This document shows, piece by piece, positions 1-64,000 of a DNA stretch of 64,000 bases. Source of the DNA: Thermoanaerobaculum sp. (lineage in GTDB: Bacteria; Acidobacteriota; Thermoanaerobaculia; Multivoradales; UBA5704); NCBI GenBank assembly GCA_021154885.1, contig JAJKHS010000144.1, positions 186,001 through 250,000 of the forward strand, in the 5' to 3' direction. Positions within the stretch are counted from its first letter, which is position 1. Each line of letters opens with the position of its first letter. The notes beneath the pieces were generated by a model. That model had not been told where the DNA came from. It saw nothing but the letters and a program-made list of their open reading frames with translations, and ran no database searches. Both the position numbers and the translations under genes were made by a program.

Positions 1-1650
1 ATCGCGTCCTATTTCCCCCACGACGACCGCTTCGTCTTCCACAGTCACAAGGCGGAGGGCGAGCCCGAGCACGTCTACGTCCGGGAGCTCGACGGCACGG
101 AGACCGACCTCTCCCCCGGCAAGGGCTCCCGCTTCAAGGGCTGGAGCCCGGATGGCGGCTCGTTCCTCCTCGACGAGGACCAGCGCGGCTCGGGAGTCGA
201 CAACGTCTACGAGGTCTCCACCCAGCCCGGCTACGCGCGCAAGGTGATCTATCAGAACACCCCGAAGACCCCGCTCGCCTTCGCCTCGCCGGACCGCCGC
301 CACCTGGTCCTGACCCGGTGGCCGTACGACCTCTGCCGTGAGATCCACGTCCTCGACCTGAAGACGAACCAGATCCACTCCATGATCTCGGGCGAGGGGG
401 CGATGGTCCACCTGCCGGTGGCTTTCACTCCCGACGGCGACAACCTGCTCATCCTGTACGACGGCGGCAAGGAGTTCCTCTACCTGGCCCGGGCCAACGT
501 CGCCACGGGCGTGGTCAAGACCCTGGTGCGCAAGGACTGGGACATCCTCGCCGGCGTCGGGTCGCCCGACGGCAAGCTCCTCGCCCTGACCGTGGGGGGC
601 GACACGAGCTCGCACCTGGAGCTCTACGACGCCTCCACCTTCAAGCCGGCTCCCGTCTCCCTGCCTCCCGGAATTCCGCTCGACGGCGTGGTGAGCGCTG
701 TGGCCTTCTCCCCCGATTCCAGGACCCTGGCCTTCATCCACGCCACCAGCGGCTCTCCCCCCGAGGTCTGGGCCCTCGACCTGGCGAAACCCGGTCCCCC
801 CCGCAAGCTGATCCAGGGCGGCCGGCCCGAGCTCCCCGCCGGCTCGCTGGTGGCCGGCAAGGTGGTGCGGTTCCCCTCGTTCGACGGGCTGCAGGTGCCG
901 GGCATCCTCTTCCAGCCGCCCGGCGCGGGGCCGGACCACAAGGTGCCGGCGGTGATCTGGGTCCACGACGGCCCCAGCCGGCAGACGCGGCTGGACTACG
1001 AGCCGTTCCTCCAGTACCTCGTCTCGCGCGGCTATGCCGTCTTCGCCGTCAATCACCGGGGGAGCTCCGGCTACGGCAAGACCTTCCAGGGGATGGACGA
1101 CACCCGGCACGGCGACGTCGACCTGCGGGACTGCCTGGCCGCCAAGACCCTGCTCCAGGGCACGGGCTGGATCGATCCGGAGCGCATCGCCATCGCGGGC
1201 GAGGGGCACGGCGGCTTCCTGGCCCTCGACGGCCTCGCGCTCCATCCCAAGGAGCTCGCCGCCGGGGTGAGCTTCTTCGGCCCGTTGGACTGGGGGCGCT
1301 TCTTCGGCGCCCTGCGGCCGTACGATCCCATGCGCGAATTCTACACGCAGGAAATGGGGTCGCTGTCCGAGGCGCCCTGGAAGCGCTTCTCGCCCATCTT
1401 CCACGCCGGCGAGGTCGTCCGCCCCGTGCTGGTGGTCCAGGGCGAGAACGACACCGTGACCCTGCCGCAGGAGGCGCAGGCCTTCGTGACGGCGGTGAAG
1501 GCGAAGGGGGTGCCGGCGGAAGAGGTGGTCCTCCCCGGCGAAGGGCACGGCTTCTCCATGACGGAGGCCCAAGAGACGGCCTATCGGGCGGCGGCCGACT
1601 TCCTCGACCGCCACCTCAAGGCCGCGGCGAAAACCGTGAAAAAGAAGTGA
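1..1650 (+). CDS. S9-family peptidase-like protein, 5' partial, catalytic Ser replaced
   Basis: The frame is open from base 1, so the N-terminus lies outside the window. The first ~290 visible residues are WD40/PD40-like beta-propeller blades (SPDGG, SPDGK, SPDSR). From about base 860 follows a prolyl-oligopeptidase-type alpha/beta hydrolase (PAVIWVHDGPS, AVNHRGSSGYG). Acid and base residues are recognisable in GENDTV and GEGHGF, but the nucleophile elbow, normally GxSxGG, reads GEGHGG, with GGG at 1204-1206 where serine should be. The fold is clear; peptidase activity is doubtful. It could be a non-catalytic propeller/hydrolase binding protein. Its 3' end overlaps the convergent deacetylase gene by 35 bp. 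Confidence 0.85.
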   Translation: MASYFPHDDRFVFHSHKAEGEPEHVYVRELDGTETDLSPGKGSRFKGWSPDGGSFLLDEDQRGSGVDNVYEVSTQPGYARKVIYQNTPKTPLAFASPDRRHLVLTRWPYDLCREIHVLDLKTNQIHSMISGEGAMVHLPVAFTPDGDNLLILYDGGKEFLYLARANVATGVVKTLVRKDWDILAGVGSPDGKLLALTVGGDTSSHLELYDASTFKPAPVSLPPGIPLDGVVSAVAFSPDSRTLAFIHATSGSPPEVWALDLAKPGPPRKLIQGGRPELPAGSLVAGKVVRFPSFDGLQVPGILFQPPGAGPDHKVPAVIWVHDGPSRQTRLDYEPFLQYLVSRGYAVFAVNHRGSSGYGKTFQGMDDTRHGDVDLRDCLAAKTLLQGTGWIDPERIAIAGEGHGGFLALDGLALHPKELAAGVSFFGPLDWGRFFGALRPYDPMREFYTQEMGSLSEAPWKRFSPIFHAGEVVRPVLVVQGENDTVTLPQEAQAFVTAVKAKGVPAEEVVLPGEGHGFSMTEAQETAYRAAADFLDRHLKAAAKTVKKK

Positions 1651-2461
1651 GCGCGATCCCCCGGGCGCGGAGGAGGTCCGGGAGACGGGGATCGCACAGC
1701 GCCGCCGTCTCCCCCTCCCAGCCGTAGCCCCAGGGGTAGGCCGCGGCGAGGGCATCGTCGCCGATTCCGGGGTGGCAGACCAGCTCGGAGACGCCCTTGA
1801 TATCTGTAAGGGCGTCTGCGAGCCGCTCGAAGGTCAGCCGCCCCGCATCCAACACCCCCACCGTGCGGTCCGTGGTCCGCAATTCCTCCTGCGCCAGCAG
1901 CCGTCGGCGGGCGCCGCGCCCCACCCTGTTCAACACGGCGATCTCGATCGAACGCCTGGAGAATCGACGGGCCGTGGCCGGTTCGCAGGGAATGCGGACG
2001 AACGGGATGCGGTATTCCTCGGCCAGGCGCAGCACGACGTCGAAGATCCGGGGGAGCACGTGCAGGTGCTGGTGCGAGTTGACGTGGACGAGGGCGAGCC
2101 CGCCGGCGAGCAGACGCTCGATCTGGCGCCGCAGCTCCGCCTCGACCTCAGGCGTGGCGATGCCGCCCAGCAGGTAGCGCCGGACGAAGGCCCGCACGTC
2201 CGGGAGGAAGGCGCCGTCGCGACCGAGAAGGGAGGGGACCGCGGCCGGCGGCGACAGGGGGCGCTCGCCCACCAGCGTCAAGTGGACGCCGGCGTCGAGC
2301 TCCGGCCGGTCGCGCAGCCTCTCCAGGGCGGGCTCCAGGGCACCCCCGTTGGCCACCACGCTGACGGCGGTGACGATCCCCCGGTCGTGGGCCTGGAGGG
2401 CGCCCAGGGTCTGGCCGTCCTGGAGGCCGACGTCGTCGGCGGTGGCGACGAGGGCTCTCAC
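1616..2461 (-). CDS. ChbG/HpnK (YdjC-like) carbohydrate deacetylase
   Basis: A 281-residue protein with YdjC-family landmarks: TADDVG near the N-terminus (metal-binding Asp9/Asp10), GVHLTL around His60, and VNSHQHLHVLP with His130 and His132. The family removes N-acetyl groups from amino sugars using a divalent metal; members next to glycosyltransferases often act on lipid-linked sugars (HpnK on hopanoids, ChbG on chitobiose). The start is GTG at 2461, overlapping the TGA of the upstream glycosyltransferase (GTGA), so translation is probably coupled. It is the last gene of a three-gene operon with the GT-C and GT2 genes, which suggests a role in modifying a lipid-linked glycan. The substrate cannot be read from sequence. 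Confidence 0.85.
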   Translation of the reverse strand: MRALVATADDVGLQDGQTLGALQAHDRGIVTAVSVVANGGALEPALERLRDRPELDAGVHLTLVGERPLSPPAAVPSLLGRDGAFLPDVRAFVRRYLLGGIATPEVEAELRRQIERLLAGGLALVHVNSHQHLHVLPRIFDVVLRLAEEYRIPFVRIPCEPATARRFSRRSIEIAVLNRVGRGARRRLLAQEELRTTDRTVGVLDAGRLTFERLADALTDIKGVSELVCHPGIGDDALAAAYPWGYGWEGETAALCDPRLPDLLRARGIALTSFSRFSPRP

Positions 2462-3231
2462 CGGCCTGGCGTCGGGGCCGGAGCCGGCTCGGACGCCTCC
2501 GCGGGACCATGCCGCCGCCGCTGCGGCCGGCGCATCTCCGGGTAAAGGGCGAAGAGCTCGCGGAAGATCTTGAGGATCACCGCCGGCGACGACAGCGTCG
2601 AGCGCCCCCGGGTGCGGGGGAAGTAGTCGAGGCCGAGCTGCTGGATGACGAAGCCCAGGTTCTTGGCCTTGACGATCAGCTCGGCGTCGATCAGCGAGCC
2701 CTCGGATTTGAGCTCGATGGCCTCCAAGACCTCGCGGCGAATCAGCTTGAAGGAGAAGTTGATGTCGCGGTGGGGCCAGCCGAAGAGCAGGCCGATCAGG
2801 GAGTTGTAGAGATAGGAGTAGACCGTGCGCCGGAACCCCTCGGTGGTGCGATCCAGGCGATAGCCGGCGATCAGGTCCGCCCGCGTCACCAGCAGGGCCT
2901 GGATGGCGCGGCCCACGACGTCGGGATCGAACGGCAGGTCGGCGTCCATGTAGAGCACGAGGTCCCGGGTGGCGGCGGCGAAGCCGGTCTTGATCGTCGC
3001 TCCGAGCTTGCGGTTCACCGCGTGCCGCAGCATGCGGATGCGGGGGTTGGCCGCGGCCAGGCGGGCGACGATCTCCGGTGAGCGGTCCTGCGAGGCGTCG
3101 TCCACGACGATGATCTCGTAGTCTCCGGCGTGGCGCTCCAGCGCGTCCACCGCGAAGTCGACGGCGTGCTCGATGTTCTCCTCCTCGTTGAACATCGGGA
3201 TCACGAGCGAGACGGAGGGGCGGGCGCGCAT
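2458..3231 (-). CDS. GT2 family glycosyltransferase, dolichyl-phosphate-sugar synthase type
   Basis: Starting at ATG 3231 gives 257 residues beginning MRARPSVSLVIPMFNEEENI; this start has an AGGAAG site just upstream, and extending further upstream adds only low-complexity residues. GT-A landmarks are VVDDASQD, MDADLPFDP (DxD) and a late FPRTRGRST segment typical of polyprenyl-phosphate glycosyltransferases. No C-terminal membrane helices follow, so it is a soluble or peripheral enzyme that probably loads a sugar onto a lipid phosphate for the GT-C enzyme encoded 34 bp upstream. The last ~25 residues are Pro/Arg/Ala-rich and probably disordered. Confidence 0.88.
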   Translation of the reverse strand: MRARPSVSLVIPMFNEEENIEHAVDFAVDALERHAGDYEIIVVDDASQDRSPEIVARLAAANPRIRMLRHAVNRKLGATIKTGFAAATRDLVLYMDADLPFDPDVVGRAIQALLVTRADLIAGYRLDRTTEGFRRTVYSYLYNSLIGLLFGWPHRDINFSFKLIRREVLEAIELKSEGSLIDAELIVKAKNLGFVIQQLGLDYFPRTRGRSTLSSPAVILKIFRELFALYPEMRRPQRRRHGPAEASEPAPAPTPGR

Positions 3232-3265
3232 GACTTCCTGCAACGGGCCGGAAAACCGCCGGAGC

Positions 3266-5128
3266 TTACCGGGGGACCCGCTCCAGGGCAAGGAGCTGGA
3301 CCGCGAGGTGACGGGAGTCGGTGCCGAGGCCCGCCTCGCGGGGGACGAAGGAACGGACGGAGTGGAAGGCGAGCTCCACCGGCCGGGCCGGCCGGCCCGG
3401 CGGAACCGCCAGCTCGAGGCGCCGCGACGTCCCACGCGCCAGCTCCACCGTGGCGGCCGGGGAGCCGTTGACCGTCACCGTTACCGTGTTCGCGGACAGG
3501 GGGGCGACCGCGGGGAGAGCCAGGGTCACGTCCACGGCTCGCAGTCTCTGGGGGAAGACGCGGAGGGCGGCGTCCGCCTCCAGCCAGCGCCAGCGCGGGT
3601 CCTGGAAGCTGGGCTCATAGGCGTGGACGCCGCGCACGACCTGGTAGCGATGGTCCGCCGGGATGGGGCTCAAGGAGACCACGCGGTAGTGGTTGCGGGT
3701 GAGCTTGCCATAAGCGTCGGTGTCCGGCCAGCGGAAGGTCGCCGCTCCCGGCCAGGCGCTCTCGCCCTCAGCGAAGAGCCAGAGGGGCGCGTAGGGCCGG
3801 TAGGCATAGCGCTGGAGCCCCATCTCCACCGGCGCGAGGTCGAACCCCCGAAGCAGGAAATGGGCGTGGGGTGCCAGATCGTCCTGGACCAGGATGCCCG
3901 TTCCCGGCGGCAGGTGCCGGCGGGCCCAGAGGGCTGCCTGCTTCGGCGGCGCCGGAGTGGTGGCGCGGGCGGCCAGGAGAGGGCCGGCATAGACGGCGCC
4001 GCCCGCAATGACCAGCGCGACCAGCGCAAAGACCAGCCAGGCCGCCGCCGGTGCTCCCGCCCGGCGCGCCACCGCCTCGCCCCCCAGGACCGCGAGGAGG
4101 GCCACGGCGAGGACGACCGGGAGGGCGTAGCGCACTCCGTCCGCCGGGTCCATCACCGTCAGGCAGACGGCGAGCTGCGCCGCTGCCAGGACGGCCAGGG
4201 GGAGCGCCGCCCCTTGCCGTCGCCGGACGAGTGCCACGGCGCCGGCCACGGCCAAGGCGAGCACCGGCAGCGACAGCCACTTGGGCCCCCAGGGGTGGGC
4301 GACGAAGCGGGTCAGCAGCGCCGCCGCCGAGCCCCGGTCGCGGGAGGCGTCCGCGTCGTGCACGGCCACCCAGGCGGCCTGCTTCATCTCGTAGGCCAGG
4401 AAGCCCCGGGGGCCACCCGCGGCCACCACCAGGGGGACCAGCCAGCCGAGGGACACCAGGGTGAACGTGGTCAGAGCCTCTCCCCGGCGCCACCGGTCCG
4501 GCGCTCGCCAGAGCGCCACCGCCAGCATGGGGAGGACGGCCAGGGCGAGTTGCGGCCGGCAGCCGATGGCCGCCGAGGCGGCGGCCCCCAGCCCCGTCGC
4601 GGCCCAGGTTCCGCCGCCGTTCTCCAAGGCGGCGGCCGCGGCCAACGCCAGGGCGAGGAACATCAGCGCCGGCGGGTCCGACATCGGCAGGGTCCCCTGC
4701 ACCAGCATCACGGGTGAGAGCTGGAAGAGGAGAGCGCCCGCCACCGCCACCCGCTCCGCATTCGGCCCCCCAGCGATCCCTCGGAAGGCATGGACGAGCG
4801 CCCAGTAGCCCACCAGGGAGGAGACCACGGCCAGGGCCACGAGGCTGGCGAAGTGGCTCGGGAAGACCAGGAAGAAGAGCTTGCCGAGCCCGACCGTCAG
4901 CGGGTAGCCCGGCGGATGTGGCCGGTGGTGGAGCGGAGCGAAGCGTCCCACGGCGCCGGAGAACAGGAACTCGTCCATCTCCCAGAGGCTGCGGGGGAGC
5001 GTCAGGGCGCGAGCCGCCGCCACCAGGACGAAGCCGAGGAGCGCGGCGGGCGAGAGCCCGTGGACGGCCGTGCGGAGCCGGGTTGACACCGCGCCGGCCG
5101 GCAGATATGCAGTCTCGGTGGCTTCCAT
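3266..5128 (-). CDS. GT-C fold (GT39/ArnT-like) integral membrane glycosyltransferase
   Basis: A 620-residue protein with roughly ten membrane helices in residues 25-400 and a soluble C-terminal domain. The GT-C signature lies in the first periplasmic loop: acidic WEMDEFLF, then HRPHPPGYP, and later MSDPPALMF, as in PMT/ArnT relatives that take sugars from polyprenyl phosphate. The C-terminal ~220 residues contain beta-rich segments that could bind the acceptor. It is the first gene of the operon that continues with the GT2 and YdjC-like genes. Its start at ATG 5128 lies inside or next to the start of the divergent methyltransferase gene, so both promoters overlap the other gene's coding sequence. 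Sugar and acceptor are unknown. Confidence 0.82.
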   Translation of the reverse strand: MEATETAYLPAGAVSTRLRTAVHGLSPAALLGFVLVAAARALTLPRSLWEMDEFLFSGAVGRFAPLHHRPHPPGYPLTVGLGKLFFLVFPSHFASLVALAVVSSLVGYWALVHAFRGIAGGPNAERVAVAGALLFQLSPVMLVQGTLPMSDPPALMFLALALAAAAALENGGGTWAATGLGAAASAAIGCRPQLALAVLPMLAVALWRAPDRWRRGEALTTFTLVSLGWLVPLVVAAGGPRGFLAYEMKQAAWVAVHDADASRDRGSAAALLTRFVAHPWGPKWLSLPVLALAVAGAVALVRRRQGAALPLAVLAAAQLAVCLTVMDPADGVRYALPVVLAVALLAVLGGEAVARRAGAPAAAWLVFALVALVIAGGAVYAGPLLAARATTPAPPKQAALWARRHLPPGTGILVQDDLAPHAHFLLRGFDLAPVEMGLQRYAYRPYAPLWLFAEGESAWPGAATFRWPDTDAYGKLTRNHYRVVSLSPIPADHRYQVVRGVHAYEPSFQDPRWRWLEADAALRVFPQRLRAVDVTLALPAVAPLSANTVTVTVNGSPAATVELARGTSRRLELAVPPGRPARPVELAFHSVRSFVPREAGLGTDSRHLAVQLLALERVPR

Positions 5129-5771
5129 CGGATATTTCCAGGCCCTGACCTTGATCCGCCGTACCTACGCTGGCGCACCGGCCGCGGCCCGATTGCACAT
5201 TCTGGGCCGCTTCGCCACGTGTCCCTTCCTGCGGGTGCTCGACTTCCTTCCGCCAAAGGCACGGCTGCTGGATCTCGGAGCTGGGCATGCCATCTTCTCA
5301 CATCTTGCCCTCGCGGCGGGAGCCCGCAGCGCCCTCGCCCTGGAACCGGATCAGCGCAAGATCTTTCTCACTTTCGCGAGCTCCGGGATGCGCGTCGTCG
5401 CCGGCACCGCCGACGCCGTCCGCGGCCCCTTCGACGCGGTGGCGATCCTCGACGTGCTCTACCGGCTCCCCCGGCCGGCCTGGGACCCTCTCCTGCGTGC
5501 GGTCCGGGAGCGGCTGGCGCCGGGGGGCGTCCTCCTGCTCAAGGAGCAGGACCCCGAGCACCATCTCAAGGCGTCCTGGAACCGCGTCCAGGAGTGGCTG
5601 GTGGACCGCGTCGGGCTCACCCTGGGCGACGCCTTCAGCTACGAGAGCCGGGAGGAGGTCCGTCGCCGGCTCCTCGCCGCCGGCTTCGCGGGTTGTGAGG
5701 CGGTCGGGATCGGCGCCGGCTACCCCCACGCCCACGTCCTCTATATCGCTACGGTTTCCGCCGGGCGATGA
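5118..5771 (+). CDS. Class I SAM-dependent methyltransferase
   Basis: About 217 residues. Motif I LLDLGAGHAIFSH, acidic motif II ALEPD, FDAVAILDVLYRLP and the post-motif LAPGGVLLLKEQD show a Rossmann-fold SAM methyltransferase. The start is uncertain: GTG 5118 overlaps the divergent GT-C gene by 11 bp and TTG 5151 avoids the overlap; neither has a strong ribosome site. The hydrophobic YFQALTLIRR segment and the absence of membrane helices suggest a soluble enzyme that may sit near the membrane. The 3' end overlaps convergent nudC by 23 bp. The acceptor is unknown; divergence from a glycan operon hints at a lipid or glycan substrate. Confidence 0.8.
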   Translation: MASIGYFQALTLIRRTYAGAPAAARLHILGRFATCPFLRVLDFLPPKARLLDLGAGHAIFSHLALAAGARSALALEPDQRKIFLTFASSGMRVVAGTADAVRGPFDAVAILDVLYRLPRPAWDPLLRAVRERLAPGGVLLLKEQDPEHHLKASWNRVQEWLVDRVGLTLGDAFSYESREEVRRRLLAAGFAGCEAVGIGAGYPHAHVLYIATVSAGR

Positions 5772-6558
5772 ACTCGTCGATGAGGGCGCGGGCGATCGAC
5801 AGGCGGGAAGGGAGGCCCGGCAGGCTGTCCACCGTGAACCAGCCGGCGTCCTCGATCTCGCCGGGCTGGGGCGTCAGCTCTCCGGATTCGTAGTCGGCGA
5901 CGAACCCGACCATCAGCGAGTTGGGGAACGGCCACGGCTGGCTGCCGAAGTAGCGGAGGTTGGTCACCGTCACCCCCACCTCCTCCCGCACCTCCCGCAG
6001 CACCGTCTCCTCCAGCGACTCGCCAGGCTCGACGAAGCCCGCGAGCGCGCTGTACACTCCCGGCGCGAAGTGGGGCGAACGGGCGAGGAGAACCTGATCC
6101 CCGCGCTCGATGCGCACGATGACGGCGGGGGAGATGCGGGGGAAGTGGTGCAGGCCGCAGTGAGGGCAGACGCGGGAGAGCTCCCCGGTCTGCCGCTGCG
6201 TCGGGGTGGCGCAGCGGCCGCAGAAGCGGTGATTACGGTCCCACTCCACGAGCTGCACCGCCCGGCCGGCGAGCTTCCAGGCCTCCTCGTCCAGCCCTCC
6301 CCAGAGACCGCGCAGCCCCTGAAACGAGAAGCCCGGCGGCGGCTCCGTCTCCGGTGGCAGAGCCAGACCCCAGGCGGGAGCCCCTCCCAGGGACCCCACC
6401 TCCAAGGCTGCCAGTGACTCCCGGGGAGCCAGCCCCGGCCACTCGGCCGTGCCGGGCACCCGGAAACCGGATTCCTGCGGCACGACCAACAATTCATTGC
6501 CGTGATCGCCTCGGAAGGCGAACCACCAGCCCGGCCGCGAAGCGTCGTCTTCGCTCAC
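5749..6558 (-). CDS. nudC: NAD(H) pyrophosphatase, Nudix family
   Basis: A 269-residue NudC-type enzyme that hydrolyses NAD(H) and can remove NAD caps from RNA in the characterised homologue. A four-cysteine zinc ribbon is present (Cys113, Cys116, Cys131, Cys134), then HHFPRISPAVI, a full Nudix box (GFVEPGESLEETVLREVREE, residues 174-193), and the subfamily hallmark SQPWPFPNS at 206-214. The N-terminal ~100 residues form the family's variable domain. The start is GTG, overlapping the stop of the upstream phosphatase gene by 4 bp (GTGA), which implies co-translation. Confidence 0.93.
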   Translation of the reverse strand: MSEDDASRPGWWFAFRGDHGNELLVVPQESGFRVPGTAEWPGLAPRESLAALEVGSLGGAPAWGLALPPETEPPPGFSFQGLRGLWGGLDEEAWKLAGRAVQLVEWDRNHRFCGRCATPTQRQTGELSRVCPHCGLHHFPRISPAVIVRIERGDQVLLARSPHFAPGVYSALAGFVEPGESLEETVLREVREEVGVTVTNLRYFGSQPWPFPNSLMVGFVADYESGELTPQPGEIEDAGWFTVDSLPGLPSRLSIARALIDEFIARRKP

Positions 6559-6998
6559 ACCCTGGGCCCGGGAGGGAGCTCCCGGAGGTTCAGCAGATAG
6601 TCGGCAAAGACCTGGTTGAACAGCGCGCCGGGACGCTTCTTCCGGAGATGGGCCACGACCTCCGGGCCCTCCATCCCGAGGTACATGAGGATCAGTCCCG
6701 CCAGCAGGGCCGAACGATTGAAGCCCATGCCGCAGTGGGAGAGCACCTTGTGGCCGTTCTGCACGAGGCCGGCCGCCAGCCGTGCCACGCCGTGCAGCTT
6801 GACCATGTCCGGCAGGTCCTCGTCGTAGATGGGGAAGTAGAGGTAGAGGACGTGGTTCGGCATGGTGGGGATGCAGGTGTCGATCTCCCCTTCGAGGTCG
6901 ATGACGGTGGTGATGCCGTGCTCCTCCAAGGTGGCCCAGTCCTCGATGCGGGGCGAGAGGTACAGGCAGCCGGCGTCGTCGAGACAGAAGATCTGCAT
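6555..6998 (-). CDS. Dual-specificity/tyrosine-type protein phosphatase
   Basis: 147 residues from ATG 6998 (MQIFCLDDAG). The P-loop HCGMGFNRSALLAG (catalytic Cys89, Arg95) matches HCxxGxxRS of cysteine-based phosphatases, and PIYDEDLPD around residue 60 supplies the candidate general-acid Asp. The whole protein is one small DSP-like domain, closer to archaeal/bacterial compact DSPs than to low-molecular-weight PTPs. The ribosome site lies in the last codons of the preceding lipoprotein gene (2-bp gap), and the stop overlaps nudC. The target (phosphotyrosine, phosphoserine or a phosphoinositide-like molecule) cannot be told. Confidence 0.85.
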   Translation of the reverse strand: MQIFCLDDAGCLYLSPRIEDWATLEEHGITTVIDLEGEIDTCIPTMPNHVLYLYFPIYDEDLPDMVKLHGVARLAAGLVQNGHKVLSHCGMGFNRSALLAGLILMYLGMEGPEVVAHLRKKRPGALFNQVFADYLLNLRELPPGPRV

Positions 6999-7000
6999 CT

Positions 7001-7498
7001 CTAGAGGCGCCACCAGTCGAAGGTCTTCCGCTCCGGGTCCCAATAGATGTGGAACGCGTCGCAGCGGTCGTCGTGGAGGTTGAGCCCCAGCCCCGCCTTC
7101 CTGGCGACCTTGCGCTCTCCGGCCTTGGTCGCGGGGTCGAGAGGCTCGAGGGTCATCTTCGCCTTGTCGGAGCAGAGGGCGCCCTCGCCGCCGCCCTTCC
7201 AGGGGAAGTCGAGGAACCAGGTGCGGCTGCGCGACGAGAGGGGACCCTCGACGATCCCGACCACGAAGCGGTCGTTGTGGATGCCGGTGGCGGCGTAGTC
7301 GGGGCTGCCGTTCTGGTCCAGGTCGCCTTGGAGCAGGCTCTGCGCGAGCCACTCGGTGTTCGGCTGCCGCAGCCGCAGGACCTCAAGGGCCGACCGCGGC
7401 TCGACCGACGCCGTCCGCGGGGCCTTCGACCGGCTCCCGGCGCAAGCCGCGCCGAAGAGGAGGATGAGAGTGAGAAGGATCGTCTGGCTGGTCTTCAT
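7001..7498 (-). CDS. Putative lipoprotein of unknown function
   Basis: 165 residues. The N-terminus MKTSQTILLTLILLFGAAC is a signal peptide with Cys at a lipobox-like position (GAAC, with Gly rather than the usual Leu at -3). The mature part contains GDLDQNGSPDYAATG, a DxDxNGxxD calcium-binding/FG-GAP-like element, and otherwise matches nothing I recognise. It is 2 bp upstream of the phosphatase and probably co-transcribed with phosphatase and nudC. It could be an envelope lipoprotein related to VCBS/FG-GAP proteins, but only one such motif is visible. Confidence 0.7.
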   Translation of the reverse strand: MKTSQTILLTLILLFGAACAGSRSKAPRTASVEPRSALEVLRLRQPNTEWLAQSLLQGDLDQNGSPDYAATGIHNDRFVVGIVEGPLSSRSRTWFLDFPWKGGGEGALCSDKAKMTLEPLDPATKAGERKVARKAGLGLNLHDDRCDAFHIYWDPERKTFDWWRL

Positions 7499-7557
7499 GG
7501 CGTCTCTCCCAGATGCTTCCCTCCCCAAGCAGGAATCATACCCTGGCTTTTCAGCAG

Positions 7558-8508
7558 TCAACGCGCCGACGCCACGTCCTTCTTTCGCAGATGCTGGTCG
7601 ATCATGATGGCGGCGATGTTGCCGGTGCCCATGGCCACCGCCACCTGCTGGGTGATGGGGCGCAGGTCGCCCGCCACCCAGACGCCGGGCACGTTGGTTT
7701 CCCCCCGCTGGGACTGGGGCTCGGCATGGTAACCGGTCCTGGCGATCGTCACTCCGAGCTGCTCGGCGAGGTCGGTCCGGCCGCGGGCGGGGCTGGAGAC
7801 GAAGAAGGCCTCGGCCGTGAGCGTGGTGCCGTCCTGGAGCTCGAGGCCGGAGAGCCGGCGCTGGTCGCCAATCAGCCGCTTGATCTCGCCAGCGAGGACT
7901 GGGATGTGGCGCCCCTGGAGCCGCTCGGCCCAGTGAGGGGAGAGGTTCCGCTCGCCCGCGTCCGCGGTCAATAGCAATCGCAGGCGCTCCGTGTAGCGGG
8001 AGAGGCCCACGGCCGTGCTCGCGGCCCAGTCGGCCGGGCCGGTGCCGATGACGATCGTGTCCTTGCCGAACAGCTCCGGACCCTCGCAGTCCGAACAGTA
8101 GAAGAGGTTCCCCTTGCCGGCGTAGCCGAAGCAGGGGGTGAAGTCGCCGTCCACCGTGGGGTGATAGCGGGCGACGCCGGTGGCGAGGAGGAGGGTGCGC
8201 CCCCGCCACACCTCTCCCTTGCTGCCGGTGAGGATGAGCTCCTCCTCCTGGCCCGCGGCCTGCACCACGTTGGCGTGCTGGAGCTCGGCCCCCAGCCCCA
8301 GCGCCTGGGCCTTGAGACGCTTCTGGATCTCCACCCCCGTCGCCTCCGGCATGCCGGGGACGTTCCAGAGCTTCTCCAGCGTGAAGAACAGAGGTCCGGT
8401 CACCCGGTCGATGACCAGCACCCGGCGCTGATGCCAGGCCAGATGAAGGGCGGCCGAAAGCCCCGCCGGCCCGCCGCCGACGACGAGGGTATCGTAGAGG
8501 GTGTCCAT
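7558..8508 (-). CDS. Thioredoxin-reductase-like FAD/NAD(P) oxidoreductase
   Basis: 316 residues, the length of a bacterial TrxB. The FAD-binding GGGPAG is at residues 11-16, the NAD(P)-binding VIGTGPADWAAS follows the redox centre, and the C-terminal GDLRPITQQVAVAMGTG matches the conserved flavin-binding GD. The redox-active pair is CSDC at 138-141 (thioredoxin reductase has CATC). The second nucleotide motif has GTGPAD instead of GGGxxA, which is unusual. It may reduce thioredoxin or a dedicated thiol partner; no thioredoxin gene is adjacent. It stands alone between the lipoprotein operon and the AraC-type gene. Confidence 0.85.
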   Translation of the reverse strand: MDTLYDTLVVGGGPAGLSAALHLAWHQRRVLVIDRVTGPLFFTLEKLWNVPGMPEATGVEIQKRLKAQALGLGAELQHANVVQAAGQEEELILTGSKGEVWRGRTLLLATGVARYHPTVDGDFTPCFGYAGKGNLFYCSDCEGPELFGKDTIVIGTGPADWAASTAVGLSRYTERLRLLLTADAGERNLSPHWAERLQGRHIPVLAGEIKRLIGDQRRLSGLELQDGTTLTAEAFFVSSPARGRTDLAEQLGVTIARTGYHAEPQSQRGETNVPGVWVAGDLRPITQQVAVAMGTGNIAAIMIDQHLRKKDVASAR

Positions 8509-8578
8509 GATCTTCGAGACGGAAGCTTATCAGGGATGGAATGGGACCGCCCACACCTGTGCCGGGCACGAAAAAGTC

Positions 8579-8597
8579 GGGGTCCCGGAAGGACCCC
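8579..8597. terminator. GC-rich hairpin, terminator-like
   Basis: A perfect 7-bp inverted repeat (GGGGTCC / GGACCCC) with a 5-nt loop. Read on the minus strand it is followed by GACTTTTT, the form of an intrinsic terminator. However, it lies ~70 bp upstream of the minus-strand oxidoreductase start, so it would be either an attenuator in that leader or the end of antisense transcription. On the plus strand only TTT follows. Confidence 0.45.
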
Positions 8598-8732
8598 TTT
8601 GAGGTTTGTACTAGGGGGAAAGCGTTGTGAACGCTGAGCTGTTTATCCCATCCTGGGGTGGAGAACGTCTCGGCAGACGGTGGCCCCTTTCCGGCACCAA
8701 TCGTGATCCTCTCCAGAGGCCCGTCGAGGGTG

Positions 8733-8798
8733 TGTCAGAGATTGCGTCAGGACACGGCGGCCAGTTCCTGACACAGGAGACTGACAGACTTCTGACAC
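8733..8798. promoter_or_regulatory. Cluster of TGTCAG/CTGACA half-sites
   Basis: Five half-sites fall in 66 bp: TGTCAG at 8733, GTCAGGACA at 8746, CCTGACACAGG at 8767 (itself partly palindromic), CTGACAG at 8781 and CTGACAC at 8792. They lie 100-170 bp upstream of the AraC-type gene. Repeated, mixed-orientation half-sites suit binding of an AraC-type protein, so autoregulation is plausible but untested. The rest of the 394-bp gap (8509-8902) shows no gene. Confidence 0.4.
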
Positions 8799-8902
8799 TC
8801 CTCGCCCACTGTCCCAGGGGAGATCCGCTGGCAGCACCCTTGCAGCCTCTGCCAATCAGACGCGCCGATCGTTGAAACCAAGTGCGAAGAGGAGCTGAGA
8901 GG

Positions 8903-9325
8903 ATGCTCGATCGTCAAGACTTCGAGAGCCGGATCTTTTCTTACTACCTGCCTCTTCAGAGAGTACGGGAATACGTGGAAAGGAACCTGTCCGAGCCGAT
9001 CCCCCTGCGGGCGGCGGCCCGGGCCGCTGGATTGGAGGAGAAGTATTTCTCGGCCTTCTTCCACCGCAAGACGGGGGTCTGTTTCCGCGACTGGCTGGCC
9101 GGGCGGCGGGTGGAGCAGGCGATCGAAATCCTCAAGCGGCACGACGACACCATCACCAGCGTCGCGGCCAGCGTCGGCTTCCAGGACCTGCGCACCTTCG
9201 AGCGCGCCTTCAAGCGTTTCACCGGGCTGACCCCCCGCGCGTTCAAGCGCTCCGTGGCGCCCGAGGTCGCGGCGCCGCTGCTCGTCACTCCCCGTTCCGG
9301 AGATACCGCCTGGGCAGTGGGTTGA
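8903..9325 (+). CDS. Stand-alone AraC-type DNA-binding protein
   Basis: 140 residues from ATG 8903, which has AGGAG at 8890-8894. The protein is essentially only the tandem helix-turn-helix domain of AraC/XylS regulators (IPLRAAARAAGLEEKYFSAFFHRKTG and ITSVAASVGFQDLRTFERAFKRFTGLTPRAFK). No effector-binding domain is present, so it resembles SoxS/MarA-type regulators set by abundance rather than ligand. The last 41 bp overlap the convergent NTF2-like gene. Half-site repeats upstream suggest self-control. Confidence 0.85.
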   Translation: MLDRQDFESRIFSYYLPLQRVREYVERNLSEPIPLRAAARAAGLEEKYFSAFFHRKTGVCFRDWLAGRRVEQAIEILKRHDDTITSVAASVGFQDLRTFERAFKRFTGLTPRAFKRSVAPEVAAPLLVTPRSGDTAWAVG

Positions 9326-9743
9326 CCTCCCGCTCGTTGTCCCACAGGACGGACATCACCCACCAGCGGTCGCCGTCGTAGAAGAGTTGGATGCTGTTGA
9401 TGCCGCGGCCGAAGGGCTTCTCCTCCGGAGACTGGCGGGACTCGTAGGTGCTCCAGACGTGGGCGATGTTGCCGAAGCGCTCGACGCGGCGGCAGACCTC
9501 GGTTTCCCAGAAGGAGTTGGCAGCGAAGACGGGCGTGCGGGAGGCGATGTACCCCTCGGAGTCGAACACCTCGACCTCGGCGCCCCCCTCCGCCCGTGGC
9601 CGGGTGGGCATCAGCCGGACCTCGGGGTGGACCAGGGAGCGCTCCCGCGCCCAGTCCCGCTCGCCGGCCGGTCCGGACACCACCTCGTACAGGGCCTTGA
9701 CGATGCCCTCGATCGACTCCACGTCCTCTCGCTTCGCGTTCAT
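9285..9743 (-). CDS. NTF2/SnoaL-like domain protein
   Basis: 152 residues with the pattern of the cone-shaped NTF2-like fold: a long N-terminal helix (IEGIVKALYEVVSGP), VHPEVRLMPTRP, then strands VERFGNIAHVWSTYESR and INSIQLFYDGDRWWVMSVLWDNE. The family covers small isomerases, hydratases and ligand-binding proteins, so no reaction can be assigned. GAGGAG lies upstream of ATG 9743. It is 31 bp downstream of the secreted 500-residue protein and may be the last gene of that operon. Confidence 0.75.
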   Translation of the reverse strand: MNAKREDVESIEGIVKALYEVVSGPAGERDWARERSLVHPEVRLMPTRPRAEGGAEVEVFDSEGYIASRTPVFAANSFWETEVCRRVERFGNIAHVWSTYESRQSPEEKPFGRGINSIQLFYDGDRWWVMSVLWDNEREVNPLPRRYLRNGE

Positions 9744-9774
9744 GGTCCTCCTCGCCGCCGTCCTGGTCTACGTA

Positions 9775-11277
9775 TCACTGCCCTTTGGGCGTCTCCAACC
9801 CGCCGAGGTCGAACTTGAGACCCACGTGGGCGCTGAGCTGTTTGTTCACGTCTCCCAGGAACTCGCCGTGGTTGGCGTAGACGATCCCCAAGGGGACGGT
9901 GAGGTTGCCGAACTTGCGGGTGATTGTCAGAGTGGCAACTCCGCGGTCCTGGCGCTGGGGATCGTTGCTGACGTTCTCATAGCTCCCCACGAAATCCACG
10001 CGCATGGGCTGGTCCCCGCCCGCCGGATCCGCGAACAGGCGGCTCCAGCCGGCCGAGATGATCAGCTTTTTCGCGGCATCGATCTTGAGGCCGGTGAGAC
10101 CCTGACTCGGCAGATCGAACACCTCCTTGCCGATATTGAGGTACTCGGCGGAAAATGAGAACTTGTCGCCGTCTTTCAGGAGCTTCGCGTTCTGCGTAAC
10201 GTAGCTGGTGTACTGCTCCAGACACCGGTTGAGCGTGTCGTCGTCGATCTTGTCGGTCGACGGGGTGTCGAGGTCCTGCTGACACCTGCCACGCAGCGCG
10301 TTGTTGAGGTTTACCCTTGACCACTCATAGGTGAGCTTGCCGGAGGTCTCGTCGCCGCCGGCGACCTTGTCGCGGACCTTCTTCACGGCGGATAACGTGA
10401 GCTGCGGCTGGTTGTCAATCAGGCTGGCGAAGCTCTCGAGGCCGGCATCGGTGAACATCTGGCGCTTCACCGTCAGGGCTTCTGCCGTCCGAATGGCGGC
10501 GGTTTCGAATTTTTCGAGCGAGACTCCAAAATCGTCGGACCCGACCTGTCTGAGTATGTCGCCGAAGGTCGTGTTGTCCACTATCTGGAGATCCGGGTGC
10601 TTCAGACGAAGAGACTCGCCGAACTCGCCAATAGCGGCTAGCTTGACACTGTTGACGGGCATCGATTGGAATCGCCGTGCAATCGCCTCGTTCAGCGCCG
10701 CGAAGCGGTTTTCGTAGTTGTTGAAGCCGCGACCGTGGCTCTGATCGATCCAATCGAACGTATAGCTGAGAGAGTAGTCGGCGAGATCGCCCAAGCCCGC
10801 CTCGATCTTCTTGACCGCATCGTCGCGCTGGGCTTCCGGGATCTGTTGCTTGATGGCGGTCGCGACCTTCGGCTGGCTGTTGACGACGGCCTTGAGCTTT
10901 GAATTCTTGTCCTGCGCGAGGCCTGGGATCAGGAAGTTCAGATCGAAGGCATAGGTGCCGTTCGTGCCGATGTCCTTCGTGTCGCCGAGGAGGCCGGACA
11001 TCGCGATCAGGGGAAGGAAGTCGGTGGTGTTGGATTTGAGGTTGGAGCCGGTGGTCTGGATGCCGGTAGGCTTGGCGTGCAGGTCTGAAATCGTCTGCGC
11101 CTCCAACTCGACCTTCTCCGCCTGCAATGCTTGCTCCTGGTCCGCGGCCGGCATGGCTCGCGTCCAGCACTGGTCAGGGGTCTCGCCCATCAGGCACTTG
11201 ACCTCAGCGAGACATTCGGCGGAGACGCACACCATGAACAGTAGAAGCATCCCTGCGATTGCGGCCCTCGTATTCAT
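9775..11277 (-). CDS. Secreted protein of unknown function
   Basis: 500 residues beginning with a signal peptide (AAIAGMLLLFMVCVSAECLA). I do not recognise a family. The middle is largely helical and charged. The C-terminal ~150 residues alternate polar and hydrophobic residues in strand-like segments (FSFSAEYLNIG, LIISAGWSRLFA, MRVDFVGSYENVS, VATLTITRKFG, SAHVGLKFDLGG), which could form part of an outer-membrane barrel, although the protein ends with GLETPKGQ rather than an aromatic residue. Several cysteines near the mature N-terminus and around residues 330-345 could pair in the periplasm. It follows a small gene by 11 bp, so the two are co-transcribed. Confidence 0.65.
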   Translation of the reverse strand: MNTRAAIAGMLLLFMVCVSAECLAEVKCLMGETPDQCWTRAMPAADQEQALQAEKVELEAQTISDLHAKPTGIQTTGSNLKSNTTDFLPLIAMSGLLGDTKDIGTNGTYAFDLNFLIPGLAQDKNSKLKAVVNSQPKVATAIKQQIPEAQRDDAVKKIEAGLGDLADYSLSYTFDWIDQSHGRGFNNYENRFAALNEAIARRFQSMPVNSVKLAAIGEFGESLRLKHPDLQIVDNTTFGDILRQVGSDDFGVSLEKFETAAIRTAEALTVKRQMFTDAGLESFASLIDNQPQLTLSAVKKVRDKVAGGDETSGKLTYEWSRVNLNNALRGRCQQDLDTPSTDKIDDDTLNRCLEQYTSYVTQNAKLLKDGDKFSFSAEYLNIGKEVFDLPSQGLTGLKIDAAKKLIISAGWSRLFADPAGGDQPMRVDFVGSYENVSNDPQRQDRGVATLTITRKFGNLTVPLGIVYANHGEFLGDVNKQLSAHVGLKFDLGGLETPKGQ

Positions 11278-11288
11278 ACGGCCTCCTC

Positions 11289-11636
11289 CTAAACTACGAG
11301 CAGAATCACGTCGGTCTCGTCGATGTTCGTGGATCTTGTAACCTTCTCATCATAGAGGAACTTGCTGCCATCCGGCTTAATGATCTGCATCTGCAGGCGA
11401 GCCGTGGATTTTGAAGAAAAGGTGATGTCGATATCTCCGATGTAGGTACCCGGCGGGGTCAGCACCTGGGAGACGCCGGCCTTGAGCTGGGCATTTGTCC
11501 ACTTGGCGACCGTATTCCCGGGATGTCTGATCAGGGTCCCCGAGGCGACGAATGCCCCGGGAGAGCCATCAGGTGTTGAGACTTTTGCCGTGAAAGTGGA
11601 ATTTTCGGGGACGGGACTTCGAAGGAACAGCTTCAT
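11289..11636 (-). CDS. Small beta-rich hypothetical protein
   Basis: 115 residues from ATG 11636, which follows a strong AAAGGAG site. No signal peptide is visible. The sequence alternates short strands with Gly/Pro turns (NSTFTAKVSTPDGSPGAF, GTYIGDIDITFSSKSTARLQMQII), suggesting a small beta-sandwich. I do not recognise it. It is the first gene of an operon with the secreted 500-residue protein (11-bp gap) and perhaps the NTF2-like protein. Confidence 0.6.
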   Translation of the reverse strand: MKLFLRSPVPENSTFTAKVSTPDGSPGAFVASGTLIRHPGNTVAKWTNAQLKAGVSQVLTPPGTYIGDIDITFSSKSTARLQMQIIKPDGSKFLYDEKVTRSTNIDETDVILLVV

Positions 11637-11850
11637 GTGTTCTCCTTTCTGCGTTTGCGGCTTTCCTGTAGTAAGGCGCTGCCGGTGCTCCGACGGGCCC
11701 CTTGGGGGGTTAGCGGCAGTCATTGTATCGCGAAGCGTGCTGGAGCGGCAGTATTCCACTGGGCGGAGCCCCTCTTCCCTTCATCCAAACTGCCCGATCC
11801 CGCCGTAGGATAGGGTTGGACTCCCACTCGCAACCCTGGAGGAATGAGCG

Positions 11851-12330
11851 ATGCCTCACGCAGACCGCAGCCGTTCCCTGATGCTCGCCGGCTATGTCCT
11901 CTTCGTCCTGGCGCTGGTCACGGGGCTCGTCATCCCCGCCCTACCCAACCCGCGGCAGGGCCTCTCCTCGCACCTCACCGGCCTCCTCAACGCCATGTTC
12001 CTCATCCTGCTCGGCTTGGTGTGGGAGCGGCTGCGGCTCGGCGCGCGGGCCGGTGCCGCCGCCTTCGGCCTCGCCCTCTATGGCACCTACGCCAACTGGG
12101 GGTTCAACCTCCTGGCCTCCATCCTGGGCACGGGCGCGATGACGCCGCTGGTGTCCGGCGGCCGGGTGGGCAGAGCCTGGCAGGAGGGCCTGGTCAACAC
12201 CGGCTATGTTACCTTGGGGCTCGCCATGCTGGTCTGCGGCCTCCTGGCGGCCTGGGGCTTGCGGCGGCCGGCCGGTGAGCCGGTGGCCACTCCGGCGCGC
12301 CAGGGCCGGCCGGATGTCCTGACGACCTGA
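11851..12330 (+). CDS. Hydroxylaminobenzene mutase (HabA)-like membrane protein
   Basis: 159 residues with four hydrophobic helices. The pattern GLVIPALPNPRQGLSSHLTGLLNAMFL, LGLVWERLRLG, YGTYANWGFN and RAWQEGLV resembles the small HabA-type membrane proteins, named for conversion of hydroxylaminobenzene to aminophenol; most homologues have no shown activity. GGAGGA at 11838-11843 precedes ATG 11851. It is 11 bp upstream of another membrane protein gene and they form an operon. Confidence 0.65.
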   Translation: MPHADRSRSLMLAGYVLFVLALVTGLVIPALPNPRQGLSSHLTGLLNAMFLILLGLVWERLRLGARAGAAAFGLALYGTYANWGFNLLASILGTGAMTPLVSGGRVGRAWQEGLVNTGYVTLGLAMLVCGLLAAWGLRRPAGEPVATPARQGRPDVLTT

Positions 12331-12341
12331 AGGAGCGAGGA

Positions 12342-13043
12342 TTGTTCATCGGTCATTTCGCGCTCGGTTTCGGCGCCAAGAGAGCGGCTCCGGCGGTCTC
12401 TCTCGGCACGCTGTTCCTGGCGTGCCAGCTCGCCGACCTCCTGTGGCCGACCCTACTCCTCCTGGGGATCGAGGTGGTCAAGGTCCAGCCCGGCGACACC
12501 GCCGTCACTCCCCTGACGTTCGTCAGCTACCCCTACTCGCACAGTCTCGTGGCGCTGCTCGTCTGGGGAGCCGTCTTCGGAGCGGCCTACGTGCTGATCC
12601 GGAAATCGTCCGTCACGGCCGGCGTGGTGATCGGCGCCCTGGTGCTCAGCCACTGGGTGCTGGACGTCCTCACCCACCGGCCGGACATGCCGGTGACGGT
12701 CGGGGGGCCGGCGCGGCTCGGGCTCGATCTGTGGGATTCGTTGCCGGCGACGGTGGCGGTCGAGCTGCTGCTCTTCGCCGTGGGCGTGGGGCTCTATGCG
12801 CGGTTCACGGCGGCGCGCGACCGGCGGGGAACCTTCGGGTTCTGGGGGCTGGTCGCGTTCCTCCTGATCGTCTACTTCGTCAACCTGTTCGGCCCGCCGC
12901 CGCCCGGCGTCAACGCGGTCGCCTGGGGAGCGCAGGCCCTGTGGCTCCTGGTGATCTGGGGCTACTGGGTGGATCGCCACCGCCAGGTGCGGGCCCTGCC
13001 GCGCGCCACAGTCTTTCAGCCTCGCCGTCCCACCACGGTGTAG
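12342..13043 (+). CDS. YdjM-type membrane-bound putative metal-dependent hydrolase
   Basis: 233 residues; the start is TTG 12342, supported by AGGAGCGAGG immediately upstream. About six membrane helices. Conserved polar motifs within helices (FIGHFALGF, YPYSHSLVALL, LSHWVLDVLTHRPDMP) match the YdjM/LexA-regulated inner-membrane hydrolase family, whose His/Asp residues suggest metal binding. The reaction is unknown. The gene ends 28 bp inside the convergent methyltransferase gene. Confidence 0.75.
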   Translation: MFIGHFALGFGAKRAAPAVSLGTLFLACQLADLLWPTLLLLGIEVVKVQPGDTAVTPLTFVSYPYSHSLVALLVWGAVFGAAYVLIRKSSVTAGVVIGALVLSHWVLDVLTHRPDMPVTVGGPARLGLDLWDSLPATVAVELLLFAVGVGLYARFTAARDRRGTFGFWGLVAFLLIVYFVNLFGPPPPGVNAVAWGAQALWLLVIWGYWVDRHRQVRALPRATVFQPRRPTTV

Positions 13044-13843
13044 AGCCAGATGTCGCGGTCCACGTACCGCTGGGTGTGGAAGGAGACCCGGGTCGAGGGG
13101 AATCCCAGGATGCGCAGGAAGCGCGAGACCAGCCGCGGCGAGAGATACCACCAGGTTTCCCACGGGCTCTTCCGGTCGGGATCGGGATGGAAGGTCAGCG
13201 GCGGAATGACGGCGTCGGGGATCGCTTCCGGATCGTTGGTCAGGGGCGGCAGGAACTCGTTCCTGCGCGCGTCGAAGAAGCCGGGCACGAGCTCGGTCAC
13301 GATCATCGTCCCCGTGGTGAGGGCGGCGGCCTTCTGCAGCGCGAGAAACGGATCGCGCAGGTGGAGCAGGATGCTGCCGAAGGTGGCGATGTCGACAGGC
13401 CCGATCTCCTCGGGGATGGTGTAGGCCGTGCCGTGGACCAGCCGCGCCCGGGAGCCGAAGAGGTGATGGCTCAGCCGCCAGGCGTTATTGAGGCGGCCGA
13501 TGTGACGCCGGCGGTCCTGCTGGATCTCCGGATCGACGCGCCCACCGTAAGGCACGATGTCCCAGTCGTGCTCCGGCGACAGGTCGTAGGCCACCACCTC
13601 GGCGCCCCGCTTTTCCAGCTCGAAACAGAGGAAGCCGTTGGCCGTGCCGACCTCGAGCACGCGCCAGCCGGCGACGGGGACGTGCCCGAGGTAGGCGTCC
13701 ACGTTGTGGCGCAGGTCCCAGAGGCCGGGCTGGAAGCCGTGCACCGGCAGGTCGATCGAGTGGTAGAAGTGGCACTCGGCGAGCGCGGGGACGCCCTGGG
13801 GCGCGGCGGCGGGGGCGGACGGCGTGGCGACGATCGGTTCCAT
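13016..13843 (-). CDS. SAM-dependent methyltransferase, last gene of the glyco-operon
   Basis: 275 residues. After a disordered Ala/Pro N-terminus comes CHFYHSIDLP, then motif I RVLEVGTANGFLCFELEKRG, the acidic VVAYDLSPEHDWD, and VDIATFGSILLHLRDPFLAL. The layout (an N-terminal arm before motif I, long insert after motif II) resembles CmoB-like and sugar/natural-product methyltransferases. It follows the APH-type kinase by 36 bp on the same strand, so it most likely modifies the product of the same pathway, either a sugar or the end of a glycan chain. Confidence 0.8.
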   Translation of the reverse strand: MEPIVATPSAPAAAPQGVPALAECHFYHSIDLPVHGFQPGLWDLRHNVDAYLGHVPVAGWRVLEVGTANGFLCFELEKRGAEVVAYDLSPEHDWDIVPYGGRVDPEIQQDRRRHIGRLNNAWRLSHHLFGSRARLVHGTAYTIPEEIGPVDIATFGSILLHLRDPFLALQKAAALTTGTMIVTELVPGFFDARRNEFLPPLTNDPEAIPDAVIPPLTFHPDPDRKSPWETWWYLSPRLVSRFLRILGFPSTRVSFHTQRYVDRDIWLYTVVGRRG

Positions 13844-13879
13844 GGTTTCCTCCGGTTTCCTCCGAAAGGGTGAACGGTC

Positions 13880-14896
13880 CTATCCGGCGGCCAGCGCGCT
13901 CCGGATCGCCGCGAGGCCGCGCGCCGTCCTGTCCTCCGCCTCGGAGGGAGCGACGGGGATGCCGCTGGCGGCGTAGATCACGTAGGGCGCGACCTGCGTG
14001 TCGAAGACGGCAAAGGGCTTGAGGGTCTCGAAGCCGGCGCGGAACTCCGCCGTGAGCGGCGACCGCGTGAGGCGGCGCCAATGGCCGCCGTAGACGCTGA
14101 GCAGCAGGTCCTCCCCCTCGGCGGAGAGCCTCGCCCCCACGGCGTAGCGGGCGAGGTCGTATTGCGGCGGCGCCACCACGACCTCGCCGAGGTCGATGAG
14201 CAGGCAGGAGAGGACCGGGCCGTCGCGGTGGAACACGAGGTTGCCGCCCGCGACGTCGCCGTGCGCCAGCACCATGTCCTCCGGAGCGAAGCGCTCGGCC
14301 ATGGCCGGCCGCAGCGTGGCCAGCAGCTCCAAGGCCTCCCGCGCCTGGCGGGCGACCTCGTCGCACGGGCCGCCGCGGAGGGCGTCGCACATTCCGGAAA
14401 GGATCTCGGCGCCGCCGATCCAGAGGGTGTGCCCGCCGAGCGCCAGGGCCACCTCGAGGCCGAAGGGAGGGTGGGGCAGGCGCCAGGAGTGGGCGTGGAA
14501 GGCGGCGAGGGCCGCGGCAAAGGCGCTGATGGCCAGGGGGGAGCCGAGGGAGAGCGCCGGGCTGGAGGCGATGAAAGGGACGGCGAAGCCGGCCAGCTCT
14601 CCGTCCTCCGCGAAGTCCGCGAAGGTGAGACGCAGCTCGGGGACGACGCCCGTGGGCGCCAGGGCGGTGAGCGCGCCCGCCTCGCGCCGCAGCATCTCGC
14701 GGGCCTCGCGGTCTTCCCGCCCGGCGTGCTTGACCACCAGCGGGCCGCCCTCCTCGCCGGTCCACAGCCAGACGCCGGGATGCCCCGGGAACGGCTGGCT
14801 CAGCGGCTCCAGGCCGTCGCCGGGCTGACCGGGCCGCCCCGCCCGGACCCGTGCGAGAAGCCGCGTTGCCGCGTCGACCTCGGCGAGAGCGGGCAT
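13880..14896 (-). CDS. APH-type phosphotransferase (sugar or small-molecule kinase)
   Basis: 338 residues from ATG 14896, which overlaps the stop of the preceding GT2 by one base (TGATG). The kinase core shows VVKHAGREDREAREMLRREAGAL (ATP-lysine strand and Glu helix), catalytic VLAHGDVAGGNLVFH (the HGDxxxxN loop) and metal-binding LLIDLGEVVVAPPQYDLA. It belongs with choline/aminoglycoside kinase-like enzymes. In this operon it probably phosphorylates a sugar or a glycan end before methylation; antibiotic resistance is unlikely given the context. Confidence 0.82.
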   Translation of the reverse strand: MPALAEVDAATRLLARVRAGRPGQPGDGLEPLSQPFPGHPGVWLWTGEEGGPLVVKHAGREDREAREMLRREAGALTALAPTGVVPELRLTFADFAEDGELAGFAVPFIASSPALSLGSPLAISAFAAALAAFHAHSWRLPHPPFGLEVALALGGHTLWIGGAEILSGMCDALRGGPCDEVARQAREALELLATLRPAMAERFAPEDMVLAHGDVAGGNLVFHRDGPVLSCLLIDLGEVVVAPPQYDLARYAVGARLSAEGEDLLLSVYGGHWRRLTRSPLTAEFRAGFETLKPFAVFDTQVAPYVIYAASGIPVAPSEAEDRTARGLAAIRSALAAG

Positions 14897-15576
14897 CAGG
14901 CACCCACCGCCGCCAGGGCCGGGAGGAGCCCCGCCCAGGTCCGAAAGAAGTGCTCGCTGTTGCTCTCGTAGGTCGAGGAGCGGAAGAGGTGGCGGTGGTA
15001 GACGGTGACGGCGCCGTTGAGCAGGCCGCGAAAGCCGAGGCGCCGCAACCGCAGGTAGTAGTCGAGGTCCTCCCACTGGCAACTGCCATAGCCGGGGTCG
15101 AAGCCGCCCGCCGCCTCCAGAGCGTCCCGCCGCACCAGCAGGCAGGTCGAGGGGAGGGCGAACGGCTCGCGGATGGCGCGGAAGCGGCCATCGTCCTCGT
15201 CGCCATAGCCGATGGGGAGGAAGCTCGACGGCGGGCGGTGCTCGATGCCGCAGCAGAAGATGCGCCCATCCTCCAGCTTCAGCTTGGGCCCCGCCATGGC
15301 CACGCGGTCGCCCCGCGTCACCAGCTCCAGCAGGCCCGTGCACCAGCCCGGCGTCACCCAGGCGTCGTCGTCGAGGAAGCAGACGAACGGCGCCGTGGAG
15401 CGGGCCAGCGCCCGGTTGCGGTTGACGGCGGCGCTGTCGAACGAGCGCTCGACGAGCACGCGATGGGGCTCGGCCGTGAAGCCGCGGATCGACTCGCAGC
15501 ACAGCTCGAGCTGGTCGGCCGAGCCCGCGGCCCCCAGCCAGGAGGCGATGACGACGTCAACGAGCGGCTCAGTCAT
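14896..15576 (-). CDS. GT2 family glycosyltransferase
   Basis: 226 residues, a compact GT-A domain: VDVVIASWLG at the N-terminus, NRNRALARSTAPFVCFLDDDAWVTPGW carrying the DDD metal motif, and CQWEDLDYYLRLRRLGF, the ED-containing helix with the likely catalytic base. No membrane helix. The start overlaps the end of the GT2-PIG-L gene by 8 bp and its stop overlaps the kinase start, so it is translated as part of the same unit. Confidence 0.87.
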   Translation of the reverse strand: MTEPLVDVVIASWLGAAGSADQLELCCESIRGFTAEPHRVLVERSFDSAAVNRNRALARSTAPFVCFLDDDAWVTPGWCTGLLELVTRGDRVAMAGPKLKLEDGRIFCCGIEHRPPSSFLPIGYGDEDDGRFRAIREPFALPSTCLLVRRDALEAAGGFDPGYGSCQWEDLDYYLRLRRLGFRGLLNGAVTVYHRHLFRSSTYESNSEHFFRTWAGLLPALAAVGA

Positions 15577-17383
15577 GGCCGGCCTCCACGGTCCACAGTC
15601 GCTCGCTGCGGCTCCCTCTCGTATCCTGGCTGGAGAACGGCGCCTGGCCTGCCTGCTCCACGGCGCAGAGGAAGCTGTCGTCCATCTGCGAGGCGTAGAG
15701 GCCGAGCAGCTCGGTCTTCTCGTCGAACCAGGGGGTGACGTCCACCGGCCGCGGGCGCAGGGTCAAGCCCTGCCGGGCGTAGAGCTCCAGCCCCGAGCGC
15801 ACGGCCCGCGGCTGCGTCGCATAGGGAAGGTCGTCGTAGACCAGCACGCGGTCCGGCGGATAGCCGCGCGCGAGGAGGACGGTCACGGCGCGGGCGACGA
15901 CGGCGTGGTCGGCCATCAGCCCCGCCGCCAGGGGCGCGAGCAGCAGGGGGAGCTCGGAGCCGCAGCCGGCGAGCCGGGACTCCATGGCGGCCACCACGGG
16001 GCCGACCAGCTCCTCCTCCACCTCCTCGGGGCCGCGCAGGAAGATGGGCGCCGCGGGCTGCCTCACCAGGCGGTCCGGCAGCGGCTCGATGCTGAAGGCG
16101 GCGCCGGCCCTGGCGCACCAGGCCGCCTCTTCGAAGGCCCGCACGAAGCTCGCCCCGGCCACGTCCAGCCCCTCCAGCAGACCGGTCGAATGCCGGCTGC
16201 GGCCGAACAGCACGTGCACCCGGGTGCGGGCCCCCGCCTGTCGCCGCGCCAGGAGGAGCCCACCCACCGAGAGGGCTGCGTCGTCGGCGTGAGGCGCGAA
16301 GACCTCCACCGGCAGACCGAAGGCTGGTGGCGAGCTGGCGGCAGGAGGCTGCACGTCCAGGAAGTCGACGAAGGCGAGGCCGCGGGTGTAGAGCCGCCGG
16401 TAGGCCTCCAGCTCGTCGTGACCGAGGTCGAGCCGGCCATCGGCCGCCAGCACCGTCTCCACGTCGCGGCGCACCGCCGCGTCCGCCAGCAGACGGGGCC
16501 GGACCAGGCCATTGAGAGGCGTCAGACGGCCGAGGTGGGGGATCAGCCGCGGCCGCCAGGCACGGCGGGACTTCATGCCGCGCACCGCCCACCGCCGCTC
16601 GTCGCGGCCGATGGGCAGCCCGCCCGGGAACCACTTGCGGCAGTAGCTCTCGCGGTCCGCCTGCAGGCGCATCAGCCCCGGTCCCTCCATCAGCCGCGTG
16701 CTCTGGTGGCGCCGGTGCAGGACGCGGCTCGCCGGCTCGTACCAGACGGCGAATCCCGCGAGGTTGGCGCGGCAGCCGTAGTCCGTGTCGCTGAAGTAGT
16801 TGCGGAAGCGGGGGTCGAGCTCGCCCACCTCTTCCCAGGCGTCGCGAGCGACGAGCGCGATGCCGAAGCTCACCCATTCGAGCGGCTCCGGCGTCTGCAG
16901 GTCGCCCGCCCGCAGGCTCCCCGTGCGATCGAGGCGCAGGAGACTGGTCAGCTCGCCCCGCGCAAAGAGCGGGCGGCTGCCGCCGCAGACGATGCGGTCC
17001 GGATCGTCCGGGTCGAGCTCCATGCCGCCCACCAGGCCGACCCGGCTCTCGCAGCGCCAGCGGGCCACGAGGGCGTCGAGCCAGCCGGGCCGCACCTGCA
17101 TGTCGGAGTTGAGGAGCACGCAGGCCTCGTGCTCCGGGAAGACGGCGCTTAAGCCCTCGTTCACCGCCGCCGTGAAGCCCCCTTGACTGGGACGGGTGAG
17201 GAGGACGTCGACCGGGAAGCGCGCGGGCAGGTCGCCGAGGCCGCCCGGCGTGCCGTCGTCGATCAGCACCAGCCGGTAGGGGGTCCGGTCGCGAACCTCC
17301 GTCAGGCTGCGCAGGCACTCTTCGAGGCACGGCAGCGCGCCGTGGACGGGGATGAGGACGGCGATACGGGGCGGCTCGTTCAT
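15569..17383 (-). CDS. GT2 glycosyltransferase fused to PIG-L-type deacetylase
   Basis: 604 residues from ATG 17383. Residues 1-270 are a GT2 domain (VLIPVHGALPCLEECL, LIDDGTPGG, LLNSDMQV as DxD, FSDTDYGCRANLAG). Residues 355-550 are a PIG-L/LmbE-like domain: VEVFAPHADDAALSVGGLL carries the zinc motif at 365-368 as HADD (usually HPDD), and LMADHAVVARAV near 490 supplies the third ligand. PIG-L enzymes remove acetyl groups from N-acetylglucosaminides, so one polypeptide may transfer an amino sugar and then deacetylate it. The gene overlaps both neighbours (4 bp upstream, 8 bp downstream). Confidence 0.85.
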   Translation of the reverse strand: MNEPPRIAVLIPVHGALPCLEECLRSLTEVRDRTPYRLVLIDDGTPGGLGDLPARFPVDVLLTRPSQGGFTAAVNEGLSAVFPEHEACVLLNSDMQVRPGWLDALVARWRCESRVGLVGGMELDPDDPDRIVCGGSRPLFARGELTSLLRLDRTGSLRAGDLQTPEPLEWVSFGIALVARDAWEEVGELDPRFRNYFSDTDYGCRANLAGFAVWYEPASRVLHRRHQSTRLMEGPGLMRLQADRESYCRKWFPGGLPIGRDERRWAVRGMKSRRAWRPRLIPHLGRLTPLNGLVRPRLLADAAVRRDVETVLAADGRLDLGHDELEAYRRLYTRGLAFVDFLDVQPPAASSPPAFGLPVEVFAPHADDAALSVGGLLLARRQAGARTRVHVLFGRSRHSTGLLEGLDVAGASFVRAFEEAAWCARAGAAFSIEPLPDRLVRQPAAPIFLRGPEEVEEELVGPVVAAMESRLAGCGSELPLLLAPLAAGLMADHAVVARAVTVLLARGYPPDRVLVYDDLPYATQPRAVRSGLELYARQGLTLRPRPVDVTPWFDEKTELLGLYASQMDDSFLCAVEQAGQAPFSSQDTRGSRSERLWTVEAGHD

Positions 17384-18540
17384 GAGGCCCTCGCGAGGAT
17401 CTCGCCATGCAGGGCGTCGATCCTGTTCACGGCGCCCTCGGCGGTCAGCTCCTCGGGCAGAACGCGGCCCGGACGGGGCTCCCAACGGCTGGCGAGCCCG
17501 GCAATGACCTCGACCAGATCGGGGCCCGGCCGCTCCCAGGCGTCGTCGGCGACGAGGTGGCCGCCGAGCCGGGGAATGGTGTCCAGGTGGCCGCCGACGG
17601 CCGAGGCGAGGACCGTCGTCCCCTGGGCGGCCGCCTCCACCGCGAGGAGACCGAACGCCTCGTAGCGCGACGGGCAGAGGACGACGTCGACCGCCTTGAG
17701 GAGGGCGAGGAAATCCGGCTCGGAGAGGCGTCCCAGGCTGCGGATGGCGCCGCGGATGGCGGCCGGCGTCTCCGAGGCGCGGAGGTCCGTGCCCACCAGC
17801 CGCACGGGCAGTCCCCGCTGCCACAGCGCGGCAGCCAGAGCGCAGGCGCGATCTCCCCCCTTGACCCGGTCGCCCAGGCGGCCGCCCATGAACAGGACGA
17901 TGGCGCCGTCGGGGGAGATCAGGCGCCGCCAGTGCAGCACCCGCTCCGGATCGACCTCCCGGGTCTCGGTGCCGTTGTGGATGAGGGCGTCGGGCGCGAG
18001 GGGGAGGAAGGCCCGCCGGTAGTAGTCCTGCTCGGCGCGGGAGGTGGTGATCACCGCCGAGCTGACGCCGCACTGGAGCGCCTGCAGGTCGTGGAAGAGC
18101 CGGACGGCGAACGACGGCATGCCGGACGCGGCGAGGTAGGGCCCCATGAGAATGAGGAGGTGAGTGACGCCGGGGATGCCCGCCTCGTCCAGGAAGTCGC
18201 GCAGCACGTCGGCGTAGAGGAACCCCCCCACGTCGTGCACGAGGTCGAAGCCGTGCCGCCGGTGCAGCTCGCGCACGAAGGGGAGCACCTGGCGCCGCCG
18301 CTCCTCGAAGGCCCCGGCGTTCCACCCCCGCTCGACGAGCCGCCGCCGGTGGACCCGCACCCGGCCGTCCCGCGACGCCTCCTCCAGAGCCGGATCCGAC
18401 GCCACGACGTGGACCTCGTGGCCACGGGCCGCGAGGCCGCGGGCGAGCGTGCGCGTATAGTTGCCGGCGCCGCCCGGGTGGCGCGGCGGGTAGGGCTCCG
18501 AGAGCAGAAGCAGGCGCCGCCGGCGCGCCGGACGGCTCAT
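17380..18540 (-). CDS. GT4 family glycosyltransferase
   Basis: 386 residues from ATG 18540. The N-terminal Rossmann domain shows LLLSEPYPPRHPGGAGNYTRTLARGLAARGHEV, the donor domain shows ALIHNGTETREVDP, VLFMGGRLGDRVKGGDRA and the EX7E region CPSRYEAFGLLAVEAAAQGTTV. This is a retaining GT-B enzyme using an NDP-sugar, presumably the one activated by the next-upstream nucleotidyltransferase. ATGA overlaps link it to both neighbours. Confidence 0.9.
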   Translation of the reverse strand: MSRPARRRRLLLLSEPYPPRHPGGAGNYTRTLARGLAARGHEVHVVASDPALEEASRDGRVRVHRRRLVERGWNAGAFEERRRQVLPFVRELHRRHGFDLVHDVGGFLYADVLRDFLDEAGIPGVTHLLILMGPYLAASGMPSFAVRLFHDLQALQCGVSSAVITTSRAEQDYYRRAFLPLAPDALIHNGTETREVDPERVLHWRRLISPDGAIVLFMGGRLGDRVKGGDRACALAAALWQRGLPVRLVGTDLRASETPAAIRGAIRSLGRLSEPDFLALLKAVDVVLCPSRYEAFGLLAVEAAAQGTTVLASAVGGHLDTIPRLGGHLVADDAWERPGPDLVEVIAGLASRWEPRPGRVLPEELTAEGAVNRIDALHGEILARAS

Positions 18541-19289
18541 GGTCGCACCCCGACGAAGGGTTCCACGAAGAGCCCTGGATTGCTGGCGAAGGCCGCGGCG
18601 GCGCGCTCGTACTGCGGCCAGTCGCCGACGTCGAACCAGGTCCCGGCGTGCTCGAAGACCGCCACCCGCCCCCCGCCCTCCCGCACCCGGCGCGCCAGCT
18701 CCGGCATGTCGATCCGCTCGCCGGGCACCACCGCGCCGACCGCGCGGGGGCCGGCCACGTAGATGCCGGCGCTTACCAGCCGGCAGAGCGTCTGGCGCTC
18801 CGACCACCCCTGGAAGCCCGTCTGCTCGTCCGTCTGCAGCGAGCCGTAGGGAAGGGTCTGCACGTGGCGCACGCCGGCGATCGTCAGGTCGGCCTCCTCG
18901 CGGCGGTGGCAGGCGAGCAGGTCCGCCCAGCGCAGGTCGGTGAGCACGTCGGCGTTGCAGACGATCGTGGTCTCGGCCTCGGCGGGGAGCAGCCCCATGG
19001 CTCCGGCCGTGCCCAGCGGCTCGTCCTCCTGCAGGCAGGCGCAGTGGATCCCCTCCTGCTCCTCGAGGTTGCGCAGGTAGACCCGGATGAGCCGCGCCAG
19101 GTAGTTCAGGGCGACGAAGATCCGCGGCACGCCGGCGGCGAGCAGTTGCCGGACGAGGATCTCCAGCATCGCCCTCTCCCCGAGCGGGATCAGCGGCTTG
19201 GGGATCGAGAAGGTGAACGGCTGGAGGCGCAGGCCGCGCCCGCCGGCGAGGATGAGGGCGCGCGGGAGCTCGCCGCGGGAGGTGCTCAT
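18537..19289 (-). CDS. NDP-sugar pyrophosphorylase (nucleotidyltransferase)
   Basis: 250 residues. The signature ALILAGGRGLRLQPFTFSIPKPLIPLGERAMLEI matches GalU/RmlA/ManC-type sugar-1-phosphate nucleotidyltransferases (GGxGxRLxPxT...PK). NADVLTD supplies the metal-binding Asp, and WFDVGDWPQYERA ends the core. There is no C-terminal hexapeptide domain, so it is a single-function activating enzyme. The sugar and base (GDP, dTDP, UDP) cannot be settled; pairing with a GDP-mannose-4,6-dehydratase-like SDR makes GDP or dTDP possible. Confidence 0.88.
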   Translation of the reverse strand: MSTSRGELPRALILAGGRGLRLQPFTFSIPKPLIPLGERAMLEILVRQLLAAGVPRIFVALNYLARLIRVYLRNLEEQEGIHCACLQEDEPLGTAGAMGLLPAEAETTIVCNADVLTDLRWADLLACHRREEADLTIAGVRHVQTLPYGSLQTDEQTGFQGWSERQTLCRLVSAGIYVAGPRAVGAVVPGERIDMPELARRVREGGGRVAVFEHAGTWFDVGDWPQYERAAAAFASNPGLFVEPFVGVRP

Positions 19290-20296
19290 GAGGCCACCGC
19301 CAGTGTCTGCGGGGTCTGCGGGGTCCGCGGGGTCTGCGGCGCCAGGGCCCGCATGGACTGCACCACCCGCTCCAGCCCCTCCTCGAAGCTCACCGCCGGC
19401 GCCCAGCCCAGGAGCGCCTGCGCCTTGGCGGCGTCGCCCACCAGCTTCCAGACCTCGGCCCGCGGATGGCGCGCCCGCTCCTCGCGCATCCGGATGCGCA
19501 GCGGCCGGCCGACGAGCCGGCCCACGGCGCGGACGATGGCCTCGACGTCGAGGCCCACACCGGTCGCGAGGTGGAGGGTCTCGCCCTCGATCCCCTCGAC
19601 CGTGCCGGCGGCGAGCATCCCCGCCGCGGTGTCGGCGACGAAGACGAAGTCGCGCACCGGCTTGAGATTGCCGAGCTCGATCTCGTCGCCGGCCAGCGCC
19701 TGCTTCACCACCCAGGGGATCACGGCGCGCAGCGACTGGCGCGGCCCGAACGTGTTGAAGGGCCGCACCACCACGGCGCCCAGGCCGAAGGTGTGGAAGT
19801 AGGCCTGCGCCATCTTCTCGGCGGCGATCTTCGAAGCCGCATAGGGGGAGCGGGCGCAGAGGGGGTCCTCCTCCCGCAGCGGCCGGTCGCCGGTGCCGCC
19901 ATAGACCTCGCTGCTGGAGATGACGACCACCCGCTCGACGCCGAGGTCCAAGGCGGCCTGCAGCACGTTCTGGGTGCCCAGGCCGTTGGTCTGGAGGAAG
20001 AGAGCGGGGGCGCGCATGGAGTAGGGGACGTTGATCTGGGCCGCCAGGTGAAAGACGGTGTCCGCCGCGCCCAGGGCCGCCCGCAGGTCCTGGGGATCGA
20101 GGACGTCGACGAGCTGGACGTCGACCTGTCGCCGGACCTCCGGCGACAGGAGATCGAGGTTGCCCAGCCGGTGCTCCGAGTTGGAGCGGGCCAGGGCCCG
20201 CACCCGCACCCCCTGCCTCACCAGCAGCTCGACGAGGTGGCTGCCAATGAAGCCGGAAGCGCCGGTGACCACGGCTTCGCGAATGGGTCTGCTCAT
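19286..20296 (-). CDS. NAD-dependent sugar epimerase/dehydratase (extended SDR)
   Basis: 336 residues. NAD-binding VTGASGFIGSHLVELL, catalytic SSSEVYGG and YAASK (Tyr and Lys), and substrate loop RPFNTFGPRQSLRAVIPW identify an extended SDR acting on an NDP-sugar. It probably makes the dehydrated or epimerised sugar used by the operon's transferases. The C-terminus is an odd TPRTPQTPQT tail encoded by a 9-bp tandem repeat (19303-19337), probably disordered. The gene begins 18 bp after the stop of the repeat protein. Confidence 0.88.
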   Translation of the reverse strand: MSRPIREAVVTGASGFIGSHLVELLVRQGVRVRALARSNSEHRLGNLDLLSPEVRRQVDVQLVDVLDPQDLRAALGAADTVFHLAAQINVPYSMRAPALFLQTNGLGTQNVLQAALDLGVERVVVISSSEVYGGTGDRPLREEDPLCARSPYAASKIAAEKMAQAYFHTFGLGAVVVRPFNTFGPRQSLRAVIPWVVKQALAGDEIELGNLKPVRDFVFVADTAAGMLAAGTVEGIEGETLHLATGVGLDVEAIVRAVGRLVGRPLRIRMREERARHPRAEVWKLVGDAAKAQALLGWAPAVSFEEGLERVVQSMRALAPQTPRTPQTPQTLAVAS

Positions 20297-20314
20297 GGCC
20301 TTGGCCCCGTCCGC

Positions 20315-20911
20315 CTAGCGGCTCTCGCCGTCCGGGAGGTCGCGCGGGCTCGCCGCGTTGAGATAGGCGGCGTTGAGGTCCTCGGGCCGCGCCGCGGTGA
20401 GATACGCGGCGTTCAGGTCCTGAGGCCGGGCGCCCGTCAGATATGCCGCGCTGAGGTCCTGGGGATGAGCGGCGTTGAGATAAGCGGCATTGAGGTCCTG
20501 GGGACGGGCGGCGTTGAGGTAGGCGGCGCTGAGGTCCTGGGGATGGGCCGCCGCCAGGTACGCCGCGTTGAGATCCTGCGGTTGCGCCGCGGTCAGATAG
20601 GGAGCGCTCAGGTCTTCCGGCCGCGCGGTGGCGAGATAGGCGGCGTGCCCGCCGGCGGCCCCGAGGAGACCCGCGGCGGCGCGGTTCTGGAAGTCGTCCA
20701 GGTTGCGGTCGAGGACGACCCGCGCGTGATGCAACCGCAGCACCAATTCCTGATAGGCGGCGCTCGTGGTGTCGATCGAAAGGTTTTGATCGTGAATCAG
20801 CCCTTCGAGATCGGCGAGCAGGGCGCCCGCCACCTTGGGGTTCTGCCGCGCATAAGCCACCAGAGTCGCCAAGTCATCCTGCCGCGTCGCGTCCTTCTGC
20901 TCATCGCTCAT
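20315..20911 (-). CDS. Repeat protein: helical N-domain plus eight 13-residue repeats
   Basis: 198 residues with AAGGAG 8 nt before ATG 20911. Residues 1-88 are polar and helical (LATLVAYARQNPKVAGALLADLEGLI) and end in GLLGAAGG. Residues 90-193 are eight near-perfect repeats of consensus AAYLNAARPQDLN, with Tyr, Leu, Pro and Asp-Leu invariant or nearly so, and the last residue mainly Ser or Asn. No signal peptide and no cysteine. It is the first gene of the operon with sugar-activating enzymes, three glycosyltransferase domains, a deacetylase, a kinase and two-carbon or methyl modification enzymes. It could be a scaffold, an acceptor that is glycosylated on the repeats, or a multi-core peptide precursor with a GG leader end. 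I know no matching family. Confidence 0.8.
   Translation of the reverse strand: MSDEQKDATRQDDLATLVAYARQNPKVAGALLADLEGLIHDQNLSIDTTSAAYQELVLRLHHARVVLDRNLDDFQNRAAAGLLGAAGGHAAYLATARPEDLSAPYLTAAQPQDLNAAYLAAAHPQDLSAAYLNAARPQDLNAAYLNAAHPQDLSAAYLTGARPQDLNAAYLTAARPEDLNAAYLNAASPRDLPDGESR
20333..20644 (-). repeat. 39-bp tandem repeat, eight units, coding
   Basis: Eight in-frame units of 39 bp encode the 13-residue repeats. Units differ mainly at the third codon position and at two variable residues, while Tyr-Leu, Pro and Asp-Leu codons are kept. That pattern points to amplification followed by selection on the protein rather than to a neutral minisatellite. Confidence 0.9.
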
Positions 20912-21004
20912 TTTCGGTCTCCTTGTGAGTCGTCGAGAAGACCGCTAGCGCAAGGCCTGTGCCACAGGCGGCTCCCAGGGAGCGGCGTGAAGAAAGGCGG
21001 CCGC

Positions 21005-21036
21005 TGACGTGTCGATGACACGTCGGCGACACGTCA
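21005..21036. promoter_or_regulatory. Inverted repeat TGACGTGTCG...CGACACGTCA
   Basis: Perfect 10-bp inverted repeat arms enclose another GACACGTC copy, giving three ACACGTC/GACGTGT elements in 32 bp. It lies ~95 bp upstream of the repeat-protein start and ~35 bp past the end of the glucan locus. It could be an operator of the glyco-operon or part of a terminator; no T-tract follows on either strand, which favours a protein-binding site. Confidence 0.4.
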
Positions 21037-21072
21037 GGACCTGGATTTCGTCGGGTTGGAGCTATCCCGGAG

Positions 21073-22038
21073 TCACTGCTCCGCCGGCACCACGCCCGGG
21101 ATCACCACCGGGCGCTTCTCCCGGCCGCTGAAGTCGGAGAAGATCGTCTCCTGCTTCTTTCCCTTCGGCACGATGACGTCGATCAGCGGCGGCTGGTTGG
21201 CCGCGTTCTCGCGGCCGCCACCGAAGCGGTCCTGCCAGTTGCCCGGCGAGACGGGCATGATCATCAGCGACTTCAGCTCCTCTTTCCGGCTCAGCAGCGA
21301 GCGGCTCGGGTCGTACGTCTGGAGCAGGTCGCAGCCGGAGGAGGCGACGACATAGGCCCAGGTGGATTTGGCGATGCCGCCCAGGAAAAGGGCCGGCACG
21401 AAGAAGCTGATCTTCTGGCCGAGGACCCGGACCTGGGTGGGGAAGAAGATCCGCGACTCGATGTCCAGCGGGATCTGCTTCTTGAGCGCTTCGACCTCCT
21501 CGTCCTTGAGCCCGTTGTTGCGCCTGGAGTCCTCGTTCAGGGTCCGCATGAGCATCCGCTGGAGCTCCGATTTCGCCTCGTTCGGCCGGGGGGTGAGGAC
21601 GATGGCCTTCTCCCAGGCGGTGGCGGGATCGATCTCGGCTTGGCGGCCCGGCAGCATGGTGACGCCGCCCGAGCCCGGCACGCGATCGGTGTCGATGTAG
21701 ATGTCGAGGTTCAGGTTGTAGAAACCATAACGGGCCACGTCGCTGAGCTGGGTGCCGAGCTCGTCGATGGCCTCCCGCTGCGGCTTCTTGACCGGCCTGG
21801 CGAAAGTCACCTCGAAGCGGGTGCCGTTGCCCTCGTCGTAAGCTTCGAAGGAGAGGATGTCCAGATCGCCCGGCTCGAGCCGGCGGTTGCCCGGGTAGAC
21901 GTAGTTGCCGTCGCCGTGGTCGTCGCCCCGGGGATCGGTGAGCGTGAAGATCGGCTTTTTCGCCGCGGCGGGCGCGGCGAAAAGAGCTGCGACGACGAAG
22001 GCGGCCAGGAGGTGGATGTGGATACTGCTGATTCGCAT
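21073..22038 (-). CDS. Secreted glucodextranase C-terminal (DOMON-like) domain protein
   Basis: 321 residues with a signal peptide (HIHLLAAFVVAALFAAPAAA). The mature start FTLTDPRGDDHGDGNYVYPGN...LEPGDLDILSF matches the DOMON-like C-terminal domain of glucodextranases and pullulanases, which binds starch-like chains. A ~100-residue variable part follows. It is the last gene of the alpha-glucan locus, 56 bp after the outer-membrane barrel gene, and is a paralogue of the protein at 24334-25161. It probably holds glucan in the periplasm or on the surface next to the barrel. Confidence 0.78.
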   Translation of the reverse strand: MRISSIHIHLLAAFVVAALFAAPAAAKKPIFTLTDPRGDDHGDGNYVYPGNRRLEPGDLDILSFEAYDEGNGTRFEVTFARPVKKPQREAIDELGTQLSDVARYGFYNLNLDIYIDTDRVPGSGGVTMLPGRQAEIDPATAWEKAIVLTPRPNEAKSELQRMLMRTLNEDSRRNNGLKDEEVEALKKQIPLDIESRIFFPTQVRVLGQKISFFVPALFLGGIAKSTWAYVVASSGCDLLQTYDPSRSLLSRKEELKSLMIMPVSPGNWQDRFGGGRENAANQPPLIDVIVPKGKKQETIFSDFSGREKRPVVIPGVVPAEQ

Positions 22039-22094
22039 AACATCTCCAAAAACGAAGACGGGCGGCAGAGCAAGCCCTGCCGCCCTCCGCTGCT

Positions 22095-24299
22095 TTAGAA
22101 CCGGACCTTCATGAACGCCTTGAGGCGGTTCTGGGTGAAATCCCGTTTGATCAGGCTGTTCCAGCCGCCGAAGCGGCCGCGGAATCCGGGCGAGCCCACC
22201 GGCACCCCGAAGTCCTTGGAGATCTGATCGTCGGCGAACTGCGTGACGAAGCCGCCGCCGAAGTTGGGATCGAAGGTGCCGAAGTTGTACTCGTAGTTCA
22301 AGCCGAACTCGGCCCCGCCGAGGGTGTACTTGGCGGCCAGGATGAGCTTGTTCTTCTGGCTCTTGCCCGACGCCATATTGTGGAGCTGGTAGGCCTGGAA
22401 GGCGGTGTCGCCGTCCTTCAAATCGACGTCGTAGTACTCGAAGGTCAGCGAGGTGTAGAGGTCGCCCGTGAGCTGATAGCCGGTGCCGACCTGGAACATC
22501 TTGTAGTTCATGTCCTTGTCGTCGTCGGACAGGCTGTCGAAAGGTTTCCACTGATAGCCGGTGACGCCGTTGACGGTGATCACCGGCGGGTTGCCGTAGA
22601 TGGCCGACGTCGAGTTGCCGTTGCCGTTGTAGGGGTTGACGCTGTTGTGGCAGGCGACACCGCCGCCCGGACAGTCGCCGGGCTTGTAGGGGAGGAAGCG
22701 GGCGTCGTTCATCCGCTTGTCGGTCTCTTTGATGTATTTGACCTTGCCGAAGAGGTCGACCCCCTTGCCGGCGTCGATCACGGTCTTGCCCCTGAGCACG
22801 TAGAGGTCGGTCTTCTTGTCCTGGAACGGCGCGTAGGCGTTGCGGTAGGAGCCGATGCCGGCGTCGGACTCGAAGTTGGGATAGATCGAGTTGTCGATCG
22901 CCTTGTTGGGAAAGCCCCAGGCCTGCCAGTTGGTGTTGTAGTCGATGTGGGTGAGCTCGGCGGCGAGGTCCCACTTGCCGACCGTCCAGGTGGGGACGAC
23001 GGTGATGCCCTTCCAGCCGATCACCGTCTCGGCCATGGGCTCGTCGAAATCCGTGAACTCGTTGTCCACGCTGAGAGTGGCCACCTGCTGGGCGTTGCCC
23101 TCGAAGCCGCCGTAGCCGATGCGGGTGGGGTTGCCCGGGAAGACGCCGAACGCCGAGTTGTCCGGACCGGGGAAGACCCAGGCGCCGTCGTGGCCCTCGG
23201 TCAGCAGCACGTCGGACTCGCGGCGGGCGGACAGGATCGATTCATATTGGGCGCCGATGTTGAAGTATTCGAGGTTGAACGACAGGCCGATGCCGAACGG
23301 ATCGTTCAGGTCGACGTTCGCCTTGTAGGCCGGATCGCTGATCTTGCCGGCCGGCGTCGGCGAGAAGCCGGAGGTGCCGAAGCCGGTGGGCACGCCGAAG
23401 CGCGGGTCGGACTCGGCCGACGAGTGGTAGTACTGGCCGCGGACGTCGACCTTGCTCGACGGATGGATGCCGAAGCGCACGCCGTAGACGTCGTTCTTGA
23501 AGCGGTCGGCGACGCTGGTGCCGTTGTCGAAGTTGCGGTCCGTGGGATCGATCTCGAGGTCGCGGACGCGCTCGACGACGCCCACCACGTCGAAGATCGG
23601 TGCCGGGGCGAGCTTGAGCTGCAGGCCATAGGCGCCGTCCTGGCCGGTGTAGTCGCCGGTGTTGAAGTTCGGGCCGGCAAACAGCCGCGGCAGCGAGACG
23701 CGGATGAAGTCGTAGCCGAGCTTGCGGTCGAAGATCGAGCCCTGGAACAGGATGGCCTTGGCGTTGTCGCGGTCGATGTAGCGGATCTTGCCGATGGTGA
23801 ACGGATCGAACATGCCGAGGTCGGTCGAGCCGATGGTGGCGCTGTCCAGCCACTTGAAGCCCGGCGTGAAGCGGGCCGTCAGGCCGCGTATCTTGATGTA
23901 TTCGTTCGACCGCGGATCGAATTCGCCGCAGTCGCCGCCCAGGCAGGGCTGCGGATTGTTCTCGAAAGCCGGATTGCGGCCGCCGAAGCCGCCGTAGTTC
24001 GTCCACTGGTTCTGGTTGAACCGCGACTGCAGGCGGCCCTGGACCTCGACGTACTTGTTGGGCTTGGAGAACAGGTAGAGGTCGATCTCCGTGCCCTGGC
24101 CGTTGTCGCCGTAGCCCTCATTGGGGATGGTGGTGAAGTTGTAGACGCTGCCGTCCGTGTGCTGGGTGCCCCAGAGCCACTTCGTGTAATCCTCACCGGT
24201 GATGACCATCGTCTGGCCGTCCACGGCGAACGCCGGCACGGAGGCCAGCGCTGCCGCCGCGGCCAGCAAGCCGATCGCGAACCCTCTTGAAAATCTCAT
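22095..24299 (-). CDS. Outer-membrane beta-barrel protein of the glucan locus
   Basis: 734 residues with a signal peptide ending near VPAFA and a C-terminal ...NRLKAFMKVRF, the terminal-Phe signal of outer-membrane barrels. Alternating amphipathic strands with Tyr/Trp girdles run throughout (YKMFQVGTGYQLTGDLYTSLTFEYYDVDL). No TonB box or plug domain is evident, so it looks like a large porin rather than a SusC-type receptor. It lies between two DOMON-like protein genes downstream of a maltose-type ABC transporter, which points to uptake of maltodextrins across the outer membrane. The family is otherwise unnamed to me. Confidence 0.75.
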   Translation of the reverse strand: MRFSRGFAIGLLAAAAALASVPAFAVDGQTMVITGEDYTKWLWGTQHTDGSVYNFTTIPNEGYGDNGQGTEIDLYLFSKPNKYVEVQGRLQSRFNQNQWTNYGGFGGRNPAFENNPQPCLGGDCGEFDPRSNEYIKIRGLTARFTPGFKWLDSATIGSTDLGMFDPFTIGKIRYIDRDNAKAILFQGSIFDRKLGYDFIRVSLPRLFAGPNFNTGDYTGQDGAYGLQLKLAPAPIFDVVGVVERVRDLEIDPTDRNFDNGTSVADRFKNDVYGVRFGIHPSSKVDVRGQYYHSSAESDPRFGVPTGFGTSGFSPTPAGKISDPAYKANVDLNDPFGIGLSFNLEYFNIGAQYESILSARRESDVLLTEGHDGAWVFPGPDNSAFGVFPGNPTRIGYGGFEGNAQQVATLSVDNEFTDFDEPMAETVIGWKGITVVPTWTVGKWDLAAELTHIDYNTNWQAWGFPNKAIDNSIYPNFESDAGIGSYRNAYAPFQDKKTDLYVLRGKTVIDAGKGVDLFGKVKYIKETDKRMNDARFLPYKPGDCPGGGVACHNSVNPYNGNGNSTSAIYGNPPVITVNGVTGYQWKPFDSLSDDDKDMNYKMFQVGTGYQLTGDLYTSLTFEYYDVDLKDGDTAFQAYQLHNMASGKSQKNKLILAAKYTLGGAEFGLNYEYNFGTFDPNFGGGFVTQFADDQISKDFGVPVGSPGFRGRFGGWNSLIKRDFTQNRLKAFMKVRF

Positions 24300-24333
24300 G
24301 GGAATCTCCTCTCTTCGACCCGAGGACTCGTCT

Positions 24334-25161
24334 CTACTTCTTCTTGTAAACCATCTTCACGGCGCCGCCCGATTTGCGGGTGCCGTCCGGGTTGCACTCG
24401 TACTTCAGCCACTGATGCTGGAGCTCGGCCTCGTCAGGGGTGCCGTTGCCGTTGCCCGCCAGGATGTCCATGACGTGCGGGTCGCAATCGGAGTCGGTGC
24501 CGCCGCCGAAGCGGTGCTGCCCCTCGTACTCGTTGACCTTGCGGGTCATGAGGTCCTTGCCCTCGGGGAAGCCCTCGTTGGACTGGATCGCCACCTGGTA
24601 ACCCCAGGTGGACGGGTCGCCCGCGCCGAGCTGGTCGAGGTCGACGGTGGCGCTGATCGTCCGGCCGGCGCCTTTGACGCGGGTCGGAATGATGACCGCC
24701 GACTGCTCGCCCGGCGCCACTTTCGCTTCGACCTCGGTCTTCACCCGGCCGGGGGCCTGCGGCGAGAGGACCACCAGCTTGTTCCACTCATTGCCCTCCG
24801 CGAAGCCGAGGTTGAGTCCCGGCGGGCTGTCCTTGAAGCCGCCGTCGCCGGTCTTGATGAAGATGAACACCTGCTGCACGGAGAACCCGGTGCCCATGCG
24901 CCACGGGTCCTCCAGCGTCACGTTGAAGGTGACGTCGAATTCCACCTTCTTGCCGCTGACCTTGACGTCGAAGCCCGTCAGGTCGAACGAGCCGCGCTTG
25001 TAGACGCCGTCGGTCGGATACGTGTAGTTGCCCGGCCCGTTGTCGTCGCCGACGGGGTCCTTGAACGATACGCCGCTCTGCGCGAGCGCCGCACCGGCGA
25101 GCAGCACGCCGGCCGCGACCGTCGCCGCGATCGCTCCCGTTGTCCAGAATTTCTTGCTCAT
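24334..25161 (-). CDS. Secreted glucodextranase C-terminal (DOMON-like) domain protein
   Basis: 275 residues; signal peptide ending AGAALAQ. FKDPVGDDNGPGNYTYPTDGVYKRGSFDLTGFDV is the conserved start of the DOMON-like alpha-glucan-binding domain, followed by EFDVTFNVTLEDPW. Toward the C-terminus there are two cysteines around residues 225-255 and a Lys-rich end. Position: 27 bp after malG and 34 bp before the barrel gene. It is probably a glucan-binding partner of the porin or of the substrate-binding protein. Confidence 0.8.
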   Translation of the reverse strand: MSKKFWTTGAIAATVAAGVLLAGAALAQSGVSFKDPVGDDNGPGNYTYPTDGVYKRGSFDLTGFDVKVSGKKVEFDVTFNVTLEDPWRMGTGFSVQQVFIFIKTGDGGFKDSPPGLNLGFAEGNEWNKLVVLSPQAPGRVKTEVEAKVAPGEQSAVIIPTRVKGAGRTISATVDLDQLGAGDPSTWGYQVAIQSNEGFPEGKDLMTRKVNEYEGQHRFGGGTDSDCDPHVMDILAGNGNGTPDEAELQHQWLKYECNPDGTRKSGGAVKMVYKKK

Positions 25162-25188
25162 GAGATCAACCTCCTTGTGGTTGGGCTT

Positions 25189-26079
25189 TCAGCCCTTGAC
25201 TGCGCCGGCCGTCAGACCGGAAACGAGATACTTTTGCAGGAACAGGAAAAGCGCCATGACGGGGATGGCGGCGACGATGGAGCCCGCCGCGAAATATCCC
25301 CACTGCTGCGTAAAGCCGCCGACGAAGAAGCGCAGGCCCACCGGTACGGTGTACTTGTCCACCCGGTCCATCAGGGTGGCGGCCTGGATGAACTCGTTCC
25401 AGGCCGTCATGAAGGAAAACAGGGCGGTGACCGCCACCGCCGGCTTGGCCAGCGGCAGGACGATGCGGAAGAAGATCGTGGCCTGCGAGGCGCCGTCGAT
25501 CAACGCCGACTCCTCGAGCTCCTTGGGAATGGTGTCGAAATATCCCTTCATCATCCAGACGCAGAACGGGATCGCCGTCACCGTGTAGATCAGCACCAGG
25601 CCGGTGAACGTCGAGCCGAGGCCCAGCCACTTGACGATGATGATGTAGAGCGGGATGAGCATCAGCGTGCCCGGGAACATCTGCGACACCAGGAAGGCCA
25701 TCAGCCCCGCCCGCCGCGCGGGAAAGCGGAAGCGGGAGAAGGCGTAGGCCGATGTACAGGCGAGGAACACTCCCAGAAGGGTGGTCATGGCCGCCACGAC
25801 GACGCTGTTGAGCAGCCAGCGGGCGAACGGCTGGTCCGCAAAGACCGAGCGGAAGTTCTCGGCCGAGAAGTGCTTGGGCCACGGGGCGATGGCGCGCAAC
25901 CGGTCGAGCGCCGTGGCATGGGCCGGCAGATCGGCGATCGCAAGGCTCTGGCTGCCGGAGAAAGCGATCGCCAGGACCCAGAGGATCGGATAGATCGTAA
26001 GGATCAATATGAAGATCACGAACAGGTGAAGCGGCCAGTGGACCGGCTCGTCCCCTCTGCGACTGCGATTCGAGCTCAT
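25189..26079 (-). CDS. malG: Maltose-type ABC transporter permease, MalG-like
   Basis: 296 residues with six membrane helices. The EAA loop ELEESALIDGASQATIFFRIVLPLAKP, where the ATPase docks, is intact. The N-terminal IYPILWVLAIAFSGSQSL and the periplasmic loop match MalG rather than MalF. The start overlaps the malF stop by 4 bp, so the two permease halves are co-translated. Substrate is inferred as maltose or maltodextrin from the adjacent amylase and glucan-binding proteins. Confidence 0.9.
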   Translation of the reverse strand: MSSNRSRRGDEPVHWPLHLFVIFILILTIYPILWVLAIAFSGSQSLAIADLPAHATALDRLRAIAPWPKHFSAENFRSVFADQPFARWLLNSVVVAAMTTLLGVFLACTSAYAFSRFRFPARRAGLMAFLVSQMFPGTLMLIPLYIIIVKWLGLGSTFTGLVLIYTVTAIPFCVWMMKGYFDTIPKELEESALIDGASQATIFFRIVLPLAKPAVAVTALFSFMTAWNEFIQAATLMDRVDKYTVPVGLRFFVGGFTQQWGYFAAGSIVAAIPVMALFLFLQKYLVSGLTAGAVKG

Positions 26080-28073
26080 CCGAGGGCCTCCGTGGCTCCC
26101 GTCACCCGGTTCTGCCAGGTGCCATAGGCGAACAGGATGAGGAAGATGATCGCCGAGTAGGCGGCGGCGTAGCCGTACCGGTACTGCTCGAACGCGATCT
26201 TGTACGACTGCGTGATGAGGATCTCGGTGGACCCGCCCGGCTGGCCCGCCGAGACCAGGTAGGCGACGTTGAACTGGTTGAAGGTCCAGATCACCGACAG
26301 GATGATCGCCGGCACCAGCGCCGGGCGCAGCGACGGCAGAGTGATGGAGGTGAACTGTTGCCAGCGCGAGGCGCCGTCCACCCGCGCCGCCTCGTAGAGG
26401 TCAGAGGGGATCGACTGCAGGGCGCCCAGCGAGATGACCATCATGAACGGGAACGAGAGCCAGCCGTTGGTGGTCAGCATCACCAGGAACGAGGTGAGGG
26501 TCTTGTCGAACCACGCCACCGGGTGGCCGCCGAAAAGCTGGATGATCTGGTTGATGATGCCGAATTGCTGGTGGAACATGCCCTTGAAGATCAGCGACGT
26601 GATGTAGTTCGGCGTCGCCCACGGCAGGATCAGCAGCACGCGGTAGAGCGGCCGCAGGGCAAAACCTTTCAAATTGAGGATCAGGGCGAGGATCAATCCC
26701 AGGCTGACGCCGATGGCGACGTTCGACACGGTCCAGACGATGGTGAAGATCAGAGTGTAGTAGAAATTCGAGTAGTTCCAGACCCGCCCTTCCGCCGTCC
26801 GCTTGGTGATCGCAAAATCGCTCAGGATGTCAGTGTAGTTCTGCACGCCGACCCAGGTCTCGGTGATCGGCTTGGCGGTGTTGAAGAGGTTCGAATTGGT
26901 GAACGACAGGGCGAGGCCGTAGAAGAACGGAAAAAACACCAGCACCAGCATGCCGATCATCGCCGGCAGCGCATAGGCGTAGGCCACCCGGTACTCCACC
27001 AGGGCCTGGCCCGTGCGATACGCGAAGCCGAATCCCACGAAGGCCAGCAGGGCCACTCCCAGGACGCCGAGCGCCGCCAGGGCGCGGGTGACGCGCCGGG
27101 CGTCGGCCGCGTTCCGGGTCTGCGGGTTTCTCGCCAGCGGCTGGCGGAGCTCGTCCACGTCCCAGCGCGAGGGATCGGGCGCCGGGGTGGTCTGGGTGGT
27201 CTGGAATGTCGCCGTCTCGTCGGAGATGTGCGCGGCCACGGTTTTGGCCGAAGCCCGCCGCTCCCCCGCGAGGACTTTGACGGAGTACTGACCGTAGGCC
27301 CAGAGATCTACCAGCAGCGCCAGCGCCGCCACCGCGGCGAGCAGCCAGCGGCGCTCGCCCACGGCCAGCGAGAGGAGGAGAAAGCCCACGACCGGCGCCA
27401 GCCAGGCGGCGAGGAAGGGGAGCCAGCCGAAGGCCACCGGTTCCTCCTTCACGGCGGTGTCCATCTGGACCATGCCCACCACCTCGCCGCCGCGCTCCAC
27501 CGGCGCGGCCAGGGACCAGGTGCCGTTCGGCTGCTGCGCGATCGAGATCTCCGGCTGGCGGGCCGCGCCCTCGGCGCCTTCGCGGTTGCCCTGGACGGCC
27601 GCCCGCAGCTTCTGCCCGAGGTCGTAGAGGTCCTTCTCCTCGCGCTCAAGCCGCCGGGGAGCGGCCTTGTCGCCGGTGTCCGCGGCGGCGGTGGAGGCGG
27701 TGAGTTGGATCCCCTCGAAGTCGACGACGCGGATAGCCTTGATCTCCGGATGGCTGGCCGCGAAGCGGGCGACCGCGCGCCGGACGGCATCTCCCGCATC
27801 GCCGGCGGGCTTCGCCTGCCCCTGCTCGGCGGCAGCGATCTCGGCGCCGAGCCCCATGCCGCCTTCGCTTGGAGTTGCCGGGACCGCCGCCGTCGCACCC
27901 CCGGCCCGGTCCACCAGGTCGGTGAGGGCGGAGAGGGTGACGACCGCCTGGCGCGCCGCCCGCGCGCGGCGCTCCGCCTTCTGCGCTCCGTGCAGCAGCG
28001 CGGCCCCGGCGTACGCCGCCAGGAGGGCGGCGACGGCGAGACCGATCACGAAACGGCGGCGGTGGGAGGCCAT
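26076..28073 (-). CDS. malF: MalF-like permease with a long N-terminal sensor-like extension
   Basis: 665 residues, against ~300-510 for usual MalF-type permeases. The last ~300 residues are a standard MalF core (YALPAMIGMLVLVFFPFFYGLALSFTN ... EAA loop YEAARVDGASRWQQFTSITLPSLRP). Ahead of this lies one helix (residues 8-28), a ~190-residue extracytoplasmic region with an alpha/beta pattern (EIKAIRVVDFEGIQLTAS, SLAAPVERGGEVVGMVQMD) like a single Cache/PAS-type sensor, two or three more helices (residues 216-262), a ~70-residue cytoplasmic linker and another helix. The start is 4 bp after malE. The extension suggests ligand sensing or protein docking by the permease itself. Confidence 0.85.
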   Translation of the reverse strand: MASHRRRFVIGLAVAALLAAYAGAALLHGAQKAERRARAARQAVVTLSALTDLVDRAGGATAAVPATPSEGGMGLGAEIAAAEQGQAKPAGDAGDAVRRAVARFAASHPEIKAIRVVDFEGIQLTASTAAADTGDKAAPRRLEREEKDLYDLGQKLRAAVQGNREGAEGAARQPEISIAQQPNGTWSLAAPVERGGEVVGMVQMDTAVKEEPVAFGWLPFLAAWLAPVVGFLLLSLAVGERRWLLAAVAALALLVDLWAYGQYSVKVLAGERRASAKTVAAHISDETATFQTTQTTPAPDPSRWDVDELRQPLARNPQTRNAADARRVTRALAALGVLGVALLAFVGFGFAYRTGQALVEYRVAYAYALPAMIGMLVLVFFPFFYGLALSFTNSNLFNTAKPITETWVGVQNYTDILSDFAITKRTAEGRVWNYSNFYYTLIFTIVWTVSNVAIGVSLGLILALILNLKGFALRPLYRVLLILPWATPNYITSLIFKGMFHQQFGIINQIIQLFGGHPVAWFDKTLTSFLVMLTTNGWLSFPFMMVISLGALQSIPSDLYEAARVDGASRWQQFTSITLPSLRPALVPAIILSVIWTFNQFNVAYLVSAGQPGGSTEILITQSYKIAFEQYRYGYAAAYSAIIFLILFAYGTWQNRVTGATEALG

Positions 28074-28077
28074 GGCG

Positions 28078-29310
28078 CTATTTCTTCAAGAGGGTGGCGA
28101 TCCGTTCGATCACTTCCTTCTGAGCCTGGTCCATGGCGGCCTTGGGCGTCGCCGCCTTCTTGGTGATGACGTTCATGGCCGTGGTCACCGGCGTCCAGAC
28201 CATGGACATCTCCGGCAGGTTGGGCATGGGCACGGCCACGTCCACCTGCTGGCGGAAGGCCTTGAGGATCGGGTCGGAGGCCACCTGCGGATCGGCGTAG
28301 ATCCCCTTGTTGGCCGGCGTCTGCCGCCCCTGGAGGGCCAGGACCCTGGCCGCCGGCAGGTCGGTCACGTACTTGAGGAAGGCGAAGGCCGCGTCCTTGT
28401 TCTTCGACGGCGCGGCGACGTAGACCCCTTCGACGGTGATCCACGGCCGCATCGGCTTGTTGCCGTTTTCTGAGATCGTGGGCAGCGGCGCCAGGCCGTA
28501 GTCGACCCCTTTGGCGATCTCGCCCAGGAACCACGGGCCGGAGAACACCATGCCCGCCTTGCCCTCGTTGAACAGCGAGGTGATGAGCGCCGTCGACGGC
28601 TCGGCCGGCAGGAAGCCCATCCCCAGCCACTTCAGCAGGTAGTCGAGCGAGGCCACGTTCTGGGGCGAGTTGACGGCCGGCTTACGGTTGGGGCCGAAGA
28701 CGCCGCCGCCGAAGCCGTTCATCAGCGCCGCGTGATAGTAGAAGTCGGAGTACCAGTAGGCGAGGCCGAACTTGCCGGCGCCGGCGTTGGTGAGCTTCTT
28801 CGCCGTGGCCTCGAGCTCGGCCGTGGTCTTGGGCGGCACCGGCACCAGCTTCTTGTTGTAGATCAGGGTGACGACCTTGAAGTTGAGGGGTAGCCCGTAG
28901 GTGGTCCCCTGGTAGGTCATGGCGTCCAGAGTGGCCTTGAGATAGCGGCCCTTGGTCGACGCGTCGAGGAAGAAGTCGAGCGGCTCCACGGTGTTGCCGG
29001 CCGCGACCCAGCCTCCCAGGCGGTCCTGGGCGAAGATGAAGACGTCCGGCCCCTTGCCGCGCGGCACCGCCGCCGAGATCTTGTCGGCGAAAGCGTCGTA
29101 GGGCACGGCGAGCGACGAGGCGTGGACCTTGCCGGCGTTGGCCTTGTTGAAATCTTCGATGACCTGTTCGAACGCCGCCTTCTCACCGCCGCGGTAGCCG
29201 TGCCAGATCACGATCTCCTTCGCCTGGGCGGCGGCGAGGACGGGGAAGCCGAGGAGCAGCGCGAGCGCGCCGAGCGCGTCGAGGATGTTGCGAGCGAAAT
29301 TGGATCTCAT
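28078..29310 (-). CDS. malE: Maltose-type ABC transporter substrate-binding protein
   Basis: 410 residues with a Sec signal (LGALALLLGFPVLAAAQA). IVIWHGYRGGEKAAFEQVIEDFNKANAG opens a family 1 solute-binding fold; GPDVFIFAQDRLGGWVAAGNTVEPLDF, YGLPLNFKVVTLIYNKKLVP and GPWFLGEI match maltodextrin-binding proteins. It does not carry a lipobox Cys, so it is a free periplasmic protein as in Gram-negative maltose systems. The gene sits between the ATPase and malF genes. Confidence 0.9.
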   Translation of the reverse strand: MRSNFARNILDALGALALLLGFPVLAAAQAKEIVIWHGYRGGEKAAFEQVIEDFNKANAGKVHASSLAVPYDAFADKISAAVPRGKGPDVFIFAQDRLGGWVAAGNTVEPLDFFLDASTKGRYLKATLDAMTYQGTTYGLPLNFKVVTLIYNKKLVPVPPKTTAELEATAKKLTNAGAGKFGLAYWYSDFYYHAALMNGFGGGVFGPNRKPAVNSPQNVASLDYLLKWLGMGFLPAEPSTALITSLFNEGKAGMVFSGPWFLGEIAKGVDYGLAPLPTISENGNKPMRPWITVEGVYVAAPSKNKDAAFAFLKYVTDLPAARVLALQGRQTPANKGIYADPQVASDPILKAFRQQVDVAVPMPNLPEMSMVWTPVTTAMNVITKKAATPKAAMDQAQKEVIERIATLLKK

Positions 29311-29328
29311 GCAGAAATCTCCTGTCAG

Positions 29329-30426
29329 TCAGTTGTCCCCGAGCCGCTTCTCCGTGGCGGTGTCGAACAGATGGCTCGCCTCCACCTCGATCACCAGCCG
29401 CACCTCCTCGCCCATCTTTGGCGCCCGGTGCGGCTCCACCTTGGCCACCAGCAGGTCGTCCCCCACCCGGCCGTGCACGATCACCTCATGTCCCAGGGGC
29501 TCGACGAATTCCACCTTGACGGTGATCGGCACCGCCGCGTCGCCCGGGTCGCGCGGCGCCTCGCGGATGTTCTCCGGCCGGATTCCGAGCACCACCTTCT
29601 GGCCCGTGCGCTGGGCCGTGGCGGCGCGGGACGCCGCGGGAACCGGCAGCGTGAACCCCGAGGCCGCCACGGCATCGCCGCCGGTCGTCACCGTAGCCGG
29701 GATGAAATTCATCGGCGGCGTGCCGATGAAGCCGGCGACGAACAGGTTGGAGGGCCGGTCGTAGACCTCCAGCGGCGAGCCCACCTGCTGCAGCTCGCCG
29801 GTCTTCATCACCGCGATGCGGTCGCCCATGGTCATGGCTTCGATCTGGTCGTGGGTGACGTAGACGGTGGTGGTCTTGAGCGTCTTCTGCAGCTTCGAGA
29901 TCTCGGCCCGGGTCTGCACGCGCAGCTTGGCGTCGAGGTTCGACAGCGGCTCGTCGAAGAGGAACACGGCGGGCTTGCGCACGATGGCGCGTCCGAGCGC
30001 CACGCGCTGGCGCTGGCCGCCGGAGAGCTGCTTGGGCTTGCGATCCAGGAACTCGGTGATGCCCAGGATCTGCGCCGCCTCGTTCACCCGTCGGTTCATC
30101 TCTTCGCGCGGGGTCTTGCGGATCTTGAGGCCGAACTCCATGTTCTCCCGCACCGTCATGTGCGGATAGAGGGCGTAGCTCTGAAACACCATGGCGATGT
30201 CGCGGTCCTTGGGCGGCACGTCGTTGACCACCCGGCCGCCGATCTCGATGGTGCCGCCCGTGATCTCCTCCAGGCCGGCGATCATGCGCAGCGCCGTGGA
30301 CTTGCCGCAGCCGGAGGGGCCCACCAGCACCATGAACTCGTGGTCCTGGATATCGAGGTCGAAGTGCGGGATCACCGTGACCGGCCCATAAGCCTTCTTG
30401 ATCCCCTTGAGCGTTACCTCTGCCAT
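29329..30426 (-). CDS. Sugar ABC transporter ATP-binding protein, MalK/UgpC/MsmK type
   Basis: 365 residues. Walker A GPSGCGKST at 36-44, Q-loop MVFQSYALYPHMTVREN, signature LSGGQRQRVALGRA and Walker B VFLFDEPLSNLD are all intact. The C-terminal ~130 residues form the MalK-type OB-fold regulatory domain (VLGIRPENIREAP). It powers the MalF/MalG permease and, as in the family, might serve several sugar permeases. First gene of the transporter operon, 18 bp ahead of malE. Confidence 0.92.
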   Translation of the reverse strand: MAEVTLKGIKKAYGPVTVIPHFDLDIQDHEFMVLVGPSGCGKSTALRMIAGLEEITGGTIEIGGRVVNDVPPKDRDIAMVFQSYALYPHMTVRENMEFGLKIRKTPREEMNRRVNEAAQILGITEFLDRKPKQLSGGQRQRVALGRAIVRKPAVFLFDEPLSNLDAKLRVQTRAEISKLQKTLKTTTVYVTHDQIEAMTMGDRIAVMKTGELQQVGSPLEVYDRPSNLFVAGFIGTPPMNFIPATVTTGGDAVAASGFTLPVPAASRAATAQRTGQKVVLGIRPENIREAPRDPGDAAVPITVKVEFVEPLGHEVIVHGRVGDDLLVAKVEPHRAPKMGEEVRLVIEVEASHLFDTATEKRLGDN

Positions 30427-30470
30427 AGAGATCTCTCCTGCGCGTACTGTGAATGACCCGGACGGCCAAC

Positions 30471-30588
30471 GACAGCAAGGACACCAAGGACAGCAGGGAC
30501 AAGAGAAATACCGGACCTGGTGTCATCCTTTATGTCTTCATGCATGTCTTCATGTCCTTGGAGTCCTTGTTGTCCCTTTCGTCCTTGC
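30471..30588. repeat. Inverted array of 9-bp AAGGACANC repeats (copy A)
   Basis: The left arm (30471-30514) runs CAAGGACACCAAGGACAGCA with a 9-bp period, and the right arm (30551-30588) has the same unit inverted (GTCCTTGgaGTCCTTGttG). Transcribed, the arms would fold into an imperfect long hairpin. It fills the gap between the amylase and malK genes. The same element type recurs at 51329-51493 and 62968-63068. A TATGTCTTCATG/CATGTCTTCATG direct repeat lies in the loop. Confidence 0.7.
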
Positions 30589-30630
30589 TTCTGGTTTCTG
30601 CCGCGCGGGCTTTTTTCCTAGTGGCAGTCT

Positions 30631-32241
30631 TCAATGATACGGATCCACGGCGAAGATCCTGGCGCTGTGCGGCGCGACGGCGGCCTCGATCCGCGCGCCG
30701 GTCCGGGAGACGGCTTCGCCTCGCCAGACGTCGCGCACGGGCAGGTCCCCCCAGGCGGCGGGAGCGTCGAAGCTCGCCGTCGCCGGTGCCGTGCCACGAT
30801 TGATCGCCACCACCACGGCGTCCCGGCGGGGATCGCTCCCCTCCTCGCTCTGGAGGAAGACCAGCAGGTCGCCGTCCGTGGAGATCCCTGTGTGCGTCCC
30901 CCGCGCAAAGGCGGGATGGGCGCGGCGGATGGCGATCAGCTTCTTGTAGTCCGCCCGCAGCGCCTCGTCCCGCGGCTTGCCCGCTCCGGGGAGGATCCTG
31001 CGCTCCCCCCAGGGCATGTCGCTGCGATTGTCCGGCCAGTCGCCCCCTGGCCGCCCGACCTCTTCGCCGTAGTAGATCATTGGCATGCCACCCGCGGTCA
31101 GCTCGAGCAGCGCCGCCAGGCGGAACAGGTCCTTGTCGCCGCCCAGCAGCGAGAGGGCTCCCTGCACGTCGTGAGAGGAGAGATAGGGGGAGAGGAGGTG
31201 ACCGGCGCGCACCTTCTCGCGCGACTTCAGATATCGGTCGAAGGCGATCGTCCGCCCGCGCCCCTGCACCCAGCCGAGGACGTTGCCCTGGAACGAAAAA
31301 TCGAATCCGGCGTCCATCTCGTCGCCGGAGAACCACGGATCGAGGGACTGGGCGTCGCCGCCCCAGACCTCGCCGATCAGGAAGAAGTCCCTCCCCAGTT
31401 GCTCGCGGGTCCGCCGCCGGTGCTCCTGCCAGAAGGGGTGATCGACGTGCTTGACCGTGTCCAGCCGGAAGCCGTCGACCCCCACCCGGCGGGCGAGGCC
31501 GAGATGGGCGGTCATCAGATAGTCGTCCACCTCCGGCAGCTCGGTCTTGAAGTCGGGCAGGCCGGAGACGCAGAGCGTCAGGTCGTCCTTGCCGCAGGTC
31601 CCCTGCGATTCGGTGCGGAACCAGCCCCGGGTCTTGAGATCTTTGAGCAGGTTGGAGTCGTAGCCGGCGTGGTTGTAGACCACGTCGAGGAGCACCTTGA
31701 TGCCGCGGGCGTGGGCGTCGTCCACCAGCGCCTTGAGCTCCGCCTCGGTGCCGAAGCGGGGGTCGAGGCGGTAGAAGTCGTCCGCCCAGTAGCCGTGGTA
31801 GCCCCAGTCCGGGAAGCCGGCGCCGGTGACGAAGCCGTCGATCTGCTTCACCACCGGGGTAATCCAGATCGCCGTCACACCCAGGTCCGCGAGCTCGTCG
31901 AGCTGCTGGCGCAGGCCCGCGAAGTCGCCGCCGTGGAACGTCCCCTTGGCGTTGCGGTCGACGTTCTGATCGTTGTTGGCATCGCCATCGGCGAAGCGGT
32001 CGACGATGACGAAATAGAGGACGGCGTCGCGCCAGCTCTCCTGCGGTACGACCTTCTTGAGCGCCGACGCCGCGGCAGTGGTCCCCAGGGGAGGCGGAGC
32101 GGGGCGGGGCTGCGGGGAGCCGCTGCACCCCGCCAGTGCGAGAGCGATCGCCAGTAGCGCGAGCCTCAACGGGAAGCGGTCGAACGAGAGTGATCGCAGC
32201 GGAGCCTCCCCTCCCCAGGGTGACAGCCTGAACCCTGTCAA
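30631..32241 (-). CDS. GH13 alpha-amylase family lipoprotein
   Basis: 536 residues with signal sequence LALLAIALALAGC, lipobox Cys39, so a membrane-anchored enzyme. GH13 regions are present: DVVYNHAG, GFRLDTVKHVD (nucleophile Asp), FFLIGEVWGG (acid/base Glu) and YLSSHDVQG (transition-state Asp). The nucleophile and acid residues are intact. It should hydrolyse alpha-1,4 glucans or maltodextrins outside the inner membrane to feed the adjacent MalKEFG transporter. The start is uncertain: TTG 32241 opens the frame but leaves a long N-terminus before the signal core, so an internal start is possible. Confidence 0.88.
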   Translation of the reverse strand: MTGFRLSPWGGEAPLRSLSFDRFPLRLALLAIALALAGCSGSPQPRPAPPPLGTTAAASALKKVVPQESWRDAVLYFVIVDRFADGDANNDQNVDRNAKGTFHGGDFAGLRQQLDELADLGVTAIWITPVVKQIDGFVTGAGFPDWGYHGYWADDFYRLDPRFGTEAELKALVDDAHARGIKVLLDVVYNHAGYDSNLLKDLKTRGWFRTESQGTCGKDDLTLCVSGLPDFKTELPEVDDYLMTAHLGLARRVGVDGFRLDTVKHVDHPFWQEHRRRTREQLGRDFFLIGEVWGGDAQSLDPWFSGDEMDAGFDFSFQGNVLGWVQGRGRTIAFDRYLKSREKVRAGHLLSPYLSSHDVQGALSLLGGDKDLFRLAALLELTAGGMPMIYYGEEVGRPGGDWPDNRSDMPWGERRILPGAGKPRDEALRADYKKLIAIRRAHPAFARGTHTGISTDGDLLVFLQSEEGSDPRRDAVVVAINRGTAPATASFDAPAAWGDLPVRDVWRGEAVSRTGARIEAAVAPHSARIFAVDPYH

Positions 32242-32322
32242 GATGCGCCGATTCTAGGGAGGGCATTACAACCGTGTCAATGCCGGGGTGACGGCTTGGG
32301 ATAACGGGTGCTTGCCGAGGGT

Positions 32323-32339
32323 GGCGCTAACTTTGCCTC
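32323..32339 (+). repeat. Shared boundary motif GGCGCTAACTTTGCCTC
   Basis: A 17-bp motif found again, with one base inserted, in inverse orientation at 45577-45594. At both sites it sits beside a strong GC-rich palindrome (40 bp here, 3 bp there). This may mark the end of a repeated element or a preferred insertion site. Confidence 0.5.
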
Positions 32340-32379
32340 AGAACACCCCCACCCAAGACCCTCATCACCCCGGCCCTCT

Positions 32380-32486
32380 TCTCCCGCCCCCTCCCAACCC
32401 CCCTCACCGGGAGAAGAGGGAGAAGGCAAAACCGCTCCAACCGGGTTCCCCTCTCCCGGTGAGGGGGGTTGGGAGGGGGCGGGAGA
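32380..32486. repeat. 35-bp perfect inverted repeat, REP/MITE-like
   Basis: Arms 32380-32414 and 32452-32486 are exact reverse complements over 35 bp, starting TCTCCCGCCC and ending ACCGGGAGA, with a 37-bp loop. Outer flanks (ACCCTCATCACCCC left, AGGGGTGAGGG right) extend the pairing imperfectly. C-rich palindromes of this type are dispersed in many high-GC genomes. It occupies the 409-bp gap between the divergent amylase and GAPDH genes; the rest (32487-32650) holds the GAPDH promoter region and no gene. Confidence 0.85.
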
Positions 32487-32650
32487 GGGGACAGGGGTGA
32501 GGGCCCTCGGGCGGGGGCCCTCTGAGACTCAGTTTCTACGGGACCGGCAAGGGCCCTCATGGCATGGAACATGTTAGGGTTCGATACGGACCCTCCGGAG
32601 AGCCCCAGGCGGCTCCCCGCCAGAGAGAGGGTCTGAAGGGAGAGTGAACA

Positions 32651-34707
<2,057 letters not shown>

Positions 34708-34717
34708 GGGAAAGCAG

Positions 34718-34882
34718 ATGATCCAAGACACTGTTCGGGCGACCCTGGAGGACCTCATCGAGGATCTTCAAGCCCTCGCCTCGCCGGAATACCTCGATTC
34801 CATCGCGGAGGCCCGTGAGGATTACCGGCAGGGTAAAACGGTTCCGCTCGAGGACTTGCCTGAAGAAACGGCAAGGGACTGA
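34718..34882 (+). CDS. 54-residue antitoxin-like protein, orphan
   Basis: The reading frame from ATG 34718 to TGA 34882 encodes 54 acidic residues (IQDTVRATLEDLIEDLQAL then SPEYLDSIAEAREDYRQGKT, ending VPLEDLPEETARD). The AxxDYxxGKTVPLEDL pattern resembles the C-terminal half of Phd/RelB-type antitoxins. No toxin gene follows; the next gene is phosphofructokinase 5 bp later. The upstream purine-rich GGGGAAAGC is a usable ribosome site. It may be a real small regulator or a remnant of a toxin-antitoxin pair. Confidence 0.6.
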   Translation: MIQDTVRATLEDLIEDLQALASPEYLDSIAEAREDYRQGKTVPLEDLPEETARD

Positions 34883-34887
34883 GACCC

Positions 34888-36051
34888 ATGGCGAAACGGG
34901 TGGGAATCCTCACCGGCGGCGGCGACGTGCCGGGCCTGAACGCGGCCATCCAGCAGTTCGTCTGGCGGATGGAGGACGAGGGCTACGAGGTGCTGGGGCT
35001 GCGCCGGGGCTGGGGGGCCCTGCTCCACGTCAAGCCCTACCACGCTGAAGACAATTCGAGCTGGCTCGTCCCCCTGACCCGGGCCAACACCCGCACCATC
35101 GACCGCAGCGGCGGCACCATCCTCCACAGCTCGCGCATTAACCCCGCCCTCACCAAGCCGGACATCGTCCCCGAGCATCTCCGGGACCGGCAGAACAAGA
35201 TCCTCCCCGACGGCCGGTTCGACCTCACCGACGCCGCTCTGGAGGTCCTCCGCTATCTTCACCTCGACACCCTGGTGGCCATCGGTGGCGACGGCACCCT
35301 CTCCTTTGCGCGGCGTCTCCACCTGGAGGGGGTGAAGGTGATCGGCCTGCCGAAGACCATGGACAACGACGTCTTCGGCACCGACTACTGCATCGGCTTC
35401 TCGACGGCCATCACGAGGTCGGTCACCTTCATCAACGACCTGCGGACGGTGGCGGGCTCGCACGAGCGCTTCCTGGTGGTGGAGCTCTTCGGCCGCTACT
35501 CGGGGGAGACCTGCCTGCTCTCCTCCTACCTCGCGGGAACCGACCGGGCGCTCATCGCCGAGGTCCCCTTCGACGCCCAGCGGGTGGTGGAGATGCTGGC
35601 GGAGGACAAGCGCAACAATCCCAGCAACTACGCCGTGGCAACCGTCTCCGAAGGCGCCTTCCCCGCAGGCGGCAAGCCCTTCGAGACCGGCGAGGCCGAC
35701 GCCGTGGGCAACCGCGAGCTGGGGGGCGTGGGGAGATTCCTGCGCGAAGAGCTGCAGAAGAACACCCAGGACCGCGTCATCTACCAGCGCCTGGGCTACC
35801 TGATGCGCTCCGGCGCCCCCGACTCCCTCGACCGCCTGGTAGCCAGGAACTTCGCCGCCCTGGCCGCCGACCTCATCCTCGCCGGCAAGACCGGCCGCCT
35901 GATCTCCATCCAGGACGGCCGCTACACCACCCAGCCCCTGGAGATCGTGGGCGAAGGCAAGAAGCAGGTGGACGTCGAGAGGTTCTACGACCGCGAGCGA
36001 TACCGGCCCAACATCGTGGGAGTGATGGGGTTACCAATGTTTTTGTGCTGA
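34888..36051 (+). CDS. pfkA: 6-phosphofructokinase
   Basis: 387 residues. ATP/PPi-site GGDGT at 133-137 and substrate motif PKTMDND at 155-161. Gly in the first motif with Lys in the second is the combination of group III PFKs, which are mostly ATP-dependent, whereas PPi enzymes have GGDD. Other landmarks are ILTGGGDVPGLNAAI, GRYSGETCLLSSYLAGTDRALIAEVP and LGYLMRSGAPDSLDRLVA. Cytoplasmic glycolysis. It clusters with the two GAPDH genes. A decayed fragment of its 3' part lies at 36852-36982 and 37584-37631. Confidence 0.93.
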   Translation: MAKRVGILTGGGDVPGLNAAIQQFVWRMEDEGYEVLGLRRGWGALLHVKPYHAEDNSSWLVPLTRANTRTIDRSGGTILHSSRINPALTKPDIVPEHLRDRQNKILPDGRFDLTDAALEVLRYLHLDTLVAIGGDGTLSFARRLHLEGVKVIGLPKTMDNDVFGTDYCIGFSTAITRSVTFINDLRTVAGSHERFLVVELFGRYSGETCLLSSYLAGTDRALIAEVPFDAQRVVEMLAEDKRNNPSNYAVATVSEGAFPAGGKPFETGEADAVGNRELGGVGRFLREELQKNTQDRVIYQRLGYLMRSGAPDSLDRLVARNFAALAADLILAGKTGRLISIQDGRYTTQPLEIVGEGKKQVDVERFYDRERYRPNIVGVMGLPMFLC

Positions 36052-36055
36052 GCCC

Positions 36056-36083
36056 CCCTGGGACCGCCGGCGTCCCGCCGGCC
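36056..36083. repeat. 28-bp REP-like palindromic element, copy 1
   Basis: Begins CCCTGGGACC and ends CCGCCGGCC, with internal GGGAC...GTCCC pairing. An identical 28-bp copy is at 43757-43784 in the opposite orientation, and the similarity continues into CTAACT. Here it starts 5 bp after the phosphofructokinase stop. It may act as a transcript-end stabiliser or be a remnant of a mobile REP family. Confidence 0.75.
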
Positions 36084-36129
36084 ACTAACTCCTTCTTTCT
36101 TCTAAGAACCCGGCCCTTCAGCAATTCGA

Positions 36130-36552
36130 TCAGGCGACGGAAGGGAGAATCCGGAAAGGCCGGTCTCTTCCGAACCTGTAGACCTGGAAGTCCCGGCGAT
36201 CCGTGGTGAAGACGAGATCCGTTCCGAGCTCCTCCGCCAGCACGACGAGCGTCGCATCAGCATAATCCATCGGTAGATCGGTGTACTTCTCCATCAGCAC
36301 ACGACAACGTCGGAGCGTGGTCAGGCTAGAGGGAACCAGAGTGGCGCCCCCGGCAAGAAAAAATTCCAGGCACAGTTCACGGCCATTCGGGGCACGACCC
36401 AGCAGGTGGGTGGCCTCCGTCAGGACCGCCTCGGTGCTGACCACCGCTCCCTGCCAGCCGGAAAAGAACTCTGTAAACCGGCGGTGATCGCCCTGGCTAC
36501 GATCGAGGAGGGAGACCAGAGCTCCTGTATCGAGCAGCAACTCACCCGCCAT
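36130..36552 (-). CDS. VapC-type PIN-domain toxin
   Basis: 140 residues from ATG 36552. PIN-domain acidic residues: Asp8 in LLLDTGALVSLLD, Glu46 in LTEATHLLG, Asp96/Asp99 in MDYADATLVVLAE and Asp118 in FTTDRRDF. VapC toxins are Mg-dependent ribonucleases cutting tRNA or rRNA. All active-site residues look intact, so the module is probably functional. The start overlaps the antitoxin gene by 11 bp. Confidence 0.88.
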   Translation of the reverse strand: MAGELLLDTGALVSLLDRSQGDHRRFTEFFSGWQGAVVSTEAVLTEATHLLGRAPNGRELCLEFFLAGGATLVPSSLTTLRRCRVLMEKYTDLPMDYADATLVVLAEELGTDLVFTTDRRDFQVYRFGRDRPFRILPSVA

Positions 36553-36796
36553 GCTTGAGGGATTCCAAGATGTATGCGCGATGGTTCTCGGCCAGGTCCG
36601 GCACACCTGTATCCAGAGCACCCATCAGGTGTCGGACACGGGTTGAAGGTGCCATGTCGTCTTCTGGGCCAAGGTCCAAAAAACGGTAGAGGGCCAAGCG
36701 GACGATGTCCGACCGCTTTCGCCGTAGACGGAGCGATGCAGCTTCGAGCGCTTGGCTCAATTCCTCGGGCAGACGGATCGTGAGTTGATCAGACAT
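36542..36796 (-). CDS. Ribbon-helix-helix antitoxin (VapB partner)
   Basis: 84 residues. TIRLPEELSQALEAASLRLRRKRSDIVRLALYRFLDL is a CopG/Arc ribbon-helix-helix DNA-binding domain; the remainder (APSTRVRHLMGALDTGVPDL) would cover the toxin. It is the first gene of the VapBC pair and probably represses it through the palindrome just upstream. Confidence 0.87.
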   Translation of the reverse strand: MSDQLTIRLPEELSQALEAASLRLRRKRSDIVRLALYRFLDLGPEDDMAPSTRVRHLMGALDTGVPDLAENHRAYILESLKHGG

Positions 36797-36805
36797 AGGT
36801 CTCCT

Positions 36806-36822
36806 GCAGTGCGCCGCACTGC
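36806..36822. promoter_or_regulatory. 17-bp perfect palindrome, likely antitoxin operator
   Basis: GCAGTGCG-C-CGCACTGC lies 9 bp upstream of the ribbon-helix-helix antitoxin start and just before its AGGAG site. On the minus strand a TATTCT -10-like box lies upstream. Palindromes here are the usual autorepression site of such modules. Confidence 0.65.
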
Positions 36823-36851
36823 CTTGTCTTGCAAGCTAGAATAGCATAGCG

Positions 36852-36982
36852 GCCTGTTCGAGACCGGCGAAGCCGACGGCGCGGGCAACCGCGAGTTGGG
36901 GCGTGGGGCTTCCTGTGATCACCTGGGCTATCTCTTGCGCTCCACCCCTACTCCCGCGACCGCCTGGTGGCGAGGAGCTTCC
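36852..36982 (+). pseudogene. Decayed copy of pfkA 3' segment, part 1
   Basis: Reads FETGEADGAGNRELG, then after a deletion LGYLLRS and DRLVARSF-like codons, matching pfkA bases 35678-35853 closely at the nucleotide level. The middle (~45 bp) is missing and the frame is broken. No start or ribosome site. It is a duplicated, decaying fragment. Confidence 0.8.
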
Positions 36983-36989
36983 CTGGGCG

Positions 36990-37583
36990 GCGTTATCCAC
37001 TTCAAGACGGGTATACGGAGAGCGGGTCTCCAGCGTCCAATCCTCCTCGTCGAAACCTATCCGGCCGGCAGCGGTCAACGACCGGCCGGCGTCCACCGGC
37101 GTCTCGCCGGCACCGCCCACTGACGGACCGGCACCGGCCAGCGACCAGCCGACGCCCGCCAACCACCGGCCGCCACCTGTCAGGTTCCGGCCGCTGTCAG
37201 CTACGGTCTCGCCGTCGCCGGCCCGTCGTTTGCCATTGCCGGCCGGAGGACCGTCGCCACCGGCGCGCCGGCGTTGGAGACCGGCGGCCCCGCCGGCGTT
37301 CCTCCCTCCTCTGCTTGGACGCCTGGCCCCCCACCAACGTAAGAAGAGTCATCCTCCGGAAGAGTCGGCGACCGGGAGATCAGCGGGGAGGAGAGAAGCG
37401 GATCTTTGACAACTGAACACGCCGGGAGGCGGCCGTCGTGCCGTAGCTCCCGGCCGATCGCTTTCGAGCGATCCCCGGAGCGGCCCGTAGGAGCGGCGGA
37501 CCGTTCCGGTGCCCTGGGCTATCCGCACGGCCGGCGGCTTTGCGCCAGGGCGAACGCCGAGGCTCTGCGCAATGCGGGAGAGC
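36990..37583. other. GCCGGC-rich insert inside the pfkA remnant
   Basis: Roughly 590 bp with no supported gene. Bases 37060-37300 are dense in CCGGCCGG and GCCGGC steps at irregular 8-25 bp spacing. The rest is mixed sequence, including GGATCTTTGACAACTGAAC at 37399-37417. It separates two pieces of a decayed pfkA copy that lie only ~220 bp apart in the intact gene, so it was probably inserted or expanded there. Confidence 0.55.
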
Positions 37584-37631
37584 CCCGGTGGTCTCCATCC
37601 AGGACTGCCGCTACAACAACCAAGCCCCGGG
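37584..37631 (+). pseudogene. Decayed copy of pfkA 3' segment, part 2
   Basis: Bases reading VSIQDCRYNNQAPG correspond to pfkA ISIQDGRYTTQPLE (35899-35942) with several substitutions. It lies 605 bp after part 1 and is out of any open frame with it. It abuts the stop of the convergent propeller gene. Confidence 0.75.
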
Positions 37632-37632
37632 C

Positions 37633-39732
37633 CTATGGGATTTTCAGCTTCCAGATACCACGCCCGTACGTGGCAGCGAATAGAGTCCGGCTCTTCTCGT
37701 GGTAGACAAGAGCGGTTATCCGCACGTTCGGGAGATTGGCGGTCAGATTTTGCCAGGAAGGGCCTGCGAGGCCGCTTTTGAAGACCCCGGCGTCGCCGGC
37801 AGCGTAGAGGATTGTAGGGCCCGCTTTGGGGATGACCAGCGCGTTGATCGGTGCGTCGGGAAGATGGCCGCCGTCGAAATCCCGCCAGGTCCGGCCGCCA
37901 TCGGGAGAGAGGAATAGATGGCGGCTGCCGAAGCCTGCCAGAGCCACCAGGACGAGATCCGCGTCCCCCGGGCTCGACTCGATCGCGGTGATCGGTTTGC
38001 CAGACACTGGAAGGGCGGATTCCGAGAGGACCACTCTCCAGGCCTTGTCGCCATCGTCTCTCCTGAAGAAGCCCCCGTCTTCTGTACCGGCGTAAATGCG
38101 TTGGGGATCCGCTCGCGCCACCTCGATAACCCGGACCAGGGTTCCGTCGAGATCCGGTGAGACTGGCTTCCAGTTATCGCCGTCGTCCTCGGTCTTGAAG
38201 ACCACGTTCGAGGCGGTGTAGGCGATGCTCGCTCTTTCGGAGGATAGTGCGAGAGGCGTCAAGATGAAGCTAAAACCGGTTGGGTCCGGCCCTTTGATTG
38301 GAGAACGCTCCTTTCCCTCCTTCCATCGGCGGATGTCGAGATTCTGAGCGGAGACGAAAAAGTGATCTGGATCTGCCGGATCGAAAGCGATTCCGCCACC
38401 GTCTCCCGTCAGAACCTGGAAGTGATCGTCCGTACCGCCGGTCAGAGTGATCAGCGCACCGTTGTCCTGCGTACCGCCGCCAAACCGCTTTTCGTCGCTG
38501 GGCGCGACATCCAGGGTGTAATACTGGGTGACGGCAAGCCCGCGGCTGCGGTTCTCCCAAATCCGCCCTTCACTCTCGCTGACGTCCATGCCACCGTCGT
38601 TCAGATCATAGATCCGTGAGTCGTCTGTTTTCAGGGCCACGAACGCCAGGGCATGGTGATCGGGATGCGCGTACCAGGGGTGGCCGCGCTCCCTATCGCC
38701 ATGCGTCACCTGGGTCCACCGCCCGCGGCCCCCGTCTTGCGTGAGGTGCAGATCCACGCCCCCGCAGATTACGAAGTCTTTATTCTTCGGGTGGACAGCG
38801 ATCGTGTTGGCATAGTCGATTTTTCCAATGTCACCGAAGTGTCCGGCATCAGCATCCTGCCATTTGTCGCCACCGTCATCACTGCGGAAGACTCCCAGCA
38901 CCTCGCCGGAGGGGGCGGCGGCGAGCATATAGATCACCTCCGGTGCGGACGGGGCGATGGCGAGCGATGCCCGACCGAAGTTTTCGGGAGCAGGCAGGCC
39001 GTCGGTCAGATGTTTCCACTGCGCCTCACCGGCGCGCAGCCGCCAGATGCCGCTCTGGGCCCCATCCTCGGCGAAGGTGGCGAAAATCGTCCCCTGCTTG
39101 GTGGGGTGGAAAAGAATCGAATGGCAGTTGTGGGACTCGTTCGACACGAAGGTCTCACGCTTCCAGGGATCCCTGGCGTCCACGGGCGCAACGTACATCC
39201 CGCCCAGGCTCGGCACGGCATCTTCGGAAAACCCTTTGATGCCACCGATCACGATGTGCCGGGAGTCGAAGGGATCGACGGCGATCGTGCCGATCCGGGT
39301 CGGGATCCCCTGGTCCTTGGGTGAGGCGAGCAGACTCCAGTGGTCCCCACTGTCGACCGAGAGATAAAGGCCGGCGCCGGGGTACGAGTCCGCCGAACCG
39401 TTCGCCTCTCCGGTTCCGCAGTAGATCCGACTCGGGTCTTTGGGATCGAGAGCAAGAGAGCCCACAACGAGGCTCTTCTGATCGTGCCAGAGCGATCTCC
39501 AGTTGCGGCCCGCATCGAGGCTCCTCCACACACCGCCCCCCGACGCCCCGGCCCAGAGGATGTCAGGTTGATCTGGATGGACGACGACAGCGGTCATCCG
39601 TCCGCCGATGTTGGTGGGGCCGACCTCCTTCCACGGCTCAGCCGCAGGGGGTGCGGACATGGCCTTGCGGGTCTCTTGGGCCTGGACCAGATCGGCAAAG
39701 GTATGAAGTCGGGAACGTGAATCGTCTTCCAT
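37633..39732 (-). CDS. Sortilin/Vps10-like beta-propeller protein (BNR/glycosidase-like repeats)
   Basis: 699 residues from ATG 39732 (AGGAGG 6 nt upstream). Repeated blades carry BNR/Asp-box motifs (SLDAGRNWRSL, SVDSGDHWSLL, SDDGGDKWQDA, SPDGGRTWRDF) alternating with HPDQPDILWAGA and DPKDPSRIYCGTG, as in the sortilin-like/oligoxyloglucan cellobiohydrolase propellers. No signal peptide is present (the N-terminus is polar MEDDSRSRLHTFADL), which is odd since relatives are usually secreted. No catalytic pair can be picked with confidence. It may be a cytoplasmic binding scaffold or be exported by a non-Sec route. Confidence 0.8.
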   Translation of the reverse strand: MEDDSRSRLHTFADLVQAQETRKAMSAPPAAEPWKEVGPTNIGGRMTAVVVHPDQPDILWAGASGGGVWRSLDAGRNWRSLWHDQKSLVVGSLALDPKDPSRIYCGTGEANGSADSYPGAGLYLSVDSGDHWSLLASPKDQGIPTRIGTIAVDPFDSRHIVIGGIKGFSEDAVPSLGGMYVAPVDARDPWKRETFVSNESHNCHSILFHPTKQGTIFATFAEDGAQSGIWRLRAGEAQWKHLTDGLPAPENFGRASLAIAPSAPEVIYMLAAAPSGEVLGVFRSDDGGDKWQDADAGHFGDIGKIDYANTIAVHPKNKDFVICGGVDLHLTQDGGRGRWTQVTHGDRERGHPWYAHPDHHALAFVALKTDDSRIYDLNDGGMDVSESEGRIWENRSRGLAVTQYYTLDVAPSDEKRFGGGTQDNGALITLTGGTDDHFQVLTGDGGGIAFDPADPDHFFVSAQNLDIRRWKEGKERSPIKGPDPTGFSFILTPLALSSERASIAYTASNVVFKTEDDGDNWKPVSPDLDGTLVRVIEVARADPQRIYAGTEDGGFFRRDDGDKAWRVVLSESALPVSGKPITAIESSPGDADLVLVALAGFGSRHLFLSPDGGRTWRDFDGGHLPDAPINALVIPKAGPTILYAAGDAGVFKSGLAGPSWQNLTANLPNVRITALVYHEKSRTLFAATYGRGIWKLKIP

Positions 39733-39779
39733 GACGCCCTCCTGAGTGGGAAGCCGAACGGCTACATCCTTTCGATTAA

Positions 39780-40025
39780 TTAGACGGAGCCACAGCATTT
39801 TTTCCTCATGGTGCCAGAAGGAAATAGGCGAAGGCTCCACGCCGTAATTCCGTACCGGTGGACCATTCGTGGTCGGCTCAGGACGTCGATCATTTCGTTC
39901 AGAGTCGCTTCCGAGTAGAGAAACACGTAACGGCCATCGCGGAGGAAGTCGACGACCGGACCCACGGAGCCCCCAGGGTTCAGCATGGCCCGTACCAGGA
40001 TGTTGGTGTCGACGACTGCGCGCAT
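39780..40025 (-). pseudogene. Truncated PIN-domain toxin gene
   Basis: The N-terminus AVVDTNILVRAMLNP...SEATLNEMIDVLSRPRMVHRYGI is a PIN toxin of the COG1569 type, but similarity stops after ~57 residues and the last ~24 residues are unrelated. The catalytic Asp cluster of the C-terminal half is missing, so the toxin is dead. The start overlaps the Phd-type antitoxin stop by one base (TGATG). Confidence 0.75.
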
Positions 40026-40306
40026 CAGTCGGGGAGCTCAGCGCGGGCTGCAGCCACGTCGGCAGCGATTTCTTCCTCGCTGAAGCCGGCGGTGCGCTCC
40101 CGAATCCGAGCCCGGACCTGGTCGAAACGACGCAGTACGGCATCGTCCGAATTCTTCAGCAGGCGCTGGAACTCGTCGTACGACACGAGGACGGCCTCTG
40201 GCTGCTGATCGCGAGTCACGACGTATGGGACGTGGTCTTCGGTGACCTCGTTGAAGACGACACGGAAACGCTCCCCCAGCTCTGCGACGGCAACTGTCTT
40301 CTGCAT
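40025..40306 (-). CDS. Phd/YefM-type antitoxin
   Basis: 93 residues. KTVAVAELGERFRVVFNEVTEDHVPYVVTRDQQPEAVLVSYDEFQRLL is the Phd/YefM DNA-binding fold; the C-terminal AGFSEEEIAADVAAARAELPD is the toxin-neutralising helix. Its toxin partner downstream is truncated, so it persists as an orphan antitoxin. Two further degraded copies of this gene are at 40532-40630 and 41781-41946. Confidence 0.85.
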   Translation of the reverse strand: MQKTVAVAELGERFRVVFNEVTEDHVPYVVTRDQQPEAVLVSYDEFQRLLKNSDDAVLRRFDQVRARIRERTAGFSEEEIAADVAAARAELPD

Positions 40307-40419
40307 TGGCCTCTCCAGCGGTCGAGGGTCCGACCAGCACAGATTCGATTATACACCTCGCCGTCAGGTCAGCAGATTCAGGACCTCCGATACCATCCCA
40401 CGCGTTGTCGAGCCGGGTT

Positions 40420-40520
40420 CTCGCGGCCTTTCAGGCCGCAACGATGGGGTGCCTTTCTTCCCAGGGCATCGGCCTTCGGCCTCAGCCCTGGGCTGGGGTC
40501 TCCCGGCCCGTTGGGCCGGT
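40420..40520. repeat. Structured ~100-bp element with three perfect hairpins
   Basis: Three hairpins in a row: GCGGCC-TTTCA-GGCCGC (40423-40439); CCCAGGGC...GCCCTGGG (40460-40492) enclosing a second GGCC-TTC-GGCC; and CGGCCC-GTT-GGGCCG (40504-40518). It sits directly against the degraded antitoxin copy and has no coding potential. It resembles dispersed hairpin-rich intergenic repeats (REP/MITE) or a structured RNA. Only one copy is in the window. Confidence 0.6.
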
Positions 40521-40531
40521 GGGTGAGATCC

Positions 40532-40630
40532 TCCTCCGGCTGCTGATCGCGAGTTACCACGTACGGGACGTGGTCTTCGGTGACCTCGTTCAGACGGCAG
40601 AGAAACGCTTCCCCGACGCTGCGACGGCGG
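40532..40630 (-). pseudogene. Degraded Phd-type antitoxin fragment
   Basis: The minus strand still encodes NEVTEDHVPYVVTRDQQPE, identical in protein to the intact antitoxin at 40025-40306, then loses similarity on both sides. The left edge coincides with the hairpin element, suggesting the element's arrival or a duplication end truncated it. The remaining gap up to 40774 shows nothing else. Confidence 0.75.
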
Positions 40631-40774
40631 CCGGCGCCTCCCCTGCGACTCGTTGCCGGATCGGGCCGGCTCTCTGTTAAGATGTCGTCGATGGACGGAG
40701 ACGGCAGCCTCAAAGCGGCGCCTGATGCTTTCTAGCGGGACTGCACGTCCTATTCGAATTAGGAGTAAGCCGAC

Positions 40775-40972
40775 GTGAAGTATAGGGTAATACTGGAGCG
40801 ATCAGAAGAAGGTGTGGCGGCCTCCGTTCCAGGGCTGCCTGGCTGCTGGTCTCAGGGGGAATCAGAAGCTGAAGCCCTGGACAACATTCGATGGGCCATT
40901 GCTGAGTACCTTGAAGTGGTGAACGAGCTGACAAGGGACGCAGAAGTTCGTGAAGTAGAGGTGTCTGTCTAG
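40775..40972 (+). CDS. HicB-type antitoxin, orphan
   Basis: 65 residues from GTG 40775 with AGGAG at 40761-40765. MKYRVILERSEEGVAASVPGLPGCWSQGESEAEALDNIRWAIAEYL is the partial RNase-H-like HicB fold; the C-terminal DNA-binding part is absent, as in short HicB proteins. A toxin gene is expected next. Bases 40975-40995 read GTGGGCAAGATCGCGGGAGT (GKIAGV), like the first codons of hicA, but nothing recognisable follows. Confidence 0.82.
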   Translation: MKYRVILERSEEGVAASVPGLPGCWSQGESEAEALDNIRWAIAEYLEVVNELTRDAEVREVEVSV

Positions 40973-41032
40973 GCGTGGGCAAGATCGCGGGAGTGCCACA
41001 TCTCAGGGTTCAAGAACCACAGGAGGACCGAC

Positions 41033-41617
41033 ATGGAACCAATCGCCCCTCTCGTCGCCTGGGAAAACTTCTATGTCATCGTCGGATCTTCGGGCGCTGC
41101 GCTGACGGGACTGCAGTTCGTCGTCATTGCACTGGTGGCAGAAAGCTCTATGCGCAGCTCTTCTCGGGAGATTGCAGCCTTCGGCACTCCCACCGTCGTA
41201 CACTTCTGCGCCGTATTGTTAATATCCGCGGTTTTGAGTGCACCCTGGGGCGCTCTCCTGGGTCCGGCCATCGCTCTGGGATGTGGTGGAATCGCGGGCG
41301 TGGCGTACGCGGTCGTGGTCGTGATCCGAGCGCGCGCTCAAACCGGCTACAAGCCGGTGTTGGAGGACTGGCTTTGGCACGTGATCTTTCCGTTCATCGC
41401 CTACGCCACTCTTCTCGTGGCCGCGCTTTTCCTGCGGCGGAACCCGATACCGGCACTTTTTTCCGTGGGTGGGTCGTCACTCCTGCTACTCTTCATAGGG
41501 ATTCACAACTCATGGGACACCGTCACCTACATCGCAACCGGACGCGGGCAAGCGGCCGATAAGTCGCCAATAGAACAAGGGCCTGAGTCTGAGGAGAAAC
41601 GACACTCTGCAAGCTGA
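41033..41617 (+). CDS. Membrane protein of unknown function
   Basis: 194 residues with AGGAGG upstream of ATG 41033. About five hydrophobic helices (FYVIVGSSGAALTGLQFVVIALVA, FCAVLLISAVLSAPWGALLGPAI, GIAGVAYAVVVVI, VIFPFIAYATLLVAALFL, ALFSVGGSSLLLLFIGIHNSWDTVTYI) and a polar C-terminal tail. GSSGAALTGLQFVVIAL is a conserved-looking first helix. It stands alone between toxin-antitoxin remnants. I assign no function. Confidence 0.7.
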   Translation: MEPIAPLVAWENFYVIVGSSGAALTGLQFVVIALVAESSMRSSSREIAAFGTPTVVHFCAVLLISAVLSAPWGALLGPAIALGCGGIAGVAYAVVVVIRARAQTGYKPVLEDWLWHVIFPFIAYATLLVAALFLRRNPIPALFSVGGSSLLLLFIGIHNSWDTVTYIATGRGQAADKSPIEQGPESEEKRHSAS

Positions 41618-41694
41618 TATCTCCCCGCGAGAGGCGGCAAAGCACCGTCGTTGCCCCGGAGCCGCAGTGCCAGCTCACGGGCCCTCGAGCCCGA

Positions 41695-41946
41695 GCACCC
41701 GGAAGTTGACCACCGGACCCACAGAGCCCCGGGGTTCAGCATGGCCCGTACCAGAATGTTGGTGTCGACGACTACGCGCATCAGTCGGGGAGCTCAGCGC
41801 GGACCGCAGCCACGTCGGCGGCGATCTCTTTCTCGCTGAAGCCGGCGGTGCGTTCCCGGATCCGCGCCCGGACCTCGTCAAAACGACGCAGTACCTCGTC
41901 GTCCGATTGCTTCAGAAGACGCTCCTTAGGCTGCTGATCGCGAGTC
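41695..41946 (-). pseudogene. Degraded copy of the Phd/PIN module
   Basis: The minus strand shows RVVVDTNILVRAMLNPG (PIN start, ATG 41781) preceded, with the same TGATG junction, by the C-terminal half of the Phd antitoxin (41781-41946). Nucleotide identity to 39960-40190 is high. The PIN part ends after ~20 residues and the antitoxin lacks its DNA-binding half. It is the third copy of one module within 2 kb. Confidence 0.8.
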
Positions 41947-41956
41947 ATAAACGGAT

Positions 41957-42253
41957 TCAAGTTCGCCTGCGCCAGTATCGTGGATGGCGCTTCTGATGCC
42001 CAACAGCCAAGATCCGGAGATCGCCGGATTTGAGCGGCCGATACAGGAGATAGTAAGGAAAGAGTGGCAGAACGAAACGGCGGATCGACCCCAAGATTCG
42101 CGGTGCTGCTTCGGGATAGCGTCGAAGGAAGGTCAACGAACGCTCGACCTCGGCGGAGAATTTAGCCCCCAATCCTGAGGATTGCTCTTCGTAGTACTGG
42201 ATCGCCTCAAGGAGCTCCTGCTCCGCCAGCGGGTTGAAGCGGACGCCCGTCAT
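41957..42253 (-). CDS. ParE/RelE-superfamily toxin
   Basis: 98 residues from ATG 42253. VRFNPLAEQELLEAIQYYEEQSSGLGAKFSAEVERSL then RYPEAAPRILGSIRRFVLPLFPYYLLYRPL and ILAVGHQKRHPRYWRRR match ParE-type toxins (gyrase poisons) of the RelE fold. All segments are present. It overlaps its antitoxin by 4 bp (ATGA). Confidence 0.88.
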   Translation of the reverse strand: MTGVRFNPLAEQELLEAIQYYEEQSSGLGAKFSAEVERSLTFLRRYPEAAPRILGSIRRFVLPLFPYYLLYRPLKSGDLRILAVGHQKRHPRYWRRRT

Positions 42254-42480
42254 TGAAGGAGAGAATGCGCCTTCCTGAAGACTTCCTCCGCCGGAATTCC
42301 AGGCTCTTCGCCATTCTCCATGGCTTGATCGCGCCTCTGCGCCTCCTCCGCCCAAGCGCGGGCGGTCTCGTCATTCTCAGGACCCTGGAAGCTGAGCAGC
42401 AGGCTCTCAAAAACGCGAGCCCGATCATCTTCGGGCAGGTTCAGGGCTTCGGCTTCGATCTCATCCACGGTACGTGCCAT
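42250..42480 (-). CDS. Addiction-module antitoxin of the ParE pair
   Basis: 76 residues from ATG 42480. VDEIEAEALNLPEDDRARVFESLLLSF...AWAEEAQRRDQAMENGEEPGIPAEEVFRKAH is the addiction-module protein family usually paired with RelE/ParE toxins; the GIPAEEVFRKA end is its conserved tail. It is acidic and unstructured-looking, as expected of a toxin-wrapping antitoxin. Confidence 0.88.
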   Translation of the reverse strand: MARTVDEIEAEALNLPEDDRARVFESLLLSFQGPENDETARAWAEEAQRRDQAMENGEEPGIPAEEVFRKAHSLLQ

Positions 42481-42563
42481 AGGGATCTCCTCGTCGCGGT
42501 CCAGCATAACATCATCTCGCGATCTCGGCAAATCACTACCTCCCTGCGCCTTGCTCAGCTTCC

Positions 42564-42869
42564 TCATATCCGGCCTCGTTTGCGCGCGGGTCGCTTCTCG
42601 CCGGCTTCGAGCTCGGCCAGCGACGACGCCGGGGAACCTTGGAAAAGGGCATCGAAGTCATCCAGCCGGTTCAGGGCAAAGGCGAGCTCGAGCAGGGACT
42701 GGAGAGACACTTTGCCCGACTCCTCGAAACGCCGCAGGGACGCCAGACTGACTCCGGACCGTTGCGCCAGGGTGATCTGCTTCCAACCTCTGGCCAGCCG
42801 CAGCGCTTTGACCCGAGCCGCCAAGGTCTTGCTGACTTGCTCGGGCGTCGCGAGGGAAAATACACTCAT
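42564..42869 (-). CDS. Xre-family helix-turn-helix regulator (HipB-like), orphan
   Basis: 101 residues from ATG 42869. LAARVKALRLARGWKQITLAQRSGVSLASLRRFEESGKVSLQSLLELAFAL is a Cro/CI-type HTH typical of HipB-like proteins. The tail KRPARKRGRI is basic. A frame starting ATGA-coupled at 42567 (MRKLSKAQGG) is the place for a hipA-like toxin, but it runs instead into the ParE antitoxin region, so the toxin is lost. It probably binds the palindrome at 42900-42915. Confidence 0.82.
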   Translation of the reverse strand: MSVFSLATPEQVSKTLAARVKALRLARGWKQITLAQRSGVSLASLRRFEESGKVSLQSLLELAFALNRLDDFDALFQGSPASSLAELEAGEKRPARKRGRI

Positions 42870-42899
42870 GGCGCCCTCCTGTCGCGAGCTTCTCACAAC

Positions 42900-42915
42900 T
42901 GCTAGTATACGAGCA
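42900..42915. promoter_or_regulatory. Palindromic operator overlapping a -10 box
   Basis: TGCTnGTATACnAGCA is a 16-bp palindrome apart from two positions. On the minus strand it contains TATACT, a good -10 sequence, 30 bp upstream of the Xre gene start. Location and form suit autorepression by the Xre protein. Confidence 0.6.
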
Positions 42916-42994
42916 ATAAAGGGGCGTTGGCGAGGCGAAGCGCCAATATGTTGGCTGCTCTATGTAGGGGCCGCGCGCCCCAAGGAGCGATCCA

Positions 42995-43459
42995 ATGCCG
43001 AAGACCAGCGCTGGCCTTCTCGTCTATCGCCTTCGGGAGGGTCGGCTCGAGGTGTTCCTGGTCCATCCCGGTGGCCCCTTCTGGGCCAGGAAGGACCTGG
43101 GGGCCTGGTCCATTCCCAAGGGAGAGCTCGCCGAGGCAGAAGATCCTCTCGCGGCGGCGATCCGAGAGTTCCAGGAGGAGACAGGATCATCGATCGACGG
43201 CGCCTTCCTACCGCTCCCGCCGCGAAAGCAGCCCGGCGGAAAGGTCGTTCATGCCTGGGCCGTCGAGGGCGATCTGGACCCACGGCAGATACGAAGCAAT
43301 ACCTTCCTCTTGGAATGGCCCAAAGGATCGGGTCGCCAGAAGGAGTTCCCCGAGGTCGATCGGGCCGAATGGTTTGGGATTCCTGAAGCGAAGCGTCGGA
43401 TTCTCGTCGGCCACCTCGGCTTCCTCGATGACCTTTGTGAGCTGCTCGGCGACTTCTAG
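42995..43459 (+). CDS. Nudix hydrolase, COG4119-like
   Basis: 154 residues with AGGAG before the ATG. It opens with MPKTSAGLLVYRLREGRLEVFLVHPGGPFWARKDLGAWSIPKGE, typical of this small Nudix group, and carries the Nudix residues in GELAEAEDPLAAAIREFQEE. The substrate is unknown; relatives are predicted NTP pyrophosphohydrolases. It stands alone between orphan regulator and peptide genes. Confidence 0.88.
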   Translation: MPKTSAGLLVYRLREGRLEVFLVHPGGPFWARKDLGAWSIPKGELAEAEDPLAAAIREFQEETGSSIDGAFLPLPPRKQPGGKVVHAWAVEGDLDPRQIRSNTFLLEWPKGSGRQKEFPEVDRAEWFGIPEAKRRILVGHLGFLDDLCELLGDF

Positions 43460-43565
43460 GAGTCTCCTTGGCTCGCTTTTAGCCGTCGAGCGCACTTTCC
43501 TTGGTAGTGAAGACGGCGGCCCCTGCTGCCTATCGACGACCCAATCGGGAAAAGGAGAAGCGTCA

Positions 43566-43745
43566 ATGTTGAAACAGGCTTTGACCAGTCCCCTTCGGAA
43601 GCTCTTCGTTCTGCTGGCGCTGTTGACGGTGTGTTTTGGCTTTCTGAGCTCCTTCACCGTGAGGAAAGCCCACGCTCTGCCCTGCTGCTCGGCCTGCGAC
43701 ATCAATCCGAGATTCTGTTCGCATGGCTGCTCGCCAAGCTGCTAG
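43566..43745 (+). CDS. Small secreted six-cysteine peptide
   Basis: 59 residues from ATG 43566, with AAAGGAG upstream. Residues 1-37 form a signal peptide (KLFVLLALLTVCFGFLSSFTVRKAHA). The mature part is about 22 residues, LPCCSACDINPRF then CSHGCSPSC, with six cysteines. Such a short, Cys-dense end could be a disulfide-locked peptide or a metal-binding/modified peptide. Two larger Cys-rich peptides are encoded 1.2 kb away. I know no named family. Confidence 0.65.
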   Translation: MLKQALTSPLRKLFVLLALLTVCFGFLSSFTVRKAHALPCCSACDINPRFCSHGCSPSC

Positions 43746-43756
43746 TTAAGTTAGAA

Positions 43757-43784
43757 GGCCGGCGGGACGCCGGCGGTCCCAGGG
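43757..43784. repeat. 28-bp REP-like palindromic element, copy 2
   Basis: Exact reverse complement of the element at 36056-36083. It starts 12 bp after the stop of the six-cysteine peptide gene, between that gene and the convergent VOC gene. Both copies lie just past a stop codon of a plus-strand gene. Confidence 0.75.
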
Positions 43785-43810
43785 AAACCTTCCCGCGCCG
43801 CCGGCCCTGC

Positions 43811-44197
43811 TCAGCCCCGCACCTCGCTCATCAACGCCAGCGTGTTCCCCTCCGAGTCCTTGAAGGACGCGATCCACAGCTCGTGGTCCGGCATTCGGGC
43901 GACGAGTTGGGGCTCGTGGATGAGGTCGGCGCCGCCTTCGCGCAGGGCGGTCCAGGTGGCTTGGATGTCATCCACTTTGAAGTAGAGGATGGAGCCGGGG
44001 TGGTCGAACTGGGGGTCCTCGGGGAGGGAGAGCATCAGGCGGACCCCGGCGCAATCGAAGAACGCCAGCTTGGGCGGGAACTGGTAGAGGAGCGGCAAGC
44101 CCAGGACTTCCTTGTAGAAGCCCACTGCGCGCTCCAGATCGTGAACGGTGACGGCGATCTGGCCGATCTGCCCGAGGTGGGAAGTTGAGGCGCTCAT
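43811..44197 (-). CDS. VOC-family (glyoxalase/dioxygenase fold) protein
   Basis: 128 residues. Two betaalphabetabetabeta halves: IGQIAVTVHDLERAVGFYKEVLGLPLLYQFP and SILYFKVDDIQATWTALREGGADLIHEPQLV, ending LWIASFKDSEGNTLALMSE. His and Glu near the usual metal positions are present (DHELWIASFKDSEGN). The reaction is unknown. It is 30 bp downstream of the TlpA-like gene and co-directional with the Cys-rich peptide genes. Confidence 0.85.
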   Translation of the reverse strand: MSASTSHLGQIGQIAVTVHDLERAVGFYKEVLGLPLLYQFPPKLAFFDCAGVRLMLSLPEDPQFDHPGSILYFKVDDIQATWTALREGGADLIHEPQLVARMPDHELWIASFKDSEGNTLALMSEVRG

Positions 44198-44227
44198 GGC
44201 GGCTCCGGCCCGGCTTCAGCGGGCTTT

Positions 44228-44785
44228 TCAGCGGGTCGAGGCCACGCCCTTCGCCACCGGCTTGTGGACCGATTCCAGCGCCTTGCTGACGGCCGCGCCC
44301 AAGGCGGCGGCCGAGCGGCCCGGAGCCCAGCCCTTCTGGCGGTAGGCGATCCCGCCCTCGGAATCGAGGATCACGTAACTGGGGAAGCTGTCGACCCGGA
44401 AGGCGTTGACGGCCCTCATCTCGCCGTCCCAGGCTTGGAGCCAGTCCATGCCGTTTTTGCTGGCGAATTCCTGGACCGTCTTCTTGTCCTCGTCCACGCT
44501 GACGCTGACGATGACCAGCGGCTGGCCGGCGTTCTTCTGGCGTAGGTCCTTGAGCTCGGGCAGGGCCTTGATGCAGGGGATGCACCAGGTGGCCCAGAAG
44601 TCCAGCAGCACGACCTTGCCTTTCAGGCTGTCGCGGGTGACGGTCTTGCCATCCAGGGTCTGCAGGGAGAAGGGGGGAGCAGGTTCCCCGCCATCCGCAA
44701 ACGCGGCGACGGCCGGGACCAGCAGGCAGGCTCCCAGCGCGAAGACGATCCCGGTCCGACGAAGCCTCTCAGCTCTCCACAGCAT
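44228..44785 (-). CDS. TlpA-like thiol:disulfide oxidoreductase
   Basis: 185 residues. N-terminal signal/anchor (TGIVFALGACLLVPAVAAFA), then PAPPFSLQTLDGKTVTRDSLKGKVVLLDFWATWCIPCIKALPEL with the redox CIPC at Cys68/Cys71 and cis-Pro in VDSFPSYVILD. TlpA/ResA-type proteins reduce or shuffle disulfides in the periplasm. It lies 93 bp downstream of two ten-cysteine secreted peptide genes on the same strand, so those peptides are its likely clients. Confidence 0.88.
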   Translation of the reverse strand: MLWRAERLRRTGIVFALGACLLVPAVAAFADGGEPAPPFSLQTLDGKTVTRDSLKGKVVLLDFWATWCIPCIKALPELKDLRQKNAGQPLVIVSVSVDEDKKTVQEFASKNGMDWLQAWDGEMRAVNAFRVDSFPSYVILDSEGGIAYRQKGWAPGRSAAALGAAVSKALESVHKPVAKGVASTR

Positions 44786-44878
44786 GCCGATCTCCTCTCA
44801 GGGAGATTCTACACGAAGGAAAGAGCCCGCGGGGACGGCCGGCCAGCCGGCGCGCCCCGGGACCTCTTTGGGCGTGGG

Positions 44879-45097
44879 CTATCCGGCGCACCAGCAGCAG
44901 CCGCCCGACCCGTTGCCGCCACAGCGGCCCAGGCCGGCACCGCCGCACCAGGTGTCGCACGACTCTCCGAAGCAGCAGCCCGGGGAGGCGAAGCAGGCGG
45001 GGGGCCTGCAGATGGAGAGCTTCGGGAACGGCGGCGCGCTGGCGAGAGCAGCGGCGGAAAGGCTGAGGGCGGCGAGGAACAGGGTAATGCGTTTCAT
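44879..45097 (-). CDS. Secreted ten-cysteine peptide, paralogue 2
   Basis: 72 residues from ATG 45097 (AAAGGAG upstream). Signal peptide ITLFLAALSLSAAALASA. The mature part contains CRPPACFASPGCCFGESCDTWC and a Gly-rich end with C..CC.C. Cysteine spacing is C-x4-C-x5-CC-x4-C-x3-C-x7-C-x7-CC-x-C, the same order as the neighbour 17 bp upstream. A disulfide-rich knottin-like fold is likely. Function unknown. Confidence 0.75.
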   Translation of the reverse strand: MKRITLFLAALSLSAAALASAPPFPKLSICRPPACFASPGCCFGESCDTWCGGAGLGRCGGNGSGGCCWCAG

Positions 45098-45114
45098 CTC
45101 ATGTCTCCTTTCGG

Positions 45115-45342
45115 TCACAGGACGATCGCGCACTCGCAGCATTCCCCTTGGCAGTAGGGGTCGCTGCCAGGCTCCCGGCCGGCGCAGTAGGTGGCGCAGT
45201 CCGAATCCTGGCAGCAGCCGGGCGTGCGGAAGCAGGCGGGAGCGTTGCATTTCGGCCCGGGGGCCGCTTTCGCTGGTCCGGTGACGAGGGCCGTGGCGGT
45301 GAGGGCCGCGGCAATCAGGAACAGGCCCATCTTCTTCATCAT
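45115..45342 (-). CDS. Secreted ten-cysteine peptide, paralogue 1
   Basis: 75 residues from ATG 45342 (AAAGGAG just upstream; a second ATG follows at once). Signal peptide MGLFLIAAALTATALVTGPAKA. Mature part CNAPACFRTPGCCQDSDC, ATYC, then YCQGECCEC: C-x4-C-x5-CC-x4-C-x3-C-x9-C-x3-CC-x-C. First gene of a run with its paralogue, the TlpA-like oxidoreductase and the VOC protein. The CCxDSDC core recalls disulfide-core peptides such as WAP or conotoxin-like folds, but true homology is unproven. Confidence 0.75.
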   Translation of the reverse strand: MMKKMGLFLIAAALTATALVTGPAKAAPGPKCNAPACFRTPGCCQDSDCATYCAGREPGSDPYCQGECCECAIVL

Positions 45343-45449
45343 CAGCTCTCCTTTCGACGAGGAACCCGCAGAGGTTCGCCAAAAGATAGCATGCGCCATC
45401 GGCTATGGCTCGTGCGCGCCACATGTCTGGAGGGAGCATGCGCTGCTTT

Positions 45450-45573
45450 GCTTAGGGTAGGGGCGGGTCTGGACGGGCGGGAGGCGGCGCGACCCGCCCT
45501 GCAACGGCGAGATGTCCTCCCCAGGGCGGGTCGAGCCCCCAACCTGCCGTCCAGACCCGCCCCTACCCTAAGC
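45450..45573. repeat. MITE-like element with 27-bp perfect terminal inverted repeats
   Basis: Ends 45450-45476 and 45547-45573 are exact reverse complements (27 bp, starting GCTTAGGGTAGGGGCGGG). Nested inside is a second perfect pair CGACCCGCCCTG / CAGGGCGGGTCG (45490-45501, 45522-45533). The 124-bp element has no coding capacity and no clear target duplication. It lies between the Cys-rich peptide promoter and the end of the protoporphyrinogen oxidase gene. Confidence 0.82.
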
Positions 45574-45576
45574 ATC

Positions 45577-45594
45577 GAGGCCAAAGTTAGCGCC
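45577..45594 (-). repeat. Shared boundary motif GGCGCTAACTTTGGCCTC
   Basis: Read on the minus strand this matches 32323-32339 except for one extra G. It abuts the MITE-like element. See the entry at 32323. Confidence 0.5.
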
Positions 45595-45600
45595 TATGGG

Positions 45601-46950
45601 TCAGCCTCTCAGCATCTGCGCCGCCAGCTCCGTCCCGCCCTGAATGCAGCCCGGCACCGAGACTCCCCCCAGGAAGTTGCCGCCGATGTGGAGGCCGGGG
45701 AGGGCTTGCTCGATCTCCCGGGCGCGGTCCACGAAGCGGCCGTGGCCGACCTCGTACTGGGGGATGGCCCGGGGCCAGCGGCGGACGAGGCGGTAGGCGG
45801 GCTCGCCGCGGAGGCTCAGCGGGCCTCGCAGCTCGTCGATCAGGGTGGTGGCGATGCGGTCCTCGTCCCAGGCGACGATCTCGGGATCGGTCCTGCCGCC
45901 GGCGAAGGCGGCGAGGGCGACATGGCCTTCCGGAGCCCGGTCGGGGAAGAGCTCCGAGGGGAAGAGGCAGCCGAGCGAGCGGAGCCCTTCCTTGCGCGGA
46001 GCGAGGAAGCCGAAGCCGTCCAGCGGATGGCCCACGTCCGCGCGGCGCCAGCCGATGGCGAGGACAGCCACGGCGGCGTAGGGGATCTGATCGAAGAGGC
46101 GGCTGGCCCCGGCCGTGACCTCGTCCAGGAGGCGGGCCGCCACGTCCGCGGGCACGGCGAGGACGACCCTTTTCGCGTCGATCGGACCGGCGGAGGTGTC
46201 CGCCCGGTATCCTCCCGCCGCGCGGACGATCCGCTGCACAGCGACACCGGTGCGCACGTCGCCGACCTCCGCCGCCAGCTTGAGGGGAAGGGCCTCGAGG
46301 CCATCACGGAAGGAGATCATGGCGCCTCCCGGGCGCGGTCCCTTGCGACGGGAGAGGGCGCCCCGGATCAGGCTGGCGTGGTCGTGCTCCAGGCTCCAGA
46401 TCCTGGGCACGGCCCAGCGCATGGAGAGCCGCTCGGGATCGCCGGCGTAGACGCCGGAGACGAACGGCCCCACGGCGTAATCCAGAAAGGGCTGCCCCAG
46501 CCGGCGGCGGACGAACGTTGCGATGCTCTCCTCCGTCCCCTCCGGCGGCCGGCCGATCCAGGGCTCTTTCAGAAGGCGGAGCTTGGCGCTGGGCGGGAAG
46601 AGGCGAGTGGCCAGAAAGCTCCCCGGCCCGCCCGGCAGAGGAACGAGCCAGCCATCCTTGTAGAGATACCGCCGCCTGGCCGCGGGGGCCGCCACGACCT
46701 TCTCGCCGTCCAGGCCGGCGTCGCGGATCAGCCGGCCCACGGTTTCGTGGCTTTCGACGACGGTGTTGGGCCCCAGCTCGAAACGCCAGGGGCCGTCCGT
46801 ATGGGTCTCGATCGCCCCGCCTACGCGGCCGGCGGCCTCCACGACGGCCACGCGCAGCCCGCCCCGGGCGAGGCGGAAGGCGGTGGTCAGGCCGGAGATG
46901 CCGGCGCCGATCACCAGGACGTCGAGGACATTCAGGGGGCCGTCGCTCAT
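45601..46950 (-). CDS. hemG: Protoporphyrinogen oxidase (FAD-dependent)
   Basis: 449 residues from ATG 46950. FAD-binding VLVIGAGISGLTTAFRLARGGLRVAVVEAAGRVGGAIET, then FELGPNTVV, FLDYAVGPFVSGVYAGDPERLSMRWAVP and C-terminal GLHIGGNFLGGVSVPGCIQGG match oxygen-dependent coproporphyrinogen/protoporphyrinogen oxidases (HemG/HemY). It oxidises the porphyrinogen ring late in heme synthesis. No other heme gene is nearby. The symbol hemY is used for the same family. Confidence 0.92.
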   Translation of the reverse strand: MSDGPLNVLDVLVIGAGISGLTTAFRLARGGLRVAVVEAAGRVGGAIETHTDGPWRFELGPNTVVESHETVGRLIRDAGLDGEKVVAAPAARRRYLYKDGWLVPLPGGPGSFLATRLFPPSAKLRLLKEPWIGRPPEGTEESIATFVRRRLGQPFLDYAVGPFVSGVYAGDPERLSMRWAVPRIWSLEHDHASLIRGALSRRKGPRPGGAMISFRDGLEALPLKLAAEVGDVRTGVAVQRIVRAAGGYRADTSAGPIDAKRVVLAVPADVAARLLDEVTAGASRLFDQIPYAAVAVLAIGWRRADVGHPLDGFGFLAPRKEGLRSLGCLFPSELFPDRAPEGHVALAAFAGGRTDPEIVAWDEDRIATTLIDELRGPLSLRGEPAYRLVRRWPRAIPQYEVGHGRFVDRAREIEQALPGLHIGGNFLGGVSVPGCIQGGTELAAQMLRG

Positions 46951-46996
46951 GAGCAAAGATACCGCGAGTCAGGGCAGCGGCCGGAGCCCGGGAGAA

Positions 46997-47323
46997 TCAC
47001 GGCACCTTGAGCTCGGCCCAGTCGAGCGCGTACCCGAGCGCCCGCTTCACTTCTCTTTCTCGTGCGGCTGCCAGCACACCAACCCGGGAGGACAGGAGGC
47101 GCTTCGCGACGACATGGACGTTGTCGAAGTTGACGACCGATGGCGCGAGTCCTTCAGGCTCCCCCACCGGCACCTCTTGCGGAATGCCTCGGATGGTCGT
47201 GGTGATCTCGGCGACGATCGCCTTGTTCAAGTATGCGTAGGCCGCAGAACGCGTCAGCAGCAGGACTGGCCGCCGCCCCACGGGTGCTGGAAGGTCGGCC
47301 CACCAGATCTCGTACTGCCTCAT
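46997..47323 (-). CDS. MazF/PemK-type toxin
   Basis: 108 residues. MRQYEIWWADLPAPVGRRPVLLLTRSAAYAYLNKAIVAEITTTIRGIPQEVPVGEPEGLAPSVVNFDNVHVVAKRLL is the SH3-like PemK fold; residues around RRPVLLLT and NFDNVHVV form the RNase site. MazF toxins cut mRNA at short motifs. Start overlaps the antitoxin stop (ATGA). Confidence 0.9.
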   Translation of the reverse strand: MRQYEIWWADLPAPVGRRPVLLLTRSAAYAYLNKAIVAEITTTIRGIPQEVPVGEPEGLAPSVVNFDNVHVVAKRLLSSRVGVLAAAREREVKRALGYALDWAELKVP

Positions 47324-47562
47324 CCCTCGCCCGGGGCACTGCGGCCTTCCCAGACGGTAGGATCGAACGGTGTATCAGGGCTGTCTGGATGGCGCGCGTA
47401 TGCCTCGGCCGTGGCCTGTTCCTCGGCCTCCCAGAGCGCCTTCAAAATCGCCGCTCGAATGAACTCCGACCGTCGGCGAGAGCGAGCAGGAGCAACCCGC
47501 TCCAAGCGGCCCGCCAACTCGTCGTCTACCTCTACAAGGAGTGACTTCATAGGCTGAAGCAT
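47320..47562 (-). CDS. Ribbon-helix-helix antitoxin of the MazF pair
   Basis: 80 residues from ATG 47562 (GGGGGA upstream); an internal ATG at 47550 has no ribosome site. LLVEVDDELAGRLERVAPARSRRRSEFIRAAILKALWEAEE is a CopG-like DNA-binding domain, followed by a Pro/Asp-rich toxin-binding tail (RHPDSPDTPFDPTVWEG). Confidence 0.85.
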   Translation of the reverse strand: MLQPMKSLLVEVDDELAGRLERVAPARSRRRSEFIRAAILKALWEAEEQATAEAYARHPDSPDTPFDPTVWEGRSAPGEG

Positions 47563-47686
47563 AGACTCATTCCCCCTGGAGAGTCCATGGCTTCGAAGTG
47601 CGACACCGGCTAGCCGTGCTCTGGCTTCCACGTTCAGGTATGCAGATATCTATGGCACGAAGCCGGCCGGCCCATCAAGGGGTCTC

Positions 47687-47716
47687 TTGACATTTTCCGG
47701 CTCTGTGCCTGATTAT
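47687..47716 (+). promoter_or_regulatory. Candidate sigma-70 promoter
   Basis: TTGACA at 47687-47692 matches the -35 consensus exactly, followed 18 bp later by GATTAT (47711-47716), four of six for a -10. It would transcribe into the 21-bp repeat array. Confidence 0.5.
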
Positions 47717-48124
47717 CTCCCTTGGAGGGTAAGGCGCGCGACGGCGCGGAGCATCCTGCGCAAGGCAGACTGCCCGGTTTCATCGCTCTTGCGCATACAG
47801 AAATCTCTGGCGGATGACCTGATTCGAGTTTCAGGTGACCTCATCCGAGTTGCGGGTCACTCCATTCGCGGATTGGGTGACCAAATTCGCGGGGCGAGTG
47901 ACCTGACCCGCGTTACAGGTCATCTCATCCGAGTTTCAGGTCATCTCATTCGCGGATTGAGTGAGCTCATCCGAGTTGCGGGTCTTCTCATCCGCGAAGT
48001 GGACGACCTCATTCACGAATTGAATGACCTCATCCGCGGATGGAGTGACCTCATCCGAGTTGCGGATGACCTGACTCGCGAGTCCGTGGCCTCGCGACTC
48101 GAGTGTGGCAGGTTCATCCAGTGA
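47687..48124 (+). CDS. Possible heptad-repeat protein encoded by a 21-bp minisatellite
   Basis: An open frame of 145 codons whose middle ~90 residues are thirteen heptads of the form DLIRVSG / HLIRGLS / ELIRVAG. Leu-Ile at fixed heptad positions with Arg after them would make an amphipathic helix or coiled coil. The TTG that opens the frame coincides with a -35 box, so a real start would lie downstream, such as the in-frame TTG near 47789; no clear ribosome site is visible. The opposite strand is also partly open in heptads. Either a real repeat protein or a non-coding minisatellite that happens to be open. Confidence 0.35.
   Translation: MTFSGSVPDYLPWRVRRATARSILRKADCPVSSLLRIQKSLADDLIRVSGDLIRVAGHSIRGLGDQIRGASDLTRVTGHLIRVSGHLIRGLSELIRVAGLLIREVDDLIHELNDLIRGWSDLIRVADDLTRESVASRLECGRFIQ
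47819..48091 (+). repeat. 21-bp tandem repeat, about 13 units
   Basis: Consensus CATCCGAGTTGCGGGTGACCT repeated without spacers; units vary between GAGTTGCGGG, GAGTTTCAGG and GCGGATTGAG versions, often with CTCATC kept. The 21-bp period keeps frame across the array. It fills most of the 680-bp gap between the MazF antitoxin and the HAD hydrolase genes. Confidence 0.88.
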
Positions 48125-48243
48125 CGGCGGAAGTAATCTCGGGAGCGGGAGAACAGCGAGTCCATTCGGGGCGATCTCGACGCTGATCTCGGAGCTCTGA
48201 TTCTCAGCGACGAAACGACCCTCGCGGAGGGAGATCGTCCACA

Positions 48244-48969
48244 CTATGCCCGGGCGGAGGCTGCGGCCGCGGACAGCGGAATCGACGGCACAGCGCAACC
48301 TCGCAGAAGACGTAGCACCTCGTTGCCGTCCAGGAAATCGTCCACGACCGCGGTGGCTCCTCCCTGTCGAAGTCGGGCGCCACGCTCCCCGCACCCGACA
48401 CCGAGGAGCGCCCAGCCGAGACTGGCAGCCACGCGGATGTCCCAGAGCCCATCTCCAATCAGTACGACTCGTTCGTGAATCCCATGATAGGTCGCGTCGG
48501 CGCGGCGTTTCGCGAGCTCGAAGATGGTGACCCTGTCAGGCGAATCGTCCGAGGACGCGAAAAGCAACTCGACAGGCAAATCCGCAGCTCGGAGCTTCAG
48601 GAGTGCGGTCCTGCTCCAACCGCCGGTTGCGATGCCTACGTGCCATCCCTCACGACGCAGGCAGTCGAGAAGCGGAGCCGCCCCGCGCGTTGCGGCGAAG
48701 CGACTCGGTGCCTGATTCAACTGTCGTGAAAGAGCGGCCTCATACCTGGCAACGAAGGCCTCGATCTCGGGCTGCGTCGGCGCCCGGCTTCGATACCGAC
48801 GCCACAGCCAGTCTACGATCCCTGCGTCCGTGACCTGTGGAGACTCCTCCCAACTCGCGAGCGAGATCTGCAACAGCTCGCTGGCCACGCTGCAAAAGCA
48901 CTCGTCGTCGACCTCGAGCGTGTCGCAGAGGGTGCCGTCGATGTCGAATATCGCGAGGGGTGCGTTCAT
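48244..48969 (-). CDS. HAD-superfamily hydrolase
   Basis: 241 residues. Motif I FDIDGTLCDT (nucleophile Asp), motif II VGIATGGWSRTA, motif III Lys and motif IV VVLIGDGLWDIRVAASLGW. A helical cap sits between motifs I and II, as in phosphoglycolate-phosphatase-like enzymes. It dephosphorylates an unknown small phosphate ester. It stands alone; base composition is a little lower in GC than the left part of the window. Confidence 0.87.
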   Translation of the reverse strand: MNAPLAIFDIDGTLCDTLEVDDECFCSVASELLQISLASWEESPQVTDAGIVDWLWRRYRSRAPTQPEIEAFVARYEAALSRQLNQAPSRFAATRGAAPLLDCLRREGWHVGIATGGWSRTALLKLRAADLPVELLFASSDDSPDRVTIFELAKRRADATYHGIHERVVLIGDGLWDIRVAASLGWALLGVGCGERGARLRQGGATAVVDDFLDGNEVLRLLRGCAVPSIPLSAAAASARA

Positions 48970-49059
48970 GAGCTCTGGTTAACGTTGGAATTCAGCGGCA
49001 AGCGAAGCGAATCCGCTGCAACGACGGTTAGGGCATCCGGGGGCTCCATGAGCAGACGT

Positions 49060-50169
49060 TCACATGTTCACTGCGTCCCGATACCCCTCCATGCTATGAT
49101 TGGAAAACCTGAGGGCACCGGGGCTCGTCCCTGTCAAGCAAACATTTTCCTCCGACCACTCGCCGGGCCTGTGTAGCCGATAGAAGAACGCATAGAGACT
49201 CCAGAGTGGCGACAGGGCGGTAAGCAACAATCCCAGCGGGCTTCGTAGCCAGAAGCGTTGGGCGAGCATTGCGGCTGGGCGCCGAGGGGGCATTTCGGGT
49301 ACCGGATCGCCACGGTTAACTACGTGAACGAAGCGATCGGCGTGCTCGTGCTCAAAGGCAGTCACTAGCCTCTGATCACCAACGCGTGGCGCTCCAAAGG
49401 TGATAAGCTGGGCATTATCTCGACGTTGGCTGCTGCTTCTACACCAGAGGCGATAAATCGCAAATGCGATGGTCGCAACTGCGCCTCCCAAGGAATGTCC
49501 GGTAAAAATCACGACATCGTGTTGATTGAGTTCAGGAAGAAGTTCGTGTAGGGCCCGCCCGCATGTTGACGGTTTACGTCTATGCAGTGCCTCCCACGTG
49601 CCGCGCTCGACACCGACAACCGCTAGTGATAACAAAAGTGCGATTAGGAGGGCGACCGCTAAAGGGAAAGGGAAGCGAAGCGGAAGAGCGAGTAGCCAGA
49701 TCAGTAGAGGAAGTGCAATAATGGTTCCGTGACGAAGTATGCGCCAACGTGCGGATACAGCAATATCAGCTTCAGCAATATCAGCTTCGCTAATTCCTAA
49801 AAGGGGGTCTGTACCATACCAGAGCCATGTGAAGGCTCGACTGAATCCCTGATGTGCTGAGCCGGCAAAGGGCAATCTGTAAGAGCCTCCCTGGAGGGGT
49901 ATGGAAGGCGATGCCGAGAGGCTGTCGTCGACTATAGAAAGAGGTGAAAAGAAGGCTTGAAAGTTTGTAAATCGCCAATTGCCGAGGAGTTCTGTACCGC
50001 GAAACGCGACATAAACCTCCTTTTTGTGAGAGTCGAGAGTAACAAGAGCCGCGAACTCTCCTGCTGGTTGAAATTGTTCGACCGTTCTAATATGCGTGGC
50101 CTGGTTCGGAAAGGGCCCATATGCCTCAAGAGAGTGTGATGCTGCGTTGGTCACAAGGCGTGCGTCCAT
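49060..50169 (-). CDS. Class 3 lipase with an inserted membrane hairpin
   Basis: 369 residues from ATG 50169 (GAGG upstream). The lipase core is split: KEVYVAFRGTE, then FTGHSLGGAVATIAFAIYRLW with nucleophile Ser226, ITFGAPRVGDQ, Asp in VNRGDPVPEMPP, and His in SNHSMEGYRDA. Between strand and elbow, residues 149-187 form two hydrophobic segments, IIALPLLIWLLALPL and FPLAVALLIALLLSLAVVGV, a probable membrane hairpin. The region is visibly less GC-rich than the rest, suggesting transfer. It follows a single-helix membrane protein by 13 bp. Confidence 0.85.
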   Translation of the reverse strand: MDARLVTNAASHSLEAYGPFPNQATHIRTVEQFQPAGEFAALVTLDSHKKEVYVAFRGTELLGNWRFTNFQAFFSPLSIVDDSLSASPSIPLQGGSYRLPFAGSAHQGFSRAFTWLWYGTDPLLGISEADIAEADIAVSARWRILRHGTIIALPLLIWLLALPLRFPFPLAVALLIALLLSLAVVGVERGTWEALHRRKPSTCGRALHELLPELNQHDVVIFTGHSLGGAVATIAFAIYRLWCRSSSQRRDNAQLITFGAPRVGDQRLVTAFEHEHADRFVHVVNRGDPVPEMPPRRPAAMLAQRFWLRSPLGLLLTALSPLWSLYAFFYRLHRPGEWSEENVCLTGTSPGALRFSNHSMEGYRDAVNM

Positions 50170-50182
50170 GTTAATCCTCAAA

Positions 50183-50725
50183 TTATTGCTGACCCGTTTT
50201 GTACAACCTCACTCCGGCGAAACTTCCGAATGCTTTTTCAGTTCCCTTTCTGTTTGTAGGCACCTGAAAGCTGACCAGCCAGCGCTCACCTGATGGATCG
50301 CCTGGGTATAACTGCGCTTTCCACGTCGGCATACCGCGAATTTCCTGCGGCACCACAAAGTCGACCCGCTTAGGGAATTTCAATTCATAGCGTATGATGT
50401 TGTTGAAGTCATCGACATGTATTAGTGCCTTCTGGTACTCGAATGGGGCTGGAGGTGTTGGCGGATCGGGGTTGTCAATCGCCACTTCCTTATATTTCGG
50501 CTCTGTTTCAGCCATGAAGACTTGTGCGTTGATTGCAATAGGCGGCGAGTCGGCCTTCTCCAATGAAATAGTAATTTTATCCGTGATCTTCAGTTTCCAA
50601 CCAAGAACCAGATAGACCAAAAGAATGAGGACTAAGAGTAGAACTGATCCGGTCAAAGCCCACAGTAGGTTCCAGAAGGCCTTTGGTGCCCTCCAGGCAG
50701 AAGCCAGCATGCTTTGCTCCGTCAT
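50183..50725 (-). CDS. Single-helix membrane protein paired with the lipase
   Basis: 180 residues. One helix (LLWALTGSVLLLVLILLVYLVLGW, residues 19-43) followed by a ~135-residue beta-rich soluble domain (ITISLEKADSPPIAINAQVFMAE, ALIHVDDFNNIIRYELKFPKRVDFVVP, WLVSFQVPTNRKG). I do not recognise it. It precedes the lipase gene by 13 bp, so the two are probably a unit, and shares its lower GC content. Confidence 0.65.
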   Translation of the reverse strand: MTEQSMLASAWRAPKAFWNLLWALTGSVLLLVLILLVYLVLGWKLKITDKITISLEKADSPPIAINAQVFMAETEPKYKEVAIDNPDPPTPPAPFEYQKALIHVDDFNNIIRYELKFPKRVDFVVPQEIRGMPTWKAQLYPGDPSGERWLVSFQVPTNRKGTEKAFGSFAGVRLYKTGQQ

Positions 50726-50780
50726 TTCTCCCTCTCTTTGAATGCCCGCGTTATCGAGACGAAACGGCGGCGTTGAAAGC

Positions 50781-51245
50781 CTACGCCGGCTGGGAAGCCC
50801 TCCGAGCCGCCAGCGCGATGGGCAGGCCGATGAAGAACATGTGCACGAAGAGGCCGGTGGCCAGGACGAGAGGTGGGAAGGATAGTTTGCGAGGAAACGC
50901 TGAAAGAGGTACGACGACGAGGTTCATGACCGCATAGATGCCGGCGCCGTAGAGCACCCCCGAGAGGACTGCTTGCCGGATGAGGAGTGGGAACCACCGG
51001 CTGGCGAGGTAGAAAATGGCCGCCGCCGAAAAGGCGATGAAGAAGTGAAGGAGGAGTCCCAGAGCCGCCGTGGGCAGTCCCCCATCGTAGGCCGCCGCGC
51101 CGAGAAGTCCGCTGGCGACGGACTGGAGGATGCGAACGGGGGGAACGCCGCGGAAGGCCGAGAACACGATCGCATAGGTGATGTCGAGCGCTCCGGCGAT
51201 GGAGCCGCCGACGAGGATGGCGAAGGCAGCAAGGTTACGGCGCAT
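50781..51245 (-). CDS. Four-helix membrane protein of unknown function
   Basis: 154 residues with about four membrane helices (LAAFAILVGGSIAGALDITYAIV, GLLLHFFIAFSAAAIFYLAS, GVLYGAGIYAVMNLVVVPLSAF, LATGLFVHMFFIGLPIALAAR). GGSIAGALDITYA in helix 1 and HFFIAFSAAAIFYL resemble YagU/DUF1440-like proteins, but I would not insist. AAGGAG upstream of ATG 51245. It is divergent from the Hsp70 operon across the 9-bp repeat array. Confidence 0.65.
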   Translation of the reverse strand: MRRNLAAFAILVGGSIAGALDITYAIVFSAFRGVPPVRILQSVASGLLGAAAYDGGLPTAALGLLLHFFIAFSAAAIFYLASRWFPLLIRQAVLSGVLYGAGIYAVMNLVVVPLSAFPRKLSFPPLVLATGLFVHMFFIGLPIALAARRASQPA

Positions 51246-51328
51246 CCGTGATCCTCCTTGCGATGAAATTCCGCGAGCTCTGCTTCGGGGAGCCTATGCC
51301 GAGAGCGGAGCCTGGTCAATCAGGCAAG

Positions 51329-51493
51329 CAGGGACTTCAGGGACAACAGGGACTCCAGGGACAACAGGGACTCCAGGGACAACAGGGACTCCAGGGACTT
51401 CAGGGACGGGCGGAGAAATCGTGGGAGGCTTTGTCCCTGCTGTCCCTGCTGTCCCTGCTGTCCCTGCTGTCCCTGCTGTCCCTGAGGTCCCTG
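51329..51493. repeat. Inverted array of 9-bp CAGGGACNN repeats (copy B)
   Basis: Left arm 51329-51407: nine units CAGGGACnn with nn alternating TT, AA, TC. Right arm 51433-51493: seven inverted units GTCCCTGnn, mostly CT. A 25-bp loop separates them. The arms can pair over more than 60 bp. It lies between divergent genes, not at a shared 3' end, so a plain terminator role does not fit. Copies A and C are at 30471-30588 and 62968-63068. Confidence 0.88.
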
Positions 51494-51557
51494 CTTTTCC
51501 AGGACCCCGAAAGGTCCGATAGAATCCGGCCATCTGACCTGGGGAGATTGAAGAGCG

Positions 51558-54005
51558 ATGCACGTCGGGATCGATCTCGGGACCACCAACTCCGTCCTCG
51601 CCACCTTCGACGGCGACACCATGACCGTGGTGCCCAACGCGCAGGGCGAGGTGCTGACGCCGTCCGTGGTGCGGATCGACGGTCGCGGCTCCGAGTTGGT
51701 GGGGCGGCGCGCGTTCCGCTTCCTGGAGACGGACCCGGGGAACACGCGGGGGGAGTTCAAGCGGCTCATGGGGACCGAGGAGCGGCTCCGCTTCGAAGCC
51801 TCCGGCCGGTCGTTCCTCCCCGAGGAGCTGTCCGCCAAGGTGCTCGCGTCTCTGCTGGCGGACGCCGAAGCCGTTCTCGGCTACCGGCCGGCGGCGGCCG
51901 TGGTCTCCACTCCGGCCCTTTTCGAGCTGCCCCAGAACCATGCCACGATGAAGGCGGGCCAGCTCGCGGGCCTCGCCGAGGTGACGCTCATCCCGGAGCC
52001 CATCGCCAGCGCCATCGCCGCCGGCTGGCGGGTGGAGGCGGAAGGGGTCTGGCTGGTCTACGACCTCGGCGGCGGCACGCTCGACGTCTCGCTGCTCGAG
52101 ACCCGCGACGGCTGGCTGCGGGTGGTCGACCACGGCGGCGACAATTTCCTGGGCGGCAAGGACTTCGACAACGCGCTCACCGACTGGGCCGCGGCCCGCC
52201 TGGCCGCGGAGACGGGCCTGCCGCCCCTGTCGCGGACGAACCCGTCTCACCGGCGACCCTTGAGCAAGCTCAAGGCGGCCTGCGAGCAGGCGAAGATCGA
52301 CCTGTCCCGCCTGGAGCGCACGTCGATCGTCTGCGCCGAGGTCTTCTCCGATCCGCAGGGCAATCCGGTGGACGCTGACCTGCCGGTGACCCGCGCCGAC
52401 CTGGAGGGGCTGGTGCTGCCGCTGGTCGAGCGCAGCCTGGACGTCTGCCGGTCGGTGCTGGAGAAGAACCGGCTGGGCCCGGACGCCGTGGGCCGGGTGG
52501 TGTTCGTGGGCGGCCCGACGCTGATGCCGGCGCTGCGGCAGCGGGTGGGCGGTCTCTTCGGCGGCCGGGTGGCCGAGGGGATCGACCCGATGACCATCGT
52601 GGCCCGTGGCGCGGCCCTCTATGCCGCCACCGTGGGGCTCGCGGCGCGGCCGGCGGCGCCGGCGGCCCCCACTGGCCTGGTGGTGCGGATGGAGCATCCG
52701 GCGGTGATGGCGGACACGGAGCCGTTCGTGGTCGGGCGCTTCCTGCCGGAGAGGGGGGAGGAGCTGCCCGTCCGAGTGCGGATCGCGCGCGAGGATGGGG
52801 GCTTCGAGAGCGGGGACGTCGAGGTGAGCGGCGAAGGGGCGTTCGTGGTCCAGGTCCGCCTGGAGCGGCACCGCCAGAACCGCTTCCGGCTCTCCGCCTG
52901 GGGTGCCAGGGGCCGCGAGGTCGAGCTGCGCTCCCCGGAGCTCGCCATCGTCCATGGCGTCTCGATCGCCGATCCGCCGCTCGCCCGCAGTGTCGGCGTG
53001 GCGCGGTCGGACAACACGGTCCTCGTCTATTTCGAGAAGGGCACGCCCCTGCCGGCGCGGCGCACGGCGATCCACAAGACGGTGCAGCGGGTGCCGGCCG
53101 GCAGCGCCGAGGATGCGCTGGCGATCCCCGTCATCCAGGGGGAGTTTTCCCGCGCCCATCTCAACCGGCTGATCGGCAGTCTCAAGATCGAGGGCGGGCG
53201 GCTGAAGCGGAACCTGCCGGCGGGCTCGCGGGTGGAGGTCACGCTCCAGCTCGACCGCTCGGGGCAGCTCCATGCCCGGGCGGACCTGCCGGAGGCGGGG
53301 GAGAGCTTCGAGGACGTGGTCCACGTCCTCGTCCCCACGGCCTCGCCCGAGGTGCTGGAGAAGGAGCTGGAGGCGACGCAGCAGCGGGTCGCCGAGGTGC
53401 GGCGGCGGGGCTTCTCCAGCGGCCGGCCCGCCCTGGTGCGGACGATGAAGGGTGCCGCGGACCTCCTGGCCGAGGCCCGCGCCGGGCTGGAGGCCGCCCG
53501 CGGCGGCGACGCCGACGCCGCGGCACGGGTCCATCGCCTGCTTCTCGACCTCGACGGAGCGCTCGATCAGACCGAGACGGAGCTCGACTGGCCCACCCTG
53601 GAGTCCGAGGCGGGTGATGAGATCGAGAACGCCCTCTCCTGGATCTCGGCGCACGGCACGCCGGCCGAGCAGCAGCTCTGCGAGAGCGCCCTGGCCGGAG
53701 TGGCCGAGGCGCGGCAGAACCGGGACGCCGCCGCCCTCGACCGCGAGGTGCGGGTGCTGCGCTCGCTGCGGCATGCCGCCTTCGTGCGGGACCCTCAATC
53801 CGTCTTCCTCGTCTTCGACTGGTACCAGGGCCGCGCCGCCGAGGCCACGGACCCCCGGCAGGCCCAGGCCCTCATCGAGCAGGGGCGCAAGATCGCGAAG
53901 AAGGGGGACCAGGCGGCGCTGCGGCAGGTCAACCGCCAGCTCGACGAGCTGTTTCCGGGCTCGGCGGCGGACCGCCGGCGCAGCTTCGGCTCGGGAGTGC
54001 GCTGA
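51558..54005 (+). CDS. Hsp70/DnaK-family ATPase with atypical C-terminal half
   Basis: 815 residues (DnaK is ~640). The actin-like ATPase is complete: GIDLGTTNSVLATFDG, AAAVVSTPALFELPQNHATMKAGQLAG, VYDLGGGTLDVSLLE, VVFVGGPTLMPALRQRVGGLFG. Beyond ~residue 385 the usual substrate-binding beta domain is replaced by a divergent beta-rich stretch and a long helical, Glu/Ala/Arg-rich tail ending FGSGVR, with no EEVD-like or conserved linker DVLLLD. It is translationally coupled (TGATG) to a J-like protein, so it is probably a specialised chaperone. Confidence 0.88.
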   Translation: MHVGIDLGTTNSVLATFDGDTMTVVPNAQGEVLTPSVVRIDGRGSELVGRRAFRFLETDPGNTRGEFKRLMGTEERLRFEASGRSFLPEELSAKVLASLLADAEAVLGYRPAAAVVSTPALFELPQNHATMKAGQLAGLAEVTLIPEPIASAIAAGWRVEAEGVWLVYDLGGGTLDVSLLETRDGWLRVVDHGGDNFLGGKDFDNALTDWAAARLAAETGLPPLSRTNPSHRRPLSKLKAACEQAKIDLSRLERTSIVCAEVFSDPQGNPVDADLPVTRADLEGLVLPLVERSLDVCRSVLEKNRLGPDAVGRVVFVGGPTLMPALRQRVGGLFGGRVAEGIDPMTIVARGAALYAATVGLAARPAAPAAPTGLVVRMEHPAVMADTEPFVVGRFLPERGEELPVRVRIAREDGGFESGDVEVSGEGAFVVQVRLERHRQNRFRLSAWGARGREVELRSPELAIVHGVSIADPPLARSVGVARSDNTVLVYFEKGTPLPARRTAIHKTVQRVPAGSAEDALAIPVIQGEFSRAHLNRLIGSLKIEGGRLKRNLPAGSRVEVTLQLDRSGQLHARADLPEAGESFEDVVHVLVPTASPEVLEKELEATQQRVAEVRRRGFSSGRPALVRTMKGAADLLAEARAGLEAARGGDADAAARVHRLLLDLDGALDQTETELDWPTLESEAGDEIENALSWISAHGTPAEQQLCESALAGVAEARQNRDAAALDREVRVLRSLRHAAFVRDPQSVFLVFDWYQGRAAEATDPRQAQALIEQGRKIAKKGDQAALRQVNRQLDELFPGSAADRRRSFGSGVR

Positions 54006-54331
54006 TGGCCGATCCCGGCGCCGAGTGCGAGAACCACCTGCAGCGGCACCTCGCCAATCCCTTCCTGGTCCTGGAGCTGGTGCCGAACGCCAGCCGCGAC
54101 GAGCTGGAGCGCCAGGGCGCGAAGCTGCTGGCCCTGCTCGCCGCCGGGGTCGGGGGCGCTGCCTCCTACTCCACGCCGCTGGGTCTGCGGGAGCGCACCT
54201 CCGAGATGGTGCGGGCCGCTCTGGCCGAGCTGCGCGATCCCGCCCGGCGGCTGCTCCATGAGTGGTGGTCCCGGGGGCTTGCCGGGCAGCTCCCGGCTGC
54301 CGCGCCGCGGCGGTCTCCCCTTCCGGAGTAG
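54005..54331 (+). CDS. J-domain-like protein lacking HPD
   Basis: 108 residues. NPFLVLELVPNASRDELERQGAKLLALLAAGV...TSEMVRAALAELRDPARRLLHEWW follows the start and end of a J domain (helix I FxVLxLxxxAS, final LRDPxRRxxHE), but the central HPD loop that drives Hsp70 ATPase is absent and replaced by GGAASYSTPLGLRER. Position directly after an Hsp70 gene with a one-base overlap supports a partner role despite the missing motif. It is coupled to the next gene by TAGTG. Confidence 0.75.
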   Translation: MADPGAECENHLQRHLANPFLVLELVPNASRDELERQGAKLLALLAAGVGGAASYSTPLGLRERTSEMVRAALAELRDPARRLLHEWWSRGLAGQLPAAAPRRSPLPE

Positions 54332-55827
54332 TGGCCGTGGTGTTGATCATTCCCGTCGGTCCCATCCTCTGGGCTCTGGTCTGGATCTACCGCGGTCTGC
54401 GGGGGAAGGGCTCGGTTTCAGGCGCCGCGCCTACGGCCTCGACAGGCTTCAGAATGACGGCCTCGCTGGGTCACGTCCTGCTGTTCATCTCCGTCTACCT
54501 GCCTCTTGCCTTGGGCATGACGATTCTCGTCCACGATGCCACGGATTCGGTACCCCTCACCTGGCTGGCCTTCATCGCGGCGGTGCTCGCGCTCGGTCCG
54601 GGTCCGCGCTGGCTGGCGTGGCGGGTGCTGGGTCCGCTGGGCTTCAGCGCGCTCGGCCGCGTCTGTCTCTGGCTGGCGCCTTTCGGACTGCTCGAGACCT
54701 TCCGCGGCAACCGCGCCTTCTTCGCCTCGGCCTACGGCGGCAAGCCCGGGCGGGAGAGCCGGACGGCGAGCTGGTGGCTCCTTTTCGCCGCGGCTCTGGA
54801 CGGCGAGGCGCAGGGCAGCCCGCGGCAGGCGGAGCAACTGCTGGAGATGCTGGATCCGGAGACGGCCGGGCGATTGCCGTGGCGGCTGCGGGGCCAGGGG
54901 ATCGAGCTGCTGGCCTGGCCGGCGATCGAGCGGGCCGCCTGGGAGGAGGCCGGCCGCCGGCTGGCTCCCGGCCACGGCCGAGGCGTGCGCCTGTTGCGCC
55001 GGCTGGCGACGGTCCATGGCGGCCAGGCTCCACAGTCCGCCGTTCTATGGCTGCTCTGGCTCCTCGCGCCGGAGCGCCGCCGGACGCTCCCCCTCGTCCG
55101 CTCCGCCCTGAAGCCGGCGGAGCGCGCTCCAGGGCCGGCGGAGAGGCCGGGACCGAGGCGGATCCCGGCGACTGGCGAAGACAACGTCTTCCACCGCCAT
55201 CTGGGGCTCCTGTCTGCGGCCGCGGCCGGGCAGCCGGTGCGGCCGGCGAAGGTGCAGGCGCTGGCCGACCGCTGGGAGGCCGAGCTCGGCGGGGACGCTC
55301 AACTGCGGTTGATGATCCGTGGAGCGGAGCTGGGCGTGGCGGACGTCCAGGCGGTGGTCGCTGCCTGGCCCCGGTCGATCGAGTCCGAGCTGGAGGACCT
55401 CGCCGAGGCCGCCGAGGGTCCCTGGCCCGAGCCGCGCCGCCGGGAGAGCCTCGCCGCGCAGGTCCGGCGGCACCGCCTCGATCGCCTCTTCGCCGCCGTC
55501 CAGGCCGAGGTCGAGCCCTTCCGCGGCCACGGCTTCAACGATTTCCCGCGCAAGCTGGACACCCCTCTGGCCGAGGTGGAGCGCTGGCTTCAATTCCGGC
55601 GCAGCCTCCGGCGGCTCCTGGAGTCCGAAGCCGAAGCCCTGCCCACGGCCTGGCACAACGGCCTGCGCCTCGCCGCCTGCAACTGGCCCGTCTTCCTCCT
55701 GAGGACCTACGGCCCGGATGCCCACTGGGCCTGCCGGGAGATGTCCCGCTGGTGCGAAGGGCTGGCGCGGCAGATGGGCGACGCGGAGATCGCCAAGCTC
55801 AGCCACGGCAATGCGCGGATCGCTTAG
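54331..55827 (+). CDS. Membrane protein of the Hsp70 operon
   Basis: 498 residues from GTG 54331, overlapping the preceding stop (TAGTG). Helices at the N-terminus (VVLIIPVGPILWALVWIYRG, LGHVLLFISVYLPLALGMTILV, PLTWLAFIAAVLALGPG) precede a long cytoplasmic helical region rich in Arg/Glu/Ala, ending in MSRWCEGLARQMGDAEIAKLSHG. I do not recognise it. As the third coupled gene it may be the membrane client, anchor or output of the Hsp70/J-like pair. It ends 4 bp inside the convergent DUF1003 gene. Confidence 0.7.
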   Translation: MAVVLIIPVGPILWALVWIYRGLRGKGSVSGAAPTASTGFRMTASLGHVLLFISVYLPLALGMTILVHDATDSVPLTWLAFIAAVLALGPGPRWLAWRVLGPLGFSALGRVCLWLAPFGLLETFRGNRAFFASAYGGKPGRESRTASWWLLFAAALDGEAQGSPRQAEQLLEMLDPETAGRLPWRLRGQGIELLAWPAIERAAWEEAGRRLAPGHGRGVRLLRRLATVHGGQAPQSAVLWLLWLLAPERRRTLPLVRSALKPAERAPGPAERPGPRRIPATGEDNVFHRHLGLLSAAAAGQPVRPAKVQALADRWEAELGGDAQLRLMIRGAELGVADVQAVVAAWPRSIESELEDLAEAAEGPWPEPRRRESLAAQVRRHRLDRLFAAVQAEVEPFRGHGFNDFPRKLDTPLAEVERWLQFRRSLRRLLESEAEALPTAWHNGLRLAACNWPVFLLRTYGPDAHWACREMSRWCEGLARQMGDAEIAKLSHGNARIA

Positions 55828-56354
55828 GGTGCCGTGCCCTCCGCGCAGGTGCGGCTGTGGATATCCCGCGTCAGCTCCTCGATGCGCTGGGTGAGCGCCC
55901 GGGTGATCTCGGTCAGCTCGGTGTTCTGCTGCAATAGCTTCAGAATCTGCTCCTGGGTCTCCGTAGCGATCCTCTGCCGCTCGACGCTGGCGGTGGCCAG
56001 GGCCTCGCGGTGCTGGGCATCGGCCTCGGTCATCATCTTGTCGCGGTCCGCCTGCCGCGTCTGGGCGAGGAGGATCAGCGGCGCCGCGTAGGCGGCCTGG
56101 AGACTGAAGGCGAGGTTTAGGAGGATGAACGGATAGAGGTCGAAGTGGGCAAATCCCCAGATGTTGGCGGCTATCCAGATCCCCACCAGCACCGTCTGGG
56201 CGATGAGGAAGGTGGGCGTGCCGAAGAAGCGGGCGAAGGTCTCCGCCTTGCGGCCGAACCAGTCGCCGCCGAAGACCGAGCTCAGGTGGAGATGAGGCGC
56301 GTGAAAGCGGAGGTGGTCCTGCGCGGCGGTCGGCGTCGACGGGTCCGGAGACAT
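55824..56354 (-). CDS. DUF1003 membrane protein
   Basis: 176 residues from ATG 56354. RKAETFARFFGTPTFLIAQTVLVGIWIAANIWGFAHFDLYPFILLNLAFSLQAAYAAPLILLAQTRQADRDK is the DUF1003 signature: two membrane helices with conserved FGTPxF, FDPYPFILLNL and AAPLILMSQNRQ-type motifs. A coiled-coil tail (QEQILKLLQQNTELTEITRALTQRIEELTRDIH) follows. Function unknown in all members. Confidence 0.88.
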   Translation of the reverse strand: MSPDPSTPTAAQDHLRFHAPHLHLSSVFGGDWFGRKAETFARFFGTPTFLIAQTVLVGIWIAANIWGFAHFDLYPFILLNLAFSLQAAYAAPLILLAQTRQADRDKMMTEADAQHREALATASVERQRIATETQEQILKLLQQNTELTEITRALTQRIEELTRDIHSRTCAEGTAP

Positions 56355-56412
56355 GGGCAGTCCCTCCTGGGATCGAAGGGACCATGCTAGCACCGGACCT
56401 CTGCGGGGACGG

Positions 56413-56646
56413 TCAGCGGGACCAGGACCAGTCCCGGCCGAACTTCTCGGCCAGGACCTGGCCCACCCGCTCGCGGCGGATCCACTTCTTGACCCACCAG
56501 TCGGGATCATAGGGCTCATCGATGTCGGAGATGGGCTTGCCTTCGCCGGCGAGGTTGTCGAACTTACCTTCCTCGATCGCCGCGCGGATGCGGTTCTCGG
56601 CGACCAGCTCGGTGACGCGGCTGGAGAGACGGCCGTGGGTGGTCAT
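56413..56646 (-). CDS. DUF1992 (DnaJ-homologue C28-type) domain protein
   Basis: 77 residues. VAENRIRAAIEEGKFDNLAGEGKPI...WWVKKWIRRER is the conserved N-terminal part of the DUF1992 domain; full-length members are ~120 residues, so this is a short version ending GRDWSWSR. No J domain is present. Relatives are of unknown function; proximity to the Hsp70 trio is suggestive but they are on opposite strands. Confidence 0.78.
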   Translation of the reverse strand: MTTHGRLSSRVTELVAENRIRAAIEEGKFDNLAGEGKPISDIDEPYDPDWWVKKWIRRERVGQVLAEKFGRDWSWSR

Positions 56647-56900
56647 GAGGGAATTATGCCAGATCTGTCCCGCGGATCTTCAACCCGCGAACCGGCTGCC
56701 GGAGCGCTCGAGGCGGCGGCGGATGTCGGCCACGATCTGGCGCAGCGCCTCGAGGTCGGTGGCGCTCACCCTCCCGGGCGATTCTAGCCCACACGGCCGA
56801 ACCGCGCCTGGAGATTGACGCCGCCCCTCCGTTCCTCCTACTGTAATGCCGCCGGAAACTGCAACCGAACGGACCCACAGAGTGGGGGAGGAAGGTTCCA

Positions 56901-57218
56901 ATGTCGTACATCATTACGGAGAAGTGCCTGGGAGAGCGCTACGCGACCTGCGTCTCGGTCTGCCCGGTGGACTGCATCAAACCGGGCGACTACCGGGGCG
57001 AAGAGTTCATGATCATCGATCCCGAGGCCTGCATCGACTGCGGCCTCTGTCTGCCTGAATGCCCCATCGGCGCCATCCTCGAGACCGAGGACGAGGACCC
57101 GGAATGGGCGGCCATCAACGCCGAGCTGGCGCCGGAGTTCAACCAGAACCCCGCGGTGGCCGAGCGGCCCCGCAACGATCCGCCTCGCAAGCCCGGCAAC
57201 GTGATCGTGAATCCCTGA
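56901..57218 (+). CDS. 7Fe-type ferredoxin
   Basis: 105 residues with GGGGGAGGAAGG upstream. MSYIITEKCLGERYATCVSVCPVDCI is the 3Fe-4S/4Fe-4S N-terminal cluster motif and EACIDCGLCLPECPIGAI the second cluster motif. The C-terminal ~40 residues extend like those of the Azotobacter-type FdI family. It carries low-potential electrons for an unknown partner. It stands alone, convergent with the YfhO-like genes. Confidence 0.92.
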   Translation: MSYIITEKCLGERYATCVSVCPVDCIKPGDYRGEEFMIIDPEACIDCGLCLPECPIGAILETEDEDPEWAAINAELAPEFNQNPAVAERPRNDPPRKPGNVIVNP

Positions 57219-57234
57219 CGCCGGTCACCACCGG

Positions 57235-59460
57235 TCACCGCGAGCGCCGCCGGGTCAGGAACCCGGCGGCCAGGGCACCGGCAGCTCCCAAGGCAGAGAG
57301 GAAGAGCCCCAGGGTCCAACTCGCCGGCCGGTAGACGAGCCGGACGGCGTGCCTCCCCGGCGGCACCCGGAAGCCGAGGAAGGCCGAATCGACCTCGACG
57401 GCCTCGAACGCCGGGCTCTGCCGTCCATCCATCGTCACCCGCCAGCCCGGTGCCCAGGAGACGCTGGAGAGGACCGTGCCGCCGGCAATAGACCCAACGT
57501 CCAGGTCGAAGCCGTTGTTGCCGGCATGGACCGTCCGCACCGTCCCCTCCTGGCCGGCGGGCCGGAAGAAGAGCGGCCTGGCCTGCGGGTTCTCCCACAC
57601 CCAGCCGCCCGGGCCGGGGAAGACCGGCCGCCAGGGCGGAGGCAGGCTGCGCCGCTTCGGGAGCAGCCGGTAGCGGACCCCCAGGTAGCTCTCGGCCGCG
57701 AGCCGCTGCGTGCCGTCGCCGGAGCGCAGCCGTTCGTTCACGAAGCGGGCCGAATCCAGGGGCTGCATGGGATCGGCGCTGCGCGGGTCCCAGAGGCCGT
57801 AGATCGCCGCGAGGTTCGGCTGCAGGTCGTAGCCGTCCGCCAGCACCCGGAAGGGCTCCGGGGAGCTCCGCGCCCGGTCCATCAGGAAGGCGAGGGACGG
57901 CGGTGGCGAGAGGTCGAGCCCGGCGGGGACCACGGGGTTGAAGCGCACGCCGAGCAGGAAGAGGTCGAGCAGCAGGCCGGCGACGGCCACCCCGGCGAAC
58001 CGGCGGCGCGCCTCCGGGGCGCCCGGCAGGAGCAGTGCCGCCAGAGCCGCCGCCCCGCCGGCGAGGACGGCGAGCCACCACGCCCGCTGCCAGGGTGCGT
58101 CGGCCGGCGGAGGCAGGACCGCGAGCGCGGCGAGGGCCAGGATCAGCGCCACAGCCCCGGCGATGCGGCCTCGGCGGTCCGCGGCCAGCCGCTCGACGCT
58201 CAGCCCCCCGGCGATGGCCACGGCCAGCACCCAGAAGATCCGCAGCCGACCGGAGGCGGCCTCGCCGACGAGGGGAACGGCGCGGATCAGATCGTGGATG
58301 GGAGAGATTCGCAGCGCAGCCAGCAGCGCGATCAGGCCGCCCAGGAGGATCCCGGCGATACGGCCGCGGAAGGCCAGGGCTCCGGCCACCGCCACGGCGA
58401 GGGCGAGGAGCCCGGCGTAGTCGCTGCACAGCTCGTTGAAGTTCCAGGGGCCGTTCCAGTTCCCATCCCGCGGGCTGCCGAACGCCAGGGGATCGAGCGC
58501 CGGCAGCGCCATCCGGGCTTCGAAGGGAGGCGGCTGCATCGCGTCCGGCGAGCGCCGGACGAGCTCCATCCGCGCGCTGTGTGGAAGCTGCTCCAGCACC
58601 GGCAGGAGGAGGGGCGCGGCGAGGCTGGCGGTGAGGGCGCCCGCCGCCAGCAGCCGGAGGAGGAACCGCCCGCGGCCCCCGCGGCCCCCGCGGCCGCTGG
58701 AGGAGCCGAGCGCCAGGGCGACCGCCACGGCCGCGGCGGCGAGGGCCGTGAAGCCCAGCACCTCCGGCTGACCGCTCGCCGCGAGCCCCAGGCCGCAGAC
58801 GACCAGCCCCGGAAAGCTCCCCCGCTCGCCGTCACGCAGCAGGAGGAGCCCGAGGAGAAGGCCAGGGATCCACGCCGCCGTCATGGCGAGCGGGTAGAAC
58901 GCCCAGGCGATCATGAACGTCGAGAGCCCGGATGAGATCGCCCCGAAAGCGGCCCCCGCCCCTCCCGCTCCCAGCCGCAGCAGCAGGGCGTGCATCAGCA
59001 GCAGCGCGAGGAGGATCTCCCAGGCGACGCTGACGGCGAAGGCCCGCGGCGGCGGCAGGGGGAGGGCCAGCAGGTGGAGGGGTGCGAAGGGCGTGGACTG
59101 GCCGTTGGCGAGGAGCGGCTGGCCGGCGCCCATCTCGTTCGCCCACAGCGGCGCCTCCAGCGCGAGCAGGCGCGCCCGCACCAGCGAGCGGTAGGGCAGC
59201 TCCTGGAGGACGACGTCCGACAGCAGCGGGTTGAGCGGCACGGGGCGTTTTTCGACCGCCGCCCGCCAGGGGAGCCAGTCGTAGACGATGTCGGTGGGGA
59301 CCTGGAGCGCGCCGGTGAACAGCGGCGCGGCGAAGAAGGCCGCCACCAGGACCACGTAGGCCAGAGCCGCCCGGCGCGAGACCTGCGGCCGCCACCAGCG
59401 CACCGCGGCGACCAGCAGCAGCGCACCGAGGAAGAAGACGGCGGGGACCAGGACGAGCAT
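57235..59460 (-). CDS. YfhO-like large membrane protein, paralogue 2
   Basis: 741 residues from ATG 59460, which overlaps the upstream stop by one base (TGATG); an ATG at 59490 is an alternative. Twelve or more membrane helices in residues 1-480, with LLSDVVLQELPYRSLVRARLLALEAPLWANEMGAGQPLLANGQSTPF typical of the YfhO group, whose members are linked to glycosylation of lipoteichoic acid or other envelope polymers and resemble GT-C enzymes. The C-terminal soluble part ends with GFRVPPGRHAVRLVYRP, also seen in its tandem partner. Confidence 0.82.
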   Translation of the reverse strand: MLVLVPAVFFLGALLLVAAVRWWRPQVSRRAALAYVVLVAAFFAAPLFTGALQVPTDIVYDWLPWRAAVEKRPVPLNPLLSDVVLQELPYRSLVRARLLALEAPLWANEMGAGQPLLANGQSTPFAPLHLLALPLPPPRAFAVSVAWEILLALLLMHALLLRLGAGGAGAAFGAISSGLSTFMIAWAFYPLAMTAAWIPGLLLGLLLLRDGERGSFPGLVVCGLGLAASGQPEVLGFTALAAAAVAVALALGSSSGRGGRGGRGRFLLRLLAAGALTASLAAPLLLPVLEQLPHSARMELVRRSPDAMQPPPFEARMALPALDPLAFGSPRDGNWNGPWNFNELCSDYAGLLALAVAVAGALAFRGRIAGILLGGLIALLAALRISPIHDLIRAVPLVGEAASGRLRIFWVLAVAIAGGLSVERLAADRRGRIAGAVALILALAALAVLPPPADAPWQRAWWLAVLAGGAAALAALLLPGAPEARRRFAGVAVAGLLLDLFLLGVRFNPVVPAGLDLSPPPSLAFLMDRARSSPEPFRVLADGYDLQPNLAAIYGLWDPRSADPMQPLDSARFVNERLRSGDGTQRLAAESYLGVRYRLLPKRRSLPPPWRPVFPGPGGWVWENPQARPLFFRPAGQEGTVRTVHAGNNGFDLDVGSIAGGTVLSSVSWAPGWRVTMDGRQSPAFEAVEVDSAFLGFRVPPGRHAVRLVYRPASWTLGLFLSALGAAGALAAGFLTRRRSR

Positions 59461-61790
59461 CAGGGAGAGCGCTTCGCAAGGCGGCCCCATGAGACCGCCC
59501 CGCCAATCAGGGCGGCCAGGACCCCCAAACCGAAGAGAGCCAGCCCCATCGTCCACTCTACCGGCCGGTAGAGGAGATGAACGGCGTGCCTCCCCGGCGG
59601 CACCTGGAAGCCGAGGAATCCGGAGTTCACCTGGAAGGCCGGGCTCCGCCTGTCGTCCATCTCCACCCGCCATCCCGGAACGTAGGTCACACTGGAGACC
59701 ACGATGCCACCCGTCGCGGATTCGGTCTCCAGGTCGAACCGGTTGCTGCCGGCGCGGATCGACGTCACCGTCCCCTGCTGGGGGACCGGCGCGCCGCTCC
59801 TTCCCGCAGCCACTCCGAGGGCGCGGAAATCGTGGAAGGCGTGCCAGCTCTGGATCAGGTTCCAGACCTGGTCCTCGTCCGGCAGCCGCTGGAAGCTCCG
59901 CGGCATGAAGAACAGCGGCAGGGCGGCGGGGTTCTCCCAGATCCTCCCCCCCACGTCGTTGAAGGCCGGCTGCCAGGGAGGCGGCAGGTACTGCCGGTGA
60001 TGGGTGAGGCAGTAGCGGATGCCGAGGTAGTCCTCGGCGCTGCGCCGCTGAACATTGTCCTCGGGCAACAGCCGGCGGCGGACGAAGCGGGACGATCCCG
60101 CCGGGTGCATGGGATCGTAGCCCCGGGGATCCCAGAGCCCGTAATAGGACGCGAGGTTCGAGGTCAGGTCGCCGTAGGAGATCACCCGGAACGGCTCCGG
60201 CGAGGTCCGCATCCGCTCGATCACGAAGGCGAGTGCCGGCGGTGGCGAGAGGTCCTGGGTGGCGGGTACGACAGGCTGGTAACGCATCTCCAGCAGGAAG
60301 AGGTCGATCGTCAAGGTGGCCAGGGCCACCAGGGCGAACCACCGCCGGGTGCGGGGCACGAGCAGCGTTGCCAGTGCCACGGCCGCGCCGGCGAAGGTGG
60401 CGATCCACCAGGCCTGCTCCCAGGGGAAGCCGGGCTGGGGCTGCCAGGCCGTGAGCCCGGCCATGGCCAGCACCAGCGCGACCGCTCCGGCGATCCGGCC
60501 CCGGCGGTCCGCCGCCAGCCGGCCGACGCTCAAGCCCCCGGCGATCGCCACCGCCAGCGTCCAAAAGAGCCGCAGCCGGCCGGTGGCGGCGTCGCCCAAT
60601 GCGGGGAGCGCGTGGATCAGGTCGTAGAAGGGGAAGATCCGCAGCGCGGCCAGCAGTGCCACCAGGCCGCCGAACAGGATGGCGGCGATCCGTCCGCGGA
60701 AGACGATCGCCCCTGCCAGTGCCGCGGCCAGGGCGACGAGCCCGGCGTAGCCGCTGCCGGTCTCGTTGAAATTCGCGGCACCGCCCCAGTTGCGGTCCCG
60801 CGGGCTCCCGAACACCAGGGGATCGATCAACGGCAGGGCGTTGAGCGCTGTGAACGGGGGCGGCTGCATGCGGTCCTCGAAATGCCGGACCTGCTCCATC
60901 CGCTCGCTGCGCGGCAGCTCCGCCACGGCCGGGAGGATCACCGGCGCGGCGAGGCAGCCGGCCAGGGCGCCGGCGGCGAGCAGGCGGGCGGCGAACCGCC
61001 AGCGGCCGGGAGCGGGGCCGATCATCAGGGCGACCGTCACCATGCCGGCGGCGAGAGCGGCGTAGGCCATGGTCTCGGGATGGCCGCTGGCCGCCATCCC
61101 CACGGCGCAGACCACCAGCCCCGCGAACCCTCCCCGCTCGCCGTGTCGCAGCAGGACGAGGCCGAGGAGCACGCCGGGGATCCAGGCCGCGGTCATCCCC
61201 AGCGTGTCGTAGGACCAGACGATGGCATAGGTCGAAAGCCCGGCGGCGACGGCGCCGAAGGCCGCGCCCAGCTCGCCGGCGCCGAGCTCCAGCAGGAGGG
61301 CATGCGTCAGCAGCAGCGCGAGGAGGATCTCCCAGGCGGCGCTGACCGAGAGCGCCCGCACCGTGGGCAGCGGCAGCGCCATCAGGTGGAGCGGCGCGAA
61401 GGGGGCGGACTGGGCATTGCCGAGCAGCGGCTGCCCGGCGCCCATCTCGTGGCTCCAGAGGGGGGCCTCCAGGGCCAGGAGGCGCCGGCGGGTCTGGGCG
61501 TGGAACGGGATCTGCTCCAGCAGCGTGTCCGACAGCAGCGAGTTGACGGGCGGCACGCGCGGCGCCCCCTCCCGCCAGGGGAGCCACCAGCGATAGGCGA
61601 GGTCGGTGGGGACCTGCAGCGCGCCAGTGAACAGCGGCGCGGCGAAGAACGCCGCCACCAGGACTACGTAGGCCAGAGCCGCCCGGCGCGAGACCTGCGG
61701 CCGCCACCAGCGCACGGCGGCAGCCAGCAGGAGAGCCCCGAGGAGGAAGAGCAGGGGCTCCAGGACGAGGAGCGACGGTGTCGTGGTCAA
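59460..61790 (-). CDS. YfhO-like large membrane protein, paralogue 1
   Basis: 776 residues, TTG start at 61790 without a strong ribosome site. Architecture as its downstream paralogue: N-terminal helix pair, LLSDTLLEQIPFHAQTRRRLLALEAPLWSHEMGAGQPLLGNAQSAPF, many helices, and a soluble end with GFQVPPGRHAVHLLYRP. The first ~60 codons are nearly identical in DNA between the two genes while the rest has diverged. The two are coupled and arose by tandem duplication. Confidence 0.82.
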   Translation of the reverse strand: MTTTPSLLVLEPLLFLLGALLLAAAVRWWRPQVSRRAALAYVVLVAAFFAAPLFTGALQVPTDLAYRWWLPWREGAPRVPPVNSLLSDTLLEQIPFHAQTRRRLLALEAPLWSHEMGAGQPLLGNAQSAPFAPLHLMALPLPTVRALSVSAAWEILLALLLTHALLLELGAGELGAAFGAVAAGLSTYAIVWSYDTLGMTAAWIPGVLLGLVLLRHGERGGFAGLVVCAVGMAASGHPETMAYAALAAGMVTVALMIGPAPGRWRFAARLLAAGALAGCLAAPVILPAVAELPRSERMEQVRHFEDRMQPPPFTALNALPLIDPLVFGSPRDRNWGGAANFNETGSGYAGLVALAAALAGAIVFRGRIAAILFGGLVALLAALRIFPFYDLIHALPALGDAATGRLRLFWTLAVAIAGGLSVGRLAADRRGRIAGAVALVLAMAGLTAWQPQPGFPWEQAWWIATFAGAAVALATLLVPRTRRWFALVALATLTIDLFLLEMRYQPVVPATQDLSPPPALAFVIERMRTSPEPFRVISYGDLTSNLASYYGLWDPRGYDPMHPAGSSRFVRRRLLPEDNVQRRSAEDYLGIRYCLTHHRQYLPPPWQPAFNDVGGRIWENPAALPLFFMPRSFQRLPDEDQVWNLIQSWHAFHDFRALGVAAGRSGAPVPQQGTVTSIRAGSNRFDLETESATGGIVVSSVTYVPGWRVEMDDRRSPAFQVNSGFLGFQVPPGRHAVHLLYRPVEWTMGLALFGLGVLAALIGGAVSWGRLAKRSP

Positions 61791-61824
61791 GCGGGGATAC
61801 TTTACCTCGCCACCGTCCGCGCCC

Positions 61825-62262
61825 CTACTTCTTCGTTATGGTGAACTTGCCGAAGCTCACGCCCAGGTTGAAGCCGGTGCCCTTGCCGGCCAGGGCGAGG
61901 GAGACCTCTCCCTTGGTCATGGCTCCCGCCGAGCTGGACTTGACAGCTCCCGCCTCGGCGGCCGACGCGACGTAGGTGCCGAAGAGCTCGGAGATGTTCG
62001 CCACCTCGGAGAACTTGCCGATCCCGTCAGTGATCTTGTACTTGCCCGCCGTCAGCCCGCCGCCTTTGGCCTCGAGCGTCACGCGCGCTGTCTGGCCGTT
62101 GTCGCAGGTGATCGTCCCCTGGCCGTGGGCGACCTTGTAGAAGGCCGACCAGCCGGAGAGGGTGTACTTCATCTCGCACTTCGTCGTCTTGGCAGCACCG
62201 GTGGGCGCGGTCAGGGCCACAGCCAGGACCAGCATTAGGAACGCAGAGCTTCGCTTGATCAT
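61825..62262 (-). CDS. Small secreted protein of unknown function
   Basis: 145 residues from ATG 62262 (GGAGGAG upstream). Signal peptide SSAFLMLVLAVALTAPTGAA. The mature part has two cysteines (CEMKYTLSGWSAFYKVAHGQGTITCDNGQ), Gly-rich strands (KGGGLTAGKYKITDGIGKFSEV) and ends GFNLGVSFGKFTITKK. Likely a small beta-barrel or sandwich with one disulfide. I do not recognise the family. Confidence 0.72.
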   Translation of the reverse strand: MIKRSSAFLMLVLAVALTAPTGAAKTTKCEMKYTLSGWSAFYKVAHGQGTITCDNGQTARVTLEAKGGGLTAGKYKITDGIGKFSEVANISELFGTYVASAAEAGAVKSSSAGAMTKGEVSLALAGKGTGFNLGVSFGKFTITKK

Positions 62263-62305
62263 CGAATTCTCCTCCACTTGCATTCTATTCTTATGGAGCC
62301 TGATC

Positions 62306-62929
62306 TCACCGCCCGAGGCCGGGAATCTCTTCGAGATGAGGGAGCGGGGCGTCGAGGACGTCCGAGAACAGGGTGAGGACACGGAAGGTGAGCCCCCAGA
62401 TGGAGTGGCCGCGGAAGCGGATCGCGGGGTAGAGCAGGCGGGCGCCGCTGCGCTCCCACTCCATGTGATCCGCGTTGCGCGCGTCCCAGAGATGGGAGAG
62501 GGGGATCCAGTACGCTTCGGCCACCTCGTCGCTGGTCGTGAACGGTGCCAGGTCCTCCCCCAGGAAGTAGACGAAAGGGGAGAGGATCATCTGGTGGTCG
62601 CCGCCGCCCAGGCGCACCAGGACGTCGGAGAGGGGGCCGATCCAGTGCGGGTCGCCGAGGGCGATCCCCACCTCCTCGAAGGTCTCGCGCTCGGCCACCG
62701 CCCGCCGGCTGGGGTCCTCCGGCGACGAGCGTCCGCCCGGCAGGGCCATGTGGCCGGACCACGGGTCCAGCGGATGCTCGGCGCGGCGGATGGCGCAGAG
62801 CGACAGGTCGTCGCCCGTGCCGGCCAGCACCAGCGCCACCGCCGCCTCGGCATGGGACGGCTGCGGTTCCAGGAGCTGGGGGCTGTGGCCGGAGAGGGCG
62901 GTGCGGATCTGGTCGATGGTGAAGGGCAT
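62306..62929 (-). CDS. CoA-pyrophosphatase-type Nudix hydrolase
   Basis: 207 residues from ATG 62929. HPLDPWSGHMALPGGRSSPEDPSRRAVAERETFEEVGI contains the Nudix residues in the form of the NudL/CoAse group (LPGGxxxxxD...REtxEEVGI), preceded by the UPF0035-like LVLAGTGDDLSLCAIRRAEH. Members hydrolyse CoA or its derivatives to 4'-phosphopantetheine and 3',5'-ADP. It lies 43 bp downstream of the small secreted protein gene's upstream region on the same strand. Confidence 0.87.
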   Translation of the reverse strand: MPFTIDQIRTALSGHSPQLLEPQPSHAEAAVALVLAGTGDDLSLCAIRRAEHPLDPWSGHMALPGGRSSPEDPSRRAVAERETFEEVGIALGDPHWIGPLSDVLVRLGGGDHQMILSPFVYFLGEDLAPFTTSDEVAEAYWIPLSHLWDARNADHMEWERSGARLLYPAIRFRGHSIWGLTFRVLTLFSDVLDAPLPHLEEIPGLGR

Positions 62930-62967
62930 GGCGGAGGGATGATACGCCGGAGCCTGCGCGCAGGAAG

Positions 62968-63068
62968 GCAGAGACAGAGACAGCAGGGACACCAGAGACA
63001 GCAGGGACGAAAAGAGCTCCGGTCTCATCTGTAGTTTTCGTGTCCCTGAAGTCCCTGCTGTCCCTCTC
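62968..63068. repeat. Inverted array of 9-bp GGGACANCA repeats (copy C)
   Basis: Left arm 62968-63009 has four to five units (GAGACAga, GACAgcAGGGACAcc, AGAGACAgcAGGGAC); right arm 63040-63068 has three inverted GTCCCTGnn units. It lies between the Nudix gene start and the end of the SDGT-repeat gene. Degenerate relative of copies A and B. Confidence 0.7.
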
Positions 63069-64000
63069 CTACCGCCCCAGCGGCAGCACCCAGGGCTCCA
63101 CGCCGGCAACGCCGTCGTCGGCCGCGAAGAAGAGGTTGGAGCCGGAGACGACGAAGCCGGTCGGCATCGACGAGAACGGCCCCGGGTTGAGGTCCTGTAT
63201 CATCCGGGTCCCGGCGGCGGTGCCGTCGCTCTCCCACGGCTCCCACCCGTGCTCGCCGTCGTGCGCGGCGAAGAAGACCTTCCCGCCCACGGCGGTCAGA
63301 CCCGTGGGCATGGAGGAGCCCGCGCCCGGCAGGACGTCGCTCACCAGCGCCGTGCCCTGCGGCGTGCCGTCCGTTCCCCACAGCTCGACGCCGTTGGCAT
63401 CGCCCTCGGCGACGAAGAGGAGCCGGTCGCCCAGCGGGGTGTACGAGGGATCGGGACCGTACCGCAATGTGTGCAGCAGGGCCGGCTTGCCATCGGCAGG
63501 CACGCGCCAGAGGGCGAGCTGGCCGCTGGTATCCCCCGGCACGCCGGCGGTGAGGTAGAGCGAGCCCTGGAAGCTGAAGAGCCGGCTCGGCTGCCGCAGC
63601 GTGAGGGCCTGGCGGGTCCCCTGGAGCGTGCCGTCGGTGCGCCAGATTTCCGCGTCCATCCCCTTCCGGCTCACGATCAGGAAGAAGGCCGAGCTACCGA
63701 CACGGACGAAGCCGGGGGCGATCTCGTCGCGGCTCCCCTGGACGCGCGAGATCTGCCGGGTGCCGGCCGGCGTGCCGTCGGACACGAAGAGCTGGGGGAC
63801 GAGCCTGCGCCCCGCTCCGGTGCGGGCGACGAACAGGAACTGCGAACCGAAAGGCTGGACTCCCGTCGCGCAGTGGACGTCCTGGGGAAAGGGGAGGATC
63901 TCCCGGGTGCCGGCGGCGGTGCCGTCGCTGATCCACCAGGCGCACTGGTTCGCGCCCGGTCCCTCCATCTGGAACAGGAGCTGGCCGTTCCAGTCCACGG
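63069..64000 (-). CDS. SDGTxxGT (hyalin-like) repeat protein, 5' partial
   Basis: At least 310 residues; the frame is open to the window edge, so the N-terminus is missing. About six repeats carry the signature [EL]W.SDGT..GT (WWISDGTAAGT, LFVSDGTPAGT, IWRTDGTLQGT, LWGTDGTPQGT, PWESDGTAAGT) separated by G..LFFAAD-type strands, the ELWxTDGTxxGT beta-propeller family common in secreted proteins of Acidobacteriota and Myxococcota. It probably is a surface or secreted binding protein. The C-terminus ends PWVLPLGR, with no sorting domain. Confidence 0.85.
   Translation of the reverse strand, partial: VDWNGQLLFQMEGPGANQCAWWISDGTAAGTREILPFPQDVHCATGVQPFGSQFLFVARTGAGRRLVPQLFVSDGTPAGTRQISRVQGSRDEIAPGFVRVGSSAFFLIVSRKGMDAEIWRTDGTLQGTRQALTLRQPSRLFSFQGSLYLTAGVPGDTSGQLALWRVPADGKPALLHTLRYGPDPSYTPLGDRLLFVAEGDANGVELWGTDGTPQGTALVSDVLPGAGSSMPTGLTAVGGKVFFAAHDGEHGWEPWESDGTAAGTRMIQDLNPGPFSSMPTGFVVSGSNLFFAADDGVAGVEPWVLPLGR

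Follow-up and report, generated by a model that had tools for sequence, protein, structure and literature searches.

Within the window analysed here (the whole stretch of DNA, 64 kb in length), a gene for a protein with eight 13-residue repeats and the seven genes downstream of it, all on the same strand, have the appearance of a single operon for glycan chemistry (Table 1). The preferred reading, put forward tentatively, is that of an accessory operon making a deoxy-aminosugar glycan in the cytosol, possibly on the repeat protein. In this proposal, in which we infer the order of the enzymes and the kind of sugar from family knowledge, the nucleotidyltransferase (NT) and the dehydratase (SDR) would provide an activated sugar, with the APH-type kinase perhaps supplying the sugar-1-phosphate. 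The three glycosyltransferases (GTs) could then assemble the chain, the PIG-L domain may remove N-acetyl groups, and the methyltransferase would cap the product, a modified oligosaccharide that is probably 6-deoxy and amino-containing and would be built in the cytosol. We infer that the repeat protein may serve as a multi-site carrier of this glycan, with the first sugar placed on the conserved Tyr or on the Thr/Asn/Ser positions of the units. We consider unlikely a full protein-templated assembly, in which dedicated cytosolic enzymes would form a deoxy-aminosugar chain on the eight (or four 26-residue) acceptor units of a soluble repeat protein, deacetylating and methylating it with neither a lipid carrier nor a membrane step. 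Should the repeat protein carry the glycan, a protein acceptor would be genetically packaged with its own sugar pathway, free of a lipid carrier, and would be useful for cytosolic transferase site choice and glycoprotein engineering; a scaffold would instead represent a dedicated organiser for glycan enzymes, and if it is neither, the locus is an ordinary glycan operon next to an orphan gene.

Table 1. Features of the repeat-protein operon, in positions of the window; the starts of the GT4, GT2–PIG-L and APH-type kinase genes are those chosen in the analysis.
Feature	Position	Strand	Remarks
Inverted repeat, 11-nt perfect arms and 12-nt loop	21004..21037	-	between Glucodextran_C gene and repeat protein gene
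Shine-Dalgarno-like AAGGAG	20919..20924	-	upstream of repeat protein gene
Repeat protein gene	20315..20911	-	ATG start; 198 aa; residues 1-88 N-terminal region, eight 13-residue repeats at 90-193
Array of eight 39-nt units	20333..20644	-	13 aa each; units 3-6 alternate pairwise
SDR, LegB-like NDP-sugar 4,6-dehydratase	19286..20296	-	motifs GASGFIG and YAASK
Sugar-1-phosphate NT, mannose-1-P guanylyltransferase/MurU-like	18537..19289	-	overlaps SDR gene by 4 nt
GT4 glycosyltransferase	17380..18540	-	E-x7-E motif
GT2 glycosyltransferase fused to PIG-L (LmbE-like) domain	15569..17383	-	PHADD and ADH present
Short GT2 glycosyltransferase	14896..15576	-	profile matches
APH-type kinase	13880..14896	-	HGDVAGGN and IDLG motifs
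SAM-dependent methyltransferase	13016..13843	-	duplicated GGAGGAAACC before start

The repeat protein

The repeat array is beyond chance and coding. An earlier sequence-only reading had placed an eight-repeat gene at the head of the operon, which was confirmed by a product of 198 residues with eight 13-residue units in register and a GG (residues 87-88) at the end of the N-terminal region, before the repeats. Its consensus, AAYLxAAxPQDL(S/N), is correct as a consensus, with exceptions in single units, namely P at position 2 in unit 2, position 6 occupied by T or G in units 1 and 6, position 10 by E or R in units 1, 7 and 8, and the last position of unit 8 by P. A1, Y3, L4, A7, P9, D11 and L12 are invariant in all eight units, position 5 reads A, T, A, N, N, T, T, N and position 13 reads S, N, S, N, S, N, N, P from unit 1 to unit 8, and H..S alternates with R..N across units 3-6. 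The array was detected independently by TRF (39-nt unit, 7.6 copies, score 242), and it matches itself slightly better at a period of 26 (60/78) than at one of 13 (66/91), the best 40-residue stretch scoring 35 and 32, respectively. Between units, pS is 0.64 and pN is 0.16, which gives a pN/pS of 0.25 in the frame of the repeat gene, and none of 2000 random simulations reached a ratio as low; the repeat peptide is therefore under selection. Each of the five other frames of the array has a pN/pS above 1 or contains stops. The acceptor proposal draws on this strong selection and on the candidate acceptor residues in every unit, which comprise Tyr3 in 8/8 units, S/N at position 13 in 7/8 and T/N at position 5 in 6/8.

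The repeat protein has no credible family match in any of Pfam, NCBIfam and PHROGs. A search of its own genome at E 10 gave no second copy, and no credible relative was found in overlapping sets of 97, 147 and 395 other genomes or in four further sequence collections, the scans of two of these searches requiring exact 8-residue words. In a phmmer control with randomly diverged, ungapped copies, which covers scoring and not the first-look filter of the search tools, 30/30 full-length, 26/30 leader and 28/30 repeat copies were scored at 30% identity, and 30/30, 21/30 and 20/30, respectively, at 25% identity. Of the 97 other genomes, one (L002) gave an extra match at E 0.0013, and the frame on the opposite strand there is longer and better-coding. 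Five leader matches in the 395 other genomes of the phylum (E 0.0013-0.0089) fall within open frames that are 509-851 residues long. Where the locus was inspected, the frames over the leader matches contain no repeats, with a self-similarity of at most 16/40 versus 35/40 for the query. These six matches were all treated as chance, and so was a SoxL2 match in the repeats, which at E 0.0016 reached 17.5 bits against a cut-off of 582.1.

A search of the PDB returned matches only at E 0.67 and 0.68, and AF2 predicted no confident fold (mean pLDDT 49 for the full protein and 50 for residues 88-198). Because of this, the repeats may equally be structural, which weighs against the acceptor proposal. 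In an alternative, the product of the seven enzymes would be a surface or lipid-linked glycan of the ordinary kind, finished by genes elsewhere, and the repeat protein would act as a soluble scaffold or regulator whose helical repeats bind the enzymes. The units do look structural, with invariant Leu, Tyr, Pro and Asp and with S or N at a possible helix N-cap, and a low-confidence model of the repeats alone places helices at an exact spacing of 26 residues, the slightly better period of self-similarity. However, the predicted helices are weak evidence because the confidence of the model is about 50, and the operon is without a membrane or transport partner. Such a scaffold is considered somewhat doubtful.

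Operon organization and enzyme families

The successive intergenic gaps after the repeat gene are 18, -4, -4, -4, -8, -1 and 36 nt, with five gene overlaps in succession. These gaps and the enzyme families found bear out the previous description of seven tightly coupled downstream genes of named families, and the tight coupling of all eight genes, the good Shine-Dalgarno sequence at the repeat gene, and the families with their motifs argue for the acceptor proposal. A new transcription unit probably begins at the repeat gene, and the inverted repeat before it is a possible terminator of the upstream gene, although the terminator scan, with a loop limit of 8, did not list this 12-nt-loop structure. 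Synteny with one genome of the same genus and one of the same family ends within 7 nt of the stop codon of the preceding gene, which indicates that the operon is accessory. The stretch starting at the repeat gene is absent from the corresponding site in the same-family genome, and the three nearest genomes yielded no match to the repeat protein or to the APH-type kinase, as expected if both come and go together; both absences are in keeping with the acceptor proposal.

Among the enzymes, the SDR scored 317.4 bits against the LegB model TIGR04180 (below the cut-off of 475) and the NT 82.5 bits against the MurU model (below the cut-off of 250). The PIG-L domain of the fusion protein reached 27.3 bits versus a gathering score of 28.2, with PHADD and ADH taken as the PIG-L motif. 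The APH-type kinase scored 55.8 bits against Pfam APH, with no PDB match at E 0.1 and no AmgK-named NCBIfam model among the matches listed. The best NCBIfam model of both GT2s was MftF (59.6 and 51.4 bits), far below its cut-off of 280. No GT matched a model of a known protein-modifying GT family above cut-off, which speaks against the acceptor proposal; the matches listed are to generic GT2/GT4 models, and all of those in NCBIfam fall below cut-off. None of the eight operon products has a convincing membrane span, and no flippase, polymerase or lipid-priming (phosphoglycosyl) transferase family was found among them in Pfam. The lack of a span fits work on a cytosolic acceptor, and both results favour the acceptor proposal, but the genome could encode a flippase or polymerase at another locus.

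The earlier reading had offered acceptor, scaffold and multi-core precursor as roles of the repeat protein; the setting in a glycan operon stood and fits a cytosolic acceptor, while the multi-core role fared poorly. In the latter, a ribosomally synthesized and post-translationally modified peptide (RiPP) leader would be cut after the GG, and eight or four cores would be freed and glycosylated. The helices predicted in the N-terminal region by the low-confidence AF2 model, followed by the GG and by repeats of equal length, recall such an organization, and so do the weak best scores of both GT2s with MftF. On the other hand, no RiPP precursor or leader family of Pfam or NCBIfam appeared at E 1 or better among the matches listed, nor did radical SAM, YcaO, LanM, ATP-grasp, protease or exporter families for the eight products, and the residues before the repeats (LLGAAGG) fit the double-glycine leader consensus poorly. 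This role is therefore regarded as very unlikely. Sub-threshold matches of the APH-type kinase to LanL/LanKC were the sole lanthionine-synthetase matches among those listed.

Relatives of the operon genes

No full-length relative of the GT2–PIG-L protein was found in 94 other genomes or in the GTDB contig scan. It matched 75/95 genomes (its own included) at E 1e-10, and outside its own locus all matches end by residue 304, while the C-terminal half matched in only 1/395 other genomes. This sole PIG-L relative (L104) lies in a cluster that resembles the exopolysaccharide type, as judged from open reading frames read by eye without profiles, which counts against the acceptor proposal. The APH-type kinase matched in 0/58 other genomes at E 1e-8, and the methyltransferase in 2/58 at E 1e-15, neither within a similar operon, with a GT2 near one of them (L043).

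The SDR matched in 2/94 other genomes at E 1e-50 and in at least 26/395 other genomes of the phylum at E 1e-60, a lower bound with up to five candidates scored per genome; these relatives are 38-48% identical, and an NT lies within 1.5 kb in 17/27 loci. The neighbourhood analysis covered the loci in which the SDR is paired with an NT, ten further SDR loci having no NT nearby. These pairs belong to sugar clusters, of the nonulosonate type or another, a flippase-type gene being present in one of them, and NeuB is present in 10/16 loci elsewhere in the phylum, one of them being the source of the NeuB query. Among the called genes next to the pair in the 16 loci, no repeat protein turned up; these genes were called by a GC3 heuristic that accepts genes from 240 nt upwards and performs poorly on two low-GC loci (L089 and L090). 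Repetitive genes flagged in L054 (period 35, 18/40) and L082 (period 18, 19/40) are unlike the repeats of the operon because their periods differ, and their scores are at or just above the flag threshold of 18. The sugar clusters, one with its flippase-type gene, support a scaffold beside an ordinary glycan pathway, yet the lack of a repeat protein in them tells against the scaffold as well as against the acceptor, for which no homologue was found showing that the repeat protein and the enzymes travel together. This lack of conserved association would suit an orphan gene that by chance heads an unrelated glycan operon. Against that explanation, which we consider unlikely, the 18-nt gap, the shared strand, the probable transcription unit and the joint absence of the repeat protein and the APH-type kinase from the nearest genomes suggest joint gain or loss.

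Comparison with known systems

The earlier remark that no system of this make-up has been described was not contradicted in open-access text, where none was found among the matches listed (titles and abstract starts). Wzx/Wzy-type polysaccharide clusters share GT4, GT2, PIG-L, methyltransferase and sugar-nucleotide genes with the operon, whose products, in contrast, lack any family of flippases, polymerases or priming transferases. In mycofactocin glycosylation (MftF and MftM), the likeness lies in the best scores of both GT2s with MftF and in the presence of a methyltransferase. According to PMC7491314, MftF glycosylates the RiPP cofactor mycofactocin and is predicted to contain a membrane helix, whereas the operon products have no convincing span. 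The two systems also differ in that the scores here are far below cut-off, that the substrate presumed for the operon is a repeat protein of 198 residues, and that MftA, MftB and the radical SAM protein MftC have no match among the eight operon proteins in the matches listed.

The operon shares its SDR-NT pair, as a module, with legionaminic acid-type nonulosonate clusters, which combine a LegB dehydratase with an NT, but the SDR falls short of the LegB cut-off, and no NeuB, DegT aminotransferase, Epimerase_2, cytidylyltransferase or PglD was found in the window (tblastn, E 1e-10). An APH-type kinase and a MurU-like NT in one operon recall the AmgK–MurU salvage of anomeric sugars, AmgK being an APH-family enzyme, but the NT lies below the MurU cut-off, and the salvage pathway is not known to include GTs. 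Cytosolic protein glycosylation is performed by families such as NGT/HMW1C, flagellin Maf, GtfA/B of serine-rich repeat proteins (SRRPs) and EarP, none of which was found for the seven enzymes among the matches listed in Pfam and NCBIfam. These systems resemble the operon in their soluble enzymes, in the absence of a flippase from the operon and in a presumed protein acceptor, and SRRPs further share with its putative acceptor the presence of repeats.

The repeat protein and its operon

The operon is headed by a gene for a protein in which a leader region is followed, at residues 90-193, by eight 13-residue units, all in register, with A1, Y3, L4, A7, P9, D11 and L12 invariant in 8/8 units; the same array was recovered by TRF from DNA alone, which bears out the eight repeats claimed by the sequence-only reading. 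The self-similarity of the array is slightly higher at 26 residues (0.77) than at 13 (0.73) because units 3-6 alternate H..S with R..N. Judged by their DNA, the repeat units diverged long ago, and the peptide of the array is clearly what selection retains: between units, pS is 0.64 and pN 0.16, a ratio whose exact value means little since synonymous change is near saturation, and 0/2000 simulations that scattered equally many changes randomly over the consensus reached so low a pN/pS. Of the five alternative frames, all have either pN > pS or internal stops. A scaffold role for the protein is only slightly less probable than the acceptor role proposed below. Against the acceptor role, the conserved positions would also fit helical repeats with a structural function, the S/N position is possibly a helix cap, and a low-confidence AF2 model of the repeats places helices exactly 26 residues apart.

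Downstream, seven further genes lie on this strand, at successive distances, from the repeat gene on, of 18, -4, -4, -4, -8, -1 and 36 nt, and their products were assigned by Pfam to SDR, NTP_transferase (the nucleotidyltransferase, NT), GT4, GT2 with PIG-L, GT2, APH (a kinase) and methyltransferase; the spacing and these assignments uphold the earlier description of seven tightly coupled genes of the named families. The ribosome-site sequence of the repeat gene is a good AAGGAG, and that of the methyltransferase gene is duplicated (GGAGGAAACC). Upstream of the operon, a 161-nt gap containing an inverted repeat lies between it and a gene cluster for a sugar ABC transporter, in which two genes encode Glucodextran_C proteins. 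The G+C of the operon (~0.74) is equalled elsewhere in the window, so composition gives no sign of foreign origin.

Distribution and the upstream edge

The repeat protein had no match but its own in the 148 genomes searched from the class, and among 98 relatives it matched itself and one further sequence, rejected as chance; its leader on its own gave, among 396 phylum genomes (sets that overlap), its own match and five others, likewise rejected as chance. No match was obtained in GTDB contigs, viral contigs, plasmids or phages, nor a second copy in its own genome (searched to E 10). Within the sets searched, the protein was found solely in its own genome.

The edge of the operon was mapped on its upstream side, in two same-genus genomes and one same-family genome with completeness of 93, 82 and 90%. 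The match to the window, which extends upstream of the operon, begins at 21076 in one same-genus genome (G001) and at 21080 in the same-family genome (G003), beside the Glucodextran_C stop codon; past this edge, 0.7 kb in G001 and 3.4 kb in G003 (part of which reads N) lack any match to the window. In the other same-genus genome the match begins at 23220, where its contig ends, so that genome is uninformative on the site. Because the match is lost at this edge in G001 and G003, the operon, perhaps with adjoining DNA, is accessory in the family. The downstream gene for a 500-residue protein, for which a search of the three nearest genomes, run without positive control, gave no hit, may share this non-syntenic stretch; a 402-nt match to 9330-9731 sits on a different G003 contig. 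Another G003 contig, the third, also matches the SDR over a short stretch (E 3e-6), as expected for a family this common.

Predicted glycan pathway and proposed role of the repeat protein

Of the motifs looked for, the SDR carries GxxGFIG and YxxxK, the NT LAGGxGxR, the GT4 E-x7-E, and the APH kinase HGDxxxGN and IDLG; the PIG-L domain (27.3 bits, slightly below the gathering score of 28.2) carries PHADD and DH, then alanine where the motif has glutamate, and the methyltransferase match is weak (27.7 bits vs 27). The maximum 19-residue hydropathy of the operon products ranges from 1.09 to 1.76, and only two products exceed 1.6, their peaks lying within the APH domain of one and the PIG-L domain of the other, which leaves no convincing membrane span; no lipid-priming enzyme, flippase or polymerase was found within the operon. 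The nearest solved relatives are mannose-1-phosphate guanylyltransferases for the NT and TDP-glucose dehydratase for the SDR, and the donor is presumably, by family knowledge, a GDP or UDP 4-keto-6-deoxy-(N-acetyl)hexosamine.

The nearest SDR relatives are 38-48% identical, with an NT within 1.5 kb in 17/27 loci. Longer surroundings were obtained for 16 of these 17; among the 16, ten encode NeuB (including L088, the source of the NeuB query), an eleventh, at a contig end, has an aminotransferase and an epimerase, and the remaining five lack every one of them. In the two loci profiled, L088 resembles a full nonulosonate cluster, and in L086 (5981-17360) NeuB and the SDR-NT pair adjoin MotA, MotB and a flippase-type gene, which suggests flagellin glycosylation in that genome. 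The pair is shared with nonulosonate loci, so the operon would have in common with that kind of pathway its first two steps, formation of the NDP-sugar and 4,6-dehydration, and lack those that lead on to nonulosonates. No 13- or 26-residue repeat protein occurs among the called genes of the 16 loci.

Each candidate known family departs from the operon in at least one tested feature: the SDR does not reach the cut-off for LegB, the NT that for MurU or either GT2 that for MftF, and Wzx/Wzy are absent from the operon, as are RiPP partners, which makes a multi-core RiPP improbable. MftF, a published GT2 that oligoglycosylates the product of a ribosomal peptide (PMC7491314), is the closest functional parallel seen for a GT2 on a peptide-derived substrate, by analogy and not as family membership.

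The observation holds up and is unusual: an orphan repeat protein under selection is closely tied, through the order of the genes, to what looks like a complete cytosolic route to a glycan; the combination is novel as far as the searches reach, and all the enzymes are of known kinds. In the proposed pathway, soluble enzymes would activate a sugar and dehydrate it once activated, and further enzymes, likewise soluble, would attach sugars, take off an acetyl group and carry out methylation. The repeat protein, the sole candidate protein acceptor within the operon, offers Tyr and Thr/Asn/Ser at regular spacing, and its role as glycan acceptor is proposed tentatively, at less than even probability. 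Operon position alone suggests a functional link between the protein and the sugar; that it is an unrelated neighbour of the glycan genes is unlikely.

Coordinates and further features

Features of the window
Feature	Position	Strand	Remark
Operon	13016-20911	-	
Repeat protein gene	20315-20911	-	encodes 198 residues
SDR C-terminal tail	19305-19339		TPQ-rich; coded by 9-nt tandem repeat
Inverted repeat	21004-21037		
Glucodextran_C stop codon	21073		
ABC-transporter cluster	21073-30426		734-residue protein without Pfam match between the two Glucodextran_C proteins
Part of the same cluster	21076-26617		parts match both same-genus genomes and the same-family genome (compared without binding-protein and ATPase genes)
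500-residue protein	9775-11277		no Pfam family matched; N-terminus looks signal-like by eye
GT2 and PMT_2-type protein	2458-5128		adjacent; the PMT_2-type protein is membrane mannosyltransferase-like
Tandem ~21-nt units	47828-48072		63- and 84-nt higher order; CTCATCCGAGTTG and CATTCGCGGATTGA elements
Two 9-nt-unit arrays	51329-51495		CAGGGACAA-type then TGTCCCTGC-type, mutually inverted copies
Long hairpin	51320-51500		single hairpin (DNA -64.1 kcal/mol, z -8.86) just ahead of ORF starting at 51558
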